A stretch of DNA of 64,000 nt, taken from positions 1 through 64,000 of the forward strand of contig NZ_LKIU01000002.1 of NCBI RefSeq assembly GCF_001307035.1, given 5' to 3'. The DNA comes from Arthrobacter sp. Edens01 (GTDB taxonomy: Bacteria; Actinomycetota; Actinomycetes; Actinomycetales; Micrococcaceae). How positions within the stretch are numbered: position 1 is the first letter of the stretch; every line of letters begins with the position of its first letter. A program made the translations under genes and the position numbers. This document shows positions 1-64,000 of this stretch, in pieces. The notes beneath the pieces are model-generated. The model was not told the origin of the DNA and did no database searches. It was given only the letters and a program-made list of their open reading frames with translations.

Positions 1-66
1 AGACCAACCCTGGACATGGATACCCCAGCCAACCGGCTGAACATGCTGCTGCAACCGGCAGCCTAA
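1..66 (+). CDS. 3' end of an IS30-like transposase (partial, runs off left edge)
   Basis: The first 66 bases read in frame 1 as 21 residues followed by TAA. The peptide contains RPTLDMDTPANRLN and ends QPAA. This resembles the extreme C-terminus of IS30-family transposases, where a RPRxTL..xTPAE(R/V)LNxLL motif precedes the stop. The bases just after the stop (about 73-91, gttgcacccaccacttgac) look like the terminal region that follows such transposases, but the outer end cannot be checked because the left part is outside the window. The assignment rests on a short peptide, so an unrelated gene tail is possible. Confidence 0.45.
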   Translation, partial: RPTLDMDTPANRLNMLLQPAA

Positions 67-111
67 CCCCCCAGCGTTGCACCCACCACTTGACTTAGCC
101 ACCCCAAAGCA

Positions 112-129
112 GCCGTAACTGACCTCTCG
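112..129 (-). repeat. Single half-arm of intergenic repeat family B
   Basis: The minus strand reads cgagaggtcagttacggc. This is an exact 18-base match to the left arm of the imperfect palindrome at 39868-39885. No second arm is visible here, so this may be a decayed or half copy, or one cut by the adjacent insertion-sequence end. The rest of 67-185 shows only the AAAGGAG ribosome-binding site of the next gene. Confidence 0.6.
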
Positions 130-185
130 AGGGACGCATTCACCCCGCCCCACTCACCCGATGCAACACTGGCAAAGGAGCCATC

Positions 186-1490
186 ATGTCTGCACAGTCT
201 TCGGCTGCCGTCCCGGCGCGGCCGGCGTCAGCCACCGCAGGTAAGAAGAAGTCGCTGCTGGCGACCACGGCCGGCAACATTCTGGAGTGGTACGAATGGA
301 GCGCCTACGCGGTCTTCGCCCCGTTCATTGCCGCAGCGATGTTCAACCCGGATGACCCCGTCTCGGCGCTGCTCTCGACACTCGCAGTGTTCGCCGTCGG
401 CTTCCTCATGCGGCCGCTGGGCGGCATCGTTTTCGGCCGTGTGGCTGACCGAAGGGGCCGGAAGTTCGTCCTGATCACCACCATGCTGATGATGGCCGGT
501 GGTTCACTGGTCATCGGCCTGATGCCCAGTTATGAAACCGTTGGCGTCTGGGCTTCGGTAATCCTGTTGGCAGCGCGTATCGGCCAGGGTTTTGCCCACG
601 GCGGCGAGTCAGCCACTGCGAACACCTACATTGCTGAAATCGCCCCGAATCACCGGCGCGGCATGTGGGGGAGCATCGTCTTCGTCGCAATCTTCGCTGG
701 ATCAATCCTCGCCTACACGGTGGGCGGTTCGGTGACCGCTGTGCTGGGCGAGAGCGCCGTGGCCGAATGGGGATGGCGGATTCCGTTCATCCTGGGCGCA
801 TTCCTGGCCCTCGCCGCGCTCTACCTCCGCAAGGGCATGATGGAGAGCGAAGTGTTCGACGCCGCAGCCGGCGCCGGCGCCGATGCAGCGCCTCCGCTGC
901 CGCGCCGGCAGATTGTCCGGGCGATCATCCTCATGATCGCCATGACCTCGGGCATCACCGCGGCGCACTACACCTGGACTTCCTACGCGTCGACCTACGC
1001 GATCACGCAGCAGGATATGCCAGCAGCTTCTGCCTACTGGGTGACGGTCGTGGCCCAGCTGATTGCACTGATTTCGCTGCCGTTCTGGGGCAGGCTTTCG
1101 GACTCGGTGGGACGCCGGCCGCTGATGCTGGGCTTCGCGGCCCTGATGATCCTGCTGCAGCTGCCGCTGATGGGCCTGATCAGCTCTGATCCCTGGACGC
1201 TGCTCGTAGCGTCCTCGCTGGCGCTCGTCGTCGTCGCCATTCCCGGGGCCCTGCTCTCGGCAACACTGTCGGAGAACTTTCCCACCAAGGTGCGCACCCA
1301 GGGCATCGGGTTTGCCTATTCGATTTCCGTTGCCGTGTTCGGCGGGACGGCCCCGTACCTGAACGCCCAATTGATCGAATGGAACGTGGGCTGGATGTCC
1401 AGCGTGTACATCATGATCCTCTGCGGCTGCACCGCCGTCGCGGTGTGGATGATGCCTGAGACCAAGGGCATTGACCTCAAGGACGCCTAA
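186..1490 (+). CDS. MFS transporter, metabolite:H+ symporter (MHS) type
   Basis: This 434-aa inner-membrane protein probably imports an organic acid or betaine-like solute with protons. It has about 12 hydrophobic segments. The opening LEWYEWSAYAVFAPF and the loop GRVADRRGRKFVLI between helices 2 and 3 are typical of the MHS (ProP/KgtP/ShiA-like) subfamily. A second cytoplasmic loop reads GRLSDSVGRRPLML. AAAGGAG lies 5 bases before the ATG. The gene stands alone, with the transposase tail upstream and a convergent ABC operon downstream separated by a palindromic terminator. It is a paralog of the genes at 8458 and 47298. The substrate cannot be read from sequence. Confidence 0.9.
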   Translation: MSAQSSAAVPARPASATAGKKKSLLATTAGNILEWYEWSAYAVFAPFIAAAMFNPDDPVSALLSTLAVFAVGFLMRPLGGIVFGRVADRRGRKFVLITTMLMMAGGSLVIGLMPSYETVGVWASVILLAARIGQGFAHGGESATANTYIAEIAPNHRRGMWGSIVFVAIFAGSILAYTVGGSVTAVLGESAVAEWGWRIPFILGAFLALAALYLRKGMMESEVFDAAAGAGADAAPPLPRRQIVRAIILMIAMTSGITAAHYTWTSYASTYAITQQDMPAASAYWVTVVAQLIALISLPFWGRLSDSVGRRPLMLGFAALMILLQLPLMGLISSDPWTLLVASSLALVVVAIPGALLSATLSENFPTKVRTQGIGFAYSISVAVFGGTAPYLNAQLIEWNVGWMSSVYIMILCGCTAVAVWMMPETKGIDLKDA

Positions 1491-1525
1491 CCCCCCCCCG
1501 CCCGACGAGGCAACAGAACGAGATC

Positions 1526-1567
1526 ACAGAAACTGCCCGTATGAACGCTCATACGGGCAGTTTCTGT
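1526..1567. terminator. Palindrome family A, bidirectional terminator between convergent genes
   Basis: A perfect 19-bp stem (1526-1544 with 1549-1567) encloses a 4-base loop. It lies between the MFS stop at 1490 and the ABC permease stop at 1587, so it can terminate both. Its arm cagaaactgcccgtat and the preceding acgagat are shared with the 58-bp palindrome at 56431-56488. That marks it as a dispersed element rather than an ordinary terminator. Confidence 0.85.
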
Positions 1568-1586
1568 CATGTCGATGGGCGGGAAG

Positions 1587-2774
1587 CTACTGCTCCAGCT
1601 TCATCGCCTTGCGCAGGGTCAGCGCTCCGCCGCCCTGCATCACCGCGCGGCGGTAGATCTTCTCGCCGAACCGCAGCAGCGCATAGGCGGCAGCCAGGGC
1701 GATGGCCAGGGATACGAACGTCTCCCACAGCGGAATCTCGCTGCTGAGCATGCGCACCGGCATGGCCACCGTTGAGATGACCGGGACGAAGGACGCCACC
1801 ACCAGTAGCTGTCCCTTGGCGAACAGCCCGGCGAAGAGCGCCGCGATGATCACGGTCAGCACCGGGCCGGAGCTGTTGTTCAGGTCCTCGGAGCGGGAAG
1901 CCATTGAACCGAGCATGGCCCACAGGGACGCCAGGATCAGGAAGCCCACCAGGAAGAAGACCAGGAACCAGCCCGACGCCGGAATGATGGTGCTCACCGA
2001 GTCTGCCGTTCCGGTGAAGGTCAGGGCCAGCAGGGCAGCACCGGCGTAGAGGGCCAGCTGGATCATGGCCAGGATCGTGTTGCCGGCAACCTTGCCGTAG
2101 AGCAGCTGGCGGATCGGAATGGCGGTGGCCAGGATTTCGACCACGCGGTTCTGCTTCTCCTCCAGGACGGAGGTTGCAATCGCCATGCCGAAGATGATGG
2201 CCGCCATGTAGAAGAGGAACCCGAAGACGAACCCGGTGAACTGGGCAACGAACTGGTTTTCCGCGTTGCCGTTCAGCAGGGCGGTCTCGAACTCGCTGCC
2301 TTCCAGCAGGGCTTCGGACGTGGTGCCGGCCTCACCGGCGTTGATCTCGAGCGCGTAGGCACGCAGGGCCTCGGTCATGCCCTGCTGCAGTCCGCTGGAG
2401 AGTTCTTCGTTGCCGGTGAGCATCCACTGGCCGTCCGCGTCGCGGGTCAGTGCGGCGTCGGCTTCTTCGCTGCTGACCAGTTCTTCGGCGCCCTCGGCGC
2501 TGGAAGCCACTACGGCCTCGAAGCTGGTGTTCCCACCGTCGGCCTGGCCGGTTTCGTGCGCGAGGTCAACGACGGCGGTCGCCGCGGAATCGTTGACGGC
2601 TACTGTGTATTCCTCCGCCTTGGTGCTCATGTAGGCGTTGAAGACCACGACGCCGACAATCAGTACCAGCGTGACGAGCGTGGAGATCAGGTAACTGCGG
2701 TCGCGGGCCTTGACCATGACCTCGCGGAGGGTGACGATCGCCCACGCCGGGGTGGGCCGGGAAACGGTGCTCAT
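1587..2774 (-). CDS. ABC-2 type exporter permease (NatB/YhaP-like)
   Basis: The 395-aa membrane subunit partners the ATPase at 2771-3655, whose stop it overlaps by 4 bases (ATGA). One hydrophobic segment sits near residues 28-48. A long extracytoplasmic domain of about 130 residues follows, then five or six membrane helices in the C-terminal half. The segment GMAIATSVLEEKQNRVVEILATAIPIRQLLYGK is the conserved cytoplasmic motif of NatB-like ABC-2 permeases. The pair likely exports sodium, a drug or a peptide. The following two-component system may sense cell-envelope stress and control it, but that is inferred only from position. Confidence 0.88.
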   Translation of the reverse strand: MSTVSRPTPAWAIVTLREVMVKARDRSYLISTLVTLVLIVGVVVFNAYMSTKAEEYTVAVNDSAATAVVDLAHETGQADGGNTSFEAVVASSAEGAEELVSSEEADAALTRDADGQWMLTGNEELSSGLQQGMTEALRAYALEINAGEAGTTSEALLEGSEFETALLNGNAENQFVAQFTGFVFGFLFYMAAIIFGMAIATSVLEEKQNRVVEILATAIPIRQLLYGKVAGNTILAMIQLALYAGAALLALTFTGTADSVSTIIPASGWFLVFFLVGFLILASLWAMLGSMASRSEDLNNSSGPVLTVIIAALFAGLFAKGQLLVVASFVPVISTVAMPVRMLSSEIPLWETFVSLAIALAAAYALLRFGEKIYRRAVMQGGGALTLRKAMKLEQ

Positions 2775-3655
2775 GCTGCGGTGACCTCACGGTAGATTTC
2801 GCTCAGGGACGGACGGATCGGGGCGAATTCCTCAACGGAACCCCGGGTTAGTGCGGTGGCCAGCAGCCGCTGGCGCGCGTCGTCGTCGTCGAACTGGAGG
2901 ATCGCAGTGGGACCGGCGACGTCGAGGACCCGCACTCCGGGTTCGTCACGGACCCAGCCTGCGTCCGGGGAAATGGTGATCCGGTGGCGGTTCACGGCCT
3001 GCGCCCGCAGGTCATCCCCGGTGCCGGAGGCAATGACCTTGCCCTGCTGCAGCACAACCATGTTGTCGCAGAGCCGGTCCACCAGGTCCAGCTGGTGGCT
3101 GGAGAAGAGCACCGGAACTCCGGCGGAGGTGCGTTCGCGCAGCAGCTCGACCATTGAATCCACTGCCACCGGGTCCAGACCGGAGAACGGTTCGTCGAGG
3201 ATCAGGACGGTGGGCTTGTGCAGGAGGGATGCCGCGATCTGGACCCGCTGCTGGTTGCCCAGGGAGAGGGATTCAAGCTTGTCCTTGGTGCGTCCGCCCA
3301 GGCCAAAGCGTTCCAGCAGCTCGATGGCGCCCTTCCGCGCTGCGGCGCCGCTCATCCGGTGAAGCTGGCCCAGGTAGACCAGCTGGTCCAAGATCGGCTG
3401 CTTGGGGTACAGGCCGCGCTCCTCCGGCATGTAGCCGAAGCTGGAGCGGGCCTCGGCGGTCAGCGGCTCGCCGTCGAGCAGGATCTCCCCGGCCGTGGTG
3501 CTGAGGACGCCCATGATCATGCGCATGGTGGTGGTCTTGCCGGCACCGTTGGCGCCGACAAACCCGGTCATTTGGCCCGAGGGGATATCGAACGTCACCG
3601 AATCGACGGCGGTCTTGTCACCGAACCTTCGGGTGAGATTGCGGACCTGCAGCAT
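2771..3655 (-). CDS. ABC exporter ATP-binding protein (NatA-like)
   Basis: This 294-aa cytoplasmic ATPase energises the downstream ABC-2 permease. Walker A is GANGAGKTTT near residue 35, the signature is LSLGNQQRV (a natural variant of LSGGQ), and Walker B is VLILDEPFSGLDP followed by a switch histidine in LFSSHQLDLVDRL. The C-terminal 70 residues form the extra domain common in NatA/YhaQ-type subunits. It is the first gene of the pair and its start ATG is preceded by aaaggagcagtaccccc. The response regulator and kinase genes lie just upstream on the same strand. Confidence 0.92.
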   Translation of the reverse strand: MLQVRNLTRRFGDKTAVDSVTFDIPSGQMTGFVGANGAGKTTTMRMIMGVLSTTAGEILLDGEPLTAEARSSFGYMPEERGLYPKQPILDQLVYLGQLHRMSGAAARKGAIELLERFGLGGRTKDKLESLSLGNQQRVQIAASLLHKPTVLILDEPFSGLDPVAVDSMVELLRERTSAGVPVLFSSHQLDLVDRLCDNMVVLQQGKVIASGTGDDLRAQAVNRHRITISPDAGWVRDEPGVRVLDVAGPTAILQFDDDDARQRLLATALTRGSVEEFAPIRPSLSEIYREVTAA

Positions 3656-3765
3656 GGGGGTACTGCTCCTTTTCCCGGCAAGCCGGACAGTTGTGGAAGA
3701 TTAACTGCCTTAAGCCTAGGGAATGGAGCACGACGGCGGATCGGCCGTTCGGGGGAAGCTGCGGG

Positions 3766-4494
3766 TTACGCCTCGCGGCCTGCCTCACCCGGAAGAATGA
3801 GTCCGGATTCGTAGGCGAAAACCACGGCCTGCACCCTGTCCCGCACCTGGACCTTGCCCAGCAGGTTGGAAACGTGGGTCTTGACGGTTGCTTCCGCAAC
3901 GAACATGCGGGCAGCGATTTCGGCGTTGCTGAGTCCGGCTGCCACCAGTTCCAATACCTCCCGCTCACGCGCGGTCAGGGAAGCGAGGAGCTTCTGCTGG
4001 GCCGGGTCCGGCTGTGGCTCCACCGGGGCGGGACCTGCGGGCGCTGCGGCGGTGTTCCGCTCGGCTTCCAGCTGGCGGGCGAAGCGTTCAATCACCCGCA
4101 CCGTCACTTCCGGAGCGAGCAGCGCGTGCCCGCAGGCTACCGAGTGGACTGCGCCAACCAGGTCATCGGGATCGGCGTTCTTGAGCAGGAACCCGCTGGC
4201 CCCGGCCTGGATGGCGTCAAAGAGGTAGTCGTCGCGTTCAAAGGTGGTGAGGATGATGACTTTGGCGCGGTCCGCCGCCACGATCTGCTCCGTGGCCCGG
4301 ATGCCGTCCAGTACCGGCATCTGCACGTCCATCAGGATGATGTCCACGTCATTGGCTGCCGCGAAGTCCACGGCTTCCTGTCCGTTGGCGACTTCACCCA
4401 CCACTTCGATCTCATCTTCGACGGAGAGCATCATGGCGAAGCCGGCGCGTACCAGCGCCTGGTCGTCAGCAAGCAGAACACGGATCGGTTCCAT
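3766..4494 (-). CDS. NarL/FixJ-family response regulator
   Basis: The 242-aa protein has an N-terminal receiver domain (residues 1-120) with the phosphoacceptor Asp in IILMDVQMPVLDG. A linker rich in Ala and Pro (about 145-170) follows, then a C-terminal LuxR-type helix-turn-helix beginning LTAREREVLELVAAGLSNAE and containing ATVKTHVSNLL. It is the partner of the histidine kinase 87 bases upstream on the same strand. The NatAB-like genes downstream are a plausible target. A run of consecutive C residues lies in the spacer between kinase and regulator (about 4531-4539). Confidence 0.93.
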   Translation of the reverse strand: MEPIRVLLADDQALVRAGFAMMLSVEDEIEVVGEVANGQEAVDFAAANDVDIILMDVQMPVLDGIRATEQIVAADRAKVIILTTFERDDYLFDAIQAGASGFLLKNADPDDLVGAVHSVACGHALLAPEVTVRVIERFARQLEAERNTAAAPAGPAPVEPQPDPAQQKLLASLTAREREVLELVAAGLSNAEIAARMFVAEATVKTHVSNLLGKVQVRDRVQAVVFAYESGLILPGEAGREA

Positions 4495-4581
4495 TAAGTC
4501 CTCAATAAATCCCCGGCCGGCCCAGTGCCGCCCCCCCCCGGATTACGATAGCGGCTTCCCGGGGCCGGCAGGCAAAGCGTG

Positions 4582-6030
4582 TTAGCGCAGCGTAAAACGA
4601 ACCCGTACACGCCAGCCGCCGCCGTCGCGGGGGCCAATGTCCGTGATTCCGCCGTGCAGGGCGGCACGCTCGCGGATTCCGCGCAGCCCGTAGCCGGTGC
4701 CGCCGGTGCCCTGCCGGGGACGGCCGTCGTCGACAGTTTCAACTTCGACCCAGCCCAGGGAAGGGGCCTCCGGAGCTGCCGGTGTGCTGCCGCTTCGCAG
4801 GGCGACGACGGCGCTTCCGGCCGTGGAATGGCGCCGGATGTTCGCCAGGGACTCCTGGATGGTCCGGTAGACAGAGAGCGCGAGCGGCGCGGAGAGGTTT
4901 TCCAGCACGCCGGGTTCATGTTCGGCCCGGTGGAACTTCACGTCCAGGCCGTTGTTGCGGAAGTCCTCCAGGAGCTGGGGAATCTCCTCCAGCCCTGGTT
5001 CCGGCTGCCGCTGCGCCGGGCCGTCTGTTTCCGAATCGGAAGAGCGCAGGACGCCGAGCAGGGACCGCATCTCCGCCACGGCATCCCGGCTGGAGGACTC
5101 GATGGTCTGCAGCGCACCGGCAGCGGCGTCTGGCTTCTTTTCCAGGACCCGCCGGGCTGCACCGGCCTGGATACCGATCACCGAGATGTGGTGGGCAACG
5201 ACGTCATGCAGTTCCCGGGCGATGCGCAGGCGTTCCTCGATGACTGCCTTACGGGCCAGGTCCGCCGCCTGCGCCTCGAGCTGGAGCGCCTGTTCGGCCA
5301 GCTGTTCGCGCTGGTGGGCACTGCGCCAGGAGTTCCAGCCGAACATGATCGCCCCGCCAAAGTAGGCGGCGTTGAGCATAAAGGAGTACAGCACATAGGA
5401 AGTCAGCGGCGCGAACAGTCCCACGGGGTCATTCGAACTGATGTTGAACGCCTTGAGGATTTCGTCGTAGCTGCTGGAAAGCGTGAAACCCACGATAATC
5501 CAGAGGAACATGGCGGCGACCACCACTGTGACCGCCAGCCACAGTGCCCGCCGGTTCCGTGCCCATGCGACGGCGCTGTAGAGGGAAGCGAAGTAGGCTG
5601 CCTGGAATCCCAGCGTCTGGCTGATCGGCGGCATGGTGATGCCGACTATGAGGAAGGTGGCCGAGCTGAGCAGCAGCACCGTTATGGGGAATCGGCGCCG
5701 GAAGACCAGGACAACGAAGATGGATGCCTGCACCAGGTGCTGGACCCACGGATTGCCGATGTCCCCGTCGCCAAATGCGAATCCGCGCATGAATTCAAGC
5801 ATCACCGCGCTGAGCAGGAGGGCGATGAGCACGCCGATCACGTCACGCCGGTACCCCTCGGGGTCAGGAGCGGGGCGTTCCCAGTCGTCCTCCGAGTTCC
5901 AGGGCAGGCTGAGCCGGAACCTGCGGATCCGTCCGGCCAGGCTGCGAAGGGACTCTCCGGACACTCCCGGTTTCTTCTCCTGCACCACTGGACCGGCGGT
6001 GTCCGTCCCGGACGGCTGGGTTTCAATCAT
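4582..6030 (-). CDS. Sensor histidine kinase, HisKA_3 (NarX/DesK) type
   Basis: The kinase of this two-component pair is about 482 aa from the ATG at 6030. The frame stays open to a TTG at 6111, but that stretch lacks family-like sequence. About five hydrophobic segments (residues 50-250) precede a HisKA_3 dimerisation box with the phosphoacceptor His in ARELHDVVAHHISVIG. A degenerate HATPase domain follows and ends with DDGRPRQGTGGTGYGLRGIRERA. The membrane-embedded sensor with no large external loop suggests that it senses envelope or membrane perturbation, as in LiaS/DesK-like kinases. Confidence 0.9.
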   Translation of the reverse strand: MIETQPSGTDTAGPVVQEKKPGVSGESLRSLAGRIRRFRLSLPWNSEDDWERPAPDPEGYRRDVIGVLIALLLSAVMLEFMRGFAFGDGDIGNPWVQHLVQASIFVVLVFRRRFPITVLLLSSATFLIVGITMPPISQTLGFQAAYFASLYSAVAWARNRRALWLAVTVVVAAMFLWIIVGFTLSSSYDEILKAFNISSNDPVGLFAPLTSYVLYSFMLNAAYFGGAIMFGWNSWRSAHQREQLAEQALQLEAQAADLARKAVIEERLRIARELHDVVAHHISVIGIQAGAARRVLEKKPDAAAGALQTIESSSRDAVAEMRSLLGVLRSSDSETDGPAQRQPEPGLEEIPQLLEDFRNNGLDVKFHRAEHEPGVLENLSAPLALSVYRTIQESLANIRRHSTAGSAVVALRSGSTPAAPEAPSLGWVEVETVDDGRPRQGTGGTGYGLRGIRERAALHGGITDIGPRDGGGWRVRVRFTLR

Positions 6031-6219
6031 GGCCAACAGTCTAGATCCGGGACGGCCGCTTCCGGATCCGCCGTACGACGGAACCGGAAGGTTATGAATG
6101 GCGGCGCACAACCCGGTTCTGTGCCTGCTGACAAGTGCCTTTGGACGCCCGGAGTGGTTTACTTCGACGCAGGACTAAAGTCCTTTTACCGCTGTGCTGG
6201 ACAAACCGTAAGGACGAGG

Positions 6220-7395
6220 ATGTTTGCTGCTGAGGGCCAGGACCTGCTGCCGGATTTGGTGTCCCTGCGCCGGGATATCCACCGGGAGCCCGAGGTGGGC
6301 CTGCACCTGCCGCGAACCCAGCAGAAGATCCTGGATGCCCTGGACGGTCTGGGCCTGGAGATTACGACCGGCAAGTCGCTCAGCTCCGTGACCGCTGTGC
6401 TCCGCGGAGGTGAAGACGGACCGTCGGTGCTGCTGCGCGGAGACATGGATGCGCTGCCGGTTCAGGAACTCACCGACCTGGAGTACGCCTCAACAAACGG
6501 TGCCATGCATGCCTGCGGCCATGACCTCCACGTCGCCGGCCTGGTCGGTGCTGCCCGGCTGCTCGCTGCGCAGCAGCGGGACATCTCGGGGAACGTGATC
6601 TTTATGTTCCAGCCCGGGGAAGAGGGCGACGGCGGTGCCGGGCTGATGATCGAGGAGGGCGTCCTTGAGGCGGCGGGGGAGAAGCCCGTGGCAGCCTACG
6701 GCGTGCACGTCCGGCCCGGGCCGCTGGGAGTCTTCCGCACCCGCCCCGGAACCCTCATGGCCGGGGCCAACGAACTGCGGATTACCATTCACGGATCCGG
6801 CGGACACGGCTCCCAGCCGCACAATGCCCTGGACCCGGTGCCGGCGCTGGTAGAGATCGCCGGAGCGCTTCAGGTGATGGCGACGCGGAAGTTCTCCGTC
6901 TTCGACCCGATCGTCCTGACCGTCACCCAGCTTGAAGCGGGCCGGGCCATCAACGTCATTCCGGATACCGCCAGGCTGGGGGCCAGTGTGCGCACCCTCT
7001 CCGCAGAATCAGTGGACAGGCTGATCGTGGAGACCAAGGCGCTCGCGGACGGGATAGCTGCAGCCCACGGCTGTACCGCGGAAGTCAGCTTCGAAATCCT
7101 CTACCCCATGACCGAGAACGATCCGTCACGGACCTTCGAGGCGATCCGTGAGCTGCGCGAGCTCTTCGGGGAGGAGCGCGTCATCCAGTCCCGCGACCCG
7201 CTGATGGGTTCCGAGGACTTCTCCCTGGTACTGCAGAAGATTCCCGGGGCGTTCCTGTTCCTGGGGGCTACGCCGCCGGAGGTGGATCCTGAGACAGCGG
7301 CGTGGAACCACTCGCCGCGGGTGCTCTTCGACGATTCGGTCCTTGCCGACCAGGCCGCCGCGCTGGCGCAGCTCGCTTTCAACCGGCTGACGTAG
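6220..7395 (+). CDS. M20 family amidohydrolase
   Basis: This 391-aa metal-dependent hydrolase belongs to the M20D family (hippurate, IAA-amino acid or N-acetyl amino acid amidohydrolases) and would cleave an N-acyl amino acid to acid and amino acid. Visible motifs are GDMDALPVQE, the metal-binding MHACGHDLH, FQPGEEGDGGAG with the catalytic Glu pair, and the dimerisation-domain motif GSGGHGSQPH. The ATG at 6220 follows AAGGACGAGG. A much longer open frame reaches back to 4579, but its first 547 residues are antisense to the kinase and carry no family signal. A second MHS transporter and a LysR gene lie nearby, suggesting a small catabolic locus. Confidence 0.92.
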   Translation: MFAAEGQDLLPDLVSLRRDIHREPEVGLHLPRTQQKILDALDGLGLEITTGKSLSSVTAVLRGGEDGPSVLLRGDMDALPVQELTDLEYASTNGAMHACGHDLHVAGLVGAARLLAAQQRDISGNVIFMFQPGEEGDGGAGLMIEEGVLEAAGEKPVAAYGVHVRPGPLGVFRTRPGTLMAGANELRITIHGSGGHGSQPHNALDPVPALVEIAGALQVMATRKFSVFDPIVLTVTQLEAGRAINVIPDTARLGASVRTLSAESVDRLIVETKALADGIAAAHGCTAEVSFEILYPMTENDPSRTFEAIRELRELFGEERVIQSRDPLMGSEDFSLVLQKIPGAFLFLGATPPEVDPETAAWNHSPRVLFDDSVLADQAAALAQLAFNRLT

Positions 7396-7445
7396 TTTCG
7401 GGGGCGCAGCTCTGCCCTGTTGCCCGGGTTTTCCCAGCCCTCTTT

Positions 7446-7474
7446 GCTGGTGCGGCCTGTGTGGCCGCACCAGC
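7446..7474. terminator. Bidirectional hairpin terminator
   Basis: A 12-bp perfect stem (gctggtgcggcc, 7446-7457, with 7463-7474) has a 5-base loop. It lies between the amidohydrolase stop and the LysR stop. There is no strong U tract, so termination efficiency is uncertain. Confidence 0.65.
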
Positions 7475-7481
7475 CCCAGCG

Positions 7482-8407
7482 CTAACTATGGCTGGGATAC
7501 AGGGGGTCGGGCGCATAGGAAGTGACGTTTTGCTGCGCGAGCTCGATGAAGCGCAGGGCCTTGGCTGAGAGAGTCCGTCCTGCCGGCCAGACGACGGACA
7601 CCCGTTCCAAATGGGGCTGCGGATCCAGTGCCCGGGCCAGAACCGGAAGGCCTTCGTAGCTTGAGGGGTTCCGTGGGAGCTGGATGAACAATGAGTACCC
7701 CAGCCCCTGCGCCACCAGTGAGCGGGCCAGTTCGAAGTGGCGGGTCCGGTGCCGGATGGTGGGGGAGAGCCCCTGGGCTGTGAAATAGGACAGGATGTCG
7801 TCGGCGCTCGGCGGGGCATCAAGAAGGATCATCGGTTCGTTTTCCAGATCCTTGGCCCGCACTGCCGGGCTTTCGGCGAGCGGGTGCCGGCAGCGAGGAT
7901 CACGTGCATGGCAGTGTCATACAGCCAGGCGGTTTCCACCCTGCGGTCCAGATGCATGTTGTACATGATGGCCAGTTCCAGGTCCCCGGCCTTGAGCTGC
8001 TGCAGCAGTGTCTCCTGGTCGCTGGGATGAATGCTCAGTTCCACGTCCGGGTGCAGCCGGGCGAACAGCTTCACCAGCTGGGGCAGGATGGTGGGAGCCA
8101 AAGACGGATAACAGCCGACGGCGAGCGGTCCTGCCAGCTCCCGGGCACCGGCTGTCGCCTCCAGATTCTCCGCCGACCGCAGCAGGGAGAGCGCCTGTTC
8201 AAACACATACTGGCCGCTGGCGGTCAGCATCACTCCGTGCGATTTGTGCCGGGTGCACAGCTGGGATTTCAGGGCCCGCTCCAGCTCGTCCAGGGCGGCA
8301 GCCATAGCCGACCGGGAGACGTGTTCCCTGGCGGCAGCAGCACTGATGCTGCCGGCGGAAGCGATGGCACAGAAGTAACGCAGCTGTCGCAGGGTGAACT
8401 GGCTCAT
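7482..8407 (-). pseudogene. LysR-type regulator interrupted by a single-base frameshift
   Basis: Two reading frames together spell one LysR regulator of about 308 aa. The 5' part (8407 down to about 7890) has the winged helix-turn-helix: LRQLRYFCAIASAGSISAAA and AAALDELERALKSQL. It loses frame after MHVILAAG and stops at 7829. The 3' part (about 7886 to 7482) continues the effector domain with HPLAESPAVRAKDLENEPMI, as expected for this family. One C appears to be missing on the coding strand near 7887 (gccggcacccg where gccggccacccg would keep frame). This is either a genuine pseudogene or a sequencing error. It would regulate the neighbouring amidohydrolase or MHS transporter. Confidence 0.88.
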
Positions 8408-8457
8408 CGGTACAGCCTAGAGGCTGGGTCCCGGCGGCCTGGCCGGGACCCGGTGCT

Positions 8458-9768
8458 CTAGTCCAGCCGGCGGTTCCGGGTCTCGGGCATGGTCAGGATA
8501 ACCACAGTGCTGACGGCGCACAGGACCATGATGTAGACAACAAAAACAACATGCAGTCCGATGCTGGAGAGCCAGGTGTTGAGGTACGGTGCAGTCCCGC
8601 CGAAGATCGCACCTGAGGTCGCGTAGGCAATCCCGATCAGCGTTGCCCTCAGCCGGGTGGGAACAAGTTCCGCGAACACCGCCCCTAGCGGAGCGCAGTT
8701 GGCGGCCAGGAGGATGGACGCCAGCGCGACGGTTCCGAACAGCGAGAAGGGGCTGGAGCCAAGTCCAAACTCCAGGGGAATAGCCGCAATGAAGAAACCA
8801 ACACTGAACACCAGCAGGACCGGACGCCGTCCCCAGCGGTCCGAGGCTGTACCCATGAGCGGAATCGCCAGTAGGAACACCGCCTGGCCGCAGAGCCCTG
8901 CAACAAGAGCTGAGGTCGGATTCATGCCGTGCACCGAGACCGCGTAACCGGGAGCAAATATGAACCAGGTGTAGAAGGCCACTACGCCGCTGATGGTCAG
9001 TCCCACGATCTGCAGGGTGCCGCGGCGGTTGGCCGCGAGCTGCCGGAGGGCCCAGCGAATGCCGGTCTCACGCTCGGTCTTGGAAGCAGCATTCGCTTCA
9101 TAGACTGATGACTCTGTCATGGTTCGGCGAATGTAGATGGCGTAGAGACCCAGCAGCGCACCAATCGCGAACGGGATGCGCCATCCGTAGCTGGCCATGT
9201 CCTCATCGGAAAGCACCGCTGTAAGGATGGCGCCCAGGCCTGTGGCCAGCATCGAACCGACGCCGACGCCGATCCAGGGGCTGGAAGCCCAGAGCCCGCG
9301 CCGGCCCTCCGGCGCTACCTCGGCGAGGTAGGTAAAGGCTGAACCGGTTTCACCTCCGTGGGACAGGCCCTGAACCAGCCGGGCCAGAAGAAGGAGAATC
9401 GAAGCGAAGACGCCAATGGCATCGAAGTTCGGTGCCACGGCAATCACCAGGCTTCCGAGTGCAGCCAGGGCAATGGCGAGTGTCAGGCTGAAACGCCGCC
9501 CTCTTTCGTCGGCAATCCGCCCGAAGAGCCAGCCGCCGATGGGACGCATCAGGAAGCCGACGGCAAAGATGGCCAGCGTGGAAAGGAGTGCGGACACCGG
9601 GTTGTCCGTTTTGAAGAACTGGGCGGCGAAGAACGGCGCGAAGATCGCGTAGATGTTCCAGTCGAACCATTCCAGGGTGTTCCCGATGTTGACGGCAACC
9701 AGGTCGCGCCGTTTCTTGCCGACAGTAATGCCGCCGGGTGTTCCGGTATTCGTGGCCGTGGGACTCAT
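8458..9768 (-). CDS. MFS transporter, metabolite:H+ symporter (MHS) type
   Basis: The 436-aa, 12-helix permease starts at the ATG at 9768, which has an excellent GGAGGAG 2-3 bases upstream. The frame is open to 9942 but the extension has no family sequence. Its opening, VNIGNTLEWFDWNIYAIFAPFF, and loop GRIADERGRRFSLT mark it as MHS subfamily. It shares the genomic order amidohydrolase-LysR-MHS, so an aromatic acid or N-acyl amino acid is a reasonable substrate guess. It is a paralog of the genes at 186 and 47298. Downstream on the same strand comes the frameshifted LysR, 50 bases away. Confidence 0.9.
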   Translation of the reverse strand: MSPTATNTGTPGGITVGKKRRDLVAVNIGNTLEWFDWNIYAIFAPFFAAQFFKTDNPVSALLSTLAIFAVGFLMRPIGGWLFGRIADERGRRFSLTLAIALAALGSLVIAVAPNFDAIGVFASILLLLARLVQGLSHGGETGSAFTYLAEVAPEGRRGLWASSPWIGVGVGSMLATGLGAILTAVLSDEDMASYGWRIPFAIGALLGLYAIYIRRTMTESSVYEANAASKTERETGIRWALRQLAANRRGTLQIVGLTISGVVAFYTWFIFAPGYAVSVHGMNPTSALVAGLCGQAVFLLAIPLMGTASDRWGRRPVLLVFSVGFFIAAIPLEFGLGSSPFSLFGTVALASILLAANCAPLGAVFAELVPTRLRATLIGIAYATSGAIFGGTAPYLNTWLSSIGLHVVFVVYIMVLCAVSTVVILTMPETRNRRLD

Positions 9769-9926
9769 TGCTCCTCCATCGCAGCGCAGTCTGTTCCTGC
9801 TGCGGGGCAGGCAGGATGGTCCCACTATCCGAGGAGTAGTTGAGAACGTCAACGGTATTAAAGCGGCGTTTGATGTCGGAAAAACCGTCATCGCGCACAT
9901 GCTTATGCTCCCGCTACGCTCATCCC

Positions 9927-10394
9927 ATGAATCCCACACCACCCACCCTGACGTTTCTCGCTTCCATCTCAGTTCAGGTGGGCCAGCCGATCGAGGTGGG
10001 GCAAACGCCGGGAGGGCTGCGGCGGATCATCCCCATCCTCGGCGGCAGGGTGGAAGGACCGGAGCTGCGCGGCAGGGTCCTGCCTGCCGGTGCTGATTTC
10101 CAGCTTCTGCGCAGCGCGACGCTGACCGAGCTGGAAGCCAAGTATGCGGTGGAGACGGACAGCGGGGAACGGCTCTATGTGAACAACTTTGGCCTGCGGT
10201 CCGGCAGCGAAGAGGACATCGCGGCGCTGATGCGCGGTGAACAGGTTGACCCGGCCCGGATCTACTTCCGCTGCACGCCCCGCATTGAAGCGCCCGACGG
10301 CGGGGCCTGGGCCTGGCTTTCAAGCCGCATCCTTGTGGGCACCGGGGTCCGGCTTCCGGATGAGGTCCGGCTGGATATCAGTACGGTCGACTAG
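9927..10394 (+). CDS. DUF3237 family protein
   Basis: The 155-aa soluble protein begins MNPTPPTLTFLASISVQVG. The pattern of GLRRIIPILGGRVEGPELRGRVLPAGADFQL, a tolerance for variable middle residues, and a terminal YFRCTPRIEAPDG matches the DUF3237 family, whose function is not established. The ATG at 9927 is chosen because the conserved family sequence starts there; the frame is open to 9840. It is divergent from the MHS transporter, so the two may share a control region (9769-9926). Confidence 0.85.
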   Translation: MNPTPPTLTFLASISVQVGQPIEVGQTPGGLRRIIPILGGRVEGPELRGRVLPAGADFQLLRSATLTELEAKYAVETDSGERLYVNNFGLRSGSEEDIAALMRGEQVDPARIYFRCTPRIEAPDGGAWAWLSSRILVGTGVRLPDEVRLDISTVD

Positions 10395-10542
10395 CGGGTC
10401 GAGCCCGCCGTATAACTTCCCGCCCTGGCAGCGTCCTAACCGGGGCGAAACATTAGGTGTGGCCAGACCATCCCAGTAGCGTGAGTGAGCAATTTACTTC
10501 GGTGCCCTAACGGCACAGCTCTACAGAAAGGGGGGTGGCGGC

Positions 10543-11985
10543 ATGTCTGCGAACACCGGAACCGAACCCTCACTCAAAAAGGTCCTTGGCCGCATCGACG
10601 TCCTGGCCCTCGGCTTCGGCGCCATGATTGGCTTCGGCTGGGTCGTACTCACAGGAGACTGGCTCTCCAGCGCCGGCACCGGCGGAGCCATCCTGGCCAT
10701 GCTCACCGGCGGAGCCATTATGGCCATCGTCGGCCTGACCTATGCGGAACTGTGCGCCGCGATGCCCAAGGCAGGCGGCGAGCACAACTACATTCTGCGA
10801 GCGATGGGCCCGCGGACTTCATTCATCGGGTCCTGGGCGATCATCGGCGGCTATGTCACCATCGTGGCCTTCGAGGCTGTGGCACTGCCCCGCACAGTGC
10901 AGTACATCTTCCCGGACCTCAGCCAGATTCCGCTCTGGACAGTTGCCGGCTTTGAAGTGCACCTGACCTGGGCGCTGGTGGGTGCCGTTGCCGCCGTCGT
11001 TATTACCTGGATCAACATCCGCGGCGTGAAGGAAGCCGGAGTTGTGCAGACCTTCGTGGTCCTGTTCCTGCTGGCCATTGGCCTGGTCATGATTGCCGGT
11101 TCCTTCACCGGCGGCAGCGCATCCAACATGGAGCCCTGGTTCACGGGCGGGATGAACGGATTCTTCGCCGTGCTGGTTGTGGTGCCGTTCCTCTTCATCG
11201 GCTTTGACGTGATCCCGCAGTCCGCCGAGGAAGTGAACATCCCAGCCCGCCAGATCGGCCGGCTGGTGGTTGTCTCGGTCATCCTGGCGACCATCTGGTA
11301 CGTCATGGTCATCCTGACCACGTCCTCCGCCATGCCTGCCAGCGCGCTGGCAGGTACGGACATTGCCACGGCAGACGCGGTTGGTGCCATGTTCAATTCA
11401 GACTTCATGGCCAAGATCCTCATTGCCGGCGGCATTGCAGGCATCCTTACCTCGTGGAACTCGCTGCTGATGGGTGCCTCGCGCCTGATGTACTCACTGG
11501 CCCGTTCGGGCATGCTTCCGGCCTGGTTCGGACGCCTGCACCCGAAGTACCACACCCCGCACAACGCACTGCTGTTCATTGGCGGCCTGAGCGTCCTGGC
11601 ACCCTTCGGCGGAGCGGAGATGCTTGGCTGGCTGGTGGACTCCGGCGCCCCGAGCATCGTGCTGGCCTACACGCTCGTCGCAATTTCGTTCCTGATCCTG
11701 CGCCGGCGTGAGCCGCTGATGGAGCGGCCGCTGCGTGTAGGCGGCAAGGGCAAGGGCGGCATCGTCATTGGAATCGCAGCTGCGATCCTCGGCACGGCGC
11801 TGTTCAGCCTCTACATGCCCGGCATGCCGGCCGCGCTCGGCGTTCAGCCGTGGCTGCTGTTCGGCGTCTGGTGGATTATCGGACTCGCGATGTTCTTCCG
11901 GGTTCCGGGCGGGATCAAAGCCGGCCCGGAAGCGGAGGACCAGGTGCTCGCGAAGCTGCGTGCGCGGGCGGCAGCCCGTTCCTAG
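10543..11985 (+). CDS. APC-family amino acid permease
   Basis: The 480-aa protein has about 12-13 hydrophobic segments. Its start, VLALGFGAMIGFGWVVLTGDWL, is the unwound first helix (GxGAMIGxG) of the amino acid-polyamine-organocation superfamily. Helix 6 carries the FLFIGFDVIPQSAEEVN motif, and GITSWNSLLMGASRLMYSLAR-like sequence appears near residue 310. A strong AGAAAGGGGGG lies upstream of the ATG. It likely imports an amino acid or amine by proton coupling. The gene is monocistronic, with a terminator downstream. Confidence 0.9.
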   Translation: MSANTGTEPSLKKVLGRIDVLALGFGAMIGFGWVVLTGDWLSSAGTGGAILAMLTGGAIMAIVGLTYAELCAAMPKAGGEHNYILRAMGPRTSFIGSWAIIGGYVTIVAFEAVALPRTVQYIFPDLSQIPLWTVAGFEVHLTWALVGAVAAVVITWINIRGVKEAGVVQTFVVLFLLAIGLVMIAGSFTGGSASNMEPWFTGGMNGFFAVLVVVPFLFIGFDVIPQSAEEVNIPARQIGRLVVVSVILATIWYVMVILTTSSAMPASALAGTDIATADAVGAMFNSDFMAKILIAGGIAGILTSWNSLLMGASRLMYSLARSGMLPAWFGRLHPKYHTPHNALLFIGGLSVLAPFGGAEMLGWLVDSGAPSIVLAYTLVAISFLILRRREPLMERPLRVGGKGKGGIVIGIAAAILGTALFSLYMPGMPAALGVQPWLLFGVWWIIGLAMFFRVPGGIKAGPEAEDQVLAKLRARAAARS

Positions 11986-12003
11986 CCCGGGCACACCGGC
12001 AGT

Positions 12004-12037
12004 GACGGCGGCGGTCTCCGGGCGGGAGGCCGCCGTC
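12004..12037. terminator. Hairpin terminator after APC permease
   Basis: The stem gacggcggc (12004-12012) pairs with 12029-12037 and is followed by GTTTGTTT. It lies 18 bases after the permease stop and 15 bases before the stop of the convergent small gene. Confidence 0.75.
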
Positions 12038-12052
12038 GTTTGTTTCCCGGTC

Positions 12053-12265
12053 CTAGCCCAGCTTCCGCAGAGCCTCGCGCCGGTGCACCGCATGCAGTGA
12101 GGTGGCGTCGCTGCAGACCTTGTACTGCGGTTCGTCTTCCGAGCACAGCCGGCGCCGGCCCATGAACTCAAAGTCGGAGGTATGGACTTCGGTGATTTCC
12201 CCGGTGACGGATCCCGTGCGCGAGTTCCACCGCACACGGTCGCCCACCTTGAATTGCTCGCTCAT
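12053..12265 (-). CDS. Small Tudor-like protein (DUF2945)
   Basis: This 70-aa soluble protein reads KVGDRVRWNSRTGSVTGEI near its start and EDEPQYKVCSDATSLHAVH near its end. The pattern matches the DUF2945 hypervirulence-associated Tudor-domain family, whose short beta-barrels are found throughout bacteria; the biological role is unclear. The convergent permease is separated by a terminator, and the divergent thioesterase lies 125 bases away. Confidence 0.85.
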   Translation of the reverse strand: MSEQFKVGDRVRWNSRTGSVTGEITEVHTSDFEFMGRRRLCSEDEPQYKVCSDATSLHAVHRREALRKLG

Positions 12266-12367
12266 GCCGAGAAGTCATAACACTGCAGTGGCCACCATGT
12301 AACGGGTAGACGGCGGTATTTGGGTGCGTGCCGGCAGAAACGCAGGTAACGGTTGATGCTGTCTAAG

Positions 12368-12384
12368 TTACTCGTGGGTAATAT
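12368..12384 (+). promoter_or_regulatory. TTAC-N6-GTAA operator-like site overlapping a -10 box
   Basis: TTACTCGTGGGTAA (12368-12381) has TTAC/GTAA ends typical of TetR-family operators. It overlaps TAATAT (12379-12384), a good -10 element 6 bases before the thioesterase ATG. The geometry implies a leaderless transcript that a bound repressor would block. Similar sites are at 16392, 16431, 16470 and 29628. Confidence 0.55.
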
Positions 12385-12390
12385 GACGGC

Positions 12391-12945
12391 ATGCACCTGA
12401 TCTTCCGCACGCTGCTGCTGCTCCTCACCGCCCGCCGCCGCCGGCCCAAACTGGATCTCTTTGACACGTCTTCGCTGCCCATGCGCGTCCTGCCGACCGA
12501 CCTGGACTTCGCGAACCACGTCAACAACGGCATGTACCTTTCGCTGATGGACCTGGGCCGCTTCGACCTGATGATCCGCAGCGGCTTCTGGAAACTGATG
12601 CGCCGGAAGGGCTGGGGCCCGGTCATCAGCAACGAGACGATCAGCTTCCGCAAATCGCTGGAACCGTGGCAGCGCTACAGCATCGAAACCAAAATCATTG
12701 GCTTCGATGACCGTGCCATCTACTTTGAACAGCGCATGGTGGTCGACGGCGAGATTTACGCGAGCGCCTTCATCGCCACCCGCATGCTCTCCAAGAAGGG
12801 CCCGGTCAGCAATGAGGAGATCTTCGAAGCGGTAGGCCGCCGCCCACCGGAAGACCTGGTGCTCCCTGACTGGATCCAGGACTGGCGGGCGAACGTGGCG
12901 CTGCCGGGAACGCGCCGTCCCGCCCCGCACGCGTGGGCGGCGTAA
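12391..12945 (+). CDS. Hot-dog fold thioesterase (4-hydroxybenzoyl-CoA / Them6-like)
   Basis: The 184-aa protein has the hot-dog signature PTDLDFANHVNNGMYLSLMD (residues 34-53), where the Asp and HVNN segment form the active site. It is followed by EPWQRYSIETKIIGFDDRAIYFEQRM. It likely hydrolyses acyl-CoA or acyl-ACP thioesters. An N-terminal hydrophobic stretch, IFRTLLLLLTA, may anchor it to the membrane as in Them6 homologs. There is no Shine-Dalgarno before the ATG; a -10 box sits 6 bases upstream, so the mRNA is probably leaderless. Confidence 0.87.
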   Translation: MHLIFRTLLLLLTARRRRPKLDLFDTSSLPMRVLPTDLDFANHVNNGMYLSLMDLGRFDLMIRSGFWKLMRRKGWGPVISNETISFRKSLEPWQRYSIETKIIGFDDRAIYFEQRMVVDGEIYASAFIATRMLSKKGPVSNEEIFEAVGRRPPEDLVLPDWIQDWRANVALPGTRRPAPHAWAA

Positions 12946-13025
12946 CCTACCCTTGACTGCGCTCCGCCGCTGACCGAGCCTAGGGGAACCGCCGCGAACG
13001 GTGGACCGGATCCGGGAGGTGCCTC

Positions 13026-13640
13026 ATGCGGCTCACAGTGAACACATTCCTGAGCGTTGACGGTGTGATGCAGGGGCCCGGTGCAGCAGACGAGGATCCG
13101 TCCAACGGGTTTGTCCGTGGCGGATGGCTGGTTCCCCTTGCAGGCGAGGAAATGGACAGCCTGGTCTCCGGGTGGTTCCGGCAGGCGGACGCAATCCTTC
13201 TGGGACGCTCCACTTACGAGATGATGCAGCCGTACTGGGAGCTTGTGACTGACGGGTCCGACGTCGTCGCCGACGCATTGAACCATCTGCCGAAATATCT
13301 GGTGTCCAGCACGATTACAGAACCCAGCTGGCACAACACCTCAGTGATTTCGGGGGACGTTCTCGGTGCTATCGGAGCGCTCAAGGAGCACTCACAGGGG
13401 GAGTTGCAGGTGCATGGCAGCTACCGGCTGGCCCGGGCGCTGCATGATGCAGGCATGGTGGACGAATACCGCCTGCTGATCTTTCCCGTGGTCGTTGGCA
13501 GCGGAAAACGGCTTTTCGAGGACGGAGCGGCGCCGTCGTCCTTCATGGTTACCGGCACTCATATAACCAAGTCCGGAGTCGTGGCGCTGTCCCTGCTTCC
13601 CCGGCCGTTCACCGTGGCGGAGATGCCCAGGGAACCTTAG
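13026..13640 (+). CDS. Dihydrofolate reductase-family protein (RibD C-terminal domain)
   Basis: The 204-aa protein opens MRLTVNTFLSVDGVMQGPG, the classic start of the RibD-C/YyaP-YwjB reductase family. It has LLGRSTYEMMQPYWE and the NADPH-binding-like ELQVHGSYRLARALHDAGMVDEYRLLIFPVVVGSGKRLF. It is likely an NADPH-dependent reductase of unknown substrate; these are not true folate enzymes. GGGAGG lies 6 bases before the ATG. The 3' end overlaps the convergent methyltransferase by 4 bases. Confidence 0.88.
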   Translation: MRLTVNTFLSVDGVMQGPGAADEDPSNGFVRGGWLVPLAGEEMDSLVSGWFRQADAILLGRSTYEMMQPYWELVTDGSDVVADALNHLPKYLVSSTITEPSWHNTSVISGDVLGAIGALKEHSQGELQVHGSYRLARALHDAGMVDEYRLLIFPVVVGSGKRLFEDGAAPSSFMVTGTHITKSGVVALSLLPRPFTVAEMPREP

Positions 13641-14323
13641 GCGCCCCGGCGGGCAAGCAGCACGTTGTCGTGGATGACCGCTTCCTGCCCCTCCGGCCCC
13701 TGAACCGTCCGCGGAATGGCTTCAGCAGTTTCAATGATCCAGCCCCGTTCAGCCAGCCCGAGTTCCGCGGCAAGTTCCTCCGCGGTCGGCAGGGCAGGGT
13801 CCGGCGCAGGATGGCGTCCCCACGGCGGAAATCCCTGATGCCCGACGACGAGGAGGCGGCCGCGGGGTGCCACCGCTGACACCGCGCGCTGCAGGATCGC
13901 ATTGCGCGGAAGGTCGGTGGGGGAGTGCAGAAACTGGGCGCAGACCAGGTCGTAGCCGTGGTCCGTTCCGGAATCCGTGGCCGACCATTCAGCCAGGTCG
14001 GCTTCGACCAGCGTGACGAGGTTTTCGACGCCGGCCTCCCGGGCGTGCGCGGAAGCCCGCTCAAGGGCAACCGCCGAGATATCCATGCCGGTGACATCCC
14101 AGCCCTGTTTGGCCAGCCACACGGCGTCGGCACCCTCTCCGCAGCCAAGCTCGAGGGCCGTTCCGGGCTTGAGTCCCTCGACTTCACGGACAAGCAGCGC
14201 GTTGGGGTTCCCGCTCCACACCTGGGTGCTTTCACGGTAGAACCCGTCCCAGAACTGGTCGGGCGGCGGCAGAGGAGCGGAGTCTTCCGGGGCGGCGTGC
14301 TGATGGGACTGGTTTTCCTGCAT
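13637..14323 (-). CDS. Class I SAM-dependent methyltransferase
   Basis: The 228-aa soluble protein has the SAM-binding motif I, LELGCGEGADAVWLAKQG, then the acidic motif II, VTGMDISAVALERA, and motif III, LVEADLAEW, with FLHSP downstream. It resembles the thiopurine/tellurite-type small methyltransferases. An upstream segment FWDGFYRESTQVWSGNPNALL is also common in this group. The substrate is unknown. The gene is convergent with the reductase, with a 4-base overlap of stop regions. Confidence 0.88.
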   Translation of the reverse strand: MQENQSHQHAAPEDSAPLPPPDQFWDGFYRESTQVWSGNPNALLVREVEGLKPGTALELGCGEGADAVWLAKQGWDVTGMDISAVALERASAHAREAGVENLVTLVEADLAEWSATDSGTDHGYDLVCAQFLHSPTDLPRNAILQRAVSAVAPRGRLLVVGHQGFPPWGRHPAPDPALPTAEELAAELGLAERGWIIETAEAIPRTVQGPEGQEAVIHDNVLLARRGA

Positions 14324-14379
14324 GGTTGAACTTTAGTTCCGGGCTACGCGGCGTACCAAGACCGCCTGCCAGGCATAAG

Positions 14380-14421
14380 AAAGGCCGGGCACCTTCCCCA
14401 AAGGGTTGGTGTCCGGCCTTT
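14380..14421 (-). terminator. Rho-independent terminator of the repeat-protein gene
   Basis: aaaggccgg (14380-14388) pairs with ccggccttt (14413-14421), and the inner bases add gcacc/ggtgt pairing. It lies 36 bases downstream of the stop of the minus-strand gene at 14457 and upstream of the methyltransferase start. Confidence 0.8.
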
Positions 14422-14456
14422 CCGTCGTCGGTGGTGCGCTTATCGGCGCGCCGCTC

Positions 14457-16262
14457 CTAGTGCTGCGAGCGGCGGCTGCGGCCTGCAAGCAGCAGGGCCA
14501 GCGGGATAAGCAGCAGAGCCACCGGGATCAGGATCGCCAGGATGGCGGGGGAGCGAAGCAGCTCTCCCGGAGTCATGGCGGAGGTGCGCTCCATCATGGT
14601 GTCTGCACCGGTGGAGATTTCCCCGTTGCCGTCGGCCAGCGTGACCGTGCCGTCGGCCAGTTTGCCGTTGCCCTCGGCCAGGTCGGCTGCGCCGGTCTTC
14701 AGCGTGGTGGTGCCTTCCTTGAGCGTCTTGGCGCCGTCGTCGAGCTTGCCCATGCCTTCGTTCAGGGAATCCGAACCGGAGAGCAGGCGGCCCGAGCCGT
14801 CGGCCAGTTTGGCGTTGCCCTCGGACAGCGAGTAGGCGCCGGTTTCGAGCGTGCCCAGGCCGCTGGTGAGCGTGCCTGCACCGTTGGCGAGCTTCGCGTT
14901 GCCCTCGGAGAGGGCGTACGCGCCGTTCTCAAGGGTTCCCAGGCCGCTGTTCAGGGATCCTGCACCGGCCGCAAGCTGGGCGTTGCCGTCGGAAAGAGAC
15001 TGGGCGCCGCCTTCGAGGGTTACAAGGCCCGTCTTGAGGGTTCGAGCTCCGGCCTGCAGGGTCTTCGCGCCGGTAGTTAGCTCAGCACCGCCGTCCGCAA
15101 GTAGTCCTGCGCCAGCCTGCAGCTTGGGTGCGCCCGCTGCGATCGCATCGGCGCCCGCTGCCAGCTCGGGGGCCTTTACATGGAGTTGCGCCAAGCCTCC
15201 CGCAAGCTGTTGGGAGCCTGCGAGGAGTTCCTTCTCGTTAAGGCCTTGGTTGATACCGATTACCAGCTCCATTAGTCCTTGCAGCTTGGCAGCCGCAAGC
15301 CGCAGATCATCCGCGCTGCCGGCCGGGACAAGCAACGGCTCATACGGTTCCAGACGATCTGCTGCCGCCTCGAGTCGAAGCGCACCCCCTGGCCTTCCCG
15401 GAGCTCCCATCTCGGCACCGGCTGCATAGTCGGCGGCAATCTGCGCTGCGACACTGGACGCCTGACCATCCTGGGGGACATTTATGCCGTCCCAGACCGC
15501 CTGGACTCCACCTGACACACGAGATCCCCCTGCAGCCAGTTGCTCAATCCCTGCGGCCGCTTCCGAGGCTCCAGCAGCCAGAGCTGCAGAACCGTCGACC
15601 AGCGGCTGCATCTCCGACTCCAGCTGCCGCGCGCCCGCCGTGAGCTTCTCGGCGCCGGCAACTAGCTGGCCGGTTCCTCCAGCGATCTGCTCCGAGCCTT
15701 CACGGGCGCTAGTGGTGCCGGCAGCCAGCTGGTTCGCCCCATCTGAGGCGGATGCAGCACCGTTGGCCAGGGTGGAGGCACCTTCACGGGCACCGGTCGC
15801 ACCGTTCGCCAGCTTGTTGGCACCGTCTGAAGCGGAGAAGGCTCCGTCGGTCAGCGTCGAAGCTCCTGTGTAGGCATTCGTTGCACCGGTTGCGAGCTTG
15901 TTGGCACCCTCGGAGGCGGCAGCAGCGCCGTCGTTCAGGGTGACCGCTCCTTCATTGAGCGACTTGGCTCCGGTCTTGGCCGTGCCGATGCCTTCGGCGA
16001 GAGTCTGTGCACCGTCGTCAACCTTTTCAGTGCCCGCGGCGACCTTGTCTGCGCCTTCCTTTGCGGCTGCAGCGCCTTCCTTCAGGTCGCCCGCTCCGGC
16101 GGATGCCCGCTGGGCACCTTCAGAAAGCTGCGTGGCACCGCTGGCCACCTGGCTTGTGAAGAGAACAAAGAAGGCCAGCAGCAAGACCAGGAACAAGGCC
16201 AACAGGCCGGTCAGAATGCTGAGCGGCCGGGTAGTGGACCGGCCGGTCGTGGAACTCGTCAT
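14457..16262 (-). CDS. Membrane-anchored heptad-repeat protein (YhgE/Pip-like repeats)
   Basis: The 601-aa protein has one transmembrane segment at residues 16-40 and one near the C-terminus (AILAILIPVALLLIPLALLLAG). Between them are about 500 residues made almost wholly of 7-residue units of the form xxLxxGA/xxxxDGA. These units also occur in YhgE/Pip and related proteins, usually beside MMPL or ABC exporters. A non-repeat insert (about residues 270-370, with LEPYEPLLVPAGSADDLRLA) interrupts the array. The external rod would be a very long coiled or beta stack. The start at 16262 follows AAAGGGA. No enzyme motif is visible, so its role (spacer, phage receptor or surface scaffold) is unknown. 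Confidence 0.8.
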   Translation of the reverse strand: MTSSTTGRSTTRPLSILTGLLALFLVLLLAFFVLFTSQVASGATQLSEGAQRASAGAGDLKEGAAAAKEGADKVAAGTEKVDDGAQTLAEGIGTAKTGAKSLNEGAVTLNDGAAAASEGANKLATGATNAYTGASTLTDGAFSASDGANKLANGATGAREGASTLANGAASASDGANQLAAGTTSAREGSEQIAGGTGQLVAGAEKLTAGARQLESEMQPLVDGSAALAAGASEAAAGIEQLAAGGSRVSGGVQAVWDGINVPQDGQASSVAAQIAADYAAGAEMGAPGRPGGALRLEAAADRLEPYEPLLVPAGSADDLRLAAAKLQGLMELVIGINQGLNEKELLAGSQQLAGGLAQLHVKAPELAAGADAIAAGAPKLQAGAGLLADGGAELTTGAKTLQAGARTLKTGLVTLEGGAQSLSDGNAQLAAGAGSLNSGLGTLENGAYALSEGNAKLANGAGTLTSGLGTLETGAYSLSEGNAKLADGSGRLLSGSDSLNEGMGKLDDGAKTLKEGTTTLKTGAADLAEGNGKLADGTVTLADGNGEISTGADTMMERTSAMTPGELLRSPAILAILIPVALLLIPLALLLAGRSRRSQH

Positions 16263-16391
16263 TGAATATCCCTTTTCTGATTCAACTGCGGTCCCGTGGA
16301 CCGCGTGGACTGCGGGAGTACGCCTGTGGGCTCCGCCTTCGTGGTGCACTGCGCAGCTTTTCCGGGTGTCATACCGTGTAATGAATCGGGG

Positions 16392-16483
16392 TTACTGAGC
16401 AGTAGGAATGTGATGTCGGTTACATCTAACTTACTGAGCGGTAACAAAGCAAGGGTTTTTCAAAATTAGTTACCCGCCGGTAG
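16392..16483. promoter_or_regulatory. Three operator-like sites at 39-bp intervals in a divergent promoter region
   Basis: TTACTGAGCAGTAG (from 16392), TTACTGAGCGGTAA (from 16431) and TTACCCGCCGGTAG (from 16470) start exactly 39 bases apart. They lie between the repeat-protein start (16262) and the OFA transporter start (16632). All have TTAC/GTA half-sites typical of TetR-type operators. A separate inverted repeat, gatgt-N5-acatc, lies between the first two. The rest of the 369-bp intergenic region shows no gene. Confidence 0.6.
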
Positions 16484-16631
16484 GTTGCGGCTGGTCCAGA
16501 CATGTGACCCAGCTGATCACGGCGTGTCGGCACCCCATGAGGCCCGGTAATCGACGAGGCTGGGCGCACAGGCCGGTGCCGCGCTGGCGGCACCGGCCGG
16601 CCAAAACCGCTGGGAGACACAGGAGTCTTAA

Positions 16632-18089
16632 ATGAGCTGGCTGGACCGAGAACGCATCATTGCACCACCCGGATTCAACCGCTGGCTTATTCCTCCAGCC
16701 GCTTTGGCAGTGCACCTCTGCATCGGCCAGGCCTACGCCACGAGCGTCTACAAAACGGCACTGGTCCAGTACTTCGACGCAAGCCTCACCCAGATTGGCG
16801 TCATTTTCTCCGTCGCGATCGTGATGCTCGGTCTCTCGGCAGCAGTGATGGGAACCTGGGTGGACCGGAACGGGCCGCGCAAAGCCATGTTCGTGTCGGC
16901 GCTGTTCTGGTCCGGCGGGTTTATGGTCGGCGCCCTGGGCATCTTCACCGGGCAGCTCTGGCTGGTCTACATCGGCTATGGGTTCCTTGGCGGTATTGGC
17001 CTGGGCATCGGCTACATCTCTCCGGTCTCCACCCTGATCAAATGGTTCCCCGACCGTCCAGGCCTTGCCACCGGCATGGCAATCATGGGATTTGGCGGCG
17101 GTGCGCTGATCGCAAGTCCGCTGTCCTCTGCTCTCCTGGCCTTCTACGACCCGGATTCCGGAACCGACGGCTGGGTTGCCAGCGGCGATGCCGTCGGAAA
17201 GCTCTTTGTGACCCTCGGCATCGTTTACCTGGTCTATATGCTCTACGGGGCATGGACCATCCGCGTCCCCGCAGACGACTGGAAGCCCAAGGGGTTCGAT
17301 CCCGCCACGGTGGCCAAAAAGCCGCTGGTAACCACAGCCAACGTCTCGGCGTCGAACGCCATCAAGACCCGCCAGTTCTGGCTTGTCTGGATTGTGCTCT
17401 TCTGCAACGTGACGGCCGGGATCGGCATCCTGGAACAGGCAGCGCCCATGATCCAGGACTTCTTCCGCCAGCCCGACGGCGCCTCCCTGGTTACCGCCGC
17501 AGTCGCGGGCGGCTTCGTGGGGCTGCTTTCGATCGGCAACATGGGAGGCCGGTTCGTCTGGTCTGCCACCTCTGACGTGATCGGCCGCAAACGGATCTAC
17601 ATGATCTACCTCGGTGCCGGAGCTGCGTGCTACGTGCTGCTGGCCCTGTTCGGATCATCGTCGACCATCCTCTACGTGCTCCTGGCGTTCATCATCCTCT
17701 CCTTCTACGGAGGAGGATTCGCCACGGTTCCGGCGTATCTGCGGGACCTCTTCGGAACGTTCCAGGTCGGTGCCATCCACGGCCGCCTGCTCACGGCATG
17801 GTCCGCTGCGGGCATCGCCGGCCCGCTGATCGTCAATTCATTCCTGGACGCACAGGGCACCCCCGGGGAGCTGACTGCACAGGCATACCAGCCTGCACTG
17901 CTGACCATGGTTGGCCTGCTGATCGTCGGGTTCATTGCCAACCTGCTGATCAAGCCCGTGGCTGAGAAGCACCACGAACCGGCCAAGACACCGGCACCGG
18001 GGCGAACGGCTGAAGCAGCGGACGCAACAGCAGCGGACGCAACAGCAGAGAAGGACCTCGATTCAACCCTTGAGGAAGGCACCCGATGA
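16632..18089 (+). CDS. MFS transporter, oxalate/formate antiporter (OFA) family
   Basis: The 485-aa protein opens with FNRWLIPPAALAVHLCIGQAYATSVYKTAL, which is characteristic of OFA-family permeases. It has 12 membrane segments and a loop VDRNGPRKAMFVSALF. The C-terminal tail has two near-identical ADATAADATAE units. The stop overlaps the ATG of a 33-aa membrane peptide (18086), implying translational coupling. It likely exchanges carboxylates, though the substrate is not readable. The operator array upstream suggests that it shares control with the divergent repeat protein. Confidence 0.9.
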   Translation: MSWLDRERIIAPPGFNRWLIPPAALAVHLCIGQAYATSVYKTALVQYFDASLTQIGVIFSVAIVMLGLSAAVMGTWVDRNGPRKAMFVSALFWSGGFMVGALGIFTGQLWLVYIGYGFLGGIGLGIGYISPVSTLIKWFPDRPGLATGMAIMGFGGGALIASPLSSALLAFYDPDSGTDGWVASGDAVGKLFVTLGIVYLVYMLYGAWTIRVPADDWKPKGFDPATVAKKPLVTTANVSASNAIKTRQFWLVWIVLFCNVTAGIGILEQAAPMIQDFFRQPDGASLVTAAVAGGFVGLLSIGNMGGRFVWSATSDVIGRKRIYMIYLGAGAACYVLLALFGSSSTILYVLLAFIILSFYGGGFATVPAYLRDLFGTFQVGAIHGRLLTAWSAAGIAGPLIVNSFLDAQGTPGELTAQAYQPALLTMVGLLIVGFIANLLIKPVAEKHHEPAKTPAPGRTAEAADATAADATAEKDLDSTLEEGTR

Positions 18090-18187
18090 GCAACGTGAAA
18101 CTGACTTTTAGCTGGCTGCTGGTGGGAATTCCACTGGCCTACGGTGTCTTCCAGACCCTGACGAAGGCGGCGGCACTCTTCGGCTGA
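18086..18187 (+). CDS. 33-aa membrane micro-protein, likely OFA transporter small subunit
   Basis: ATG at 18086 overlaps the transporter stop by 4 bases (ATGA). Translation gives 33 residues beginning MSNVKLTFSWLLVGIPLAYG and ending AAALFG before TGA at 18185. One membrane helix fills the middle. Small peptides in this position are known beside OFA-family MFS genes and are annotated as MFS transporter small subunits; the identification here is from position and character. It is too short for normal gene finders. Confidence 0.72.
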   Translation: MSNVKLTFSWLLVGIPLAYGVFQTLTKAAALFG

Positions 18188-18216
18188 GCGCGTTTCCCGG
18201 CATACCTGCTCCAGTC

Positions 18217-18255
18217 CACAGCCCCGCAGCCCGGTACTCGGCCTGCGGGGCTGTG
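18217..18255. terminator. Hairpin terminator after the OFA pair
   Basis: A 13-bp stem, cacagccccgcag (18217-18229) with 18243-18255, lies 30 bases after the micro-protein stop and before the alcohol dehydrogenase. A short TATTG follows; a long U tract is missing. Confidence 0.75.
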
Positions 18256-18341
18256 TATTGAGCTGATCAATGCAAGGATTAAGGGGCAAATCCATCCACC
18301 CGTGCGGGCGGGATCTGCCGGTGCGGAGACAGGAGCATGCC

Positions 18342-19379
18342 ATGAAGGCCCTTCAATACCGCAGCATTGGTGCAGCCCCGGAAGTCGTCGAAATCGATAC
18401 CCCGGAGCCCGGACCGGGACAGGTGCGGCTCAAGGTTACTGCCGCGGGCGTCTGCCATTCGGATGAATACATCATGTCCCTGCCCGAAGGCGAGTACGTC
18501 TACGGACTGCCGCTGACGCTGGGCCACGAAGGCGCCGGCATTGTGGACAAAATCGGCGAAGGCGTGAAGTACATCGAAGAAGGCCAGTCGATGGCCGTCT
18601 ACGGTCCGTGGGGCTGCGGGCTCTGCTACGAGTGCTCCTCCGGACGGGAAAACTACTGCCGGAACGCGGCCAAGTTCGGCATTGCCCCTCCCGGGTTGGG
18701 GGCACCCGGTTCCATGGCGGAATACATGATTGTTGACAGTGCCCGGCATCTGCTCCCTCTTGGGGATCTGGACCCGGTGAAGAACGTTTCCCTGACAGAT
18801 GCGGGCCTGACGCCGTATCACGGCATCAAGGGCTCCCTGGAGAAGCTGCACTCCGGTGCCACCGCCGTCGTCATAGGGGTGGGAGGTCTGGGGCACGTGG
18901 CCATCCAGATCCTGCGTGCGCTCACCAGCGCCACGGTCGTGGCGCTGGACATTGACGAGGCAAAGCTGAACCTGGCCAGTGACGTCGGTGCCCAGTACAC
19001 CTTCCCGTCCGAGGCCGGCGCCGCGACCATGATCAGCGACCTCACCAACGGCCTGGGCGTCGACGCCGTCTTCGACTTCGTAGCCAACCAGGCCACCCTT
19101 GACCTGGGCCAGGCAATGGTTCGCCACCAGGGCGACCATGTGCTGCTTGGTGCCGGAGCAGGCACCCTGAAGATGGGGCTGGTGTCGGGTGCGGCGTGGG
19201 ATGTGTCAGTGCGCTCGCCCTACTGGGGATCGCGCACCGAGCTGTTCGAGGTCCTCGACCTTGCCCGGGGCGGGCACATCAACGTGCACACCGAAGTCTT
19301 TTCACTCGATGACGCACCGGCTGCCTACGAGAAGCTGAAGAACAACCAGCTGCTGGGCCGGGCCGTCGTCGTCCCCTAG
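18342..19379 (+). CDS. Zinc-dependent alcohol dehydrogenase (MDR family)
   Basis: The 345-aa cytoplasmic enzyme oxidises a primary or secondary alcohol with NAD(P)+. The catalytic zinc ligands are Cys in GVCHSD and His-Glu in LGHEGAG. Four structural-zinc cysteines appear in GCGLCYECSSGRENYC. The Rossmann motif is VVIGVGGLGHVAIQIL. The frame opens at 18270, but the ATG at 18342 has AGGAG 7 bases upstream and matches the family start. The gene is separated from the OFA pair by a terminator. Confidence 0.92.
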   Translation: MKALQYRSIGAAPEVVEIDTPEPGPGQVRLKVTAAGVCHSDEYIMSLPEGEYVYGLPLTLGHEGAGIVDKIGEGVKYIEEGQSMAVYGPWGCGLCYECSSGRENYCRNAAKFGIAPPGLGAPGSMAEYMIVDSARHLLPLGDLDPVKNVSLTDAGLTPYHGIKGSLEKLHSGATAVVIGVGGLGHVAIQILRALTSATVVALDIDEAKLNLASDVGAQYTFPSEAGAATMISDLTNGLGVDAVFDFVANQATLDLGQAMVRHQGDHVLLGAGAGTLKMGLVSGAAWDVSVRSPYWGSRTELFEVLDLARGGHINVHTEVFSLDDAPAAYEKLKNNQLLGRAVVVP

Positions 19380-19389
19380 CCGGAGGAGC

Positions 19390-20784
19390 TCACTTGATTT
19401 CAGCCGAGTCTGTCACTTCGGCGTCGGCGCCGTCGGTGTGGAGGAGGATGTTCCGACCCTCCTCCATATAGCGGTTCATTTCAGCAGTGGGAACCATTCC
19501 TCCTCCCGTTGTCCATACGATGTGGTTTGCCGCGGCCAAGCAGTCCTCGTCCAAGCCGAACGCTGCAAGGTAGGCGTCGTCCGAAAGAATCCGCCAGGGG
19601 TTGGTGAAACCGGCTGTGGCCGAGGGTTCCAGCGATATGTCCTCGGCGTCCTGCAGGAGGCTGACAAGCGATTTCATACGTTCGTCGCTGACCGTCACGT
19701 ACCCGTCCACCAAGTCCTGCATGCGCTGTCCCACCAGACGAGAGGGCCTGCCGACGGCCAGTCCGTCAGCTGCTGTGCGGCCGTCGAGGCCGATGTCTTC
19801 CACGCAGATTTGGTCGTGCAGCCCGGACCTGACGCCCAGCGACATGGAGGGTGACCGCGTCGGTTCGGAAAAGACGCAATGGACGGCGTCTCCGAAGGCG
19901 AGCTTCAGCCCGAACGTTACCCCACCCGGCCCTCCTCCGACGCCACATGGCAAGTGCACGAACAGCGGATGGTTCGCGTCGACGGGCACCTCAAGGGCAG
20001 CCAGCTGGCCCGCGAGACGCGCCCCCGCTACCGCGTAGCCGGCGAACAACCCCAGAGAGTCCTCGTCATCAATAAAGTGCGTGTTAGGTGAGCTCGCGGT
20101 GGTTTCACGCGCCTCAATCAGAGCGGTCGAGAAATCTGCGTCGTGCTCGATGACATCCACTCCGCGGCTTCGGAGGAGTTCCTTCTTCCACTCGCGTGCA
20201 TCCAGGGACATGTGCACTGTGGTGCGGAACCCTAGTTCCGAGGCGACAATACCAATGGACAGCCCCAGGTTGCCCGTGGAGGCAACAGTTATCCCCTGTG
20301 CTCCCAGTGTTTTCCGCACACCCGATGAGGTGAACACCTGGGCATATCCGTCTCGGTCCAACGGGAATGAGCCAGCGACGAGCTGCTCGGCGAGTTGAAG
20401 CACTTCATGGATGCCCCCACGGGCCTTGATCGAACCACTCACGGGAAGGATGTCATCGCGCTTGATCCAAAGTCGCCCCGGAAGGTCCCTCCCGAGCAGT
20501 GAGCTAAGAGCGCGCTGCGTTGATGGCGCTCCGACCAATGGCGACTCGATAACGCCGTACGCAGGACGGGTATCCGGAAAACGGTCCGCAAACCATGGTG
20601 CGAAACGCTGGAAGCGGGCGCGAGCGTCGGCGACGGTGGCCGGGGAGATCCCGGAACGCTCGATTCCGTCGGCCACCGGTATCGGCTGGCCACGGAACCA
20701 AGCGGTTTCTCCGCCCTGCGCTAGAGCAGCCACGACGGGATCGTTCAGGAGTTGCTGAAAGACAGGCAGCAGCTTCACGGTCAT
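19390..20784 (-). CDS. dsdA: D-serine ammonia-lyase (D-serine dehydratase)
   Basis: The 464-aa PLP enzyme converts D-serine to pyruvate and ammonia. The Schiff-base lysine lies in ILPVSGSIKARGG (about Lys120, where the E. coli enzyme has Lys118). TVASTGNLGLSIGI is the phosphate-binding loop, and HFIDDEDS, LPCGVGGGPGGVTFGLK and NHIVWTTGGGMVP are family motifs. The ATG at 20784 follows CTGGAGA; an upstream extension to 20844 is less likely. It is the last gene of an operon with the M81 peptidase and MFS transporter, which suggests that the pathway ends in D-serine or a close D-amino acid. Confidence 0.93.
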   Translation of the reverse strand: MTVKLLPVFQQLLNDPVVAALAQGGETAWFRGQPIPVADGIERSGISPATVADARARFQRFAPWFADRFPDTRPAYGVIESPLVGAPSTQRALSSLLGRDLPGRLWIKRDDILPVSGSIKARGGIHEVLQLAEQLVAGSFPLDRDGYAQVFTSSGVRKTLGAQGITVASTGNLGLSIGIVASELGFRTTVHMSLDAREWKKELLRSRGVDVIEHDADFSTALIEARETTASSPNTHFIDDEDSLGLFAGYAVAGARLAGQLAALEVPVDANHPLFVHLPCGVGGGPGGVTFGLKLAFGDAVHCVFSEPTRSPSMSLGVRSGLHDQICVEDIGLDGRTAADGLAVGRPSRLVGQRMQDLVDGYVTVSDERMKSLVSLLQDAEDISLEPSATAGFTNPWRILSDDAYLAAFGLDEDCLAAANHIVWTTGGGMVPTAEMNRYMEEGRNILLHTDGADAEVTDSAEIK

Positions 20785-20845
20785 TGTTTCTCCAGCTTCC
20801 TCGGATGGATGGGCTCGCGTGCGAGCTTCAACGTCACGCGACATT

Positions 20846-22387
20846 TCACGCAGAACTGCGCCTTCGCTCGTTCACGCGTTCTGGTCCGTCGATTTGACCA
20901 GATGATTCCATCGGGGTGAAGGCTGGACCTAGGGGGCCAAGCCGAAGGCCCGGCCGTAGATTGCGCCATGGCAGGATGGCAGGGTCTGCGGGGAACGGGC
21001 CGGGGGCAAGCGCAACAATGATCTTGCCACCCATCCCGGCAAAATCGGCACGGAAATGGACGGAACTCTTCACCACGAGGAGCTGCTGCTTTTCCGGTGA
21101 TACCCCTGCCGCGCGAAACTGATTGCGGTCCATTATCTGTGCCTTGTGGCTGTTGACGACGATCCGGACATTGCCGCGCCGCAGGAGGACTGAAGGTCCC
21201 ACAGACAACTCGTTGCCGTTCATCATGGGGCCGTCAAAATGAATTTTTCCATCCGTGATTTCCTCGACATGAAAGATCTCACCAAACGGGCTGTCGCCGT
21301 CCACTTCAGACCCGGCAAACGAGGCAGTCACGGTTTCTCCCCGCCCGGCCGCGATGGCCGCTTGGACAATCTCCGGAGACCACATTGCCGCCAAGGCGCT
21401 GGAAGCTATGTTCCGCTGGACCAGTTGCCGCAGTAATCCGGTCGTCGTAGCATCCCCGCCAGCTCCGGGATTATCCTGCGTGTCTGCGATAACGACCGGC
21501 GTCTGCCCGTCTGCGATGGCCCGAACCGCCTCGTCCAGCGCCTGATCAGCCGGGAGCGCTTTCAAACGGAACTCGGGTTCAAGGTTGTGAATGGCCGCCG
21601 CAATGCCATCAACGGCCTGGGATAGCTGACCTTCATCTACGCCGTACCCGAAGACACAGGGCTGGCACTCCTCGACGTCGGCAGCAGGAAAAGCCATGGC
21701 GATGGACAAGACAGCACCGTGGTCCGGGGAATCCAGCAGCTCGTACACAAATCGTGCCGGCCCCTCAAGGGTGCTTCCAGATATCGTCGGGATGAGGAAA
21801 TTGATGCGCTCCGCACGCATCGTCATGTCCTCTCCGGCGAGCATCCGGCGGAGCAGTGCCGCCGCAGAGCGGCCCGTCTCAGCCATGTCGACGTGTGGGT
21901 AGGTCCGGTAGGCCACCATGGCATTCGCCGTTTCCAGCATTAGGTCACTCACATTGGCATGGAGGTCCAAGCTGACAACGATCGGAGTGTCGGCGCCGAC
22001 CACGCTCCGTACCCTACGCAGGATCTCACCGTCGCCGTCCGGATAGTCCTCGGAGACCATCGCCCCATGGAGATCGAGGTAGACAGCATCGGGTGTTTCC
22101 TGGGCGCACGCGTCCTCAATCATGCCGGTGATGCGTTCAAAGGTGGACGATTCGACAGGCCCCGATGGGGAAGCAGCACACCAGACCACGGGCAGCATCT
22201 CCCAAGCGGGATCCGCTGCCAAGACAAACCCGCCGAGCGGTATGTTGACCGAAGTGAGATTCAGCACGTCATTGCCGAGGTGCATTCCGGGAAACCCTTC
22301 GCCGTTACGGAAGTTCTCCCAGCGCGCCGGAGTTGGAGCGAAGGTGTTGGTCTCGTGCAGGAATCCTGCGATTAGTACTCGAGTCAT
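20846..22387 (-). CDS. M81-family metallopeptidase (MlrC-like)
   Basis: The 513-aa protein starts MTRVLIAGFLHETNTFAPTP, where the HETNTF motif is the conserved start of the M81 (microcystinase C / MlrC) family. The N-terminal half contains VYLDLHGAMVSEDYPDGDGE and VSLDLHANVSDLM with likely zinc ligands. The C-terminal half (ADTQDNPGAGGDATTTGLLR) is the MlrC C-domain. Its ATG overlaps the MFS stop by 4 bases (ATGA). M81 enzymes cleave linear peptides or related amides; in this operon the substrate is probably a D-amino-acid derivative, an inference from the neighbouring dsdA. Confidence 0.9.
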   Translation of the reverse strand: MTRVLIAGFLHETNTFAPTPARWENFRNGEGFPGMHLGNDVLNLTSVNIPLGGFVLAADPAWEMLPVVWCAASPSGPVESSTFERITGMIEDACAQETPDAVYLDLHGAMVSEDYPDGDGEILRRVRSVVGADTPIVVSLDLHANVSDLMLETANAMVAYRTYPHVDMAETGRSAAALLRRMLAGEDMTMRAERINFLIPTISGSTLEGPARFVYELLDSPDHGAVLSIAMAFPAADVEECQPCVFGYGVDEGQLSQAVDGIAAAIHNLEPEFRLKALPADQALDEAVRAIADGQTPVVIADTQDNPGAGGDATTTGLLRQLVQRNIASSALAAMWSPEIVQAAIAAGRGETVTASFAGSEVDGDSPFGEIFHVEEITDGKIHFDGPMMNGNELSVGPSVLLRRGNVRIVVNSHKAQIMDRNQFRAAGVSPEKQQLLVVKSSVHFRADFAGMGGKIIVALAPGPFPADPAILPWRNLRPGLRLGPLGPAFTPMESSGQIDGPERVNERRRSSA

Positions 22388-23715
22388 TGGCTGACCTCCA
22401 GTTTTCTCTGGCGGAGCGCTGCCGGCAAAAGCAGCAGGGTGACGGCTGACAGAACGAGAAGGCCAACCATGGTTAGCAGGCCTCCCTGGGTGCTCCCGGT
22501 GGCCTCCCGCACGAATCCCATGAGGGTAGGGGCGACGAAGCCGCCAAGGATTCCAATCGTGTTGATGAAGGCGATCCCCCCTGCAGCGGCTGTACCACCG
22601 AAGTGCTGGCTGGGGACAGCCCAGAAAACTGTGTACGCGGCCCAGACAGCGCATACGGCGATACACAGGGCAATGAAGGAGACCATGAAGTTGGTGGCGG
22701 TGAAAGCGGCAACAGTTAGCCCGCCGGCAGCAATGAGGGCCGGGACTACCGCGTGCCATTTGCGTTCCTGAAGACGATCTGAACTGCGCGATAGGATGAT
22801 CATCGTCGGTATGGTCAGTGCGTACGGAACCGCTGTCAGCAGACCGATGGAAAGTGTTCCTTCTACGCCGTTGTCCTGCAAGATGGTGGGAAGCCAGAAG
22901 CTAACGGCATAAATCCCGCACATGATGCCGAAATAGGCCACCGCCATGACATAGACGCTTGGCTCTTTTAGCGCGTCGATGAACCGGTGCGTGCTTTGTC
23001 CGGCGGTCGTCTGGCCGATGGCTTTGGCAACGAGCGCTTTCTCTGCCTCGTTCAACCATCCGGCCTGCTCCGGCCGGTCCGACACCCTCTTCCAGAAAAG
23101 GTATCCCAGCAGCACGCATGGGAGGCCCTGGATGAGGAACATCCACTGCCAGCCGGCTAATCCGCCAATGTTGTCCATAGCCGCAATAATTGCCGCGGAG
23201 ACACCAGAGCCAAGAATGGACCCGATCGGGCCAGCCAGCATGTAGATACCCATAACGGCGGCCATGCGCCGGGCTGGGAACCAATAGGTCAGGTAGAGGA
23301 TGATTCCGGGCGCGAACCCGGCCTCGAAGATTCCCAGCAGAATTCGTAGAACGTAGAACGTTGTTTCGTCCCGGACGAACATCATGGATGCCGACGTGAT
23401 GCCCCACAAAACCATGATGCGAGTGATCGTTCGGCGCGCGCCCACCTTGTGCATCAGCATGTTGCTGGGGATTTCGAGGCAGGCGTAGGCGAGGAAGAAC
23501 AAGCCCGCACCGATTCCGAAAACCACTTCGGTCAGTGCCGGAATGTCTTCCTGCATGTGGAGCTTCGCGAAACCAATGTTTACGCGGTCCAGGTAGGCGA
23601 ACGTGTAACAGAGGAGAAGCAGCGGCAACAGACGTCTGTTGATCTTGCGGTAGACAGATTCCTCCGTGATGGCGGACTGGCTACCGTCGAGGCGTCCCTG
23701 GCGTGTGACTGGCAT
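22384..23715 (-). CDS. MFS transporter, anion:cation symporter (ACS) type
   Basis: The 443-aa, 12-helix permease opens INRRLLPLLLLCYTFAYLDRVNIGFAKL, the canonical ACS (phthalate/tartrate/glucarate porter) start. The cytoplasmic loop includes HKVGARRTITRIMVLWG. AGGAGGC lies 5 bases before the ATG at 23715; the longer frame to 23742 is less likely. It is the first gene of the dsdA operon and is divergent from the Lrp regulator. The likely substrate is an organic anion handled by the downstream M81 enzyme and DsdA. Confidence 0.9.
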   Translation of the reverse strand: MPVTRQGRLDGSQSAITEESVYRKINRRLLPLLLLCYTFAYLDRVNIGFAKLHMQEDIPALTEVVFGIGAGLFFLAYACLEIPSNMLMHKVGARRTITRIMVLWGITSASMMFVRDETTFYVLRILLGIFEAGFAPGIILYLTYWFPARRMAAVMGIYMLAGPIGSILGSGVSAAIIAAMDNIGGLAGWQWMFLIQGLPCVLLGYLFWKRVSDRPEQAGWLNEAEKALVAKAIGQTTAGQSTHRFIDALKEPSVYVMAVAYFGIMCGIYAVSFWLPTILQDNGVEGTLSIGLLTAVPYALTIPTMIILSRSSDRLQERKWHAVVPALIAAGGLTVAAFTATNFMVSFIALCIAVCAVWAAYTVFWAVPSQHFGGTAAAGGIAFINTIGILGGFVAPTLMGFVREATGSTQGGLLTMVGLLVLSAVTLLLLPAALRQRKLEVSQ

Positions 23716-23840
23716 ATTGCCTCCTGTGTAAGGGTGCTGCACAGTCTAGGATCCTGAAGAAGCCGATCGAGAAAATGAAGGATTCTTACCTATTCGAGCT
23801 AAAACTGTTGGAAAAGGTACCCAAAATAATCGAGGTAACG

Positions 23841-24893
23841 ATGACAACGCTCGAAGTCCACGCAACGGATTTAGAGATCGTAGACGCGCTGCAGATCAAT
23901 CCGAGGGCCAGCTGGGCGATGGTTGCCCGCGCTTTGGGTGTGTCTGAAGTGACCGTCGCGCGCCGCTGGAGAAGCCTCGAGGAACGAGGGCTGGCGTGGG
24001 CCTGTGTTGCTCTGCATCCGTCGACCTCGCAGGGAGCCTTCATTGAGGTGCGCTGCAACGCGAAACATCTAGAGCGGCTGATGATGTCGCTGGGTAGGCA
24101 TCCTGATGTGATCACAGTCGGGCAGACGACAGGCGACTACAACCTGTTCTGCATTACGATCGCCACTGTTCTTGGCGATGTTCTGCGTTGTGTCCATGGC
24201 GGGCTCCCGGAGCTGCTGGACACCGCACAGATGAGGATCAGCCTTTTCAGGCAGATGACGGGCGGCGTGGACTGGCGCCAGGGCATCCTGTCTGTCTCAA
24301 ATGAGAAACAGCTGCAGGAAGAACACCATTCAAGGCACCCGGAATCGGTCTCCCCCATATCAATTAGTGACCGGCAGCTGTTCCTACAGCTGGGTGTGGA
24401 CGGCAGACAGTCGCCCGCGGAACTGGGACGGAGTCTGGGGCGAGCTGCCGGAACTGTTCGTCGGCGACTGGCAGAGCTCGAAGCACGAAACCAGGTCGTG
24501 TTCCGGTGCGACGTCGCTCGACCAGCCTTCGACCTGCCCTTGGGGATGCTGGTCTTGATGAAGGCGCCTCCACTAGAGGCCGAAGGCACAGCTCGCCTGC
24601 TGGGACGACGGCGGGAAACGCGGTTTTGTGCGTCAGTAATCGGCACAGCGAACATCATCCTGGTGGTCGGACTGCATGATCTGGCTGATGCTGAACGCGT
24701 CTTGGGAGAACTTTCGCAGGATCATCCTTCTGCAGAGGTGCTAGATCGAAGGGTAGTAACCAGGATGACCAAAATCTACGGGCGCATGCTGGACTCGGCA
24801 GGCCGATCCGTGGGAGTCGTGCCGGTGGACCCATGGATTCGCACTATGCGCCCCATGGGCGTGGCCGAAGACGGCACTGAACAGTCGATTTAG
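23841..24893 (+). CDS. Double Lrp/AsnC-family transcriptional regulator
   Basis: The 350-aa protein has two AsnC-type modules in tandem. The first HTH (about residues 10-55, DLEIVDALQINPRASWAMVARALGVSEVTVARR) is followed by a ligand-binding RAM domain (VITVGQTTGDYNLFC). A second HTH (about residues 175-220, DRQLFLQLGVDGRQSPAELGRSLGRAAGTVRRR) and a second RAM domain follow. Such duplicated Lrp proteins act as internal dimers. It is divergent from the MFS-M81-dsdA operon and is its probable regulator. GAGG lies before the ATG at 23841; a frame to 23775 is open but weaker. Confidence 0.88.
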   Translation: MTTLEVHATDLEIVDALQINPRASWAMVARALGVSEVTVARRWRSLEERGLAWACVALHPSTSQGAFIEVRCNAKHLERLMMSLGRHPDVITVGQTTGDYNLFCITIATVLGDVLRCVHGGLPELLDTAQMRISLFRQMTGGVDWRQGILSVSNEKQLQEEHHSRHPESVSPISISDRQLFLQLGVDGRQSPAELGRSLGRAAGTVRRRLAELEARNQVVFRCDVARPAFDLPLGMLVLMKAPPLEAEGTARLLGRRRETRFCASVIGTANIILVVGLHDLADAERVLGELSQDHPSAEVLDRRVVTRMTKIYGRMLDSAGRSVGVVPVDPWIRTMRPMGVAEDGTEQSI

Positions 24894-24896
24894 GGT

Positions 24897-25682
24897 TTAT
24901 CCACCGGCCAGCAGTCCGCCGTCGAGTGTCAGCACCTGCCCGGTGACCCACGCGGCGTCGTTCGATGCCAGGAACGCTGCGCCCGCCGCGACGTCCTCCG
25001 GCGCGCCCAGCCGCCCAAGCGGATAGGCGGCGGCTGCCTTCTCCTCGCGTCCTTCATACAGGGCCTGAGAGAAACGGGTTTTCACCACGGCAGGGGCCAG
25101 GGCATTGACGCGGACTGCAGGTGCCAGCTCGACGGCGAGGGACCGGGTCAGCTGCTCGAGCGCGGCTTTGCTGATCCCGTAGAACGCGATGCCCTTGGCC
25201 GCGGTGCGTGCGCTGACGGAAGACATGTTGATCACTGATGCCCCGCCCCGGAGGAAACCCGCACCGGGATGCCTGCAGGCAGCCTGCACCCAGGCAAGGG
25301 CAGTGAGCACATTCGTCTCGAGGATCTTGCGTGCGGCATCCAGATCCAGGTCCAGCAACGGACCATAAACGGGGTTGGTGCCTGCGCAGTTCACCAGGAC
25401 GTCCAGCGCACCGAACGCCTCAGCTGCCGCGTCAAGCACCGAACGCTGGTGCAGAGGGTCCGCGGCGTTGCCGGACACGGCAACAACCGTGCCCTCCGGA
25501 AAACCCGCGGCGGCCTCCTGCAGCGCCGCCTGATCCCGGCCCGTGATCAGTACCCGCGCCCCCTCAGCTACGAAACGGTGCGCGGTTGCCAGTCCAATGC
25601 CGCGGCTGGCGGCAGTGATGACGGCGGTCCTTCCGGCAAGGCGGTGCGGACCGGCCGCTGCGGGTGCCGGGTAGGTGCTCAT
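24897..25682 (-). CDS. Short-chain dehydrogenase/reductase
   Basis: The 261-aa NAD(P)H-dependent oxidoreductase has the coenzyme motif TAASRGIG (about residues 25-32) in place of the usual TGxxxGIG. It also has VNCAGTNP, catalytic Ser in INMSSVSA, and YxxxK in YGISKAALEQL. It probably reduces a carbonyl or makes a lipid precursor. The start at 25682 follows GAAGGGA; the longer start at 25703 has no ribosome site. It is convergent with the Lrp gene, with a 3-base gap. Upstream, 25683-25949 is the control region for the formamidase genes and shows no ORF. Confidence 0.9.
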   Translation of the reverse strand: MSTYPAPAAAGPHRLAGRTAVITAASRGIGLATAHRFVAEGARVLITGRDQAALQEAAAGFPEGTVVAVSGNAADPLHQRSVLDAAAEAFGALDVLVNCAGTNPVYGPLLDLDLDAARKILETNVLTALAWVQAACRHPGAGFLRGGASVINMSSVSARTAAKGIAFYGISKAALEQLTRSLAVELAPAVRVNALAPAVVKTRFSQALYEGREEKAAAAYPLGRLGAPEDVAAGAAFLASNDAAWVTGQVLTLDGGLLAGG

Positions 25683-25949
25683 GGGCGTCCCTTCGATTTC
25701 CATCCTGGCCGGACGGCCCGAGTCTGCGCTGGAGGCGTGCGGGTGTCAAGGCAGTTCCCCGCAAGTTGGCCGTGCAGGGAAAAAGGAACCATTGACCTTT
25801 ATCGAGAACTTTCATTAGGGTATTGAACAATCGCGGCCCAACGGTTTTAGATGCCACCTTGGTGCCGTTTGGTACACCTTTTCTGGTCTGTCGAATATCC
25901 CAGATTGTGGGTTTGCAGGTCAGGAAACCGAGTCCCGGAAAGGTGACTA

Positions 25950-26240
25950 ATGCCGCTTTACGCCTACCGGTGCAAGGACTGCGCTGACTTCGAAATCCAG
26001 GCGCCCATGGGTCAGGTCCGGGAGGCAGTGCCCTGCCCCGGATGCGGGGCTCCGGCGCGGCGGCGGTTCACGGCGCCCAACCTGTCCCGGTCCTCCTCCA
26101 GCGCCTACAGACTCATCGAAAGTACGGCGCGCACTGCGTCCGAACCTGCCGTCGTATCCTCGCCCGGTACGGGGCGCAGGTCTTCCGGCACGGGAATCAC
26201 CCGGAATCCGCTCCACCAGAAACTTCCCCGCCCCGACTAA
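25950..26240 (+). CDS. fmdB: FmdB-family zinc ribbon protein
   Basis: The 96-aa protein has a single N-terminal zinc ribbon (MPLYAYRCKDC, then VPCPGCGAPARR), typical of the FmdB putative regulatory family. A poorly ordered Ser/Arg-rich tail follows. It begins 10 bases after GGAAAGG and lies 29 bases before the formamidase gene, which is its usual partner. FmdB proteins are thought to regulate formamidase/acetamidase, but the mechanism is not established. Confidence 0.9.
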   Translation: MPLYAYRCKDCADFEIQAPMGQVREAVPCPGCGAPARRRFTAPNLSRSSSSAYRLIESTARTASEPAVVSSPGTGRRSSGTGITRNPLHQKLPRPD

Positions 26241-26269
26241 AAAGCGTGATCCAGTTTCCCCAAGGAGGA

Positions 26270-27529
26270 ATGGTGCCAAAAAACCTGTTTCCACTCGATT
26301 CAGCCAGGAAATTCGAAGACCAGGAAAAGCTTGGCCACAATCGATGGCATCCCGAAATTCCTCCGGTAGCAACCGTAAAACCCGGAGAATCCTTTCGCGT
26401 TGACTGCCGTGAATGGTTCGACGGTGCCATTGTCAACGACGATTCCGCCGAAGACATCCTCAACGCCCCGCTCCTGACAGTGCACAAACTCAGTGGCCCC
26501 TTCGCCGTTGATGGGGCGAAGCCCGGAGACCTGCTGGTGGTGGACATCCTGGACGTGGGGCCGATTCCGCAGGAAGACTCCGGTCCGCTGGCGGGACAGG
26601 GGTGGGGGTACACCGGGATCTTCGCGAAGGAGAACGGCGGCGGCTTCCTCACGGACCAGTTCCCGGACGCCTACAAAGCAATCTGGGACTTCAACGGCCA
26701 GACAGCGACGTCGCGCCACGTCCCGGGCGTTTCCTTCACCGGTCTCATTCATCCCGGCTTAATGGGCACCGCGCCGTCGGCGGCATTGCTGGCGAAATGG
26801 AACAAGCGTGAAGGTGACCTCATCGCCACCGATCCGCACCGGGTGCCGCCGCTGGCGCTTCCACCGGAAGCCGAACATGCAGTGCTCGGCGGCCTGCCCA
26901 GGGACGATTGGGCCCGTGTGGGCGGCGAGGCTGCCCGCACCGCGCCTCCGAGGGAGAACGGCGGCAACCAGGACATCAAGAACCTCTCCAAGGGTTCCCG
27001 GATCTTCTACCCGGTCTTCGTGGACGGCGCCAACCTCTCGGTGGGGGACCTCCACTTCTCCCAGGGCGACGGTGAGATCACGTTCTGCGGCGCCATCGAG
27101 ATGGGCGGCTTCATCGACCTGCGCGTGGACATCATCAAGGGCGGCATGGACACCTACGGCGTGCAGGAGAACGCCATCTTCATGCCCGGCAACGTGGAAC
27201 CGCAGTTCAGCGAGTGGATCGCATTCTCCGGGACGTCAGTGACGCTCGACGGCGAGCAGCGCTACCTTGACTCCCACCTCTCCTACCAGCGGGCATGCCT
27301 GCACGCGATCGATTACCTGACCAAGTTTGGGTACAGCCCGGAGCAGGCCTACCTGCTGCTCGGTGCTGCGCCGATCGAGGGCCGGCTCTCCGGAGTGGTT
27401 GACATCCCGAACTCCTGCTCCACGGTCTACATTCCGACGTCGATCTTCGACTTCGATGTACGGCCGTCGGCAACGGGGCCGTTCCAGATCGATCCCGGTA
27501 TCGGAGCTCCGCGCGCCTCGAACAGCTGA
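26270..27529 (+). CDS. fmdA: Formamidase / acetamidase
   Basis: The 419-aa enzyme releases ammonia from formamide or acetamide and feeds nitrogen metabolism. LGHNRWHPEIPPVATVKPGESFRVDCREWFDGAIVNDDS is the diagnostic N-terminal segment of this family (described here by residues 20-58). VDGANLSVGDLHFSQGDGEITFCGAIEMGGF carries conserved acidic residues. AAGGAGGA immediately precedes the ATG at 26270 with unusually tight spacing. The adjacent GTG at 26273 has better spacing and may be the true start. A frame opening at 26042 overlaps fmdB and is not used. Confidence 0.92.
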   Translation: MVPKNLFPLDSARKFEDQEKLGHNRWHPEIPPVATVKPGESFRVDCREWFDGAIVNDDSAEDILNAPLLTVHKLSGPFAVDGAKPGDLLVVDILDVGPIPQEDSGPLAGQGWGYTGIFAKENGGGFLTDQFPDAYKAIWDFNGQTATSRHVPGVSFTGLIHPGLMGTAPSAALLAKWNKREGDLIATDPHRVPPLALPPEAEHAVLGGLPRDDWARVGGEAARTAPPRENGGNQDIKNLSKGSRIFYPVFVDGANLSVGDLHFSQGDGEITFCGAIEMGGFIDLRVDIIKGGMDTYGVQENAIFMPGNVEPQFSEWIAFSGTSVTLDGEQRYLDSHLSYQRACLHAIDYLTKFGYSPEQAYLLLGAAPIEGRLSGVVDIPNSCSTVYIPTSIFDFDVRPSATGPFQIDPGIGAPRASNS

Positions 27530-27530
27530 C

Positions 27531-27570
27531 GGGTTGCCTGCCCCGGGAACAGTTCCGGGGTAGGCAGCCC
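27531..27570. terminator. Bidirectional terminator between formamidase and acyl-CoA dehydrogenase
   Basis: A 16-bp stem with two G-U pairs (27531-27546 with 27555-27570) fills the 48-base gap between two convergent stops. Confidence 0.8.
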
Positions 27571-27577
27571 CTGCTCG

Positions 27578-29557
27578 TCAGCGGTACTTGCGGTGGAGGT
27601 TCTCCTTGGGTTCTCCGTCAGACGCTGTCGTGGAAATCCACGGCCCGGTCCCCTCGGACTGGTCCAGCACCCCCTTCTCCAGCCAGGTGTACCGGCCGTC
27701 CAGGACCTTCTTCGACACCTTGTGGTCTACCGCATCGGAGTTGTTCCACAGCTCGGTGAACAGTGCATCCACCCGGACCTTCGACTGGGCGCAGAAGGCG
27801 TTGGCCAGTTCGTAGGCTGATGCGCCCTCCGCCGGATCCCTCCGCCGGATAGTCTCGGCCTTCATGCAGGATGCCGACATGGCAAAGAGCTCGGCGCCAA
27901 TATCCACGATTCTGCCCAGGAAGGCCTGGTGCTGTTCCAGTCCGGCCTGCCAGCGGGCCATCCCGTAGAAGGTTGAGCGTGCCAATTTCCGGGAGGCACG
28001 CTCCGCGTAGCGCAGGTGCTTGGCCAGCGGACCAAACTCGGCGTACGACGTCGGGACGTTGCCCTGGCCGAAAGCGAGAGTTGGGAGCCACTTGCCGTAG
28101 AAGCCGCTCGCCTTCGCGCCGGCCCTCACCTTGCTGGCCATCGGAGCGTCAGCCACGGCCAGGTCTCCAGCTGCCTTCAGATGCGCATCCACTGCCTCGC
28201 GGGCAATCAGCAGGTGCATGATCTCTGTGGACCCCTCAAAGACCCGGTTGATGCGCAGGTCCCGCAGCTGCTGTTCGGCAGCGACGGCACGTTCCCCGCG
28301 GGCAGCCAGGGAAGCCGCTGTCTCAAAGCCGCGGCCGCCCCGGACCTGGACAAGTTCATCGGCAATGTTGTAGGCCATTTCGCTGGCCCACAGCTTCGCC
28401 AGCGCCGCCTCAATGCGGATGTCCTTGGTGCCGGCGTCTGCCATTTCCGCAGACAGCTCGAAGACTGATTCAAGCGCGAAAGCCGTAGCGGCAATAAAGG
28501 CGAGCTTCTTGCCCACAGCTTCATGGCGGCCGATCGGACGGCCCCACTGCTCCCGTGCTCCGGACCAGCCGCGGGCAATCTTCAGGGACCACTTTGCGCC
28601 GGCTGCGCACATTGCGGGAATGGACAGCCGTCCCGTGTTCAGCGTGGTCAGGGCAATTTTCAGTCCCTGGCCCTCGCGGCCCACCCGGTTCGCAGCCGGA
28701 ACCCGGACGCCCTGCAGGCGGGTGACACCGTTTTCAATGCCGCGCAGGCCCATGAAGTTGTTACGGTTCTCCACGCTGATCCCGGGTGAGTCCATTTCAA
28801 CGATGAAGGCGCTGATCCCGCCTTTTTGTCCGTCGTGCGGCGGAACCGCTGCCATCACCACCACCAGCTCAGCAATCACGCCGTTGGTGGTCCACAGCTT
28901 TACCCCGTCCAGCACGTACTCGCTGCCGTCTTCAGAAGGGACAGCGGTGGTGCGCATACGCGCGGGGTCTGAACCGACGTCGGGCTCCGTAAGCAGGAAG
29001 GCAGTGATGGCGCCGGCGGCGCAGCGGGGGAGGTACTCACGGCGCTGTTCCTCTGTGCCGAAGACCTTCACCGGTTCCGGCACCCCGATCGAGAGGTCGG
29101 CGGAAACCAGGGCTCCCAGGCTGGGGTGCACCGTCCCGAGAACCATCAGTGCCCTGCCGTAGTAGAGCAGCGACAGGCCGAGCCCGCCGTACTCCTGCGG
29201 AATCTTGATGCCAAAGACTCCGAGTTCGGCCAGGCCGGCCAGATACTCGTCGGGGATCACCCCGGTCCGCTCGATCAGCTGCCCGTCCATGGTCGAGCAG
29301 TATGCGGTCAAATCCGCCAGGAACTTTTCGGAGCGGGCCACCTCTTCGGGTGCGGGCGCCGGATGAGGGCGGATCAGTGAGAGATCGAAGTCCCCAAGAT
29401 AGATTCCCTTGGCGAAGCTGGGCCGCTGTTCATCGGTTATTCGGGACGCCTCGGCGACCTCTCGGGCGTCTTTTTCACTGACTTTCCGTTCCCGGAGCCG
29501 CCGGACCGAATCGTCTTCGCCGGTGTTTTGGGCATCCTGCAGATTAGTGGAACTCAT
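27578..29557 (-). CDS. Long-form acyl-CoA dehydrogenase
   Basis: The 659-aa flavoprotein catalyses alpha,beta-dehydrogenation of an acyl-CoA, the first step of beta-oxidation. Its core has KIPQEYGGLGLSLLYYGRAL, FLLTEPDVGSDPARM (the flavin and substrate motif), LDGVKLWTTNG, NFMGLRGIENG, and the C-terminal VQVRGGRGFETAASL. Classic enzymes are about 380 aa; the extra 90 N-terminal and 150 C-terminal residues match the VLCAD-like long form, which also binds membranes. The GGGGAA site precedes the ATG. An operator-like motif lies about 70 bases upstream (29628). Confidence 0.92.
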   Translation of the reverse strand: MSSTNLQDAQNTGEDDSVRRLRERKVSEKDAREVAEASRITDEQRPSFAKGIYLGDFDLSLIRPHPAPAPEEVARSEKFLADLTAYCSTMDGQLIERTGVIPDEYLAGLAELGVFGIKIPQEYGGLGLSLLYYGRALMVLGTVHPSLGALVSADLSIGVPEPVKVFGTEEQRREYLPRCAAGAITAFLLTEPDVGSDPARMRTTAVPSEDGSEYVLDGVKLWTTNGVIAELVVVMAAVPPHDGQKGGISAFIVEMDSPGISVENRNNFMGLRGIENGVTRLQGVRVPAANRVGREGQGLKIALTTLNTGRLSIPAMCAAGAKWSLKIARGWSGAREQWGRPIGRHEAVGKKLAFIAATAFALESVFELSAEMADAGTKDIRIEAALAKLWASEMAYNIADELVQVRGGRGFETAASLAARGERAVAAEQQLRDLRINRVFEGSTEIMHLLIAREAVDAHLKAAGDLAVADAPMASKVRAGAKASGFYGKWLPTLAFGQGNVPTSYAEFGPLAKHLRYAERASRKLARSTFYGMARWQAGLEQHQAFLGRIVDIGAELFAMSASCMKAETIRRRDPAEGASAYELANAFCAQSKVRVDALFTELWNNSDAVDHKVSKKVLDGRYTWLEKGVLDQSEGTGPWISTTASDGEPKENLHRKYR

Positions 29558-29627
29558 GTGTTTTCCCCTAGGTCAGGGCCGCTCCCCATGCAGCCTCCGC
29601 TGGCTGTGCCAGCCATGCTACGCGTTC

Positions 29628-29641
29628 CTACTGGCGGGTAA
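29628..29641. promoter_or_regulatory. TTAC-N6-GTAG operator-like site upstream of acyl-CoA dehydrogenase
   Basis: Read on the minus strand this is TTACCCGCCAGTAG, identical at 13 of 14 bases to the site at 16470. It lies 71-84 bases upstream of the acyl-CoA dehydrogenase start, a usual place for a TetR-type fatty-acid regulator. Confidence 0.55.
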
Positions 29642-29732
29642 AGGGGTAGCTGAAGAACAGGTACCGGACAGTAGCTAATCCCGTCCGGCACCCCTGGCAG
29701 AGCCCGGGCTGCGAGCATGTAAGGTACCGGGC

Positions 29733-30368
29733 ATGGCATGGATGGAAACTGAACGTCAGGCGATGGTCCGGACTCTGCACGGCACTGATCCGTCGGCACC
29801 CACGCTTTGTGCAGGCTGGACTGTGGCACGGCTGCTCGCACACCTGATTGTGCGTGAGGAACAGCCGTGGAAGATGGCTGGAGACGCAATCCGCCGGGAC
29901 CGGCCGGGCCAGGAAACAAGCCTGAACCCCCTGGTGGCCGAGGCTGCGACGGAACAGGGATACCGCCGCCTGGTGGACCGGTTTGCCGCAGGCGGGCGCG
30001 GATTCTCCGTCATGCGCTTCAGCGGTGACGCCGCCAACCTGCTTGAGTTCGTTGTCCATCATGAGGACGTCCGGCGCGGAGCCGGAGAGCCTGCACCCCG
30101 GCAGCTTCCTCCGGGAGAGCTCGCTGAGATACGGCGGCGCCTGCCCCTTATGGCCCGTGTGGGTTACCGTCGCAGCCCGGTCGGTGTCCTGCTGGAGCTG
30201 CCCAGCGGCGAACAGGCACGCGTTCGGAGGGGTGACCGTCCGGTGACCATTCGGGGAGACGTGACGGAGCTGGCGCTCCACGCCATGGGCCGGCGCTCAG
30301 CCGCCCGCATTGATCTGTCCGGAGAGCCCGATTCACTGGAGCAATTCGAATCCTTCGCCGGGCGCTAA
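29733..30368 (+). CDS. TIGR03085-family mycothiol-linked metal-binding protein
   Basis: The 211-aa protein belongs to the DinB/MDMPI-like helical bundle family. TLCAGWTVARLLAHLIVREEQPWK (about residues 24-47) carries a His ligand, and VVHHEDVRRGAG supplies two more, the usual three-His metal site. In mycothiol-making actinobacteria these proteins are linked to mycothiol-dependent chemistry, but the reaction is not known. It is divergent from the acyl-CoA dehydrogenase. The 175-base spacer also holds the operator-like site at 29628. Confidence 0.88.
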   Translation: MAWMETERQAMVRTLHGTDPSAPTLCAGWTVARLLAHLIVREEQPWKMAGDAIRRDRPGQETSLNPLVAEAATEQGYRRLVDRFAAGGRGFSVMRFSGDAANLLEFVVHHEDVRRGAGEPAPRQLPPGELAEIRRRLPLMARVGYRRSPVGVLLELPSGEQARVRRGDRPVTIRGDVTELALHAMGRRSAARIDLSGEPDSLEQFESFAGR

Positions 30369-30469
30369 GCCGGACCCTGCTTGACAGGCACCCCCCAACT
30401 GCGGTTTGGATAGTAAGTACACTGAGGAATTGGAACACCAGCCACAGCTATCTCAGGGGGAACCAAGGT

Positions 30470-30913
30470 ATGCAGAACGAGGGGGATTGGGAAGCCATCC
30501 GGCTGCTCTCCACGGCAGCGAGGATGCTGCGCCGGGAAATGGACAACCGGCTGCGGGCGATGGGCCTGACGCAGGAGCGGGTCACGGCTTTGAAGGTACT
30601 GCGGGACTTTGGTCCGATGCGGCGCGCGGAGCTTGCCCGCCGGCTGAGGGTCACAGCACAGACGCTGGGGACCACGCTGGTAAGCATGCGGGCGCAGGGC
30701 CTGGTCAACGAAGTGGGTGAAGGAGCTGAAGCGCCCAAACGCGCAGTGCATATTTCCGAGTACGGCCGCGAAGCCCTGGACCAGGCGATCCGCCTGGAAG
30801 ACCAGAGCCTTACGGCTGAACTGCGGCCGGCACTGCGCAGGGAGCTGATTTCCCTCATTTCCGAACTTGAGGGAAACCGCCAGTACGGGACAGCCGGGAC
30901 CGCGGGTGCCTAG
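30470..30913 (+). CDS. MarR-family transcriptional regulator
   Basis: The 147-aa winged-helix protein contains LTQERVTALKVLRDFGPMRRAELARRLRVTAQTLGTTLVSMRAQGLVNEV (residues 28-77), a standard MarR DNA-binding module with beta-wing and C-terminal dimer helix. It stands upstream of the Rieske and reductase genes and on the same strand, 47 bases away, so it may control them or an oxygenase elsewhere. A short AGTAAGTACA element lies in its promoter at about 30412-30421. Confidence 0.88.
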   Translation: MQNEGDWEAIRLLSTAARMLRREMDNRLRAMGLTQERVTALKVLRDFGPMRRAELARRLRVTAQTLGTTLVSMRAQGLVNEVGEGAEAPKRAVHISEYGREALDQAIRLEDQSLTAELRPALRRELISLISELEGNRQYGTAGTAGA

Positions 30914-30960
30914 GAGTCTGGTTTCCGGGACAGTCTGCTGCGGGCGGTAACGTGGGGAGC

Positions 30961-31305
30961 ATGAGTGAAGGCATCCGCGTAGCTGCGGCAGATGAAATTG
31001 ACGAAGGCGAAGCAGTCACCGTGGATTCCACCACCGCGGGGACAGCTGATGACATCGCGGTATTCCACAGCGACGACGGCAACTTCTACGCCCTGAATGA
31101 CACATGCACCCATGAAGAGGCCTCGCTGGCTGAAGGGTGGATCGAAGACGGGGAAGTGGAGTGCCCCGTTCACTCGGCGCGCTTCTGCCTGAAGACCGGA
31201 GCGGCGCTTTGCCTGCCCGCCACGGTGAACGCGGTGGCACACCGCGTTGAGGTGGTCGACGGCGACGTCATCCTCTATCCGGGCGATGCCCCCGCAGGAT
31301 CCTAG
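30961..31305 (+). CDS. Rieske [2Fe-2S] ferredoxin (dioxygenase-type)
   Basis: The 114-aa ferredoxin holds a Rieske cluster through CTH (Cys51-His53 approx.) and CPVH (about Cys70-His73). Its length matches BphF/BenC-like electron-transfer subunits that pass electrons from a flavin reductase to a ring-hydroxylating oxygenase. GGGGAG precedes the ATG; a longer frame to 30952 adds three residues. The flavin reductase follows directly, but no terminal oxygenase is in the window, so the partner must lie elsewhere. Confidence 0.9.
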   Translation: MSEGIRVAAADEIDEGEAVTVDSTTAGTADDIAVFHSDDGNFYALNDTCTHEEASLAEGWIEDGEVECPVHSARFCLKTGAALCLPATVNAVAHRVEVVDGDVILYPGDAPAGS

Positions 31306-31307
31306 GT

Positions 31308-32537
31308 ATGCCCAGCGGCTCCCTGCCCCGCTCCGTTGTTGTTATCGGTGCCGGACCCGCAGGATTCAGCGCCGCGGCTGAACTCCGAAGGCGTGGATAC
31401 CAGGGCGCAATCCAGCTTCTGGATCCAGCCGGCATGCCCTATGACCGGCCGCCGCTGAGCAAGGACTATTTGACCGGAGGGCTGGCTTTTCCGGCGCTCG
31501 CCGAACCTGGCTGGTACGGGTCCAACGCAGTGGAGGTCGTACCGGGCACTGCCGTCAAGCTGGACCCGGACAACGGGTCCGTGACGCTGGCAGGCGGAGG
31601 CGAACTGCGGGCCGATGTGTTGCTGCTGGCCACCGGCGGGGTCGCCAGGACTCTCCCGTTTACCGGTTCCGACCTGCTCCACACTCTTCGCAGCCGCTCA
31701 GACGCGGACCTGCTGCGTTCGCGGCTCGGCCCGGATAAACAGCTGGTCATCATCGGTGCCGGACTCATTGGCGCCGAAGTGGCCTCGAGTGCTGCCTCGC
31801 TGGGCACCGCCGTCGTGCTCATTGATCCTGTCCCGGTGCCGCTGGTTCCCGCAGTGGGCCCGGAACTCGCTGCCTACCTGCACTCCCTGCACGAAACCGC
31901 GGGCGTCCGAACCCTAACCGGACTGCCCATCGACGTGGTGCGCGCAAACGGGGCACTGTCTGTCCTAATGGAAGACGGGTCTGCCCTGCCGGCGGACACA
32001 GTGCTTGCAGCGGTAGGAATGGTCCCGGACACAACGCTGGCTGCTGCGGCCGGCCTCGGTGTCGATGATGGTGTGCTGGTTGACGCCGCCGGGCGCACCA
32101 GCCATCCCCGGGTGTTTGCAGCGGGTGATGCCGTCCGGCGGAGCAGCAACGGAGGACTTCAGCGGCGCACCGAACACTGGGATGCGGCGGTCCGCTCCGG
32201 ACAGGCTGCCGCGGCCGGCATTCTCGGTGAAGAGCCGCCGGAGGACGCCGTGCCGTGGTTTTGGACGGACCGCTACGGGATGCACGCGGAAGCTGTTGGC
32301 AATATGTCAGCATCCGGAACAACCGTGGAACGCGGCAGCCCGGGTCCGGGATACATGGTCTTCCGCCAGAAGCCGGACGGTACCCTGGCCGGAGCTGCCG
32401 GCATCAACGCCGGTAATTCACTGCGTGCAGCCCGCCGGCTGATCACGCTGGGCAAGCCCGTGGAGGCTGCCGATCTTTCAAACCCGGATGCCGATCTGCG
32501 CCGTCTGCTCCGCGCACGACCCTCGAAAACTGATTAG
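31308..32537 (+). CDS. FAD-dependent ferredoxin reductase
   Basis: The 409-aa flavoprotein oxidises NAD(P)H and reduces the adjacent Rieske ferredoxin. FAD-binding is VVVIGAGPAGFSAAAELRRRG, substrate/FAD motif DRPPLSKDYLTGG, NAD-binding VIIGAGLIGAEVASSAASLG, and a final FAD motif VFAAGDAVRR. This is the BphA4/PdR-like glutathione-reductase fold. Two bases separate it from the ferredoxin stop, suggesting coupled translation. Immediately after its stop comes a DtxR box for the next gene. Confidence 0.92.
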   Translation: MPSGSLPRSVVVIGAGPAGFSAAAELRRRGYQGAIQLLDPAGMPYDRPPLSKDYLTGGLAFPALAEPGWYGSNAVEVVPGTAVKLDPDNGSVTLAGGGELRADVLLLATGGVARTLPFTGSDLLHTLRSRSDADLLRSRLGPDKQLVIIGAGLIGAEVASSAASLGTAVVLIDPVPVPLVPAVGPELAAYLHSLHETAGVRTLTGLPIDVVRANGALSVLMEDGSALPADTVLAAVGMVPDTTLAAAAGLGVDDGVLVDAAGRTSHPRVFAAGDAVRRSSNGGLQRRTEHWDAAVRSGQAAAAGILGEEPPEDAVPWFWTDRYGMHAEAVGNMSASGTTVERGSPGPGYMVFRQKPDGTLAGAAGINAGNSLRAARRLITLGKPVEAADLSNPDADLRRLLRARPSKTD

Positions 32538-32568
32538 CGCACATCAGTTTTGCGTAATTCGGGCTTCC

Positions 32569-32587
32569 ATAGGTTAGCCTTACCTTG
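32569..32587. promoter_or_regulatory. DtxR/IdeR iron box upstream of siderophore-binding protein
   Basis: ATAGGTTAGCCTTACCTTG matches the core AGGTTAGGCTAACCT at 13 of 15 positions. It lies 56 bases before the substrate-binding protein start and is near-identical to the box at 39968. Confidence 0.8.
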
Positions 32588-32642
32588 CCGGTAAAAACCT
32601 CCGGCCTCCCAGTCCACATTGCACTATCAAGGAGCCCAAAAC

Positions 32643-33689
32643 ATGGCCCTGTCCCGCATGCGCAGCCTCGCGGCCGTCGCCGCCGTCGCCGTGCTGTCCC
32701 TCTCTGCCTGCTCCACGGGATCGTCCTCGGATGCGGGCACCTCCAGTGCAGCCGGCTCCAGCGACCAATTCCCCGTCACCATCGAGCATGCCTTCGGCGA
32801 AACCACCATCGAGTCCGCCCCCGAGCGCGTTGCCACCGTTTCCTGGGTGAACACGGACACGGCCCTCGCGCTCGGCGTTGTTCCGGTTGGTATGCCGCTT
32901 TATGAGTGGGGCGGCAACGAAAACGGCACGACGCCGTGGATCGACGACGCACTTGAAGAACTGGGTGCACCCATCGGCTCGGAAAACGCCCCCGTGCAGT
33001 ACGCCGAAACCGACGGCATCAACTTCGATGAAATCGCGGCGACAACTCCGGACGTCATCCTGGCGGCCTACTCCGGTATTACCGAAGAGGAATACGACAA
33101 GCTGAGCGCCATCGCGCCGGTTGTCGCCTACCCGGAAACGCCGTACTACACCTCCTGGCAGGACTCCGCCACGATGATTGGCGAGGCCCTGGGCAAGAGC
33201 GACGAAGCAGCCCAGCTGGTTGAGGATACCGAAAAGGCCATCGCCGACAAGGCTGCAGAGTATCCCGAACTTGCCGGGACCAGCTTCATCTACGGCAACC
33301 TGGACACCACTGCCGGAGCTGACCAGATCTCCATCTACACCTCCGGCGACAACCGGCCGAAGTTCCTGAAGGAACTGGGAATGGTCCAGGCGCCGATCGT
33401 TGATGAGAACGCACCCGATGACGCGTTCTACCTGACCTGGTCGCCGGAACGTGCGAACGAACTCGAAGCCGACCTGTTCGTGAGCTGGGTTGCGGACGAC
33501 GCCGCCAAGGACGCAATCACTGCGGATCCGCTGCTGAGCCAGATCCCGGCCGTCAAGAACGGCGGGCTTGTAGCCGACTCGGACAACACCCTGACACTGT
33601 CGATTTCAGCAGCCAACGTGCTGAGCATTCCTTACGCCCTGGACAACTTCGTCCCCATGCTGGGCGAGGCCGCGGCGCAGGTCAAGTAA
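32643..33689 (+). CDS. Siderophore ABC transporter substrate-binding lipoprotein (FecB/FepB-like)
   Basis: The 348-aa lipoprotein has a signal peptide ending in the lipobox LSACSTG (Cys about residue 23). A Ser/Gly/Ala-rich linker and a periplasmic-binding fold of class III follow, with RVATVSWVNTDTALALGVVPVGMP and DEIAATTPDVILAAYSGITEEEYDKLSAIAPVVAYP. It captures ferric siderophores for FecCD-type permeases; the cognate permeases are 7 kb away (40019-43026). AAGGAG lies before the ATG at 32643. A DtxR box controls it, so it is iron-repressed. Confidence 0.9.
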   Translation: MALSRMRSLAAVAAVAVLSLSACSTGSSSDAGTSSAAGSSDQFPVTIEHAFGETTIESAPERVATVSWVNTDTALALGVVPVGMPLYEWGGNENGTTPWIDDALEELGAPIGSENAPVQYAETDGINFDEIAATTPDVILAAYSGITEEEYDKLSAIAPVVAYPETPYYTSWQDSATMIGEALGKSDEAAQLVEDTEKAIADKAAEYPELAGTSFIYGNLDTTAGADQISIYTSGDNRPKFLKELGMVQAPIVDENAPDDAFYLTWSPERANELEADLFVSWVADDAAKDAITADPLLSQIPAVKNGGLVADSDNTLTLSISAANVLSIPYALDNFVPMLGEAAAQVK

Positions 33690-33703
33690 GCCTGCTGACC
33701 CCT

Positions 33704-33742
33704 GAGAAGTGCCCCTCCCGGCCTGCCGGAGGGGCACTTCTC
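33704..33742. terminator. Hairpin terminator after the siderophore-binding gene
   Basis: The 15-bp stem gagaagtgcccctcc (33704-33718) pairs with 33728-33742 across a 9-base loop. It lies 14 bases after the stop. Confidence 0.8.
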
Positions 33743-33817
33743 CGTTAACCGGCCACGATGCCGACGAACATCACAGAATTGGACACACCCCCGGGGAGGT
33801 TTGCCATTATCGGCACC

Positions 33818-35041
33818 ATGCAGGAATTCCTTGACGCAATAGACCCGCTTCGTCCGCTGATCGCGGTGGCCATCGCCGTGGCCGCAGCGCTCATCGCAGC
33901 CAGGATCGTGCGGGGCTCTGCCACCCGGATCTTCCGAAAGGTCCCGCACATCCGCGATGTGACCGCCCTCGGACGGAACCCTTTACGGCTGGTGCTGGCC
34001 CTTATTGGGACCCGCATCGCCCTCGGCGCTACAGTGCGCGGGGAGCCCTGGCACGAGACGGTGGACTACATCCTGGTCATTGGCCTGATTGCCGCGATCG
34101 GATGGCTCGCCGTCGTGGCCCTGCTGATCGTTGAAGCGGTCATCCTGACCAAGTACAGCACCGACACCAAAGACAACCGCCGGCTGCGCCGTCTCAAAAC
34201 CCAGGTAATCCTGGGCCGCCGGGTTGCCGTTGCCCTGGTCATCACCGTCGCCGTGGCGTGCGTCCTGCTGACCATTGATGAAGTCCGTGCGCTCGGCGCC
34301 GGCCTGCTTGCCTCCGCCGGCCTGCTTTCAATTGTTGCCGGCCTTGCCGTGCAGAGCACGCTGGGCAACGTCTTCGCCGGCCTCCAGCTCGCGTTCACCG
34401 ATGCGATCCGCGTCGACGACGTTGTGGTGGTGGAGGGGCAGTGGGGCACCATCGAGGAAATCACCATGACCTACGTGGTGGTGCACATCTGGGATGACCG
34501 GCGGTTGATCCTGCCCTCCACCTACTTCACGTCCACGCCGTTCGAGAACTGGACCCGCAAACAGTCCGCCATCCTGGGCACCGTTGAACTGGACCTGGAC
34601 TGGGAAACCCCGGTTGGAGAGCTGCGCACGGAACTGAAGCGAATCCTGGCTGACACCGATCTCTGGGACGGGCGCACGGGTGTCCTGCAGGTGACTGATG
34701 CAATCCAGGGGCTGATCCGTGTGCGCATCCTGGTCTCCGCGCCGGACTCGGGAACTCTCTTCGACCTGCGCTGCCTGGTCCGTGAGTCCATGGTCTCCTT
34801 CCTGCAGGAGAACCACCCCAAGGCGCTGCCGCGCCAGCGGTTCGAGCGCCTGGGCGAGTCCTATGCGGCAGTCCGCCCCCGGAGCCGTGAAACGGTGCGG
34901 CGCCCGGCAGGCGGCGATCCAGAGGATACCAGCACCTCGCAGCTGTTCACCGGCAGCATCGACGCGGTGCAGCGCAACCGTGCTTTTGCCGGTCCCGGGA
35001 ACGACGCATGGGAGGACCGGGATGAGAACGTGGACCGCTAG
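33818..35041 (+). CDS. MscS-family mechanosensitive channel
   Basis: The protein of about 407 aa (427 from an upstream ATG at 33758) has three or four hydrophobic segments in its first 170 residues. The pore-lining segment has small residues: LSIVAGLAVQSTLGNVFAGLQLAFTDAIRVDDVV. The following beta domain has WGTIEEITMTYVVVHIWDDRRLILPSTYF. Channels of this type open under hypo-osmotic stress. The C-terminal 80 residues are charged and likely disordered. ATG at 33818 is chosen because hydrophobic family sequence begins there; no clear ribosome-binding site favours either. Confidence 0.87.
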   Translation: MQEFLDAIDPLRPLIAVAIAVAAALIAARIVRGSATRIFRKVPHIRDVTALGRNPLRLVLALIGTRIALGATVRGEPWHETVDYILVIGLIAAIGWLAVVALLIVEAVILTKYSTDTKDNRRLRRLKTQVILGRRVAVALVITVAVACVLLTIDEVRALGAGLLASAGLLSIVAGLAVQSTLGNVFAGLQLAFTDAIRVDDVVVVEGQWGTIEEITMTYVVVHIWDDRRLILPSTYFTSTPFENWTRKQSAILGTVELDLDWETPVGELRTELKRILADTDLWDGRTGVLQVTDAIQGLIRVRILVSAPDSGTLFDLRCLVRESMVSFLQENHPKALPRQRFERLGESYAAVRPRSRETVRRPAGGDPEDTSTSQLFTGSIDAVQRNRAFAGPGNDAWEDRDENVDR

Positions 35042-35141
35042 CTGTTGACAACCCGGGGGTCGGGCAGGCTGGAATGATACCCACGGCGCAGGCGCCCGGT
35101 CCCGGACGGTGCGGACAGAGAACTGAAAAGGAGCCAATCGA

Positions 35142-35453
35142 ATGGTTGACCAGTACGTGATCCATGAACTGCAGGGTTCGAATGTTTGGGCAAAAGACGG
35201 CGAACGGCTCGGCCTGGTAGGAAATGTCCACCTCGACCGGGCCACCGGACAGCCCGCATGGGTCACGGTGGCCCTTGGCCTTTTCGAGGGCCGCCAGTAC
35301 TTTGTACCCCTGACGGGTTCGAGGCGGGATGACGACGACCTCTACGTGAACTATTCCCGGAAGGCCATTGAGGACTCCCCGGACATGGACCACGGCGGCG
35401 CTTTGACTCCGGACGAAGAAGCGCAGCTGGAGGACTACTACAAGGCCTGGTGA
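35142..35453 (+). CDS. PRC-barrel domain protein
   Basis: The 103-aa protein contains VNVWAKDGERLGLVGNVHLDRATGQPAWVTVALG-like sequence (residues 14-46), the PRC-barrel beta fold. An acidic tail, LTPDEEAQLEDYYKAW, follows. AAAAGGAG lies 8 bases before the ATG. Proteins of this kind occur in actinobacterial stress loci; function is not known. It lies between the MscS channel and BrkB gene, on the same strand. Confidence 0.85.
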   Translation: MVDQYVIHELQGSNVWAKDGERLGLVGNVHLDRATGQPAWVTVALGLFEGRQYFVPLTGSRRDDDDLYVNYSRKAIEDSPDMDHGGALTPDEEAQLEDYYKAW

Positions 35454-35532
35454 GAACGGCGGGGCTGCTTGGACATAAGCCTGCTTAGCAATACGATGGG
35501 TAACCCGGACTCGACCAGCGCCAGGAGGGCCC

Positions 35533-36600
35533 ATGGCTCAGCAGGACAAATCTGACCAGGCGGGCGAAGCGTCGCTCGGAACGGCGTCCAAGCCGGACAG
35601 TCCGGGCGAAGTCACCAAGCCCAGCTGGATGTACATCTTCCGCAAGACAGCGCGGGAGTTCTCCAAGGACCAGTGCACCGACCTGGCCGCTGCGCTGACG
35701 TATTACACCGTGCTTTCACTGTTCCCGGGGCTGCTGGCGATGGTCTCCATCCTGGGCCTGGTGGGCCAGGCTGAAAGCACTACGAACGCGATGATCGAAT
35801 ACCTGGAGGGCTTCGCTCCGGCTGCTGCGGTGGAGGTGCTGAAAGGCCCAATCGAGCAGCTCACGTCTTCCCGCGGTGCAGGCCTTGCCCTGTTTGTTGG
35901 TCTTGCCGGTGCCCTGTGGTCCGCTTCCGGTTACGTGGGAGCCTTCGGCCGGGCCATGAACCGGATCTACGAAGTCGAAGAGGGCCGGCCCATCTGGAAG
36001 CTGCGCCCGCTGCAGCTGCTGGTCACCCTGATCATGATCCTGCTGGCGGCCAGCCTGCTGATCATGCTGGTGGTCAGCGGCCCGATCGCCGAATCGATTG
36101 GCAACTTTATTGGGCTGGGCAGCCAGGCCCTGCTGGTCTGGAACATCGCCAAGTGGCCGGTCATGGTGATTTTCGCAGTCATTCTGATTGCACTGCTTTA
36201 CTACGCCACCCCCAACGTGAAGCAGCCCAAGTTCCGCTGGATGAGCATGGGGGCGTTCCTCGCTCTGGTTGTCCTGGCCATTGCGACACTGGGCTTCGCG
36301 TTCTACGTCGGCAACTTCGGCAGCTACAACGCCACCTACGGAGCCATCGGCGGCGTGATCGTGCTGCTGCTGTGGATCTGGCTGGCCAACATTTCACTGC
36401 TCTTCGGTGCCGAGTTTGATGCTGAGGTGGAACGCGGCCGGGAACTGCAGGCTGGGATCCAGGCCGAGCACTCGATCCAGCTGCCCCCGAGGGATACCCG
36501 GCAGAGCGACAAACGGGCGGAACAGGAAGAGAAGGACGTCCAGCAGGGCCGCGAGCTGCGCCAGCAGCACGCGGGCAAGGATTACGACGACGACTTGTAA
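35533..36600 (+). CDS. YihY/BrkB-family membrane protein
   Basis: The 355-aa protein has six hydrophobic segments. QCTDLAAALTYYTVLSLFPGLLAMVSILG and GALWSASGYVGAFGRAMNRIYEVEEGRPIWKLR are the characteristic BrkB motifs. The C-terminal 60 residues are charged and hydrophilic. The family was once called ribonuclease BN; it is actually a membrane protein of uncertain role in envelope or lipid transport. AGGAGGG is 3-4 bases before the ATG. The 3' end overlaps the convergent DUF368 gene by 19 bases. Confidence 0.9.
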   Translation: MAQQDKSDQAGEASLGTASKPDSPGEVTKPSWMYIFRKTAREFSKDQCTDLAAALTYYTVLSLFPGLLAMVSILGLVGQAESTTNAMIEYLEGFAPAAAVEVLKGPIEQLTSSRGAGLALFVGLAGALWSASGYVGAFGRAMNRIYEVEEGRPIWKLRPLQLLVTLIMILLAASLLIMLVVSGPIAESIGNFIGLGSQALLVWNIAKWPVMVIFAVILIALLYYATPNVKQPKFRWMSMGAFLALVVLAIATLGFAFYVGNFGSYNATYGAIGGVIVLLLWIWLANISLLFGAEFDAEVERGRELQAGIQAEHSIQLPPRDTRQSDKRAEQEEKDVQQGRELRQQHAGKDYDDDL

Positions 36601-37550
36601 GCGGCAGCCGCAGCGCGTGTTTGGCCGAACCAGAGGATCAGGACCACTCCGGCACCGGACAGGCATGCGGCCAGCGGGCCCATCCAGGCATCGCCGGGAG
36701 CGAGCAGGGCACTGTTTTCCTGCCAGGGCCACAGTGCGCGAAGGGAACCCAGGATAAGTCCGGTGGCTACCAGCAGCACAGCACGCCGCCGGACACGGAG
36801 CAGGTATCCCAGCAACCGGACAAACGAGGCCAGTCCCAGGACCGCGCCGGTGGCGAAGAGGGCCAGGTAGCCAAGGTCCCGGTTGCTGACTGCCGCGAGA
36901 GTTGGTTCATACATGCCGAAGGTCAGCAGGAGAAACGACCCGGAGAGACCTGGCAGGGCAAGTGCGCACACGGCTATGGCGCCGCTGAGGATCAGGATCC
37001 ACCACGACGGTTCTTCAATCTGCAGCGCCGGAATTCCAAGCAGCATAAATGCCGCTGCGGCAGTCAGCAGCACCAGGAACGGCCCGGTAAACCTGCCCGC
37101 CGGCGTCGTCGGTCCTGCTGCCCGAGCCATGCTGATGGGGACGACCAGACTCGCGGACACCATACCGAAGAACAGCGCACTGGCAATGACCTCGTAGTTC
37201 TCGACAAAGGCATGCAGTGGCCTGGACAGAACCACCAGTGCGAGGAACATGCCGAGGACCAGCGGAAGTATCAGGTTCCACTCGACCGGGGCCAGTTTGC
37301 GGGCGGCGCCGGCCCGGTCCCGTCGGAAAAGCAGGTGCACGGCGCCGCTGATGAAGTGGTTCGCTGACGCGATCAGCCGGTCAAAGACACCGAGGACAAG
37401 CGCTACGGTACCGCCGGACACGCCGGGGACCAGCTCCACCAGGCCGATGAGGCCTCCACGGCATGCGTGGAGAATGCCTGAAAAAATCGTCGGCTTTGGC
37501 GCGGGCGCCGGGGGCACAGGGGGCAGGGAAGATGAGGCCATTGAGGCCAC
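36582..37550 (-). CDS. DUF368 family protein, candidate polyprenyl-phosphate transporter
   Basis: The 322-aa membrane protein has 8-9 helices. GGLIGLVELVPGVSGGTVALVLGVFDRLI is the conserved DUF368 signature and a second copy-like motif is ALPGLSGSFLLLTFGMYEPTL. DUF368 and DedA family members have been linked to recycling undecaprenyl phosphate across the membrane, so this protein may serve cell-wall synthesis. Its 3' end overlaps BrkB by 19 bases, and transcription is convergent. No partner genes point to a specific substrate. Confidence 0.9.
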   Translation of the reverse strand: MASMASSSLPPVPPAPAPKPTIFSGILHACRGGLIGLVELVPGVSGGTVALVLGVFDRLIASANHFISGAVHLLFRRDRAGAARKLAPVEWNLILPLVLGMFLALVVLSRPLHAFVENYEVIASALFFGMVSASLVVPISMARAAGPTTPAGRFTGPFLVLLTAAAAFMLLGIPALQIEEPSWWILILSGAIAVCALALPGLSGSFLLLTFGMYEPTLAAVSNRDLGYLALFATGAVLGLASFVRLLGYLLRVRRRAVLLVATGLILGSLRALWPWQENSALLAPGDAWMGPLAACLSGAGVVLILWFGQTRAAAAAYKSSS

Positions 37551-37613
37551 GCTACTAGATGCGCCCGGACAGCATGCAGCGGTGCCAGCCGCCCGGACGG
37601 GCCGCCCGTGCTG

Positions 37614-38651
37614 CTACCGGCCGGGTCCCAGCAGGGGAGAGGCGGGGACGCCTGCCTGTTCGCTGAGCCCGTCCAGGACGTCCTGGAAAGCCCGCAGCGA
37701 AGACCGTTTCGGCTCCCAGCCGAGCACTTCGCGAGCCCTGGTGGTATCCATCAGCGGCGCCCCCGCAGCCATGTCGATCCACCCCGGGTCGGTAGCCTGA
37801 AGCCCCGCTGCCCAAGTCAGGCCCACGACTGCGCGCACTGCCTTGACCGGAATGTTCAGGATCCGGCGTGCTCCGAGCAGGCCCGCGAGCAGTTCAGGTG
37901 TCACAACCGGATCCGCCGCTATGTTGAAGGCACCCTCAGCCCGCTGGTCCACCACACGCCAGTACGCGTCGGCAATGTCGTCCGCATGGACCACCTGGAA
38001 GGAGAATTCTGCCGGCAGCGGGATCAGCGGCAGGCTGAGCTTGTTCAGGATGGAGCGGGGAACGAGCGGACCGAGGAAATAGCGCCCAATTTCGCTGCCG
38101 GCGTCGGACTGGAAGATCAGTCCGGGGCGCAGGCGCGCCACGCGGATTTCGGGGTAGCGGCGCTCAAAATCGTCGAGGAGCTCTTCCTGCTCGCCCTTGT
38201 GCCGGCTGTAGTGGGAAGTGGCGATGCCTCGGGCCGGCCAGTTTTCGTCCGTCAGCCTGTCCTTCGGGGCGGGGGAGTAGGCACCCACCGAGGAGGCGCA
38301 CACAACCTGCCGGACGCCGGCCTCAGCAGCCGCAGCCAGCATGTTCTGCGTGCCGCGGACGTTGATCCGGTGAAGTTCGGCTTCGTCACGGTTCGGCTGG
38401 ATGGCCCACACCAGGTGGATCACGGCATCCACTCCGCGCAGCACGTCAGTGAGATCCTCGGTCCCGGACCGGGCTGCCACATCGATGCTGTGCCACTGCA
38501 CCCCTTCATAGGGGCCGGTCGCCTGCGCCGGGACCCGGCGTGCGACGCCGACTATCTCCAGTCCGCCGGGGCGCTCAGTCCGTGCGGCCTGCAGTCGCCG
38601 CAGGACGGCGGTCCCGACGTTTCCGGTGGCTCCGAGGACGGCTACGCGCAT
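37614..38651 (-). CDS. NAD-dependent epimerase/dehydratase
   Basis: The 345-aa extended SDR enzyme starts MRVAVLGATGNVGTAVLRRL, the NAD(P)-binding GxxGxxG motif. Its active-site SSVGAY and YSRHKGEQEELL replace the classic YxxxK with HYSRHK. It likely modifies a sugar nucleotide or another alcohol. The ATG at 38651 follows AAGGGA; the frame to 38789 overlaps the divergent GST promoter and is not used. The DUF368 gene is downstream on the same strand, 63 bases away. Confidence 0.88.
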   Translation of the reverse strand: MRVAVLGATGNVGTAVLRRLQAARTERPGGLEIVGVARRVPAQATGPYEGVQWHSIDVAARSGTEDLTDVLRGVDAVIHLVWAIQPNRDEAELHRINVRGTQNMLAAAAEAGVRQVVCASSVGAYSPAPKDRLTDENWPARGIATSHYSRHKGEQEELLDDFERRYPEIRVARLRPGLIFQSDAGSEIGRYFLGPLVPRSILNKLSLPLIPLPAEFSFQVVHADDIADAYWRVVDQRAEGAFNIAADPVVTPELLAGLLGARRILNIPVKAVRAVVGLTWAAGLQATDPGWIDMAAGAPLMDTTRAREVLGWEPKRSSLRAFQDVLDGLSEQAGVPASPLLGPGR

Positions 38652-38787
38652 CAAGAAAGTCCCTTCGTTCTGAGAACCCGCGGTTCGGCAGTGCTGTTGG
38701 TCCCCGACTCTACAGCGCAACCTGCTCCGCGGGCAGGGCGATAGGGTGGAGGGCAGAGCAGGTACGCGGCTGAGGGATGGAGCGAGC

Positions 38788-39831
38788 ATGGCGGAGACAG
38801 CATCCGGCGGGGACTACAGCACCAAGGGGTCCTATGTGTCCGGCGGGCAGGAATACACCCGCGACACGAACTACATCGAAACCCGCATCACCCGCGACGG
38901 GCGGGACGGCTACCCGGTGGAAGCTGGACGCTACCGCCTGATCGCTGCGCGGGCCTGCCCCTGGGCCAACCGCACCATCATTGTGCGCCGCCTGCTGGGA
39001 CTCGAAGACGCCATTTCCCTGGGCACGCCCGGCCCCACGCATGACTCCCGCAGCTGGACTTTCGACCTCGATCCGGACGGAAAGGATCCAGTGCTCGGGA
39101 TCGAACGCCTGCAGGAAGCATTCTTCCGGCGGACTCCCGGATACAGCCGTGGAATCACGGTCCCCGCGGTAGTGGACATTCCCACCGGTGCCGTGGTGAC
39201 CAATAATTTCCCGCAGATCACCGAGGACTTCTGCACCGAGTGGGTGGACTTCCACCGCGAGGGCGCACCGGATCTCTGGCCGGCCGAACACCTGGATGAA
39301 ATGCGCGAAGTGAACAAGCGCGTCTTCACCGAGATTAACAACGGTGTTTACCGCTGCGGTTTCGCCGGTTCCCAGGAAGCCTACGACGCTGCTTATGACC
39401 GGCTCTGGACGGCCATGGACTGGCTGGAAGACCGGCTTTCGAAGCAGCGCTACCTCATCGGTGACACCATCACCGAGTCCGACGTCCGGCTGTTCACCAC
39501 CCTGGTCCGGTTCGATTCCGTCTACCACGGCCATTTCAAATGCAACCGGAACAAGCTCACCGAAATGCCTAACCTTTGGGGCTACGCCCGGGACCTGTTC
39601 CAGACCCCAGGCTTTGGCGACACCGTGGACTTCGTGCAGATCAAGCAGCACTACTACATCGTCCATGAAGACATTAACCCCACGGGAATTGTCCCGAAGG
39701 GACCGGACAACTCAGTCTGGCTGACCGATCACGGCAGGGAAGCGCTCGGCGGACGTCCGTTCGGAAACGGAACCGCTCCCGGCCCGGTCCGCCCAGGCGA
39801 GGAAGTTACCCCGGGGCACGGCGCCGAGTAG
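38788..39831 (+). CDS. Xi-class glutathione S-transferase-like hydroquinone reductase
   Basis: The 347-aa enzyme has the Xi-class active-site motif ACPWANR (about residues 53-59) in a thioredoxin-fold N-domain. A C-terminal helical domain has WLEDRLSKQRYLIGDTITESDVRLFTTLVRFD. Such enzymes reduce glutathionyl-hydroquinones; actinobacteria make mycothiol instead of glutathione, so a mycothiyl-hydroquinone substrate is likely. The ATG at 38788 follows GAGGGATGGAG; the frame opens at 38746. It is divergent from the epimerase. Confidence 0.88.
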   Translation: MAETASGGDYSTKGSYVSGGQEYTRDTNYIETRITRDGRDGYPVEAGRYRLIAARACPWANRTIIVRRLLGLEDAISLGTPGPTHDSRSWTFDLDPDGKDPVLGIERLQEAFFRRTPGYSRGITVPAVVDIPTGAVVTNNFPQITEDFCTEWVDFHREGAPDLWPAEHLDEMREVNKRVFTEINNGVYRCGFAGSQEAYDAAYDRLWTAMDWLEDRLSKQRYLIGDTITESDVRLFTTLVRFDSVYHGHFKCNRNKLTEMPNLWGYARDLFQTPGFGDTVDFVQIKQHYYIVHEDINPTGIVPKGPDNSVWLTDHGREALGGRPFGNGTAPGPVRPGEEVTPGHGAE

Positions 39832-39857
39832 CCGCCTTTTTGCACCCCTGCCGCACG

Positions 39858-39932
39858 TACTCCCACGCGAGAGGTCAGTTACGGCTCCTCTGAGCCTTCA
39901 TAAGGGCCGTAACTGGCCTCCCGGCGGGAGTA
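39858..39932. repeat. Intergenic repeat family B, full imperfect palindrome
   Basis: ggtcagttacggc (39873-39885) pairs with gccgtaactggcc (39906-39918) with only one G-U pair. The outer tactccc/gggagta arms (39858-39864 with 39926-39932) extend it. The arm cgagaggtcagttacggc recurs exactly at 112-129. It lies between the GST and the iron-uptake genes and may act as a terminator. Confidence 0.75.
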
Positions 39933-39967
39933 ATACGGCACAGAACTGTTTCTTAATCTGACCGGCT

Positions 39968-39986
39968 GTAGGTTAGCCTTACTTAA
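39968..39986. promoter_or_regulatory. DtxR/IdeR iron box upstream of FecCD operon
   Basis: GTAGGTTAGCCTTACTTAA resembles AGGTTAGGCTAACCT and nearly equals the box at 32569. It ends 32 bases before the GTG start at 40019, consistent with iron repression of the whole operon. Confidence 0.8.
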
Positions 39987-40018
39987 GTCATATACCGCTG
40001 GCTTCAGGAGGTGCCGCC

Positions 40019-41077
40019 GTGTCCTCAACAGCCATGGTCAGCACCCCTGTTTCCGGCCCGCAGCTGTCTGCAGGGAACCGCCGGCGGATTCAGCCCACGC
40101 TCCTGCTCGGTCTATCCCTGGCCGTACTCCTGGCCGCAGCCTTTGCATCCGTTGCGCTGGGCGCACGCCCCCTGTCCCTTGAAACCGTGTGGCAGGCCCT
40201 CACCAGCGCTGATCCTGCCAACGGCGACCACGCGGTAGTGCTGAGCCGGCTTCCCCGCACGGTCGCAGCCCTCCTCATCGGAGCAGCGCTCGGCCTGGCC
40301 GGAACTGCACTGCAGGGTATGACCCGCAACCCGCTGGCCGATCCGGGCATCATGGGGCTCAACGCCGGCGCCGCGTTCGCGGTCGTGACGGCCATCTACG
40401 TCTTTGGCGTCACCTCCTTCACCGGCTACGTGTGGTTCGCGCTGGCCGGTACGGCACTGGCAGCCCTCCTGGTTTATGCCGTTGCTTCCCTGGGGCGGGA
40501 AGGGGCTACGCCTGTGAAGCTGGCACTGGCCGGAGCGGCGCTTACTGCCGGGCTTACCAGCCTGCTCTCTGCCGTGCTTGTCTCCAGCCAGCAGACACTG
40601 AACACATTCCGCTTCTGGCAGGTCGGCACCGTCTCCGGCCGCGGCTGGGACGTGCTGGTCCCGCTGATCCCTTTCCTCGCCGTCGGCGCGGTAATTCTGC
40701 TGGCGTCCGGGCGGGCGCTGAACAACCTGAGCCTGGGTGACGACGCCGCCCGCGGCCTTGGGCAGAACGTGGCGCTTTCACGCGGCATCATGGCGGTCGG
40801 GGTAGTGCTGCTCTGCGGCGCTGCCACTGCCGCAGCCGGTCCCATCGCCTTCCTGGGCCTCGTCATCCCGCACCTCGTGCGCGGACTGGCCGGCCCCGAC
40901 TACCGGTGGATCCTGGTTATTTCAGCCGTGCTGGCGCCGGTCCTGCTGCTGGTTTCCGACGTCGTTGGCCGGCTTATCCTGCCACCGGGCGAGGTGCCTG
41001 TGGGCATCATGACCGCCGTTATTGGCGCACCCGTCTTCATTGCGATCATCCGCCGGCGGAAGCTGGCCGAGCTGTGA
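40019..41077 (+). CDS. Iron-siderophore ABC permease (FecCD family), subunit 1
   Basis: The 352-aa protein has 9-10 membrane helices. LPRTVAALLIGAALGLAGTALQGMTRNPLADPGIMGLNAGAA is the FecCD family signature, and AGPIAFLGLVIPHLVRGLAGPDYRWIL is the ATPase-contact loop. It pairs with the next gene to form a hetero-dimer channel for a ferric siderophore. The GTG start has AGGAGG 7 bases upstream. It is the first gene of an iron-regulated operon. Confidence 0.92.
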   Translation: MSSTAMVSTPVSGPQLSAGNRRRIQPTLLLGLSLAVLLAAAFASVALGARPLSLETVWQALTSADPANGDHAVVLSRLPRTVAALLIGAALGLAGTALQGMTRNPLADPGIMGLNAGAAFAVVTAIYVFGVTSFTGYVWFALAGTALAALLVYAVASLGREGATPVKLALAGAALTAGLTSLLSAVLVSSQQTLNTFRFWQVGTVSGRGWDVLVPLIPFLAVGAVILLASGRALNNLSLGDDAARGLGQNVALSRGIMAVGVVLLCGAATAAAGPIAFLGLVIPHLVRGLAGPDYRWILVISAVLAPVLLLVSDVVGRLILPPGEVPVGIMTAVIGAPVFIAIIRRRKLAEL

Positions 41078-42129
41078 GCGCCGCACCCCTGCTGCGCGGG
41101 AACAGCTCCGCTGCAGCCATGGTCCATGACGTCCGCCGCCGCACCGGCCGCCGCCGCCGGCGAGTGCTGGCCGCCCTGGCCGCCGCCGTCGTCGTCCTGT
41201 TCTTCGCCGGCGTGCTGCTGGGCAGCTATACCGTGACGATCCCGGACTTTGTGCGGATCCTGGCCGGCGAGAAGATCCCGGGAGCATCCTTCATCGTGAT
41301 GGAGAGCAAGCTGCCGCGCGCCGTGACCGCAGTCCTTATCGGAGCCGCCTTCGGCGTTTCCGGCCATCTCTTCCAGACAATGCTCCGCAACCCCCTGGCC
41401 AGTCCGGACATCATCGGGATCAGCTACGGCGCCAGCGCTGCAGCGGTTACCGCCATGGTGGTCTTCGGCGCTGCGGGTGCTTCCGTCTCCCTGGCCGCCC
41501 TGATCGGGGCCAGCCTGATTGCGGTTTGTCTTCATCTGCTCAGCCGACGCGGCGGAGCGGCGGGAGCCCGGCTGGTGCTCATCGGAATCGGCTTTGCCGC
41601 GGTGCTCCAGGCCCTGGTCAACTTCCTGCTGACCCGCACAGACGTCCGCACTGCGGCTGAATCGCTGGTGTGGCTGACCGGCTCCCTGAACTCTGCGTCC
41701 TGGGAACGCGCCGGCATTGTGGCCGTTGCCCTCGCGGTGCTCCTTCCCGCCGCGGTCCTGCTGGGACGGCGCCTGCGGGTCCTTGAACTCGGTGACGATT
41801 TCGCTGCCGGGCTCGGCCTGCCGGTCGAAGGTACCCGTGCGGGACTGCTGTTCACCGGCGTGGCCCTCGCAGCCGTTGCGACCGCGGCAGCCGGGCCCGT
41901 GGCTTTCGTGGCGTTCCTCGCGGGACCAATCTCCCGGCGGCTGATCGGAGGCCGTGCGTCCCTGGCAGCAGCGGGACTGACCGGTGCCGTGATCCTGCTG
42001 GCCGCCGATTTCACGGCAAGCAACCTGCTCCCGGGCGCACTGCCCGTTGGCGTGGTTACCGGCGCTCTGGGAGCGCCCTTCCTGCTGTGGCTGCTCGTCA
42101 GCTCCAACCGTGTTGGCCAAGGAGGCTAA
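41074..42129 (+). CDS. Iron-siderophore ABC permease (FecCD family), subunit 2
   Basis: The 351-aa second channel half starts at GTG 41074, overlapping the previous stop by 4 bases (GTGA). The N-terminus is rich in Arg before the first helix. LPRAVTAVLIGAAFGVSGHLFQTMLRNPLASPDIIGISYGAS is the family signature, and AGPVAFVAFLAGPISRRLIGG is the coupling loop. Frame extends to 40906 but overlaps subunit 1. Confidence 0.92.
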   Translation: MSAAPLLRGNSSAAAMVHDVRRRTGRRRRRVLAALAAAVVVLFFAGVLLGSYTVTIPDFVRILAGEKIPGASFIVMESKLPRAVTAVLIGAAFGVSGHLFQTMLRNPLASPDIIGISYGASAAAVTAMVVFGAAGASVSLAALIGASLIAVCLHLLSRRGGAAGARLVLIGIGFAAVLQALVNFLLTRTDVRTAAESLVWLTGSLNSASWERAGIVAVALAVLLPAAVLLGRRLRVLELGDDFAAGLGLPVEGTRAGLLFTGVALAAVATAAAGPVAFVAFLAGPISRRLIGGRASLAAAGLTGAVILLAADFTASNLLPGALPVGVVTGALGAPFLLWLLVSSNRVGQGG

Positions 42130-42132
42130 AGC

Positions 42133-43026
42133 ATGCAGAACAAGCTTCAAGCGCGGGACCTGGTGCTCTCCTACGCAGACCGGACGGTAGTCGACGGGCT
42201 CAGCCTGGAACTGCCGGCCGGCAAGATTACCGTGATCGTCGGGGCAAACGCCTGCGGCAAGTCCACGCTGCTGCGCGGCCTCGCCAGGCTGCTGAAGCCT
42301 GCCTCCGGAGCGGTGGAGCTAAACGGGCGGGACATCAACGCCATGCCGAGCCGCGAAGTCGCACGCATCCTGGGCCTGCTGCCGCAGACCCCGAACGCTC
42401 CTGACGGCATTACGGTGGCGGACCTGGTGGGGCGCGGACGCTACCCGCACCAGGGCTGGTTCCGTCAGTGGAACGCAGAAGACGAAGCCGCCGTAGCCGC
42501 TGCACTTGAAGCCACCGGCACACTTGAACTGGCCGGACGGGATATTGATGAGCTCTCCGGCGGGCAGCGCCAGCGGGTCTGGATTGCCATGGCACTGGCT
42601 CAGCAGACAGACATCCTGTTGCTGGATGAGCCCACTACTTTCCTTGACGTCACGCACCAGGTTGAGGTCCTCGACCTCATCACGGACCTCAACAAGCGGG
42701 CAGGCACCACCGTGGTGATTGTGCTGCATGACCTTAACCTCGCTGCCCGCTACGGGGACCATCTCATTGCCATGAAGGCAGGCCGGATCGCAGCGCAGGG
42801 CACCCCTGAGGAGATTGTCACCGAAGAGCTGGTCCAGGACGTGTTCGGCCTGGAAGCCGCTGTCATCCCCGATCCCGTTTCGGGCACGCCCATGGTGGTG
42901 CCGGTGGGCCGGCATCACACCCGCCCGCCGGCTGCACCCGCAAAGCAGCCCCCAGCCGTGGGCTACCTGCCCAACCCGCACGATTCCCGCCTTGAGACCC
43001 GCAATCCTATGGAGGCAGCTTCATGA
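42133..43026 (+). CDS. Iron-siderophore ABC ATP-binding protein
   Basis: The 297-aa ATPase powers the FecCD pair. Walker A is GANACGKSTL (Ala-Cys instead of Gly-Ser), the signature LSGGQRQRVW, Walker B LLLDEPTTFLD, and switch His in IVLHDLNLA. The last 40 residues are a proline-rich extension. It begins 3 bases after the permease stop and overlaps the siderophore-interacting gene by 4 bases, so the cluster is one transcript. Confidence 0.93.
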   Translation: MQNKLQARDLVLSYADRTVVDGLSLELPAGKITVIVGANACGKSTLLRGLARLLKPASGAVELNGRDINAMPSREVARILGLLPQTPNAPDGITVADLVGRGRYPHQGWFRQWNAEDEAAVAAALEATGTLELAGRDIDELSGGQRQRVWIAMALAQQTDILLLDEPTTFLDVTHQVEVLDLITDLNKRAGTTVVIVLHDLNLAARYGDHLIAMKAGRIAAQGTPEEIVTEELVQDVFGLEAAVIPDPVSGTPMVVPVGRHHTRPPAAPAKQPPAVGYLPNPHDSRLETRNPMEAAS

Positions 43027-44090
43027 CCGGCACCCGCACCACCACCAAGGCTGCAGCTGCGGCTCCCCGGCGCCAGGGCGCCAACGCCGCGGTTCTGGCC
43101 TTCGACGTCGAAGTCCGTGCAGTGCAGCGGTTGAGCGCGAACTTCCAGCGCATTACCTTTGGCGGCGAGTGCCTGCGCGACTTCGGGGTGCAGGGAAGCA
43201 CAGATGACCTGCGCATCAAGGTGGTTATTCCGCCGCAGGCAGCCGACGGCACCCGGACGCCCTTGCCCGTGATCGACTGCGAGGATGCCGGCTGGTACCG
43301 GAACTGGCTCGCCATGGACGTGCAGGAACGCGGCTCAATGCGCACCTACACGGTGCGTGCCGCCCGTTGTTCACTCCCGCAGCCGGAAATTGACGTCGAC
43401 TTCGTGCTCCACTTCGACGCCGACGGCGTGGGTGGTCCAGCCTCCACCTGGGCTGCCGAAGCCAAGCCCGGAGACCGTGTCACGGTTATCGGCCCCAACG
43501 TGGTGCACTGCGTCACCGCGGAATCCTACGGCGGCATTGAATGGCGGCCCGGACTCGCCCAGCACGTCCTGCTCGCGGGGGACGAGACAGCCGTGCCCGC
43601 CATCGCCTCCATTCTGGAGAATCTGCCGGCGGACTTCACCGGACACGCTCTGCTGGAGATCCCGGATGCCTCGGACATCCAGCCCCTTTCCACCCCGTCC
43701 AAGGTTGCCGTCACCTGGCTGCCGCGGAACGGCCGCCCTCATGGTGAAGCGCTTGAAAGTGCAGTACGAAGCGCCGTGGCCGTGCCCGGTTACGCCAGTG
43801 TGGGGAGGATCGAAGCTGCGCCGGTTCCCGCCCGCCGGCAGGAGCTGGAGGACGTGGACATCGATTCAGTCATCCTGTGGGAGACCCCGGCACGGCTGGC
43901 GCCGGAAGTCGTGGAGAACTCTCCCAGCCCCAACACCCCGGCCGGAGCCCTGCCGTTCTACGCCTGGATTGCCGGCGAAGCAGCCGTGGTCCGGGGCCTT
44001 CGCCGCTACCTCGTCCGTGAGGCGGGAATTGACCGGAAGCAGGTCGCGTTTATGGGTTACTGGCGCCACGGCCGGGCCGAGACCGCGTAG
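43023..44090 (+). CDS. Siderophore-interacting protein (SIP family ferric reductase)
   Basis: The 355-aa cytoplasmic flavoprotein reduces Fe(III)-siderophore complexes to release iron. RTYTVRAAR (about residues 107-115) is the FAD-binding RxYT motif. HVLLAGDETAVPAIASILENLP is the NADPH-binding part, and a C-terminal WIAGEAAVVRGLRRYLVREAGIDRKQVAFMGYWRHG is typical of the ViuB/SIP class. It is the last gene of the iron operon. Its start overlaps the ATPase stop (ATGA). Confidence 0.92.
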   Translation: MTGTRTTTKAAAAAPRRQGANAAVLAFDVEVRAVQRLSANFQRITFGGECLRDFGVQGSTDDLRIKVVIPPQAADGTRTPLPVIDCEDAGWYRNWLAMDVQERGSMRTYTVRAARCSLPQPEIDVDFVLHFDADGVGGPASTWAAEAKPGDRVTVIGPNVVHCVTAESYGGIEWRPGLAQHVLLAGDETAVPAIASILENLPADFTGHALLEIPDASDIQPLSTPSKVAVTWLPRNGRPHGEALESAVRSAVAVPGYASVGRIEAAPVPARRQELEDVDIDSVILWETPARLAPEVVENSPSPNTPAGALPFYAWIAGEAAVVRGLRRYLVREAGIDRKQVAFMGYWRHGRAETA

Positions 44091-44316
44091 CTGCTGCTCC
44101 CACACTGAGTCTTCCTCCCCTTAGGCTGTGAACCAGCCCGGACACGGGTGCTGTAGACCGTGCCACCGCGGTCTGTTGAATCCCACACAAAACCTCCACT
44201 GTCAATATCTGCTTGCCTAAACTGGAACAAGTCACTCGAATCTGCGTAATTCAACGCGTCCTCCTCAGGCACAAGCAGTACCGACAGAACTGATGTCTAG
44301 CCACAGTGGAGTATGC

Positions 44317-45135
44317 ATGACAACACATGTAAACGAGACTGCCAGGAACCTCACTGACGCGCTCCGCCGGTACGTTTCCCAGACAGCGTCCCGGTACCGC
44401 CCAGGGGGAAGGCACGCCGGGCTGCCCGGCAACGGCCAGGGGCCGGTTCTCTCCCGGGAGGCCCTTTCCCGGCAGGTCCGGGAAATCCTGCAGCGCGCCA
44501 AGGGCTGCAGCACGCCTGCCCGCAAGACTGCGGCTCTCGGAGCGGGTGCCTCCCTGCTGCTGACGGGGATGGTATTCGGGGTGGCTGAAGCCGCTACCGT
44601 GGCCGCACCGGAGACGGTTGCGGACCGCCAGCTGGTCACCCGGCCCTTCGAGGAGCCCGAACCCGCGCAGGAAGCACCTGCACAGGAAGCACCTGCGGAG
44701 GGAGGCACGGGCTCAACAGCACCCGTCACGGAAGAAGCCCCGGCAAAACCATCGGTACCGGTGGACGGCCTGGTGATCACCTCGCCGTTTGGCTGGCGGC
44801 TCAACCCGATCACCGGCTACGGCCAGGAATGGCACACCGGCACCGATTTCCGCGGCGCCCTGGGCACCGACGTCCGGAGCGCGCGGACGGGCACGGTAAC
44901 CGAAGCCGGCTGGCACACCACCGGCGGAGGCGGCCTGCGGATCGTCGTCGACCACGGGGACGGCGTCCTCACCACCTACAATCACCTGAATGACATTTGG
45001 GTCGAACCCGGCCAGCAGGTTGAAGAAGGCCAGGTTATTGGTGCCGTAGGCAGCACCGGTAACTCAACCGGCCCCCACCTGCATTTCGAAGTGCTCATCA
45101 ACGGCGAGTACATCGATCCGATGTCCTGGCTCTAG
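44317..45135 (+). CDS. M23-family metallopeptidase (LytM/peptidoglycan endopeptidase)
   Basis: The 272-aa envelope protein has a hydrophobic segment at residues 68-92 (TAALGAGASLLLTGMVFGVAEAA), then a Pro/Glu/Ala linker, then a LytM domain. Zinc ligands appear as HTGTDF (His-x-x-x-Asp) and GPHLHFE (HxH). It probably cleaves peptidoglycan stem cross-bridges. GTGGAG lies before the ATG at 44317; an earlier ATG at 44293 lacks a site. The upstream region 44091-44316 is 226 bases with no reliable ORF and no riboswitch that I can recognise. Confidence 0.9.
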   Translation: MTTHVNETARNLTDALRRYVSQTASRYRPGGRHAGLPGNGQGPVLSREALSRQVREILQRAKGCSTPARKTAALGAGASLLLTGMVFGVAEAATVAAPETVADRQLVTRPFEEPEPAQEAPAQEAPAEGGTGSTAPVTEEAPAKPSVPVDGLVITSPFGWRLNPITGYGQEWHTGTDFRGALGTDVRSARTGTVTEAGWHTTGGGGLRIVVDHGDGVLTTYNHLNDIWVEPGQQVEEGQVIGAVGSTGNSTGPHLHFEVLINGEYIDPMSWL

Positions 45136-45143
45136 GCCAACTG

Positions 45144-45173
45144 AATCAGCCCCGGACAAGACCGGGGCTGATT
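45144..45173. terminator. Bidirectional hairpin terminator
   Basis: A perfect 12-bp stem aatcagccccgg (45144-45155) with 45162-45173 and a 6-base loop lies between the peptidase stop and the convergent lipid-kinase stop. Confidence 0.85.
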
Positions 45174-45196
45174 GCTTTAAGAAACGGTCACCGGGA

Positions 45197-46189
45197 CTAG
45201 GGCTCCGGGTTGGTGAGGATTGCCGGGTCCTTCTTCCCGTGCGGCATCCGGATCCTCAGGGCACTCGGATCAACACGGAGGGAAAGCCGGGTGGCGCTGC
45301 CCAGATGGTCCCCGTCCATTTCGAAGTCCTGGGGAGTGTCTGCCCAGATATCAGCGCTCTTGCACTGGAAGTACTCGACGGCTGTTCCCCGTCCCTTGCC
45401 GCGGCGCAGAAGGCCGGCAGCCACTGACAGCCAGCCCAGGCTGCCCTTAGGGGCCATTGTCATGATGTCCAGCAGTCCGTCGTCGATCTTCGCGCCGGGA
45501 AAGACCTCCAGGCCGCCCATGATCTTGCCGCAGTTCCCGCCCATCACGCTGCGCAGCCGCCGGGAGAACGGCTTCCCGCCGTCGATCGAAATCATGGTCT
45601 TCACCGGCTTGCCGGGCAGGTTCCGGATGCCGGCGTCCACGTAGGCCAGCCATCCCACGCGGTCTTTGAGGGAAGTGTTCGTGTCCCCCATCATCACGGC
45701 GTCGTATCCCAGGCCGGCCATAACCAGGAAGATCTCACTGTCCACGGCTTCGTCCACCTTCACGTGGACCACGTCGATGCGCCGTTCGGTTCCGGTCAGG
45801 GCAGTGCGGACGGCCCCTTCGGGATCGTCCACCGGCACGTCCAGATTCCGGGCCAGCAGGTTGCCGGTGCCAAGGGGGAGCAGGCCCAGCGGCGTGTCCG
45901 TGCCCGTAAGTTCAGCGGCCACACAGCGGACGGTTCCGTCGCCGCCGGCAGCAATTACGACGTCGGCGCCCTGCTTTAGGGCTTCCCTCGCCATCCCGTG
46001 GCCCGGGTCGTCCGCCTCGGTCTCAAGCCACAGCGGTTCTGCCCAGCCTTCGCTGCGGCAGATGTCCTCCACAAGGGCGCGGATATCCACGTCGGTCTTC
46101 TTGGTGGGGTTAATGACGACGGCGGCGCGCCGTCCGGAGCTGTGCGGATCCGGCGCGGGAGCGTTCTGCGTCTGGGACTGGCTGGACAT
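45197..46189 (-). CDS. Diacylglycerol kinase-family lipid kinase
   Basis: The 330-aa cytoplasmic enzyme phosphorylates diacylglycerol or a related lipid. The ATP-binding GGDGTV lies in VVIAAGGDGTVRCVAAELTGTDTPLGLLPLGTGNLLARNL (residues 75-115). ADLDKAFP-type motifs are absent, but the YegS/DgkB class fold is evident. It is convergent with the M23 gene and divergent from the SGNH hydrolase, with an 83-base gap. Confidence 0.9.
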   Translation of the reverse strand: MSSQSQTQNAPAPDPHSSGRRAAVVINPTKKTDVDIRALVEDICRSEGWAEPLWLETEADDPGHGMAREALKQGADVVIAAGGDGTVRCVAAELTGTDTPLGLLPLGTGNLLARNLDVPVDDPEGAVRTALTGTERRIDVVHVKVDEAVDSEIFLVMAGLGYDAVMMGDTNTSLKDRVGWLAYVDAGIRNLPGKPVKTMISIDGGKPFSRRLRSVMGGNCGKIMGGLEVFPGAKIDDGLLDIMTMAPKGSLGWLSVAAGLLRRGKGRGTAVEYFQCKSADIWADTPQDFEMDGDHLGSATRLSLRVDPSALRIRMPHGKKDPAILTNPEP

Positions 46190-46272
46190 GGTGCCCTTCG
46201 ATTGACGGGAGTGTTCCGGCTCCGAGTCTAGACTGCCCGTTGCCCGGCTGGCGGAAGATCGGCTTGTAGGCT

Positions 46273-47052
46273 GTGGTGGTGACTTTCTCGCAGCGATACG
46301 TGGCCCTTGGAGACTCCTTTACTGAAGGCGTGGGGGACTGGGACCCGTCCCGGCCCAACGGTGTCCGGGGGTGGGCAGACCGGGTCGCCGAACAGCTGGC
46401 CCTGGCAGACGATTCATGGGGATATGCCAATCTGGCCATCCGCGGCAAAAAACTCCGCCAGGTCATCGACGAACAGATCGAGCCTGCGCTGGCCCTGGAA
46501 CCTACCCTCGTCAGCATCTACGCCGGCGGCAATGACATCCTGCGGCCGAAGGTGGACATCGACGCGATTGTGCAGTCCTACGACTCCGCGATCGGCCGCC
46601 TGCGCGCTTCCGGAGCGGCGGTGCTGGTCTTCACCGGATTCGATTCCGGACAGTCACCGATCTTCGGCCGGACCCGGGGCCGCACGGCGCTGTACAACGA
46701 ACTGGTGCGGGAAGCCGCGGATGCGCACGGGGCGATCCTGGTGGACTACTGGCGGCTGAAAGTCCTTCAGGATGAAAGGTTCTGGGACGTGGACCGGCTC
46801 CACATGTCCCCGGCCGGCCATATCCTCACTGCGAAGAAGGTCCTGGAAGTCCTTCGGGCCACCGATGCCCTGGACGTCCCCGAGTTGGATACCCTTCCCG
46901 CCCGTGACCGGATCCAGCGGCTCAGGCACGACGCACGGTGGGCGCGGGAGTACCTGGGTCCCTGGGTGGGCAGGAGGCTTCGAGGGGTCTCCTCAGGAGA
47001 CAACCTCAGTGCCCGTTTCCCCTCCCTGGTGCAGCTCACTCCGCAGGGATAA
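46273..47052 (+). CDS. SGNH/GDSL-family hydrolase
   Basis: The 259-aa hydrolase has block I GDSFTEG (nucleophile Ser about 16), block III YAGGNDIL, and block V VDRLHMSPAGH with catalytic Asp-x-x-His. It likely acts on an ester or acetyl group. No signal peptide is visible, so it works inside the cell. The start is a GTG codon; the next codon is also GTG and either could be used. A conserved hypothetical C-terminal extension follows block V. Confidence 0.88.
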   Translation: MVVTFSQRYVALGDSFTEGVGDWDPSRPNGVRGWADRVAEQLALADDSWGYANLAIRGKKLRQVIDEQIEPALALEPTLVSIYAGGNDILRPKVDIDAIVQSYDSAIGRLRASGAAVLVFTGFDSGQSPIFGRTRGRTALYNELVREAADAHGAILVDYWRLKVLQDERFWDVDRLHMSPAGHILTAKKVLEVLRATDALDVPELDTLPARDRIQRLRHDARWAREYLGPWVGRRLRGVSSGDNLSARFPSLVQLTPQG

Positions 47053-47093
47053 GAGCCTGCAGGAGTGCAGTGCAGGGCATCCAAAACCCATAA

Positions 47094-47109
47094 TGTGATC
47101 CACTTCACA
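47094..47109. promoter_or_regulatory. CRP/GlxR-type binding site
   Basis: TGTGATCCACTTCACA is a perfect match to TGTGA-N6-TCACA. It lies about 190 bases before the MHS transporter start, in a 245-base spacer that has no gene. In actinobacteria such sites bind the cAMP-dependent regulator GlxR/Crp. Confidence 0.8.
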
Positions 47110-47297
47110 TAAATTGCTGCTTCTCCTTGCGGATAGTGGCCAAGACAGGTGCCTGCAGTGGGAATCTTCAAGCATAAGTACGCTTACGATTCGGCTAATA
47201 CGGCCTTCTTTTTTACACTTGTTGGTCTGCCCGGACCTGTCCGGGACAGGGATGCACATTGCCCTTACGCAGATGACCTCTAGAGAAGAAGGCCCAA

Positions 47298-48884
47298 ATG
47301 CAGCAAGAAGCACCTGATATGAGCTCCGCTCCGCCCGGTTCACTCCCGGGTGCAGCGGCACGCAAGCCGAAGCGGAGTCCGCTCCGCCGGCGCCGCCTTG
47401 AGGTGGAAGACGTCAACGTCGTTGACCACGCGATGATGAAAAAAGCCGTCGGCGGCACCGTCGTCGGCAACACCATGGAGTGGTTCGACATTGGTGTCTA
47501 CGGCTACCTCGCCGTCACCATGGGCGCCGTCTTCCTGTCCGACGCCGACCCCGCCTCCCAGCTGCTGTTCAGCCTGGGCGTGTTCGCGGCAACCTTCGTT
47601 GCCCGCCCGCTGGGCGGCGTGATCTTCGGCCGCATCGGCGACAGGATCGGCCGCCAGAAGACGCTGGCCACCACGCTGATCCTGATGGCAGCGTCCACGT
47701 TCGCGATCGGGCTCCTCCCCGGCTACGCCCAGATCGGCATGGCTGCGCCCGTGCTGCTGATTCTCATGAAACTGCTCCAGGGCTTCAGCACCGGCGGCGA
47801 ATATGCCGGCGCCACAACCTTCGTCTCCGAATACGCCCCGGATAAGCGGCGCGGCTTCCTGGCCAGCATCCTGGACCTCGGCAGCTACATGGGCTTCGCC
47901 CTGGGTGCGCTGACGGTATCCACTCTCCAGCTGACACTGAGCGAAGAAACGATGCTCGACTGGGGCTGGCGCATCCCGTTCCTGATCGCCGGACCGCTTG
48001 GTGCCGTTGCGATCTACTTCCGCCTTAAGATCGAAGAATCCCCGGCATTCCAGGCGACCCTGGATGCGCAGCAGGAACAGGCCGCCTCAGCTGCCGGCAA
48101 GGCAGCTGACAAAGATGCCGTGGCACAGGGAACGTTCGGCATTTTCCGCACCTACTGGCGGCCGATTGTGCTGGCCATGGTGCTGGTGGCAGCAGCGAAC
48201 ACCGTGGGATACGCGCTGACCTCCTATATGCCTTCCTACCTGACCGATTCAAAGGGATATGACCCGGTACACGGAACGCTGCTGACCATTCCCGTGCTCG
48301 TGGCGATGGCGCTGTGCATCCCGCTTACCGGCCGGCTGTCAGACCGCATCGGCCGCCGCCCGGTGCTCTGGATGGGTGCAGGCTCAACGATTGTCCTGGC
48401 GGTCCCGTCATTTGTGCTGATCGGGCTGGGGCCCATCTGGTCCACTCTCCTCGGCCTGGCACTGCTGGCTGTCCCGGTGACGTTCTACGTAGCCAACCTG
48501 GCCTCCGCGCTGCCTGCGCTCTTCCCGACGGCAAGCCGCTACGGAGCAATGGGCATCGCGTACAACTTCGCCGTGGCCATCTTTGGCGGCACGGCTCCGC
48601 TGATCATGCAGGGCCTCATCACCATCACCGACAATGACATGATGCCCGCCTACTACCTGATGGCCACCTCAGCGGTCGGTGCGGTCGCGATCGGCATCAT
48701 GAAGGAATCGGCCAAACGGCCCATGCCGGGTTCAATGCCCAGCGTCGCCACGGAGGCCGAAGCCCGCGAGCTGGTGGAAACCCAGGATGAGAACCCGCTG
48801 CTCGACGTCGACTCCCTGCCGTTCGATGCCGCTGGAGTCTCTGCACCTCCCGCAGACCAGGGCGACCGGGAACCGGTCCGCTAG
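47298..48884 (+). CDS. MFS transporter, MHS/ProP type
   Basis: The 528-aa protein is the third MHS paralog in the window. It opens VVGNTMEWFDIGVYGYLAVTMGAVF and has the loop GRIGDRIGRQKTLATTLILMAA, typical of proline/betaine transporter ProP. Extra hydrophilic residues lie at both termini (about 45 N-terminal and 60 C-terminal). The N-terminal RRRRLEVEDVNVVDHAMMKKAVGG is characteristic of the actinobacterial type. It likely imports an osmolyte or metabolite under carbon control through the upstream CRP site. Confidence 0.9.
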   Translation: MQQEAPDMSSAPPGSLPGAAARKPKRSPLRRRRLEVEDVNVVDHAMMKKAVGGTVVGNTMEWFDIGVYGYLAVTMGAVFLSDADPASQLLFSLGVFAATFVARPLGGVIFGRIGDRIGRQKTLATTLILMAASTFAIGLLPGYAQIGMAAPVLLILMKLLQGFSTGGEYAGATTFVSEYAPDKRRGFLASILDLGSYMGFALGALTVSTLQLTLSEETMLDWGWRIPFLIAGPLGAVAIYFRLKIEESPAFQATLDAQQEQAASAAGKAADKDAVAQGTFGIFRTYWRPIVLAMVLVAAANTVGYALTSYMPSYLTDSKGYDPVHGTLLTIPVLVAMALCIPLTGRLSDRIGRRPVLWMGAGSTIVLAVPSFVLIGLGPIWSTLLGLALLAVPVTFYVANLASALPALFPTASRYGAMGIAYNFAVAIFGGTAPLIMQGLITITDNDMMPAYYLMATSAVGAVAIGIMKESAKRPMPGSMPSVATEAEARELVETQDENPLLDVDSLPFDAAGVSAPPADQGDREPVR

Positions 48885-48956
48885 CCGCTCCTCCGGGAGG
48901 CGGCCGCGGCCGGTGCGCGCAACGCCGGCGGCCGCGGCTGTCTTCCAGAGGACCAG

Positions 48957-48970
48957 CTTGAAGCGTCAAG
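48957..48970. promoter_or_regulatory. CTTGA-N4-TCAAG inverted repeat before MarR gene
   Basis: The 14-base element cttgaagcgtcaag is a perfect 5-bp inverted repeat 22 bases before the MarR start and overlaps the likely -35 region. It could be an autoregulatory operator. Confidence 0.5.
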
Positions 48971-48991
48971 TTACGTGAGAGAATTACCCGC

Positions 48992-49492
48992 ATGACCGAA
49001 CCGCAGCCCACCCGCTGGCTGAGCCCGCAGGAGCGCAGCGCCTGGCTTTCCATCTATGCCGTGGCCACCCGCCTTCCGGGGACGCTCGATGCCGATCTCT
49101 TCCGCCGGGCGCGGATCACGCTTTTCGATTACCACGTCCTGGCAATGACTTCCGAAGCGGAAGGGCAGCAGCTGGCCATGAGCGAGCTGGCTTCACGGTC
49201 CAACGCGTCCCTTTCCCGCCTCTCCCATGTAGTGAAGAAGCTGGAACAGCGCGGCTGGATGCGCCGTTTTCCGTCCCCTGCGGATGCCAGGGTGACGACG
49301 GCGGCACTCACCAAAGAAGGCATGGATGCGCTCGTCGAACTTGCTCCCGGACATGTGGAAGCCGTCCGCGCGGCTGTCTTCGACGCGCTGGATGACAAAG
49401 ATGTCGAAGACCTGACCCGCGTCGGCACGAAAATCCTGACACTGCTCGATCCGGCCTCGGACCGCCCGGGTGCCCCAACCGAAGGATCCTGA
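48992..49492 (+). CDS. MarR-family transcriptional regulator
   Basis: The 166-aa winged-helix protein contains YHVLAMTSEAEGQQLAMSELASRSNASLSRLSHVVKKLEQRGWMRRFPSPADARVTTAALTKEG (residues 46-110), the classic MarR module. It ends in TGA directly before the ATG of the glgC-like gene, so the two are translationally coupled. An inverted repeat in its promoter suggests autoregulation. The effector is unknown. Confidence 0.88.
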   Translation: MTEPQPTRWLSPQERSAWLSIYAVATRLPGTLDADLFRRARITLFDYHVLAMTSEAEGQQLAMSELASRSNASLSRLSHVVKKLEQRGWMRRFPSPADARVTTAALTKEGMDALVELAPGHVEAVRAAVFDALDDKDVEDLTRVGTKILTLLDPASDRPGAPTEGS

Positions 49493-50638
49493 ATGCGCCA
49501 GCCCCGGATACTGACCATCATTCTTGCCGGAGGTTCCGGCGGACGGCTCGGGAGCCTCACGGATACCCGCGCCAAGCCGGCAATGCCGGTGGGCGGTTCC
49601 TACCGGCTGATCGATATTCCCCTCTCCAACCTGCATAATTCCGGACTTAGCGACGTCTGGATCGTCGAGCAGTACGAACCGAAGTCACTGAACGACCATC
49701 TGGTCAGCGGACGTCCCTGGGATCTGGACCGGACCAATGGGGGACTGCGCGTCCTGCCGCCGTTCCAGGGCTCTGATGGTGAAGGGTTCGCCGAGGGCAA
49801 CGCAGATGCCCTGTACCGCCAGGTGGACTACATCCGCGAATACGACCCCGATTTGATTCTGGTCCTCAGCGCCGACCACCTTTACCGCCTGGATTACCGC
49901 GACGTGATTGCCACGCATTCGGCTGCCGGAGCAGCGCTGACCGTGGTGAGCCACCGGATCGTCCACGACCCGTCCGAGCACGGTGTCCTGGAAGTGGACG
50001 GCGGGACCGTCACCGGGTTCGAGTACAAGCCGGAGAATCCCAGGACAGACCTGATCGCCGCGGAAATTTTCCTCTACGACGCCGAGGTGCTGCTGCGCAG
50101 CCTCGAGGAACTCATGGAACGCGACGGCAAGCTGGAGGACTACGGAGACCAGCTGCTGCCCTATCTTGTGGAACGGGAGAAAGTCGTCGAGCACCGGCTG
50201 GACGGCTACTGGCGGGACATGGGTACTCCGGACAGCTACCATCAGGCCCACATGGACCTCCTGGACGGCCACGGGATGGTCTTCGATGACCCGGCATGGC
50301 CGATCCTCTCCGCGACTCCGCGGCGGCTGCCCGCCTTCGTGGGTGCATCTGCCCGGGTGGAAACAAGCCTGCTGGCTCCGGGCTGCCGGGTGGACGGTGA
50401 AGTCACCCGCAGCGTCGTGGGACCGGACTGCCACATCGAGCCCGGTGCCGAGGTCCACGGCTGTGTCCTGCTCGACGGCGTGCGCGTCATCACGGGCGCC
50501 CGGCTGCGGAACATGGTGGTGGATTCCGGAGCCGTGGTGGGCGGTGCAACTGACCTGGATGGTGTGAAAGAGGACCCGGAAACCGGGATCGCCGTCGTGA
50601 CTTCCGCCGGAGCGCTGGAGAAGCCTTCCGCTGATTAG
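49493..50638 (+). CDS. glgC: Glucose-1-phosphate adenylyltransferase-like nucleotidyltransferase
   Basis: The 381-aa protein makes ADP-glucose for glycogen from ATP and glucose-1-phosphate. ILAGGSGGRLGSLTDTRAKPAMPVGGSYRLIDIPLSN is the catalytic N-terminal signature (residues 6-42). VLSADHLYRLDYRDVIATH has the metal-binding Asp, and DGYWRDMGTPDSYHQAHMDLL is also characteristic. The C-terminal left-handed beta-helix is shorter than in E. coli GlgC (431 aa), and the enzyme may be a GlgC-like paralog. It is coupled to the MarR gene, an unusual arrangement. Confidence 0.87.
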   Translation: MRQPRILTIILAGGSGGRLGSLTDTRAKPAMPVGGSYRLIDIPLSNLHNSGLSDVWIVEQYEPKSLNDHLVSGRPWDLDRTNGGLRVLPPFQGSDGEGFAEGNADALYRQVDYIREYDPDLILVLSADHLYRLDYRDVIATHSAAGAALTVVSHRIVHDPSEHGVLEVDGGTVTGFEYKPENPRTDLIAAEIFLYDAEVLLRSLEELMERDGKLEDYGDQLLPYLVEREKVVEHRLDGYWRDMGTPDSYHQAHMDLLDGHGMVFDDPAWPILSATPRRLPAFVGASARVETSLLAPGCRVDGEVTRSVVGPDCHIEPGAEVHGCVLLDGVRVITGARLRNMVVDSGAVVGGATDLDGVKEDPETGIAVVTSAGALEKPSAD

Positions 50639-50992
50639 CCGGTTTGGCTCAGGCGACGTAACCGTTTAGGATAGGAAGGCGTTAAGTCGCGCCCATGATC
50701 TGGTTTGGTCCCGCAAGGGTACGGACCAGAGCATTTGCGTGGCCGCCCGTATAAACCTAGAATTGAAGGCTGTCACAGTGGATTACTGCTATGGCTGCCC
50801 GAACTTCACCGTCTTCCCCGCGGCGAGGCACTTCGGCTGGATCTCACCCCGCCAGGTCAACCTCCGGAAAGTCGCAGTAATAACGGTGTCAAAACTGGTG
50901 GCGGGACGCTCTTTATTGCAGGTGCCATGGCGGCATCGCCTGGTGCTTGTTTTTTGAGGACCGTCATATTTACTACAACTGGAGGAGAGATC
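50639..50992. other. 354-bp gap before the ribosomal operon
   Basis: No convincing ORF is visible. Candidate elements are a 32-base hairpin at 50699-50730 (tctggt/accaga with an inner ccc-gcaa-ggg stem) and a likely promoter near 50948-50975 (TTGTTT with TATTTA). No AT-rich Zur palindrome is visible in this stretch. Confidence 0.5.
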
Positions 50993-51229
50993 ATGGCAGC
51001 TTACTGCCAGGTAACCGGAGCTGTTCCCGGCTTTGGTCACAGCATTTCGCACTCGCACCGCCGCAACAAGCGTCGGTTCGACCCGAATATTCAGAAGAAG
51101 CGCTACTGGGTTCCGTCCCTGCGCCGCAACGTGACGCTGCAGGTTTCGGCCCGCGGCATCAAGACGATCGACGTCCGCGGCATTGACGCAGTCGTCACCG
51201 AACTCCTCGCGAAGGGTGTGAAGCTCTAG
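50993..51229 (+). CDS. rpmB: Ribosomal protein bL28, zinc-independent form
   Basis: The 78-aa protein opens [20 protein letters not shown], the bL28 start. The zinc-binding form has a CxxC here; this copy has only one cysteine, so it is of the C- (zinc-independent) type. GGAGGAGAG lies 4 bases before the ATG. It is the first gene of an operon with L33 and S14. Confidence 0.93.
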
Positions 51230-51396
51230 TGGCTAAGGATAAGGACGTTCGTCCGATCATCAAGCTGAAGTCGACCGCCGGCACCGGGTACACCTACGTG
51301 ACCCGCAAGAACCGTCGTAACGACCCGGACCGCATGGTTCTGAAGAAGTACGACCCCAAGATCCGCCAGCACGTCGAATTCCGTGAGGAGCGCTAA
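51229..51396 (+). CDS. rpmG: Ribosomal protein bL33, zinc-independent form
   Basis: The 55-aa protein begins with GTG ([20 protein letters not shown]) and overlaps the L28 stop by one base. It contains no cysteine, unlike the C+ form with two CxxC motifs. It ends EFREER. It is immediately followed, 2 bases later, by rpsN. Confidence 0.93.
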
Positions 51397-51398
51397 GA

Positions 51399-51704
51399 AT
51401 GGCAAAGAAGTCCAAGATTGCCCGCAACGAGCAGCGCAAGGTTGTTGTTGAGCGCTACGCTGCCAAGCGCCTCGAACTGAAGAAGACCCTGGTCGACCCG
51501 AACGCGACTGACGAAGCACGCGAAGCAGCACGCCTCGGCCTGCAGAAGCTTCCCCGCAACGCTTCGCCGGTTCGCCTGCGCAACCGCGACCAGATCGACG
51601 GCCGCCCCCGCGGTACCCTCCAGAAGTTCGGTATCTCCCGCGTGCGTTTCCGCGATATGGCTCACGCCGGCGAACTGCCCGGCATCAAGAAGTCCAGCTG
51701 GTAA
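51399..51704 (+). CDS. rpsN: Ribosomal protein uS14, zinc-independent long form
   Basis: The 101-aa protein is the long, cysteine-free S14, starting [20 protein letters not shown] and ending GIKKSSW. The short zinc form is 61 aa with CxxC pairs. Together with the L28 and L33 copies it makes a complete cysteine-poor set. In many actinobacteria such sets are induced by zinc shortage, but none of the upstream sequence resembles a Zur site. Confidence 0.93.
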
Positions 51705-51723
51705 GCATCGCTTTCCACGCCTG

Positions 51724-51758
51724 AAAAGGGCGGCAACCGTTATGGTTGCCGCCCTTTT
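51724..51758. terminator. Terminator after rpsN
   Basis: A 15-bp stem aaaagggcggcaacc (51724-51738) with 51744-51758 has a 5-base loop and ends in TTTTT on the plus strand. This is a strong intrinsic terminator. Confidence 0.92.
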
Positions 51759-51815
51759 TGCGTCCTAGGCAGTTCCGCAGACCAAAAACTGCCCTGATTC
51801 GTCCAAAAACCCGAA

Positions 51816-51839
51816 AAAACCGCGAAAACCCGCGGTTTT
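51816..51839. promoter_or_regulatory. A-rich hairpin in the HU leader
   Basis: aaaaccgcg (51816-51824) pairs with cgcggtttt (51831-51839) around a 6-base loop, in the A-rich leader 100-124 bases before the HU start. It may be part of an attenuator or promoter, but nothing decides. Confidence 0.4.
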
Positions 51840-51939
51840 CTGCGCGACTTGGGCTCCTAAGCTGGTAAGTTTTCGAACAGAGGCGGTTACGCATCCGTGA
51901 ACCGCTCGCGCTAAACACCAGAGTCCAGGAGGACATAAA

Positions 51940-52224
51940 TTGGCTATGAACCGCAGTGAACTTGTTGCCGCAGTCGCAGAGAAGTCCGGCAACAGCCAGA
52001 CCGCCGTCAACGGCGTGCTCGATGCTGTCTTCGACATCTTCGCCACTTCCGTTGCCAACGGCGAGAAGATCACCATCCCGGGCTGGCTTGCTGTTGAGCG
52101 CACCGACCGCGCAGCTCGCCAGGGCCGTAACCCGCAGACCGGCGAAACCATTCAGATTCCGGCCGGCCACAGCGTCAAGCTGACCGCAGGTTCCAAGCTG
52201 AAGGCTGCTGTCGCCAAGAAGTAG
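51940..52224 (+). CDS. hup: HU-family nucleoid protein
   Basis: The 94-aa DNA-binding protein starts at TTG 51940 (MAMNRSELVAAVAEKSG), 6 bases after AGGAGGA. The internal ATG at 51946 is 12 bases away and would lose two family residues, so TTG is preferred. ITIPGWLAVERTDRAARQGRNPQTGE is the beta-arm region that inserts in the minor groove. It is a short HU without the Lys-rich C-terminal tail common in mycobacteria. It lies downstream of the ribosomal operon terminator. Confidence 0.92.
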   Translation: MAMNRSELVAAVAEKSGNSQTAVNGVLDAVFDIFATSVANGEKITIPGWLAVERTDRAARQGRNPQTGETIQIPAGHSVKLTAGSKLKAAVAKK

Positions 52225-52244
52225 TATTTCGCTTTTCACTCGAA

Positions 52245-52275
52245 GGGCCGGTGCCGGAATGGTACCGGCCCTTTG
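52245..52275. terminator. Hairpin terminator after HU
   Basis: aagggccggt (52245-52254) pairs with accggccctt (52266-52275) and is followed by TGTGTTG. It lies 20 bases after the stop. Confidence 0.8.
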
Positions 52276-52363
52276 TGTTGCTGCCGCGCATCCGGTACGC
52301 CACCCGCAGCCGAATGGATCAATCTGCGGCAGTGATTGGCCCAATTTTTACAAGGGGTAGAGA

Positions 52364-54505
52364 ATGGATAGCGTGCCGAACTCTGCCAAGACCCAGAACA
52401 CGCTCCCTGGCCGTCCAGCCGGCGGAGCGTCCGAACCCGGTCATCCCGCCCGCAACGGCTGGCTCGCCGCAGGCGCCGCCGTTATGCTGCTGGCGCTCGG
52501 AGTGGCGCTGCTGTTTACAGGCTCAGCAGCCGCCGCTCAGCTGGCGGATCCGGGCGCGCTGACACGCTGGGGCCTGCCCATCGCAAAGGCCGTCCAGAAC
52601 GGCGCCGTGGCAGCAGTCATCGGCGCCCTGGTGTTTGCCGTCTTCATCCTGCCCAAGCACGCGGGACCTAAACGCGGCAGGGGCGAGCGGGAAACCCGCC
52701 CCGAGCATCCGGCCTTCACCCAGGCCATGTACCTGGCCTCCGGCGCCGCGGCACTGTGGACGCTGTCCGCCATCGCCGTCATGCTTTTTACCTACTCCGA
52801 CGTGTCCGGACTGCCCCTTAGCCCTGACCCCTCCTACACCGACGGGCTCGCGTCCTTCCTGACGGACTTCGCCAACGGCCGGGCCTGGCTGGCAGTGAGC
52901 ATCATCGCTGCCGTGGTGACCACCCTGACATTTGGTGTCCGCTCGCTGACCGGCCTGGCGCTGACCCTGATCCTTGCCATGGGTGGCCTGCTGCCAATGG
53001 CGCTGGTGGGCCACGCGGCCGGCGGCGATGACCACAGCGCCGCGGTGAACTCCATTGGCCTGCACCTGATCGGCGTCTGCGTCTGGATTGGCGGGATCAT
53101 TGTCCTCGCCGTTATTGCCAAGCAGCTCGGGGACATCACCGGCACGGTCCTGCGCCGCTTCTCGGCCCTGGCCGGCTTCGGTTTCGTGCTGGTTTCCCTC
53201 TCCGGCCTGGTGAACGCGTCCCTGCGCATCACGTCCCTGGAACAGCTGGATTCCCGCTGGGGGGCGCTGGTGCTCTTCAAGGTCGCGGCAACCCTGGTGC
53301 TGGGCATCCTAGGCCTGCTGCACCGCCGCTGGATCATCCCCCAGCTTCCGGTGGCCGCTTCCGGCAAGGGTGCGACGACGCCCGCTTCCGGCGGTATGAG
53401 CGCACGCCGTGTGCTGTGGCAGCTGATCGGCGTCGAACTGCTGATCATGGGGGCAATCTCCGGCGTGGCTGCGGCGCTGGCCCGCACCGCTCCGCCGCGT
53501 CCGGAGGAACTGCCCCCGAACGCGTCGCCCGCACGCATCCTCACCGGCTACGACCTGCCGCCCGAGCTGACCGCGGAACGTTACCTCACCGAGTGGCGCT
53601 TCGACTGGCTCTGGGTCGCCATTGTGGTGACCATCGGCGTCGCGTACCTGCTGGGCGTACGCAAGCTGCGCCGCCGGGGGGACAAATGGTCCTTCGTCCG
53701 GACCGTCTGCTGGTTCGTGGGCCTGATCGCCCTCACCTACGTCACCTCCGGCGCGCCGGCGGTGTACGGCATGGTGCTGTTCAGCACGCACATGCTCGGA
53801 CATATGGCGCTGACCATGGTGGTCCCGCTGTTCCTGGTCCTCGGCGCGCCCGTGACGCTGGCCCTCAAGGCTCTCACTCCGCGCGGGGACGGCAGCCGCG
53901 GACTGCGCGAATGGATCCTGATCGCGGTGCACTCGCGGTACTCCAAGATCATCACCAATCCGATCTTTGCCGCCGCGAACTTTGCCGGCTCGATCGTGAT
54001 TTTCTATTACTCGGAGCTGTTCGGGTTCGCGCTGCGCGAGCACGTGGGCCACGAGCTGATGATCCTGCACTTCCTGCTCACCGGCTACATCTTCATCCTG
54101 ACCATGATCGGGATCGACCCGCTGCCCAGCCGGGCCCCGTACCCGCTGCGCCTGGTGATCCTGCTGGCAACCATGGCGTTCCACGCGTTCTTCGGCGTCG
54201 CGGTCATGGGCCAGACCTCGCTCATCCAGGCGTCGTACTTCGGCAACATGGGCCGGGACTGGGGTGTCAGCGCACTGGAGGACCAGCAGCTCGGCGGAGC
54301 CATCATGTGGGGAATCGGCGAAATTCCCACTGTCCTGGTGGCAATCGGCGTCGCACTTCAGTGGTCGCGCACGGATGCACGTGAAACAAAACGCAAAGAC
54401 CGTGCGGCCGAACGGAATAACGATGCTGAACTTACGGCTTACAACAATATGTTCGCCCAGCTGGCCGAACGTGATGCTAGGACAGACCAAGGAGAACGCA
54501 GATGA
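52364..54505 (+). CDS. CopD / CtaG fusion: copper-handling and cytochrome oxidase assembly protein
   Basis: The 713-aa membrane protein fuses two domains. The N-terminal half (about residues 30-330) is CopD-like, with eight or nine helices. The C-terminal half (about 390-660) is a caa3-type cytochrome c oxidase assembly (CtaG) domain with ALTYVTSGAPAVYGMVLFSTHMLGHMALTMVVPLFLVLGAPVTLALKAL, which holds conserved His residues. Such actinobacterial fusions are thought to deliver copper to the oxidase. The stop overlaps the NHL-thioredoxin ATG by 4 bases. Confidence 0.9.
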   Translation: MDSVPNSAKTQNTLPGRPAGGASEPGHPARNGWLAAGAAVMLLALGVALLFTGSAAAAQLADPGALTRWGLPIAKAVQNGAVAAVIGALVFAVFILPKHAGPKRGRGERETRPEHPAFTQAMYLASGAAALWTLSAIAVMLFTYSDVSGLPLSPDPSYTDGLASFLTDFANGRAWLAVSIIAAVVTTLTFGVRSLTGLALTLILAMGGLLPMALVGHAAGGDDHSAAVNSIGLHLIGVCVWIGGIIVLAVIAKQLGDITGTVLRRFSALAGFGFVLVSLSGLVNASLRITSLEQLDSRWGALVLFKVAATLVLGILGLLHRRWIIPQLPVAASGKGATTPASGGMSARRVLWQLIGVELLIMGAISGVAAALARTAPPRPEELPPNASPARILTGYDLPPELTAERYLTEWRFDWLWVAIVVTIGVAYLLGVRKLRRRGDKWSFVRTVCWFVGLIALTYVTSGAPAVYGMVLFSTHMLGHMALTMVVPLFLVLGAPVTLALKALTPRGDGSRGLREWILIAVHSRYSKIITNPIFAAANFAGSIVIFYYSELFGFALREHVGHELMILHFLLTGYIFILTMIGIDPLPSRAPYPLRLVILLATMAFHAFFGVAVMGQTSLIQASYFGNMGRDWGVSALEDQQLGGAIMWGIGEIPTVLVAIGVALQWSRTDARETKRKDRAAERNNDAELTAYNNMFAQLAERDARTDQGERR

Positions 54506-56412
54506 CTGAAACGGTGCGCGCCGGATACCGCGTCCGGGCCTCCGAACTGGAGGGACGCAACTGGCTCAACACCGGTGGCAGGCAGCTGGGACTCGAAGAC
54601 CTCCGCGGCAAGATTGTGCTGCTGGACTTCTGGACCTTCTGCTGCATCAATTGCCTGCATGTGCTGGATGAGCTGCGGCCCCTGGAAGCCAAGTACTCAG
54701 ACGTCCTGGTGACGGTGGGCGTTCATTCGCCCAAGTTCGAGCACGAAGCCGACCCGGTTGCCCTGGCGGCCGCCGTCGAACGCTACGAAATCCACCACCC
54801 GGTCCTGGACGATCCGGAACTGGCAACGTGGCAGGCTTACACCGCCCGCGCCTGGCCCACCCTGGTGGTCATCGACCCCGAAGGCTACATCGTTGCCCAC
54901 CTCTCCGGTGAGGGCCACGCAGCCGGGCTGGAGTCCCTCGTCGCCGAGCTTGTTGCCGAGCACGAAGCGAAGGGCACCCTGCACCGCGGGGACGGTCCCT
55001 ACGTCCCGGCCGAGGCGACGTCCGGCGATCTGCGCTTCCCGGGCAAGGCCGTTGCCCTTCCGGAGGGGACCTTCCTGGTTGCCGATACCGGGCACCACCG
55101 TCTGGTGGAGCTGGAAGCGGACCTCACCACCGTCCGCCGCACCATTGGCGAAGGCACCAAGGGCTGGCGCGACGGCGACGCCGGAACTGCGCGGTTCAAC
55201 GAACCGCAGGGGCTCGCCGTGCTGCCGGCCGCTGTCGCTGAGACCCTTGACTACGACGTCCTGGTGGCAGATACCGTGAACCACCGCCTGCGCGGCGTGA
55301 ACCTCGCCACGGGCGCAGTCACCACGGTGGCCGGCAACGGAGTGCAGCGGCTGCTCGACGCGGAGAACCAGTCCGCCCCCGTATCGACCGATCTCGGAAC
55401 CGACCCGCTGGGCACGTCGCTCTCCTCCCCCTGGGACGTCCTCTGGTCCACCGCCCTGAACCAGGCCGTTATCGCCATGGCCGGAACGCACCAGATCTTC
55501 GCGTTCGATCCCGCCACCGGCGCTCTTTCCATCCTGGCCGGCACAGGCCTGGAGGGACTGCTCGACGGCGACGGTGACGCCGCATGGTTCGCCCAGTCCT
55601 CAGGCCTGGCACAGGACGCCGAGGGCAGCATCTGGGTAGCGGATTCGGAAACGTCAGCGCTCCGGAAACTTACCTTCGACACGTCGGGTGCGGAAACGGC
55701 AGTCACGGTCGAAACTGCAGTAGGCGCAGGACTCTTCGACTTCGGCTACCGCGACGGCGCCTCCGCCGAAGCACGGCTGCAGCATCCGCTGGGCGTCGCT
55801 GTGCTGCCGGACGGCTCAGTAGCCATTGCCGACACCTACAACGGTGCCGTGCGGCGCTACGATCCTGCCGCGCAAAGCGTCTCGACGCTCTCCCGCGGCC
55901 TTGCGGAACCATCGGGGGTCCTCATCGACACAACCGCCGCTGAGCCGCTCCTGATCGTTGTGGAGGCCAACAAGCACCAGCTGGTGCGGCTTCCCATCCC
56001 CAAGGAAGCACAGTCAGTGGATGAGGGAGCGCGTCAGACACAGCGCCCCAAGACGGCCATTGCGGCCGGCCCGCTGGGGCTGACGGTCCGTTTCGCAGCG
56101 CCCAAGGGACAGAAGCTGGACGACCGCTGGGGAGACCCGACGCAGCTGAAGATCTCCTCCTCACCCGAGGAGCTGCTGGTCTCCGGAGGCGGCACCGCCG
56201 TCGGGCTGGTCCGTGAACTGGTGCTTTCCGACGCCGTCACTGAAGGCGTTCTGCACATCACCGCCCGTGCCGCAGCATGTGACGGCGAACCGGGGGGAGA
56301 GATCCCGGACCATGCTGCATGCCATCTGTACCAGCAGGACTGGGGCATCCCCGTGGTCGTGCAGGCAGGCGGCGAGACTGAACTGACCCTGGATCTGCGC
56401 GGACTGGACTAA
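54502..56412 (+). CDS. Thioredoxin-like / NHL-repeat fusion protein
   Basis: The 636-aa protein has a thioredoxin-like N-domain (residues 25-165) with the redox motif FCCINCLHVLDE, giving a CxxC-like pair (Cys-Ile-Asn-Cys). The rest is NHL beta-propeller repeats (GLAVLP, VADTVNHRLRG, VADSETSALRKL and more). It resembles NHLRC2. There is no signal peptide, so the protein should be cytoplasmic unless exported by another route. Coupling to the CopD/CtaG gene suggests a role in copper or thiol handling. Confidence 0.9.
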   Translation: MTETVRAGYRVRASELEGRNWLNTGGRQLGLEDLRGKIVLLDFWTFCCINCLHVLDELRPLEAKYSDVLVTVGVHSPKFEHEADPVALAAAVERYEIHHPVLDDPELATWQAYTARAWPTLVVIDPEGYIVAHLSGEGHAAGLESLVAELVAEHEAKGTLHRGDGPYVPAEATSGDLRFPGKAVALPEGTFLVADTGHHRLVELEADLTTVRRTIGEGTKGWRDGDAGTARFNEPQGLAVLPAAVAETLDYDVLVADTVNHRLRGVNLATGAVTTVAGNGVQRLLDAENQSAPVSTDLGTDPLGTSLSSPWDVLWSTALNQAVIAMAGTHQIFAFDPATGALSILAGTGLEGLLDGDGDAAWFAQSSGLAQDAEGSIWVADSETSALRKLTFDTSGAETAVTVETAVGAGLFDFGYRDGASAEARLQHPLGVAVLPDGSVAIADTYNGAVRRYDPAAQSVSTLSRGLAEPSGVLIDTTAAEPLLIVVEANKHQLVRLPIPKEAQSVDEGARQTQRPKTAIAAGPLGLTVRFAAPKGQKLDDRWGDPTQLKISSSPEELLVSGGGTAVGLVRELVLSDAVTEGVLHITARAAACDGEPGGEIPDHAACHLYQQDWGIPVVVQAGGETELTLDLRGLD

Positions 56413-56430
56413 CTCCCGCACCCCCACCCA

Positions 56431-56488
56431 ACGAGATAGCAGAAACTGCCCGTATCCGGCCGGATACGGGCAGTTTCTGCTATCTCGT
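56431..56488. repeat. Palindrome family A: perfect 58-bp palindrome
   Basis: The element has perfect 28-bp arms (56431-56458 and 56461-56488) around a 2-base centre. It fills nearly the whole gap between two convergent stops (56412 and 56490). Its arm shares the 24-of-26-base start of the palindrome at 1517-1567. It probably works as a bidirectional terminator, but such long perfect symmetry exceeds what termination needs. Confidence 0.9.
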
Positions 56489-56489
56489 G

Positions 56490-57473
56490 TTACTCGATAA
56501 CCGCGGTAAGGGAGATGCCGCCGTCAGTCACTGAAAGCCGGGCACCGAAGGTGAAGTCCTTGTCTTCCACCAGAGGGCTCTGCACCCCGGAGAACAGATC
56601 GGTCTGGGTGGCTTTGACCCGGGCCGTGCCCTGCAGCGGGGCGAGCACCCAGTGACCCTCTGCGGGGGAGATCTCAACACTCGGGTAATCGACAATCTCC
56701 CACGTGATGGGAGGCTCAACCCGGTTGTCCGTCAGGTGGTAGAAGGGGCAGCCCGGAGGCGCCAGCCGGTTCTGTTCCCCGGCACAGCTGTCCAGGAACT
56801 CGCGGACCCGGGTGTCAACCGCTTCCACCAGCTCATCGGTGGGCTGGCTCCGCAGCGTCAGGTCCAGTGAATCTCCGGGAGAGGACAGGACTGCCGCCTG
56901 TTCAGGAGCCTCGAAGTACCCGCTCGAGTAGGAGGCCGCCACCCGGGCGGGGTAGAACGCTGTGAACGTGTTGCTGCCCTCGGGCAGCAGGACCTGGCTG
57001 CCGTTCAGCACAGCCTCGTTCTGGTTGGCGGCGTTGACCTGGAAGGTCGGGAGTTCCTGCGGACGGATCTTCCACTCATCGAAGAAGATCCAGCGGGTAC
57101 CGGTCCGCTCAAGTTCGAAGGTCGACTGGTGTTCGGATCCATCCAGCCGGTACTTGACCACAACGTCGGTGCGTCCCTTAACGGATGCTTCTGCTTCATC
57201 CATGGACAGCACTTCAAGCCCGTCCATGGAGGCTTTCAGCGCCTCTCCGTCCAGGAGGGCGGCGTTGGCGTCTGGAACCTTGGCGTTCAGGATCCCGAGG
57301 GCCTGGCCGCCGTTGCCCTCCTGAAGCGCCTGGAAATAGTCCTCCACCTGGTTGGCCGGCCCGTAAACCTTTGCGTTTACGAGCCAGATAGCGACGACGG
57401 CGGACGCGATGGTCAGCATGAGGACAGTGAGCCATATGGTGACTGCCCTGATTACCGGTGATGATGCCTGCAC
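56490..57473 (-). CDS. Conserved actinobacterial membrane-anchored protein, function unknown
   Basis: The 327-aa protein has one N-terminal helix (residues 10-33, TIWLTVLMLTIASAVVAIWLV) and a large extracytoplasmic region. The first 110 external residues contain VEDYFQALQEGNGGQALGIL, similar in style to DUF4878/NTF2-like modules. It contains one Cys pair near the end (CAGEQNRLAPPGCPF), possibly a disulfide. I do not recognise the family. It lies upstream of the sugC gene on the same strand. Confidence 0.75.
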   Translation of the reverse strand: MQASSPVIRAVTIWLTVLMLTIASAVVAIWLVNAKVYGPANQVEDYFQALQEGNGGQALGILNAKVPDANAALLDGEALKASMDGLEVLSMDEAEASVKGRTDVVVKYRLDGSEHQSTFELERTGTRWIFFDEWKIRPQELPTFQVNAANQNEAVLNGSQVLLPEGSNTFTAFYPARVAASYSSGYFEAPEQAAVLSSPGDSLDLTLRSQPTDELVEAVDTRVREFLDSCAGEQNRLAPPGCPFYHLTDNRVEPPITWEIVDYPSVEISPAEGHWVLAPLQGTARVKATQTDLFSGVQSPLVEDKDFTFGARLSVTDGGISLTAVIE

Positions 57474-57557
57474 GCTCTTACGTTACCTGCCGCGGGCGGG
57501 CGCAGCTTACCCGGAGGCGGCTGCGTGCCGTCCCCGGGTCAGCCGGACCGATGCCCC

Positions 57558-58835
57558 TTAGGCGTCCGCTGCGGTGGCCGCGGCTTCCTTTTGTTCGTCG
57601 CGGGCCATGGCGATTTCTTCGGCACGCCGCTCATTAGCTTCTTCAGTCAGTTCCGCGCCGGCCTCCGGATCGCGGGTCAGGTTCTCGCCCGTCTCCGGAT
57701 CGAAGATATGGATCTTGCGGGTGTCCAGCCACAGCTCTGCCTCACGGCCGCCGCGTACCCGGCTGGCGGCGTCGAGGGTCACCACGATCTGCGGGCGGAG
57801 TTCATCCGCGTCCATGTCCCGCGCCAGGTTGTCCAGCAGTTCCCGGACCTCGGGCGTGGGGTCGAAGTGGATGTAACCGTACTGTTCGTTGCCGAGCCAT
57901 TCGGTGTGGGTGATGGCGGCCTTGAAAGTGGATCCCTTCGCCAGCTTGTCACCTTCCACCAGCGAGGCATCCTCAAAGAACTCCGGCCGGATGCCCACTA
58001 GCACGACTTTCTTGCCCTGTGCCTTGGCAGCCTTGTCTTCGGGGACCTGGATATCACCGACGGCGGTCTCCAGGATGTTTCCTTCCTTGATGGTCGCCGG
58101 GAGGAAGTTCATGGAGGGGGAGCCAATGAAACCGGCTACAAAGAGGTTGACGGGCTGCTCATACAGTTCACGGGGGGACGCCACCTGCTGCAGGATGCCC
58201 TTTTTCAGGACTGCAACGCGGTCGCCGAGGGTCATGGCCTCGGTCTGGTCGTGGGTCACGTAGATGCTGGTCACGCCCAGGCGCCGCTGCATCTGCGAGA
58301 TTTCCGACCGCATCTGGCCGCGGAGCTTGGCGTCGAGGTTGGAGAGCGGCTCATCGAACAGGAACGCATCGGCCTGACGGACGATCGCGCGGCCCATGGC
58401 TACCCGCTGGCGCTGGCCGCCTGAGAGGTTCGCGGGCTTGCGGTCCAGGTGCTCCGTCAGCTCCAGGGTGGAAGCTGCGTCATTAACGAGCCGCTTAACT
58501 TCCTCATCGTTGTACTTGCCCTTGTTGAGCCGCAGCGGGAAGGCGATGTTCTCGAATACGGTCAGGTGCGGATAGAGGGCATAGTTCTGGAACACCATCG
58601 CAAGGTTCCGGTCCCGCGGAGCCTTGTCATTGACGCGCTCACCGTTGATCAGCAGGTCACCGGAAGTGATGTCCTCCAGACCCACGATCATACGAAGCAG
58701 GGTCGACTTACCGCAGCCGGACGGTCCCACCAGGATGATGAACTCGCCGTCGGCAATGTCCAGGCTGACGTCGTTGACGGCGGGGAAGCCGTCCCCGTAC
58801 TTCTTGACGAGATGGTTGAGAGTGATAGATGCCAT
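57558..58835 (-). CDS. sugC: Trehalose ABC importer ATP-binding protein
   Basis: The 425-aa ATPase is of the MalK/UgpC class. Walker A GPSGCGKST (about residues 37-45), signature LSGGQRQRVAMG, Walker B LFDEPLSNLD, and the OB-like C-domain are visible. The ATG at 58835 is 8 bases from AAGGAG; an ATG six bases earlier is only 2 bases from it and less likely. It follows the sugB gene. A charged C-terminal tail extends beyond usual family length. Confidence 0.9.
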   Translation of the reverse strand: MASITLNHLVKKYGDGFPAVNDVSLDIADGEFIILVGPSGCGKSTLLRMIVGLEDITSGDLLINGERVNDKAPRDRNLAMVFQNYALYPHLTVFENIAFPLRLNKGKYNDEEVKRLVNDAASTLELTEHLDRKPANLSGGQRQRVAMGRAIVRQADAFLFDEPLSNLDAKLRGQMRSEISQMQRRLGVTSIYVTHDQTEAMTLGDRVAVLKKGILQQVASPRELYEQPVNLFVAGFIGSPSMNFLPATIKEGNILETAVGDIQVPEDKAAKAQGKKVVLVGIRPEFFEDASLVEGDKLAKGSTFKAAITHTEWLGNEQYGYIHFDPTPEVRELLDNLARDMDADELRPQIVVTLDAASRVRGGREAELWLDTRKIHIFDPETGENLTRDPEAGAELTEEANERRAEEIAMARDEQKEAAATAADA

Positions 58836-58872
58836 GCTCATGGCTCCTTTTCTAGTACCGTGCGTCTGGGGG

Positions 58873-59715
58873 CTAGCCCTTGACGGCGCCCTGGGTTAGT
58901 CCGGATACGATCTGTCGCTGGAACAGCAGTACGAGTACAACGACCGGGATGGTCACAATGATCGCTGCTGCGGAAATTGCCCCCGTTGGTGCCTCGAACT
59001 GGGAAGCTCCCGTAAAGAAGGCCAGCGCGGCCGGAACCGGCCGGGCGGCTGAGGTCGACGTGAGTGAAATGCCGTACACGAAGTCGTTCCAGGCGATGAA
59101 GAATGCGATGATCGCCGTCGTGAAGACGCCGGGCGCGGCAAGCGGAACGATCGCCTTCCGGAACGCCTGCCACGTGGTGGCGCCGTCCACCTGTGCCGCC
59201 TGCTCCAGTTCCCACGGAATCTGGCGGAAGAACGCGGCCAGGGTCCAGATGGAGATGGGAAGGGTCAGCGAGAGGTAGGGAATGATCAGCCCGGGCCAGG
59301 TGTCGTAGAGGCCAATGTTCCGCCAGAGGTTGAACAAGGGGGTCACGATGGAGATCACCGGGAAGATCGAGACGCCAAGAGCTGTGGTCAGCACCAGCCG
59401 CTTGCCCGGGAAATCCAGGCGGGCGATGGCGTAGGCACACAACGTAGCAAGTACGACGGCGATGAACGTGGCGATCAGCGAAATGCCGATCGAGTTCCGC
59501 AGCGCGGAGAGGAACAGTTCCTGTGCGTCTCCAACCAGGATCTGTTCGTAGTTCACCGTGGACCAGGTGGTCGGCAGGAACGTGCCGGAGGTGAGGTCGC
59601 TGGGAAGCTTGAACGACGTCGCGAAGATGGATGCAACGGGGAACAGCGCATAGACGATCACCAGGATGGAAATGATGGTCCAGGTGATGCGCCTGCGTAT
59701 CGGTGACGATTCCAT
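58873..59715 (-). CDS. sugB: Trehalose ABC importer permease
   Basis: The 280-aa protein is the MalG-type half of the importer. The EAA loop reads EQAAQVDGATTWQAFRKAIVPLAAPG. It has six helices, beginning RRITWTIISILVIVYALFPVASIF. It directly follows sugA, whose stop abuts its ATG. Confidence 0.92.
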   Translation of the reverse strand: MESSPIRRRITWTIISILVIVYALFPVASIFATSFKLPSDLTSGTFLPTTWSTVNYEQILVGDAQELFLSALRNSIGISLIATFIAVVLATLCAYAIARLDFPGKRLVLTTALGVSIFPVISIVTPLFNLWRNIGLYDTWPGLIIPYLSLTLPISIWTLAAFFRQIPWELEQAAQVDGATTWQAFRKAIVPLAAPGVFTTAIIAFFIAWNDFVYGISLTSTSAARPVPAALAFFTGASQFEAPTGAISAAAIIVTIPVVVLVLLFQRQIVSGLTQGAVKG

Positions 59716-60681
59716 TTAGTTGCCCCCTCGTGCGCCGGTCAGGTCCACCTTGAAAAGTTTGATCGCCACGAAGCAGATCAGGATCACGCAGAGGAACAAC
59801 AGGACTGAAACTGCCGAACCCATGCCGATCTCCAGCCGGGTAATCGATGTGCGGTAGGCCAGGAGGGACAGGGTCTCAGTGCCGTAGGCGCCCCTGGTCA
59901 TGATGTAGACGTTGTCGAAGATTCGGAAGGCATCAAGTGCGCGGAACAGGACGGCCACCATGATGGCTGCCTTCATGTTCGGCACGATCACCCGGGAGAA
60001 CCGCTGCCACCAGGTGGCGCCGTCGACCTCTGCCGCCTCGGTGAGCTCACCCGGGACCTGCGCGAGTCCGGCCAGCAGGAGGAGGGAGATGAACGGCGTC
60101 GTCTTCCAGATCTCCGAGGCCATGATGACGGTGATGGCGGTACCGAAGTCAGCGAACCAGTTCAGGTCGGTGCTGATGCCCGGCACCCAGCTGAACCAGT
60201 GGTTTATGTATCCGGAGTTGATGTCGAAGGCGTAGAACCAGGCGAATGCCGATACCACGGTGATGATGCCGTAGGGGACCAGGATGGCCGTGCGCAGCCA
60301 GCCGCGGACTGCCTTCAGAGCGCTGTTCATGACCATGGCCAGCGCAAAACCGAGCACGAGCTCGATCACCACGGTGACCACGGTGATCAGCAGGGTTACT
60401 CCCAGGTCCCGCCAGAAGACTTCATCGGTGAGGATGGTGGCGTAGTTGCTGAGGAAGACGAACTCCCGGTCGTCCGGAGCCGTCAGGCGGTACTTGAAGA
60501 GCGAATCCCAGAGCGCCAGGAGGATGGGATAAGCGGTTACGGCCAGCATGATGATGAACGCAGGCCCGGCCAGCCAGAAACCCAGCCGCCGTTCAGCCCT
60601 GGCCCGGTCGCTCAGCCCGGGTTTGCGTCCTTTGGGACTGCCGCCGGCAGCGGCGGCACGCATCTCGACTGACGTGCTCAT
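59716..60681 (-). CDS. sugA: Trehalose ABC importer permease
   Basis: The 321-aa MalF-type permease carries the EAA loop ELTEAAEVDGATWWQRFSRVIVPNMK. About six helices follow a 30-residue charged N-terminus. Its ATG overlaps the lpqY stop by 4 bases (60678-60681). Confidence 0.92.
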   Translation of the reverse strand: MSTSVEMRAAAAGGSPKGRKPGLSDRARAERRLGFWLAGPAFIIMLAVTAYPILLALWDSLFKYRLTAPDDREFVFLSNYATILTDEVFWRDLGVTLLITVVTVVIELVLGFALAMVMNSALKAVRGWLRTAILVPYGIITVVSAFAWFYAFDINSGYINHWFSWVPGISTDLNWFADFGTAITVIMASEIWKTTPFISLLLLAGLAQVPGELTEAAEVDGATWWQRFSRVIVPNMKAAIMVAVLFRALDAFRIFDNVYIMTRGAYGTETLSLLAYRTSITRLEIGMGSAVSVLLFLCVILICFVAIKLFKVDLTGARGGN

Positions 60682-62000
60682 AGCAGCCTCTCTCCCTTCA
60701 GGACCTCAAGAATGAACTGCTGGCTGGTTTCCGGCGTGGTGTCCGGATTGACGTCCTGCGGCGGAGTCCAGGTCTGCTGGATGCCGGTGGAGATTTCGTT
60801 GTAGTACGGAGTCTGCGGGCGGGGTTTGGCCAGATCGAGCGATTCACGGATCGTCCCTGCCATGGGGAACGTATCCACCACCTCCGGATCGTTATACGCA
60901 TCCGGGTTCGAGGGCGGGTTGCCGTTGCTGGCGAAGTAATACGCCTGGTTCTCAGGACTGACAATGCACTCGATCGCGTCGAAGGCCTCATCCGGATGCT
61001 TGCTCTTGGAGCCAACGCCCAAATTGATGCCGCCCAGCGGGGGAGCGGTTTCCTCGCCCTCGTTGACCTGGGGGTACAGTGCCCAGCCAATGTCGTCGAT
61101 CAGGGAAGCCGGCAGGGCACCCTCCTCAACGGCAGCGTTGGTCGCGGGCCAGACGAAGGGATAGTTGACCATAAACGCTCCCTTGTCGCCCTGGAACTGG
61201 ATCATCGAAAAGTTCTCGGTCTGGGTTGGAAGCCCCGGGCCGCCGAGGCCTTCCTTGCCGATGGTGGAGACGATTTCGGCGGCCTTCTTCCCGGCATCCG
61301 AGTCGATGCCCAGCCGGATCTCATCGGCCGAGGCATCCGGGTTCTCCACGATCTGCCCGCCGGCCGATTCGATCAAAGCGTTCACCCATACGGTCATGGA
61401 CTCGGCCCGGGCGCCCTGGACGCTGAGGTACTTGTCCTGGCTGGCGACCGCTTCGATCAGCTGGTCCCAGGTGACGGGCTGGCTCATATCGAGCCCGGCG
61501 GCCTCGGCCACGGACTTGCGGTACCAGAGAATCTGAGTGTTCGCCCAGAACGGGACGGCGACTACCTCGTCCTTCCAGGTGGCACCGGCAAGGGCGCCTT
61601 CCAGGACGTTGGCGGTGGTGCGTTCACGCACGTCATCAGGAATCGGCGCCAGGTATCCCGGTTCCGCGTATTCAGGGACGTTGGGCGGGTCCAGGCTCAT
61701 GATGTCCATGCTGGTGTCACCTGCTGCGAGCCGCCGCGCCAGCTGCTCCCGCTGCGACGGGGCATCGTTGGGAAGAAGCGAAGTCTCAATGGTGTATGCC
61801 CCGTCCGAAGCGTCAGTGCAACGCTTCGCGAGTTCGGCCTGGCCGCCGTCGTCGGGGTTGATGTACCACGTCAGGGTCGGCGCAGAACCGGAATCCGAGC
61901 TGCAGCCGGCCAGCAGAGTGGCACCAACGGCGAGGGCGAACCCCGCAGCTGCAGACTTCTTCATCCGGTGTCTGCCGTGATGTTTTGCACCTTGTGGCAT
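60678..62000 (-). CDS. lpqY: Trehalose-binding lipoprotein
   Basis: The 440-aa lipoprotein has a signal peptide ending LLAGCSSD and a sugar-binding fold. PLTWYINPDDGG-type and PSQREQLARRLAAGDTSMDIMSLD segments match the mycobacterial LpqY pattern, including the position of MALD/MSLD. The gene order lpqY-sugA-sugB-sugC is the same as in mycobacteria. GGAGG lies 10 bases before the ATG at 62000; a later ATG at 61964 and the open frame to 62108 are weaker. It captures trehalose released from the envelope. Two palindromes precede it. Confidence 0.88.
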   Translation of the reverse strand: MPQGAKHHGRHRMKKSAAAGFALAVGATLLAGCSSDSGSAPTLTWYINPDDGGQAELAKRCTDASDGAYTIETSLLPNDAPSQREQLARRLAAGDTSMDIMSLDPPNVPEYAEPGYLAPIPDDVRERTTANVLEGALAGATWKDEVVAVPFWANTQILWYRKSVAEAAGLDMSQPVTWDQLIEAVASQDKYLSVQGARAESMTVWVNALIESAGGQIVENPDASADEIRLGIDSDAGKKAAEIVSTIGKEGLGGPGLPTQTENFSMIQFQGDKGAFMVNYPFVWPATNAAVEEGALPASLIDDIGWALYPQVNEGEETAPPLGGINLGVGSKSKHPDEAFDAIECIVSPENQAYYFASNGNPPSNPDAYNDPEVVDTFPMAGTIRESLDLAKPRPQTPYYNEISTGIQQTWTPPQDVNPDTTPETSQQFILEVLKGERLL

Positions 62001-62048
62001 GGGTGTCTGCCTCCACCTCGTCGTAGGCACGGACTGCATGATGTTCCG

Positions 62049-62073
62049 CGAAAGGTTGCTCAGCAACCTTTCG
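62049..62073. promoter_or_regulatory. 25-bp perfect palindrome upstream of lpqY, LacI-type operator candidate
   Basis: The element has perfect 12-bp arms (cgaaaggttgct / agcaacctttcg) around a single C. It lies 49-73 bases before the lpqY start. The shape fits a LacI-family operator. A second, different palindrome sits at 62111. Confidence 0.65.
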
Positions 62074-62110
62074 ATCGACCATATGCCCTCAGGGGTGGGT
62101 TGCGCCACAG

Positions 62111-62131
62111 TTCGCTGGTGAAACCAGCGAA
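62111..62131. promoter_or_regulatory. Second palindrome upstream of lpqY
   Basis: ttcgctggt (62111-62119) and accagcgaa (62123-62131) form 9-bp arms with a 3-base centre. The site lies 111-131 bases before lpqY. It has a different sequence from the palindrome at 62049, so it probably binds another regulator. Confidence 0.6.
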
Positions 62132-62305
62132 ACCTCAGGTGGCAGGGGTGTGGACCGTTACCGATCCGTGTTGAAGGGGGCAGTACAAGCGTAGTTTGGG
62201 CAGCAAAAAAGGGCCGAAGGTGAGTAGTGTGCCCGCAGGTGTCTGCAGGCTTGCGCCGTCGGGGGCCCAGCCCGCTCCCGTCAGGGACTTGGTATGTCCG
62301 CGGCG

Positions 62306-62725
62306 CTAGGAACGGGAGGCAGCCAGCGGAGGGCGCTCCGTGCCGGGGGTGAGGGCTTCGGCGGGATCCGTGCCGAGCTGCAGGATGCGGTTGTCCGCAT
62401 CAACGTGCACCACCGTGGGAACGTAGGCGCGGGCCTCTTCGGTGGTCATGTCGGCGTACGTGATCAGGATGACTTTGTCGCCAATGTTCACCAGGTGCGC
62501 GGCTGCCCCGTTGATGCCTATGACGCCGGAACCGCGTTCACCGGCAATGGTGTAGGTTTCCAGCCGCGAGCCGTTGTCCACATCCACGATCGCTACCAGC
62601 TCGCCGGGAAGGATGTCCGCTGCGTCCAGAAGATCCTCGTCAATCGTCACGGACCCGACGTAGTGGAGATTTGAATGGGTAACGGTAGCTCGGTGGATCT
62701 TGGACTTAAACATTTTGCGGTTCAT
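62306..62725 (-). CDS. panD: Aspartate 1-decarboxylase
   Basis: The 139-aa enzyme makes beta-alanine for pantothenate and CoA. It is a pyruvoyl enzyme cut between Gly and Ser in HYVGSVTID (Ser25 with the start used). That position matches the E. coli processing site and supports the start at 62725. [11 protein letters not shown] and [19 protein letters not shown] are further family motifs. Neither panB nor panC is nearby. Confidence 0.93.
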
Positions 62726-62775
62726 AGCGTGTACAAGTCTACGCCCGCCCCGGTCCGGCCCCTGGGCTCAAAAAA

Positions 62776-62807
62776 GGATCACCCCGGCCGGTGAGCCAGG
62801 GTGATCC
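62776..62807 (-). terminator. Terminator after tRNA-Gly
   Basis: ggatcaccc (62776-62784) pairs with gggtgatcc (62799-62807). On the minus strand it is followed by TTTTTT (62770-62775). It lies 4 bases downstream of the tRNA CCA end. Confidence 0.9.
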
Positions 62808-62811
62808 GTGT

Positions 62812-62885
62812 TGGAGCGGGCGACGGGAATCGAACCCGCGTATCGAGCTTGGGAAGCTAGCGCTCTACCATTGAGCTACGCCCGC
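62812..62885 (-). tRNA. tRNA-Gly (anticodon CCC)
   Basis: The minus strand folds into a cloverleaf: acceptor GCGGGCG/CGCCCGC, D-stem GCTC/GAGC, anticodon loop TTCCCAA with CCC, and T-loop TTCGATT. It reads GGG codons. CCA is encoded at the 3' end (62812-62814). The anticodon stem CTAGC/GCTCG has one T-C mismatch. A terminator follows downstream. Confidence 0.95.
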
Positions 62886-62990
62886 ATGGGCCGGTGAACA
62901 CCGGCACAGGAGACCACTTTACATGTCTTTGGCACCAGCAGCCTAAACACGTTTCGGCTGCCGGTAAGGCTCCGGTGCGCCGGAGAACGG

Positions 62991-63254
62991 CTAGGCCCGG
63001 CGGGCCGCTTCGCCGCTGCGCGCCCGCTCCACCAGCTCGCGCCAGCGCCCCTTGAGCGAAGTCTCCGGGATGGTGACGGCCTCTTTGCCCACGCTTATCT
63101 CGTACGTGAAGCGGTCGGCACCGTTCTGCTCTTCCTGAGGCGGGTCCTGGAGCAGGGGAAGCCAGCGTTCTTCGGCCTCCTCGGGACTCACCTCACTGCT
63201 CCACGTGCGCCGCATGCCAGCCATACCTCCAGTACGCACCACAACGAGTCTCAT
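62991..63254 (-). CDS. Emfourin-type protealysin inhibitor
   Basis: The 87-aa protein begins MRLVVVRTGGMAGMRRTWSSEV and contains DRFTYEISVGKEAVTIPE, the pattern of emfourin, the small inhibitor encoded beside M4 (protealysin-like) peptidases. Its ATG overlaps the peptidase stop by 4 bases. It likely keeps the peptidase inactive in the cytoplasm, as known in the protealysin pair. Confidence 0.88.
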   Translation of the reverse strand: MRLVVVRTGGMAGMRRTWSSEVSPEEAEERWLPLLQDPPQEEQNGADRFTYEISVGKEAVTIPETSLKGRWRELVERARSGEAARRA

Positions 63255-64000
63255 ACCATGACATTAACCTCTTCCCACGCCGCCTGCACAGCAGAACTTT
63301 CTTCGCTTCCGGAGCCGTAGCGCTTTTCCGCGGCCGCAACGGTGGCTGCGGCGAAGACGGAAAACGTGCAGTCGACGGGGAGGCCGGGCTCGGTAATGGT
63401 GTCGTACCAGACCTGGCCTGCGCGTTCCCAGGCGAATCCGCCCAGCCGCACGGCGGCAAGGTAGAAGGCGTGGTTGGGAATTCCGGAATTCAGGTGCACG
63501 CCCCCGTTGTCCGAAGTGGTTTCAACATAGTCCGCCATGTTGGCCGGCTGCGGATCCTTGCCCAGCACGTCGTCGTCGTAAGCCGTGCCGGGGGCTGACA
63601 TGGATCGGAGGGCAGTCCCGGAGACTTCCGGAGTGAACAGGCCTTCCCCGATCAGCCAGGAGGCCTGCTCCGCCGTCTGCCCGCGGAGTTTCTGCTCCAC
63701 CAGGGTTCCGAACACATCGGCCACGGATTCATTCAGCGCCCCGGCCTGGTCCTGGTAGACAAAGTTGGCGGTGTACTGGATGACACCGTGGGTCAGCTCA
63801 TGGCCGATCACCGTCAGCGATTTGCTGAACCGCTGGAATACCTCGCCGTCGCCGTCACCCAGGACCATCTGGGCCCCGTTCCAGAAAGCATTGTCATAGT
63901 CACGGCCGTAATGGACGGTTGCGAGCAGCGGCTGCCCGGCGCCGTCGACCGATGAGCGGCCGTACGCGTCAGAGAACAGTGCGTAGGTGGCACCGAGCCC
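63251..64000 (-). CDS. M4-family metallopeptidase, protealysin-like (partial)
   Basis: The reading frame is open to the right edge, so the N-terminus lies beyond 64000. The 249 visible codons include STVHYG-type substrate residues (ATVHYGRDYDNAFWNG), the zinc motif HELTHG with its Glu, and the third ligand in NESVADVFGTL. SGIPNHAFYLAAVRLGG is the C-terminal motif. The 206-residue track starting at 63868 is only an internal Met. This is a thermolysin-fold peptidase paired with emfourin. Confidence 0.92.
   Translation of the reverse strand, partial: GLGATYALFSDAYGRSSVDGAGQPLLATVHYGRDYDNAFWNGAQMVLGDGDGEVFQRFSKSLTVIGHELTHGVIQYTANFVYQDQAGALNESVADVFGTLVEQKLRGQTAEQASWLIGEGLFTPEVSGTALRSMSAPGTAYDDDVLGKDPQPANMADYVETTSDNGGVHLNSGIPNHAFYLAAVRLGGFAWERAGQVWYDTITEPGLPVDCTFSVFAAATVAAAEKRYGSGSEESSAVQAAWEEVNVMV

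Follow-up and report, generated by a model that had tools for sequence, protein, structure and literature searches.

A family of 60-base palindromic hairpins behind stop codons in Arthrobacter sp. Edens01, putative two-way terminators without a U-tract

The genome of Arthrobacter sp. Edens01 contains about fifty similar 60-base hairpins that lie just behind stop codons. The copies have a common length, follow stop codons, favor gaps between convergent genes, are symmetric on both strands and are followed by no T-tract; related species share copies at the same loci, and at three loci that lack the element another hairpin is found. With moderate confidence, we regard the perfect palindrome at 56431-56488 of the window (the whole stretch of DNA that was analyzed, 64,000 nucleotides at the beginning of contig NZ_LKIU01000002.1) as a member of a lineage-specific family of two-way 3'-end (terminator) hairpins that lack a U-tract. 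The element presumably terminates transcription.

Three elements were found in the window (Table 1). The palindrome at 56431-56488 had been described as perfect in a first-pass annotation of the sequence, and it is (58 of 58 positions, with 29-bp arms and no spacer); the RNA of the surrounding region (56410-56510) is predicted to fold with -58 kcal/mol (z -11.84). The annotation had also placed a second stem at 1526-1567, which is real but constitutes only the inner part of a longer element, 1517-1576, in which 52 of 60 positions are palindromic. Both sites lie between convergent genes and have CAGAAACTGCCCGTAT in common, on both arms of each, in agreement with that first description. Allowing up to three mismatches, the 16-base arm matches five times in the window as compared with 0.23 expected, and none of 100 shuffles reached five. 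The third element (CGAGAGGTCAGTTACGGC...), which we refer to as type B, is palindromic at 42 of 56 positions (E 2.9e-12 with R2, a broader search model than the R1 described below) and sits in a tandem gap, 36 nt past the stop of the + strand glutathione S-transferase-like gene. An Rfam search of the window returned only a tRNA, and a search of five loci gave five matches, all below the cut-off; the 56431 element is absent from the 17 terminator-like sites predicted in 50000-62000. Other perfect 15-bp hairpins are present in intergenic gaps of the window at 33704-33742 and 51724-51758, the latter starting with AAAA and ending with TTTT, like ordinary terminators.

Table 1. Coordinates of the palindromic elements in the window and of their neighboring genes
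Feature	Position	Strand	Remarks
Main element, type A	56430-56489	.	R1 82.1 bits (+), 81.5 bits (-)
Second element, type A, imperfect palindrome	1517-1576	.	R1 76.4 and 76.1 bits
Third element, type B, diverged, arms CAGTTACGGC...	39868-39923	.	R2 52.1 and 48.8 bits
Thioredoxin-like and NHL-repeat protein gene, upstream of main element	54502-56412	+	stop 17 nt from the 60-nt element
Convergent gene at main element	56490-57473	-	stop adjoins the element; no Pfam match at E 0.001
C-rich spacer from stop to palindrome	56413-56430	+	typical of the family
MFS transporter gene, upstream of second element	186-1490	+	
ABC-2 membrane protein gene, convergent at second element	1587-2774	-	
Glutathione S-transferase-like gene, before type B element	38788-39831	+	

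Counting the 12-base arm AGAAACTGCCCG over the whole genome gave 54 exact copies (26 forward and 28 reverse, versus 0 and 1 for the reversed control). These form 25 exact inverted pairs, whose center measures 14 nt in 24 cases and 15 nt in one; each of the four unpaired exact arms has opposite it, at the normal spacing, a partner that has mutated, indicating that no longer element with these ends is to be seen. The consensus half-element is aTCGAGATnrCAGAAACTGCCCGTwTs. A covariance model built from the 25 exact inverted pairs (R1), in a genome search that scored 150 of 1495 candidates, produced 109 strand hits at 55 places, the weakest of which (22.7 bits, on one strand only) may be due to chance; 46 places are 60 nt long and the rest 53-61 nt. 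Some of the 55 carry other arms (CAGTTACGGCTC, CAGAAACGGCTC or CAGAAAGTGC) in the same frame, and at least three further type B copies (at 39868, 321021 and 369546 of contig C2 of this genome) fall outside the R1 list, so that 55 is a lower bound. As is characteristic of a dispersed palindromic repeat, 54 of the 55 places lie outside called genes. The suggestion of a genome-wide repetitive element is therefore upheld by the exact arms and by the model places alike, which stand behind gene ends and are enriched between convergent genes. Our search of the openly accessible literature (subscription papers being outside its scope) yielded no description of this family in Micrococcaceae; in the accessible portion of the RepRanger paper (PMC12306157), A. 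livingstonensis appears in a table of counts only.

The copies were placed relative to genes called from codon usage (coding fraction 0.87-0.89). The 55 places comprise 26 between convergent genes, 25 in tandem gaps, three in divergent gaps and one within a called gene. The background frequency of convergent junctions, from a 400-kb stretch, is 54 of 381 (14%), and the enrichment is highly significant (p 3e-9, with the weakest of the 55 hits excluded). Across the loci examined, a set of 152 non-redundant elements, in which orthologs are counted separately, divides into 89 convergent, 56 tandem, six divergent and one within a gene. The median distance from stop codon to element in this set is 16 nt at tandem and 15 nt at convergent sites (95th percentiles 60-64 nt), as against a median of 80 nt from a tandem element to the next start codon, indicating that the element belongs to the end of a gene and not to the upcoming start.

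The 20 nt of 5' flank are rich in C (C 0.48, G 0.17-0.18, at convergent and tandem sites) compared with other stops in the same 400 kb (C 0.35-0.36, G 0.27-0.30) or in the window (C 0.34, G 0.32-0.35). On the far side, G is 0.44 and T is 0.13 in the 20 nt past the 19 of 25 tandem copies that were oriented, and no T-tract follows the element there. An extension of the stem into these flanks was considered and rejected: at the 46 places that measure 60 nt, the pairing of bases beyond the 60-mer is 0.346 at register 0 and 0.326-0.367 at other shifts, and the C/G-rich flanks are thus a feature of composition only. The element is not a canonical intrinsic terminator (a GC-rich hairpin plus a U run); it has the geometry of an I-shaped terminator, namely a strong hairpin (-58 kcal/mol), a median of 15-16 nt from the stop and no U tail. 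In two genomes of genus g20 (G074 and G116), all R1 sites of contig C1 (11 and 9 places) lie at most about 0.9 Mb from dnaA. A general bias toward the origin was rejected, being weak in genome G001 (KS p 0.08) and not evident in G003.

The claim that conservation exceeds what a stem needs was borne out by comparison of the copies. Thirteen consecutive bases per arm are invariant, beside freely varying positions, in 25 copies of this genome that were selected by the exact 12-mer; two-sided changes occur in 11 of the 28 pairs of these copies, with 46 such cells versus 17 in shuffles. For 32 elements from several genera, two-sided changes occur in 23 of 25 pairs (207 two-sided cells and eight one-sided), with the percentage paired biased because the rows of this alignment (A2) were picked as palindromes. 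Two of its columns are identical in all 32 elements and CGA is present at 31, 30 and 28 of 32, next to neighbors that vary freely; this shared cross-genus skeleton is in part a result of ascertainment, because the elements were found with R1, which was built from exact copies of the window's arm. We also considered an asymmetry of the kind that RNA wobble pairing would leave, and rejected it: sense-strand mismatches in tandem copies include 25 G.U and 19 A.C (p 0.45), showing no RNA-type wobble preference. The element is symmetric in the manner of DNA, or of both strands alike.

Conservation in place was evaluated over collinear 400-kb regions of the window's genome, A. citreus (G004) and A. 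gandavensis (G006), which contain 12, 12 and 13 listed sites, respectively. Eight of the 12 sites of the window's genome are present in both relatives, three in one and one in neither. Given the 54 exact arms and these eight shared sites, it is not the case that the two sites first noticed stand alone in the genome and differ in its relatives. A. gandavensis lacks the element at own 367629 and own 369546, and both relatives lack it at 554982; another hairpin occupies each of these places. The A. gandavensis gaps orthologous to C2:367629 and 369546 hold shorter hairpins, AGAAACCGCCCGTTCGGA and AGAACCGCCCGTTTGGA, which resemble the inner part of type A without the CGAGAT arms. No comparable replacement hairpin is present in the window's genome at G004 779112 or G006 470613, nor in that genome and A. 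citreus at G006 617282 (best local hairpin scores at these three element-less loci, 5.2-8.4). A. citreus carries a type B-like element at the G006 470613 locus, and the arm type differs between species at the same locus for own 321021, own 521629 and G004 924370. Among convergent gaps, another strong hairpin occurs in 3 of the 23 that hold an element and in 48 of the 79 that do not (p 8.5e-5, the three species' copies of an orthologous gap counting separately); among tandem gaps, where this complementarity is absent, the figures are 2 of 16 and 90 of 460 (p 0.75). The complementarity is confounded, because little sequence is left in gaps that hold an element.

The arms themselves change in a coordinated manner at one locus, own C2:585985. 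Both outer arms carry GAGATGAC in A. citreus (60 of 60 positions palindromic) and GAACATAC in the window's genome (54 of 60), and A. gandavensis has one arm of each kind (48 of 60); two pure states and one mixed state are explained by the copying of arm onto arm in opposite directions. Quasipalindrome template switching, a known mutation mechanism according to the accessible text of PMC7202029 and PMC8794818, matches this pattern. Over 24 comparisons at 12 loci, which are not independent (loci were compared in up to three species pairs) and leave out own site 608254, of 61 nt, a longer site at G006 317189 and the type B copy in G004 that faces own 521629, we counted 21 double Watson-Crick changes, four two-sided changes in which not both states are paired, and one-sided changes to G.T (17), A.C (17) or other mismatches (28). 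One-sided changes thus outnumber double ones by about three to one, indicating that the arms drift and that their renewal is incomplete.

One locus points to the gain of a copy. A. gandavensis and A. koreensis (G011) carry an element at G006 617282 that is absent from the window's genome and A. citreus, in both of which the convergent genes end on one another there. R2 found it in the former two species and not in the other 16 of the 18 loci that could be matched among 29 genus genomes, the exact site being extrapolated for more distant genomes. About 72 bp, including a C-rich leader, have been added. A 5-base repeat (GAGTC) round the A. gandavensis insertion was rejected as a target-site duplication, since the A. 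koreensis copy lacks it, and the insertion is accordingly one without target duplication. No Y1_Tnp (RAYT/IS200) domain was detected in the 29 genus genomes (the control search was positive in 5 of 14), and a search of phages and plasmids returned no match for one Arthrobacter element (that of the window) and one mycobacterial element.

Among the 29 genus genomes, the exact arm is abundant in five (13-35 per strand) and occurs 0-2 times per strand in the others, and R1 finds a match in 42 of 149 genomes of the family. Other genera have arms of their own in elements of 56-58 nt: CGAACCGCCAGTAGGTGCCCGTATCC (g20), CGACGTGGCAGATCACGCCCGTTTCC (g8) and CGAGTGCTCCGTAACTGCCCTTTTGA (g10). With R2 at E up to 1e-5, hits were obtained in 33 of 297 genomes of the order and 30 of 394 of the class, and outside the family they include generic hairpins. 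Searches by hairpin strength alone lessen, without removing, the ascertainment due to R1; they miss copies that are mismatched beside the loop, and most of the stretches searched had been selected because they contain known sites (for G074, 16 of 20), with listed sites in the G801 stretch as well. In this way, 11 of 29 hairpins in G074 were judged by reading to be family members. At gene ends in loci L399-L418 of G074 there is another hairpin family, whose stems are ACGACGACGGC...GCCGTCGTCGT; it seems to be a further terminator sequence of the shared kind. In another family of the order, genome G438 (locus L307) has a palindrome, CGAGCTTGCAGTAACTGCGGGGTTC..., with the same skeleton, and 14 R2 strand matches in all.

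Genus g117 carries a comparable palindrome. The SigA of one of its genomes (G488) is closest to that of PDB 5tw1, whose organism we take to be M. smegmatis, and hence we take g117 to be mycobacterial. The g117 arm, CGAGCAGACGCAAAA, occurs in 39 of 60 genomes in up to 33+35 copies, and the control in none of the 60. In the loci inspected (7 of 14 in one set and 4 in another), the palindromes are 58-59 nt long, sometimes decayed, and lie 3-29 nt behind stops. When 400 kb of one g117 genome, a stretch picked to hold listed sites, was searched by hairpin strength, all four hairpins scoring at least 17 were of this type and lay 8-29 nt behind stops. Among 20 class-level loci inspected, CAGACnCAAAA is present in the arm of four and nearly so in a fifth, and all five are from g117. 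The Arthrobacter family seems to be a branch of a larger actinobacterial group of hairpins, to which the 58-nt mycobacterial palindrome would also belong.

The first-pass annotation had offered a terminator, a recombination target or a gyrase site as functions of the palindrome, and a terminator without a U-tract is the best fit of these. Whichever side transcription comes from, the RNA would form an identical stem of up to 29 bp some 15 nt past the stop, and this hairpin most likely terminates transcription, or else sets the 3' end of the mRNA and protects it, in either case with no U-tract ('I-shaped'). Terminator function needs neither a fixed length nor conserved bases, which counts against the terminator reading. 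The conserved bases CGA, CAG and GCnC would be read by a factor; arm-to-arm template switching in DNA would renew the complementarity of the arms, as one clear locus suggests; and copies would sometimes be added at new gene ends, again as at one clear locus. Rho perhaps assists at the C-rich RNA preceding the hairpin; such a C-rich site is doubtful, because M. tuberculosis Rho recognizes purine-rich sequences according to the accessible text of a review (PMC12288462). The same text describes mycobacterial U-less 'I-shaped' terminators within 50 bp of stops, and it cites one title that calls the U-tract required and another that calls it dispensable. The terminator reading is also weakened by the finding, in the accessible part of PMC10937400 (Nature), that strong termination sites are few in M. 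tuberculosis. A wider reading is an actinobacterial class of spreading, self-repairing palindromes of 56-58 nt, which would be copied to new gene ends without a known transposase, have their arms renewed by template switching, and act as U-less terminators in both directions, specific in sequence and recognized by a factor evolving together with the arms in every lineage; this we consider possible and rather doubtful.

Several of the observations would also be expected of a self-copying, mobile palindromic repeat of the REP or MITE kind, whose presence behind stops is tolerated and whose effect on termination, if any, is a by-product. The insertion of about 72 bp in A. gandavensis and A. koreensis, with no R2 element at the other 16 loci, is in keeping with such a repeat, as are the abundance of the exact arm in just five of 29 genus genomes, the different subtypes held by the same locus in different species, and the lack of a replacement hairpin at three element-less loci. 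We nevertheless regard self-copying as an unlikely explanation: the 29 genomes have no Y1_Tnp (RAYT/IS200) domain, with the control positive in 5 of 14; the clear insertion came without target duplication; 8 of 12 sites in 400 kb are common to both relatives in place; the window's element is unmatched in phages or plasmids; and the four unpaired exact arms oppose mutated partners, so that no longer element bearing these ends was seen. Nor was a recombination role found for the family, though one copy appeared at a new gene end.

A site bound at the DNA level by gyrase, or by a nucleoid or roadblock protein, where convergent transcription piles up supercoils would account for the two-fold symmetry, the common length, the regular placement of conserved bases in each arm, the lack of wobble asymmetry and the convergent bias. 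That the variable positions change together in both arms is unneeded for a dimer site, however, and 56 nt is long for a single site, and 25 of the 55 copies lie in tandem gaps; we find this explanation improbable, for a gyrase site as for that of another protein. Ordinary intrinsic terminators, alike in sequence through descent only, would likewise be placed behind stop codons and could be substituted by other hairpins, as at three loci. They are very improbable given the lack of a T-tract (T 0.13 in the 20 nt past 19 tandem copies), the 13 invariant consecutive bases per arm beside free positions (in 25 copies picked by the exact 12-mer) and a length and skeleton that are similar across genera.

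The U-less hairpin termination that we favor as the role of the family is disputed in actinobacteria, and dozens of matched natural copies per genome constitute a clean test set, which lies in cultured Arthrobacter type strains. Pairs of species provide the same locus with the element in one and a different hairpin or none in the other. The family also supplies natural examples of arm-to-arm template switching, and of the addition of a short palindrome to a new gene end.

TRIT is reportedly a terminator motif of M. tuberculosis that Gardner et al. found with RNIE in 2011, and it is said to be a sequence-conserved hairpin near gene 3' ends. The g117 palindromes of 58-59 nt (CGAGCAGACGCAAAA..., 3-29 nt behind stops) look like TRIT and may belong with it. 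The g117 arm in turn resembles the Arthrobacter arm (CGAG..GAC..AAA..GCCC), and we regard the Arthrobacter family as a probable relative, specific to its lineage. The arms differ in sequence, and convergent bias, arm conversion and copy gain are described here for the Arthrobacter family only; calling the family a relative does not account for its uniform length, for the bases that are conserved, for the conversion of arms or for the appearance of a new copy. TRIT is named in the accessible text of PMC3526491.

I-shaped mycobacterial terminators are similar in having a hairpin at most 50 bp from the stop and no U tail (PMC12288462, accessible text), and differ in being defined by shape, whereas the Arthrobacter family also conserves sequence and length. 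REP elements (GTAG, CGTC) are likewise dispersed extragenic palindromes, mostly between co-directional or convergent genes; as described in the accessible text of PMC3733652, they have stems of 5-13 bp (8-9 bp in CGTC) and a tagged end, whereas the Arthrobacter stems reach 29 bp, and the GTAG families are often near RAYT genes, whereas no RAYT domain was found in 29 Arthrobacter genomes. The family differs from MITEs in that the one clear Arthrobacter insertion has no target-site duplication. Quasipalindrome template switching is a mutation mechanism rather than an element family; in the accessible text of PMC7202029 and PMC8794818, arm-to-arm copying perfects imperfect hairpins and gives multi-base compensatory changes, as at C2:585985.
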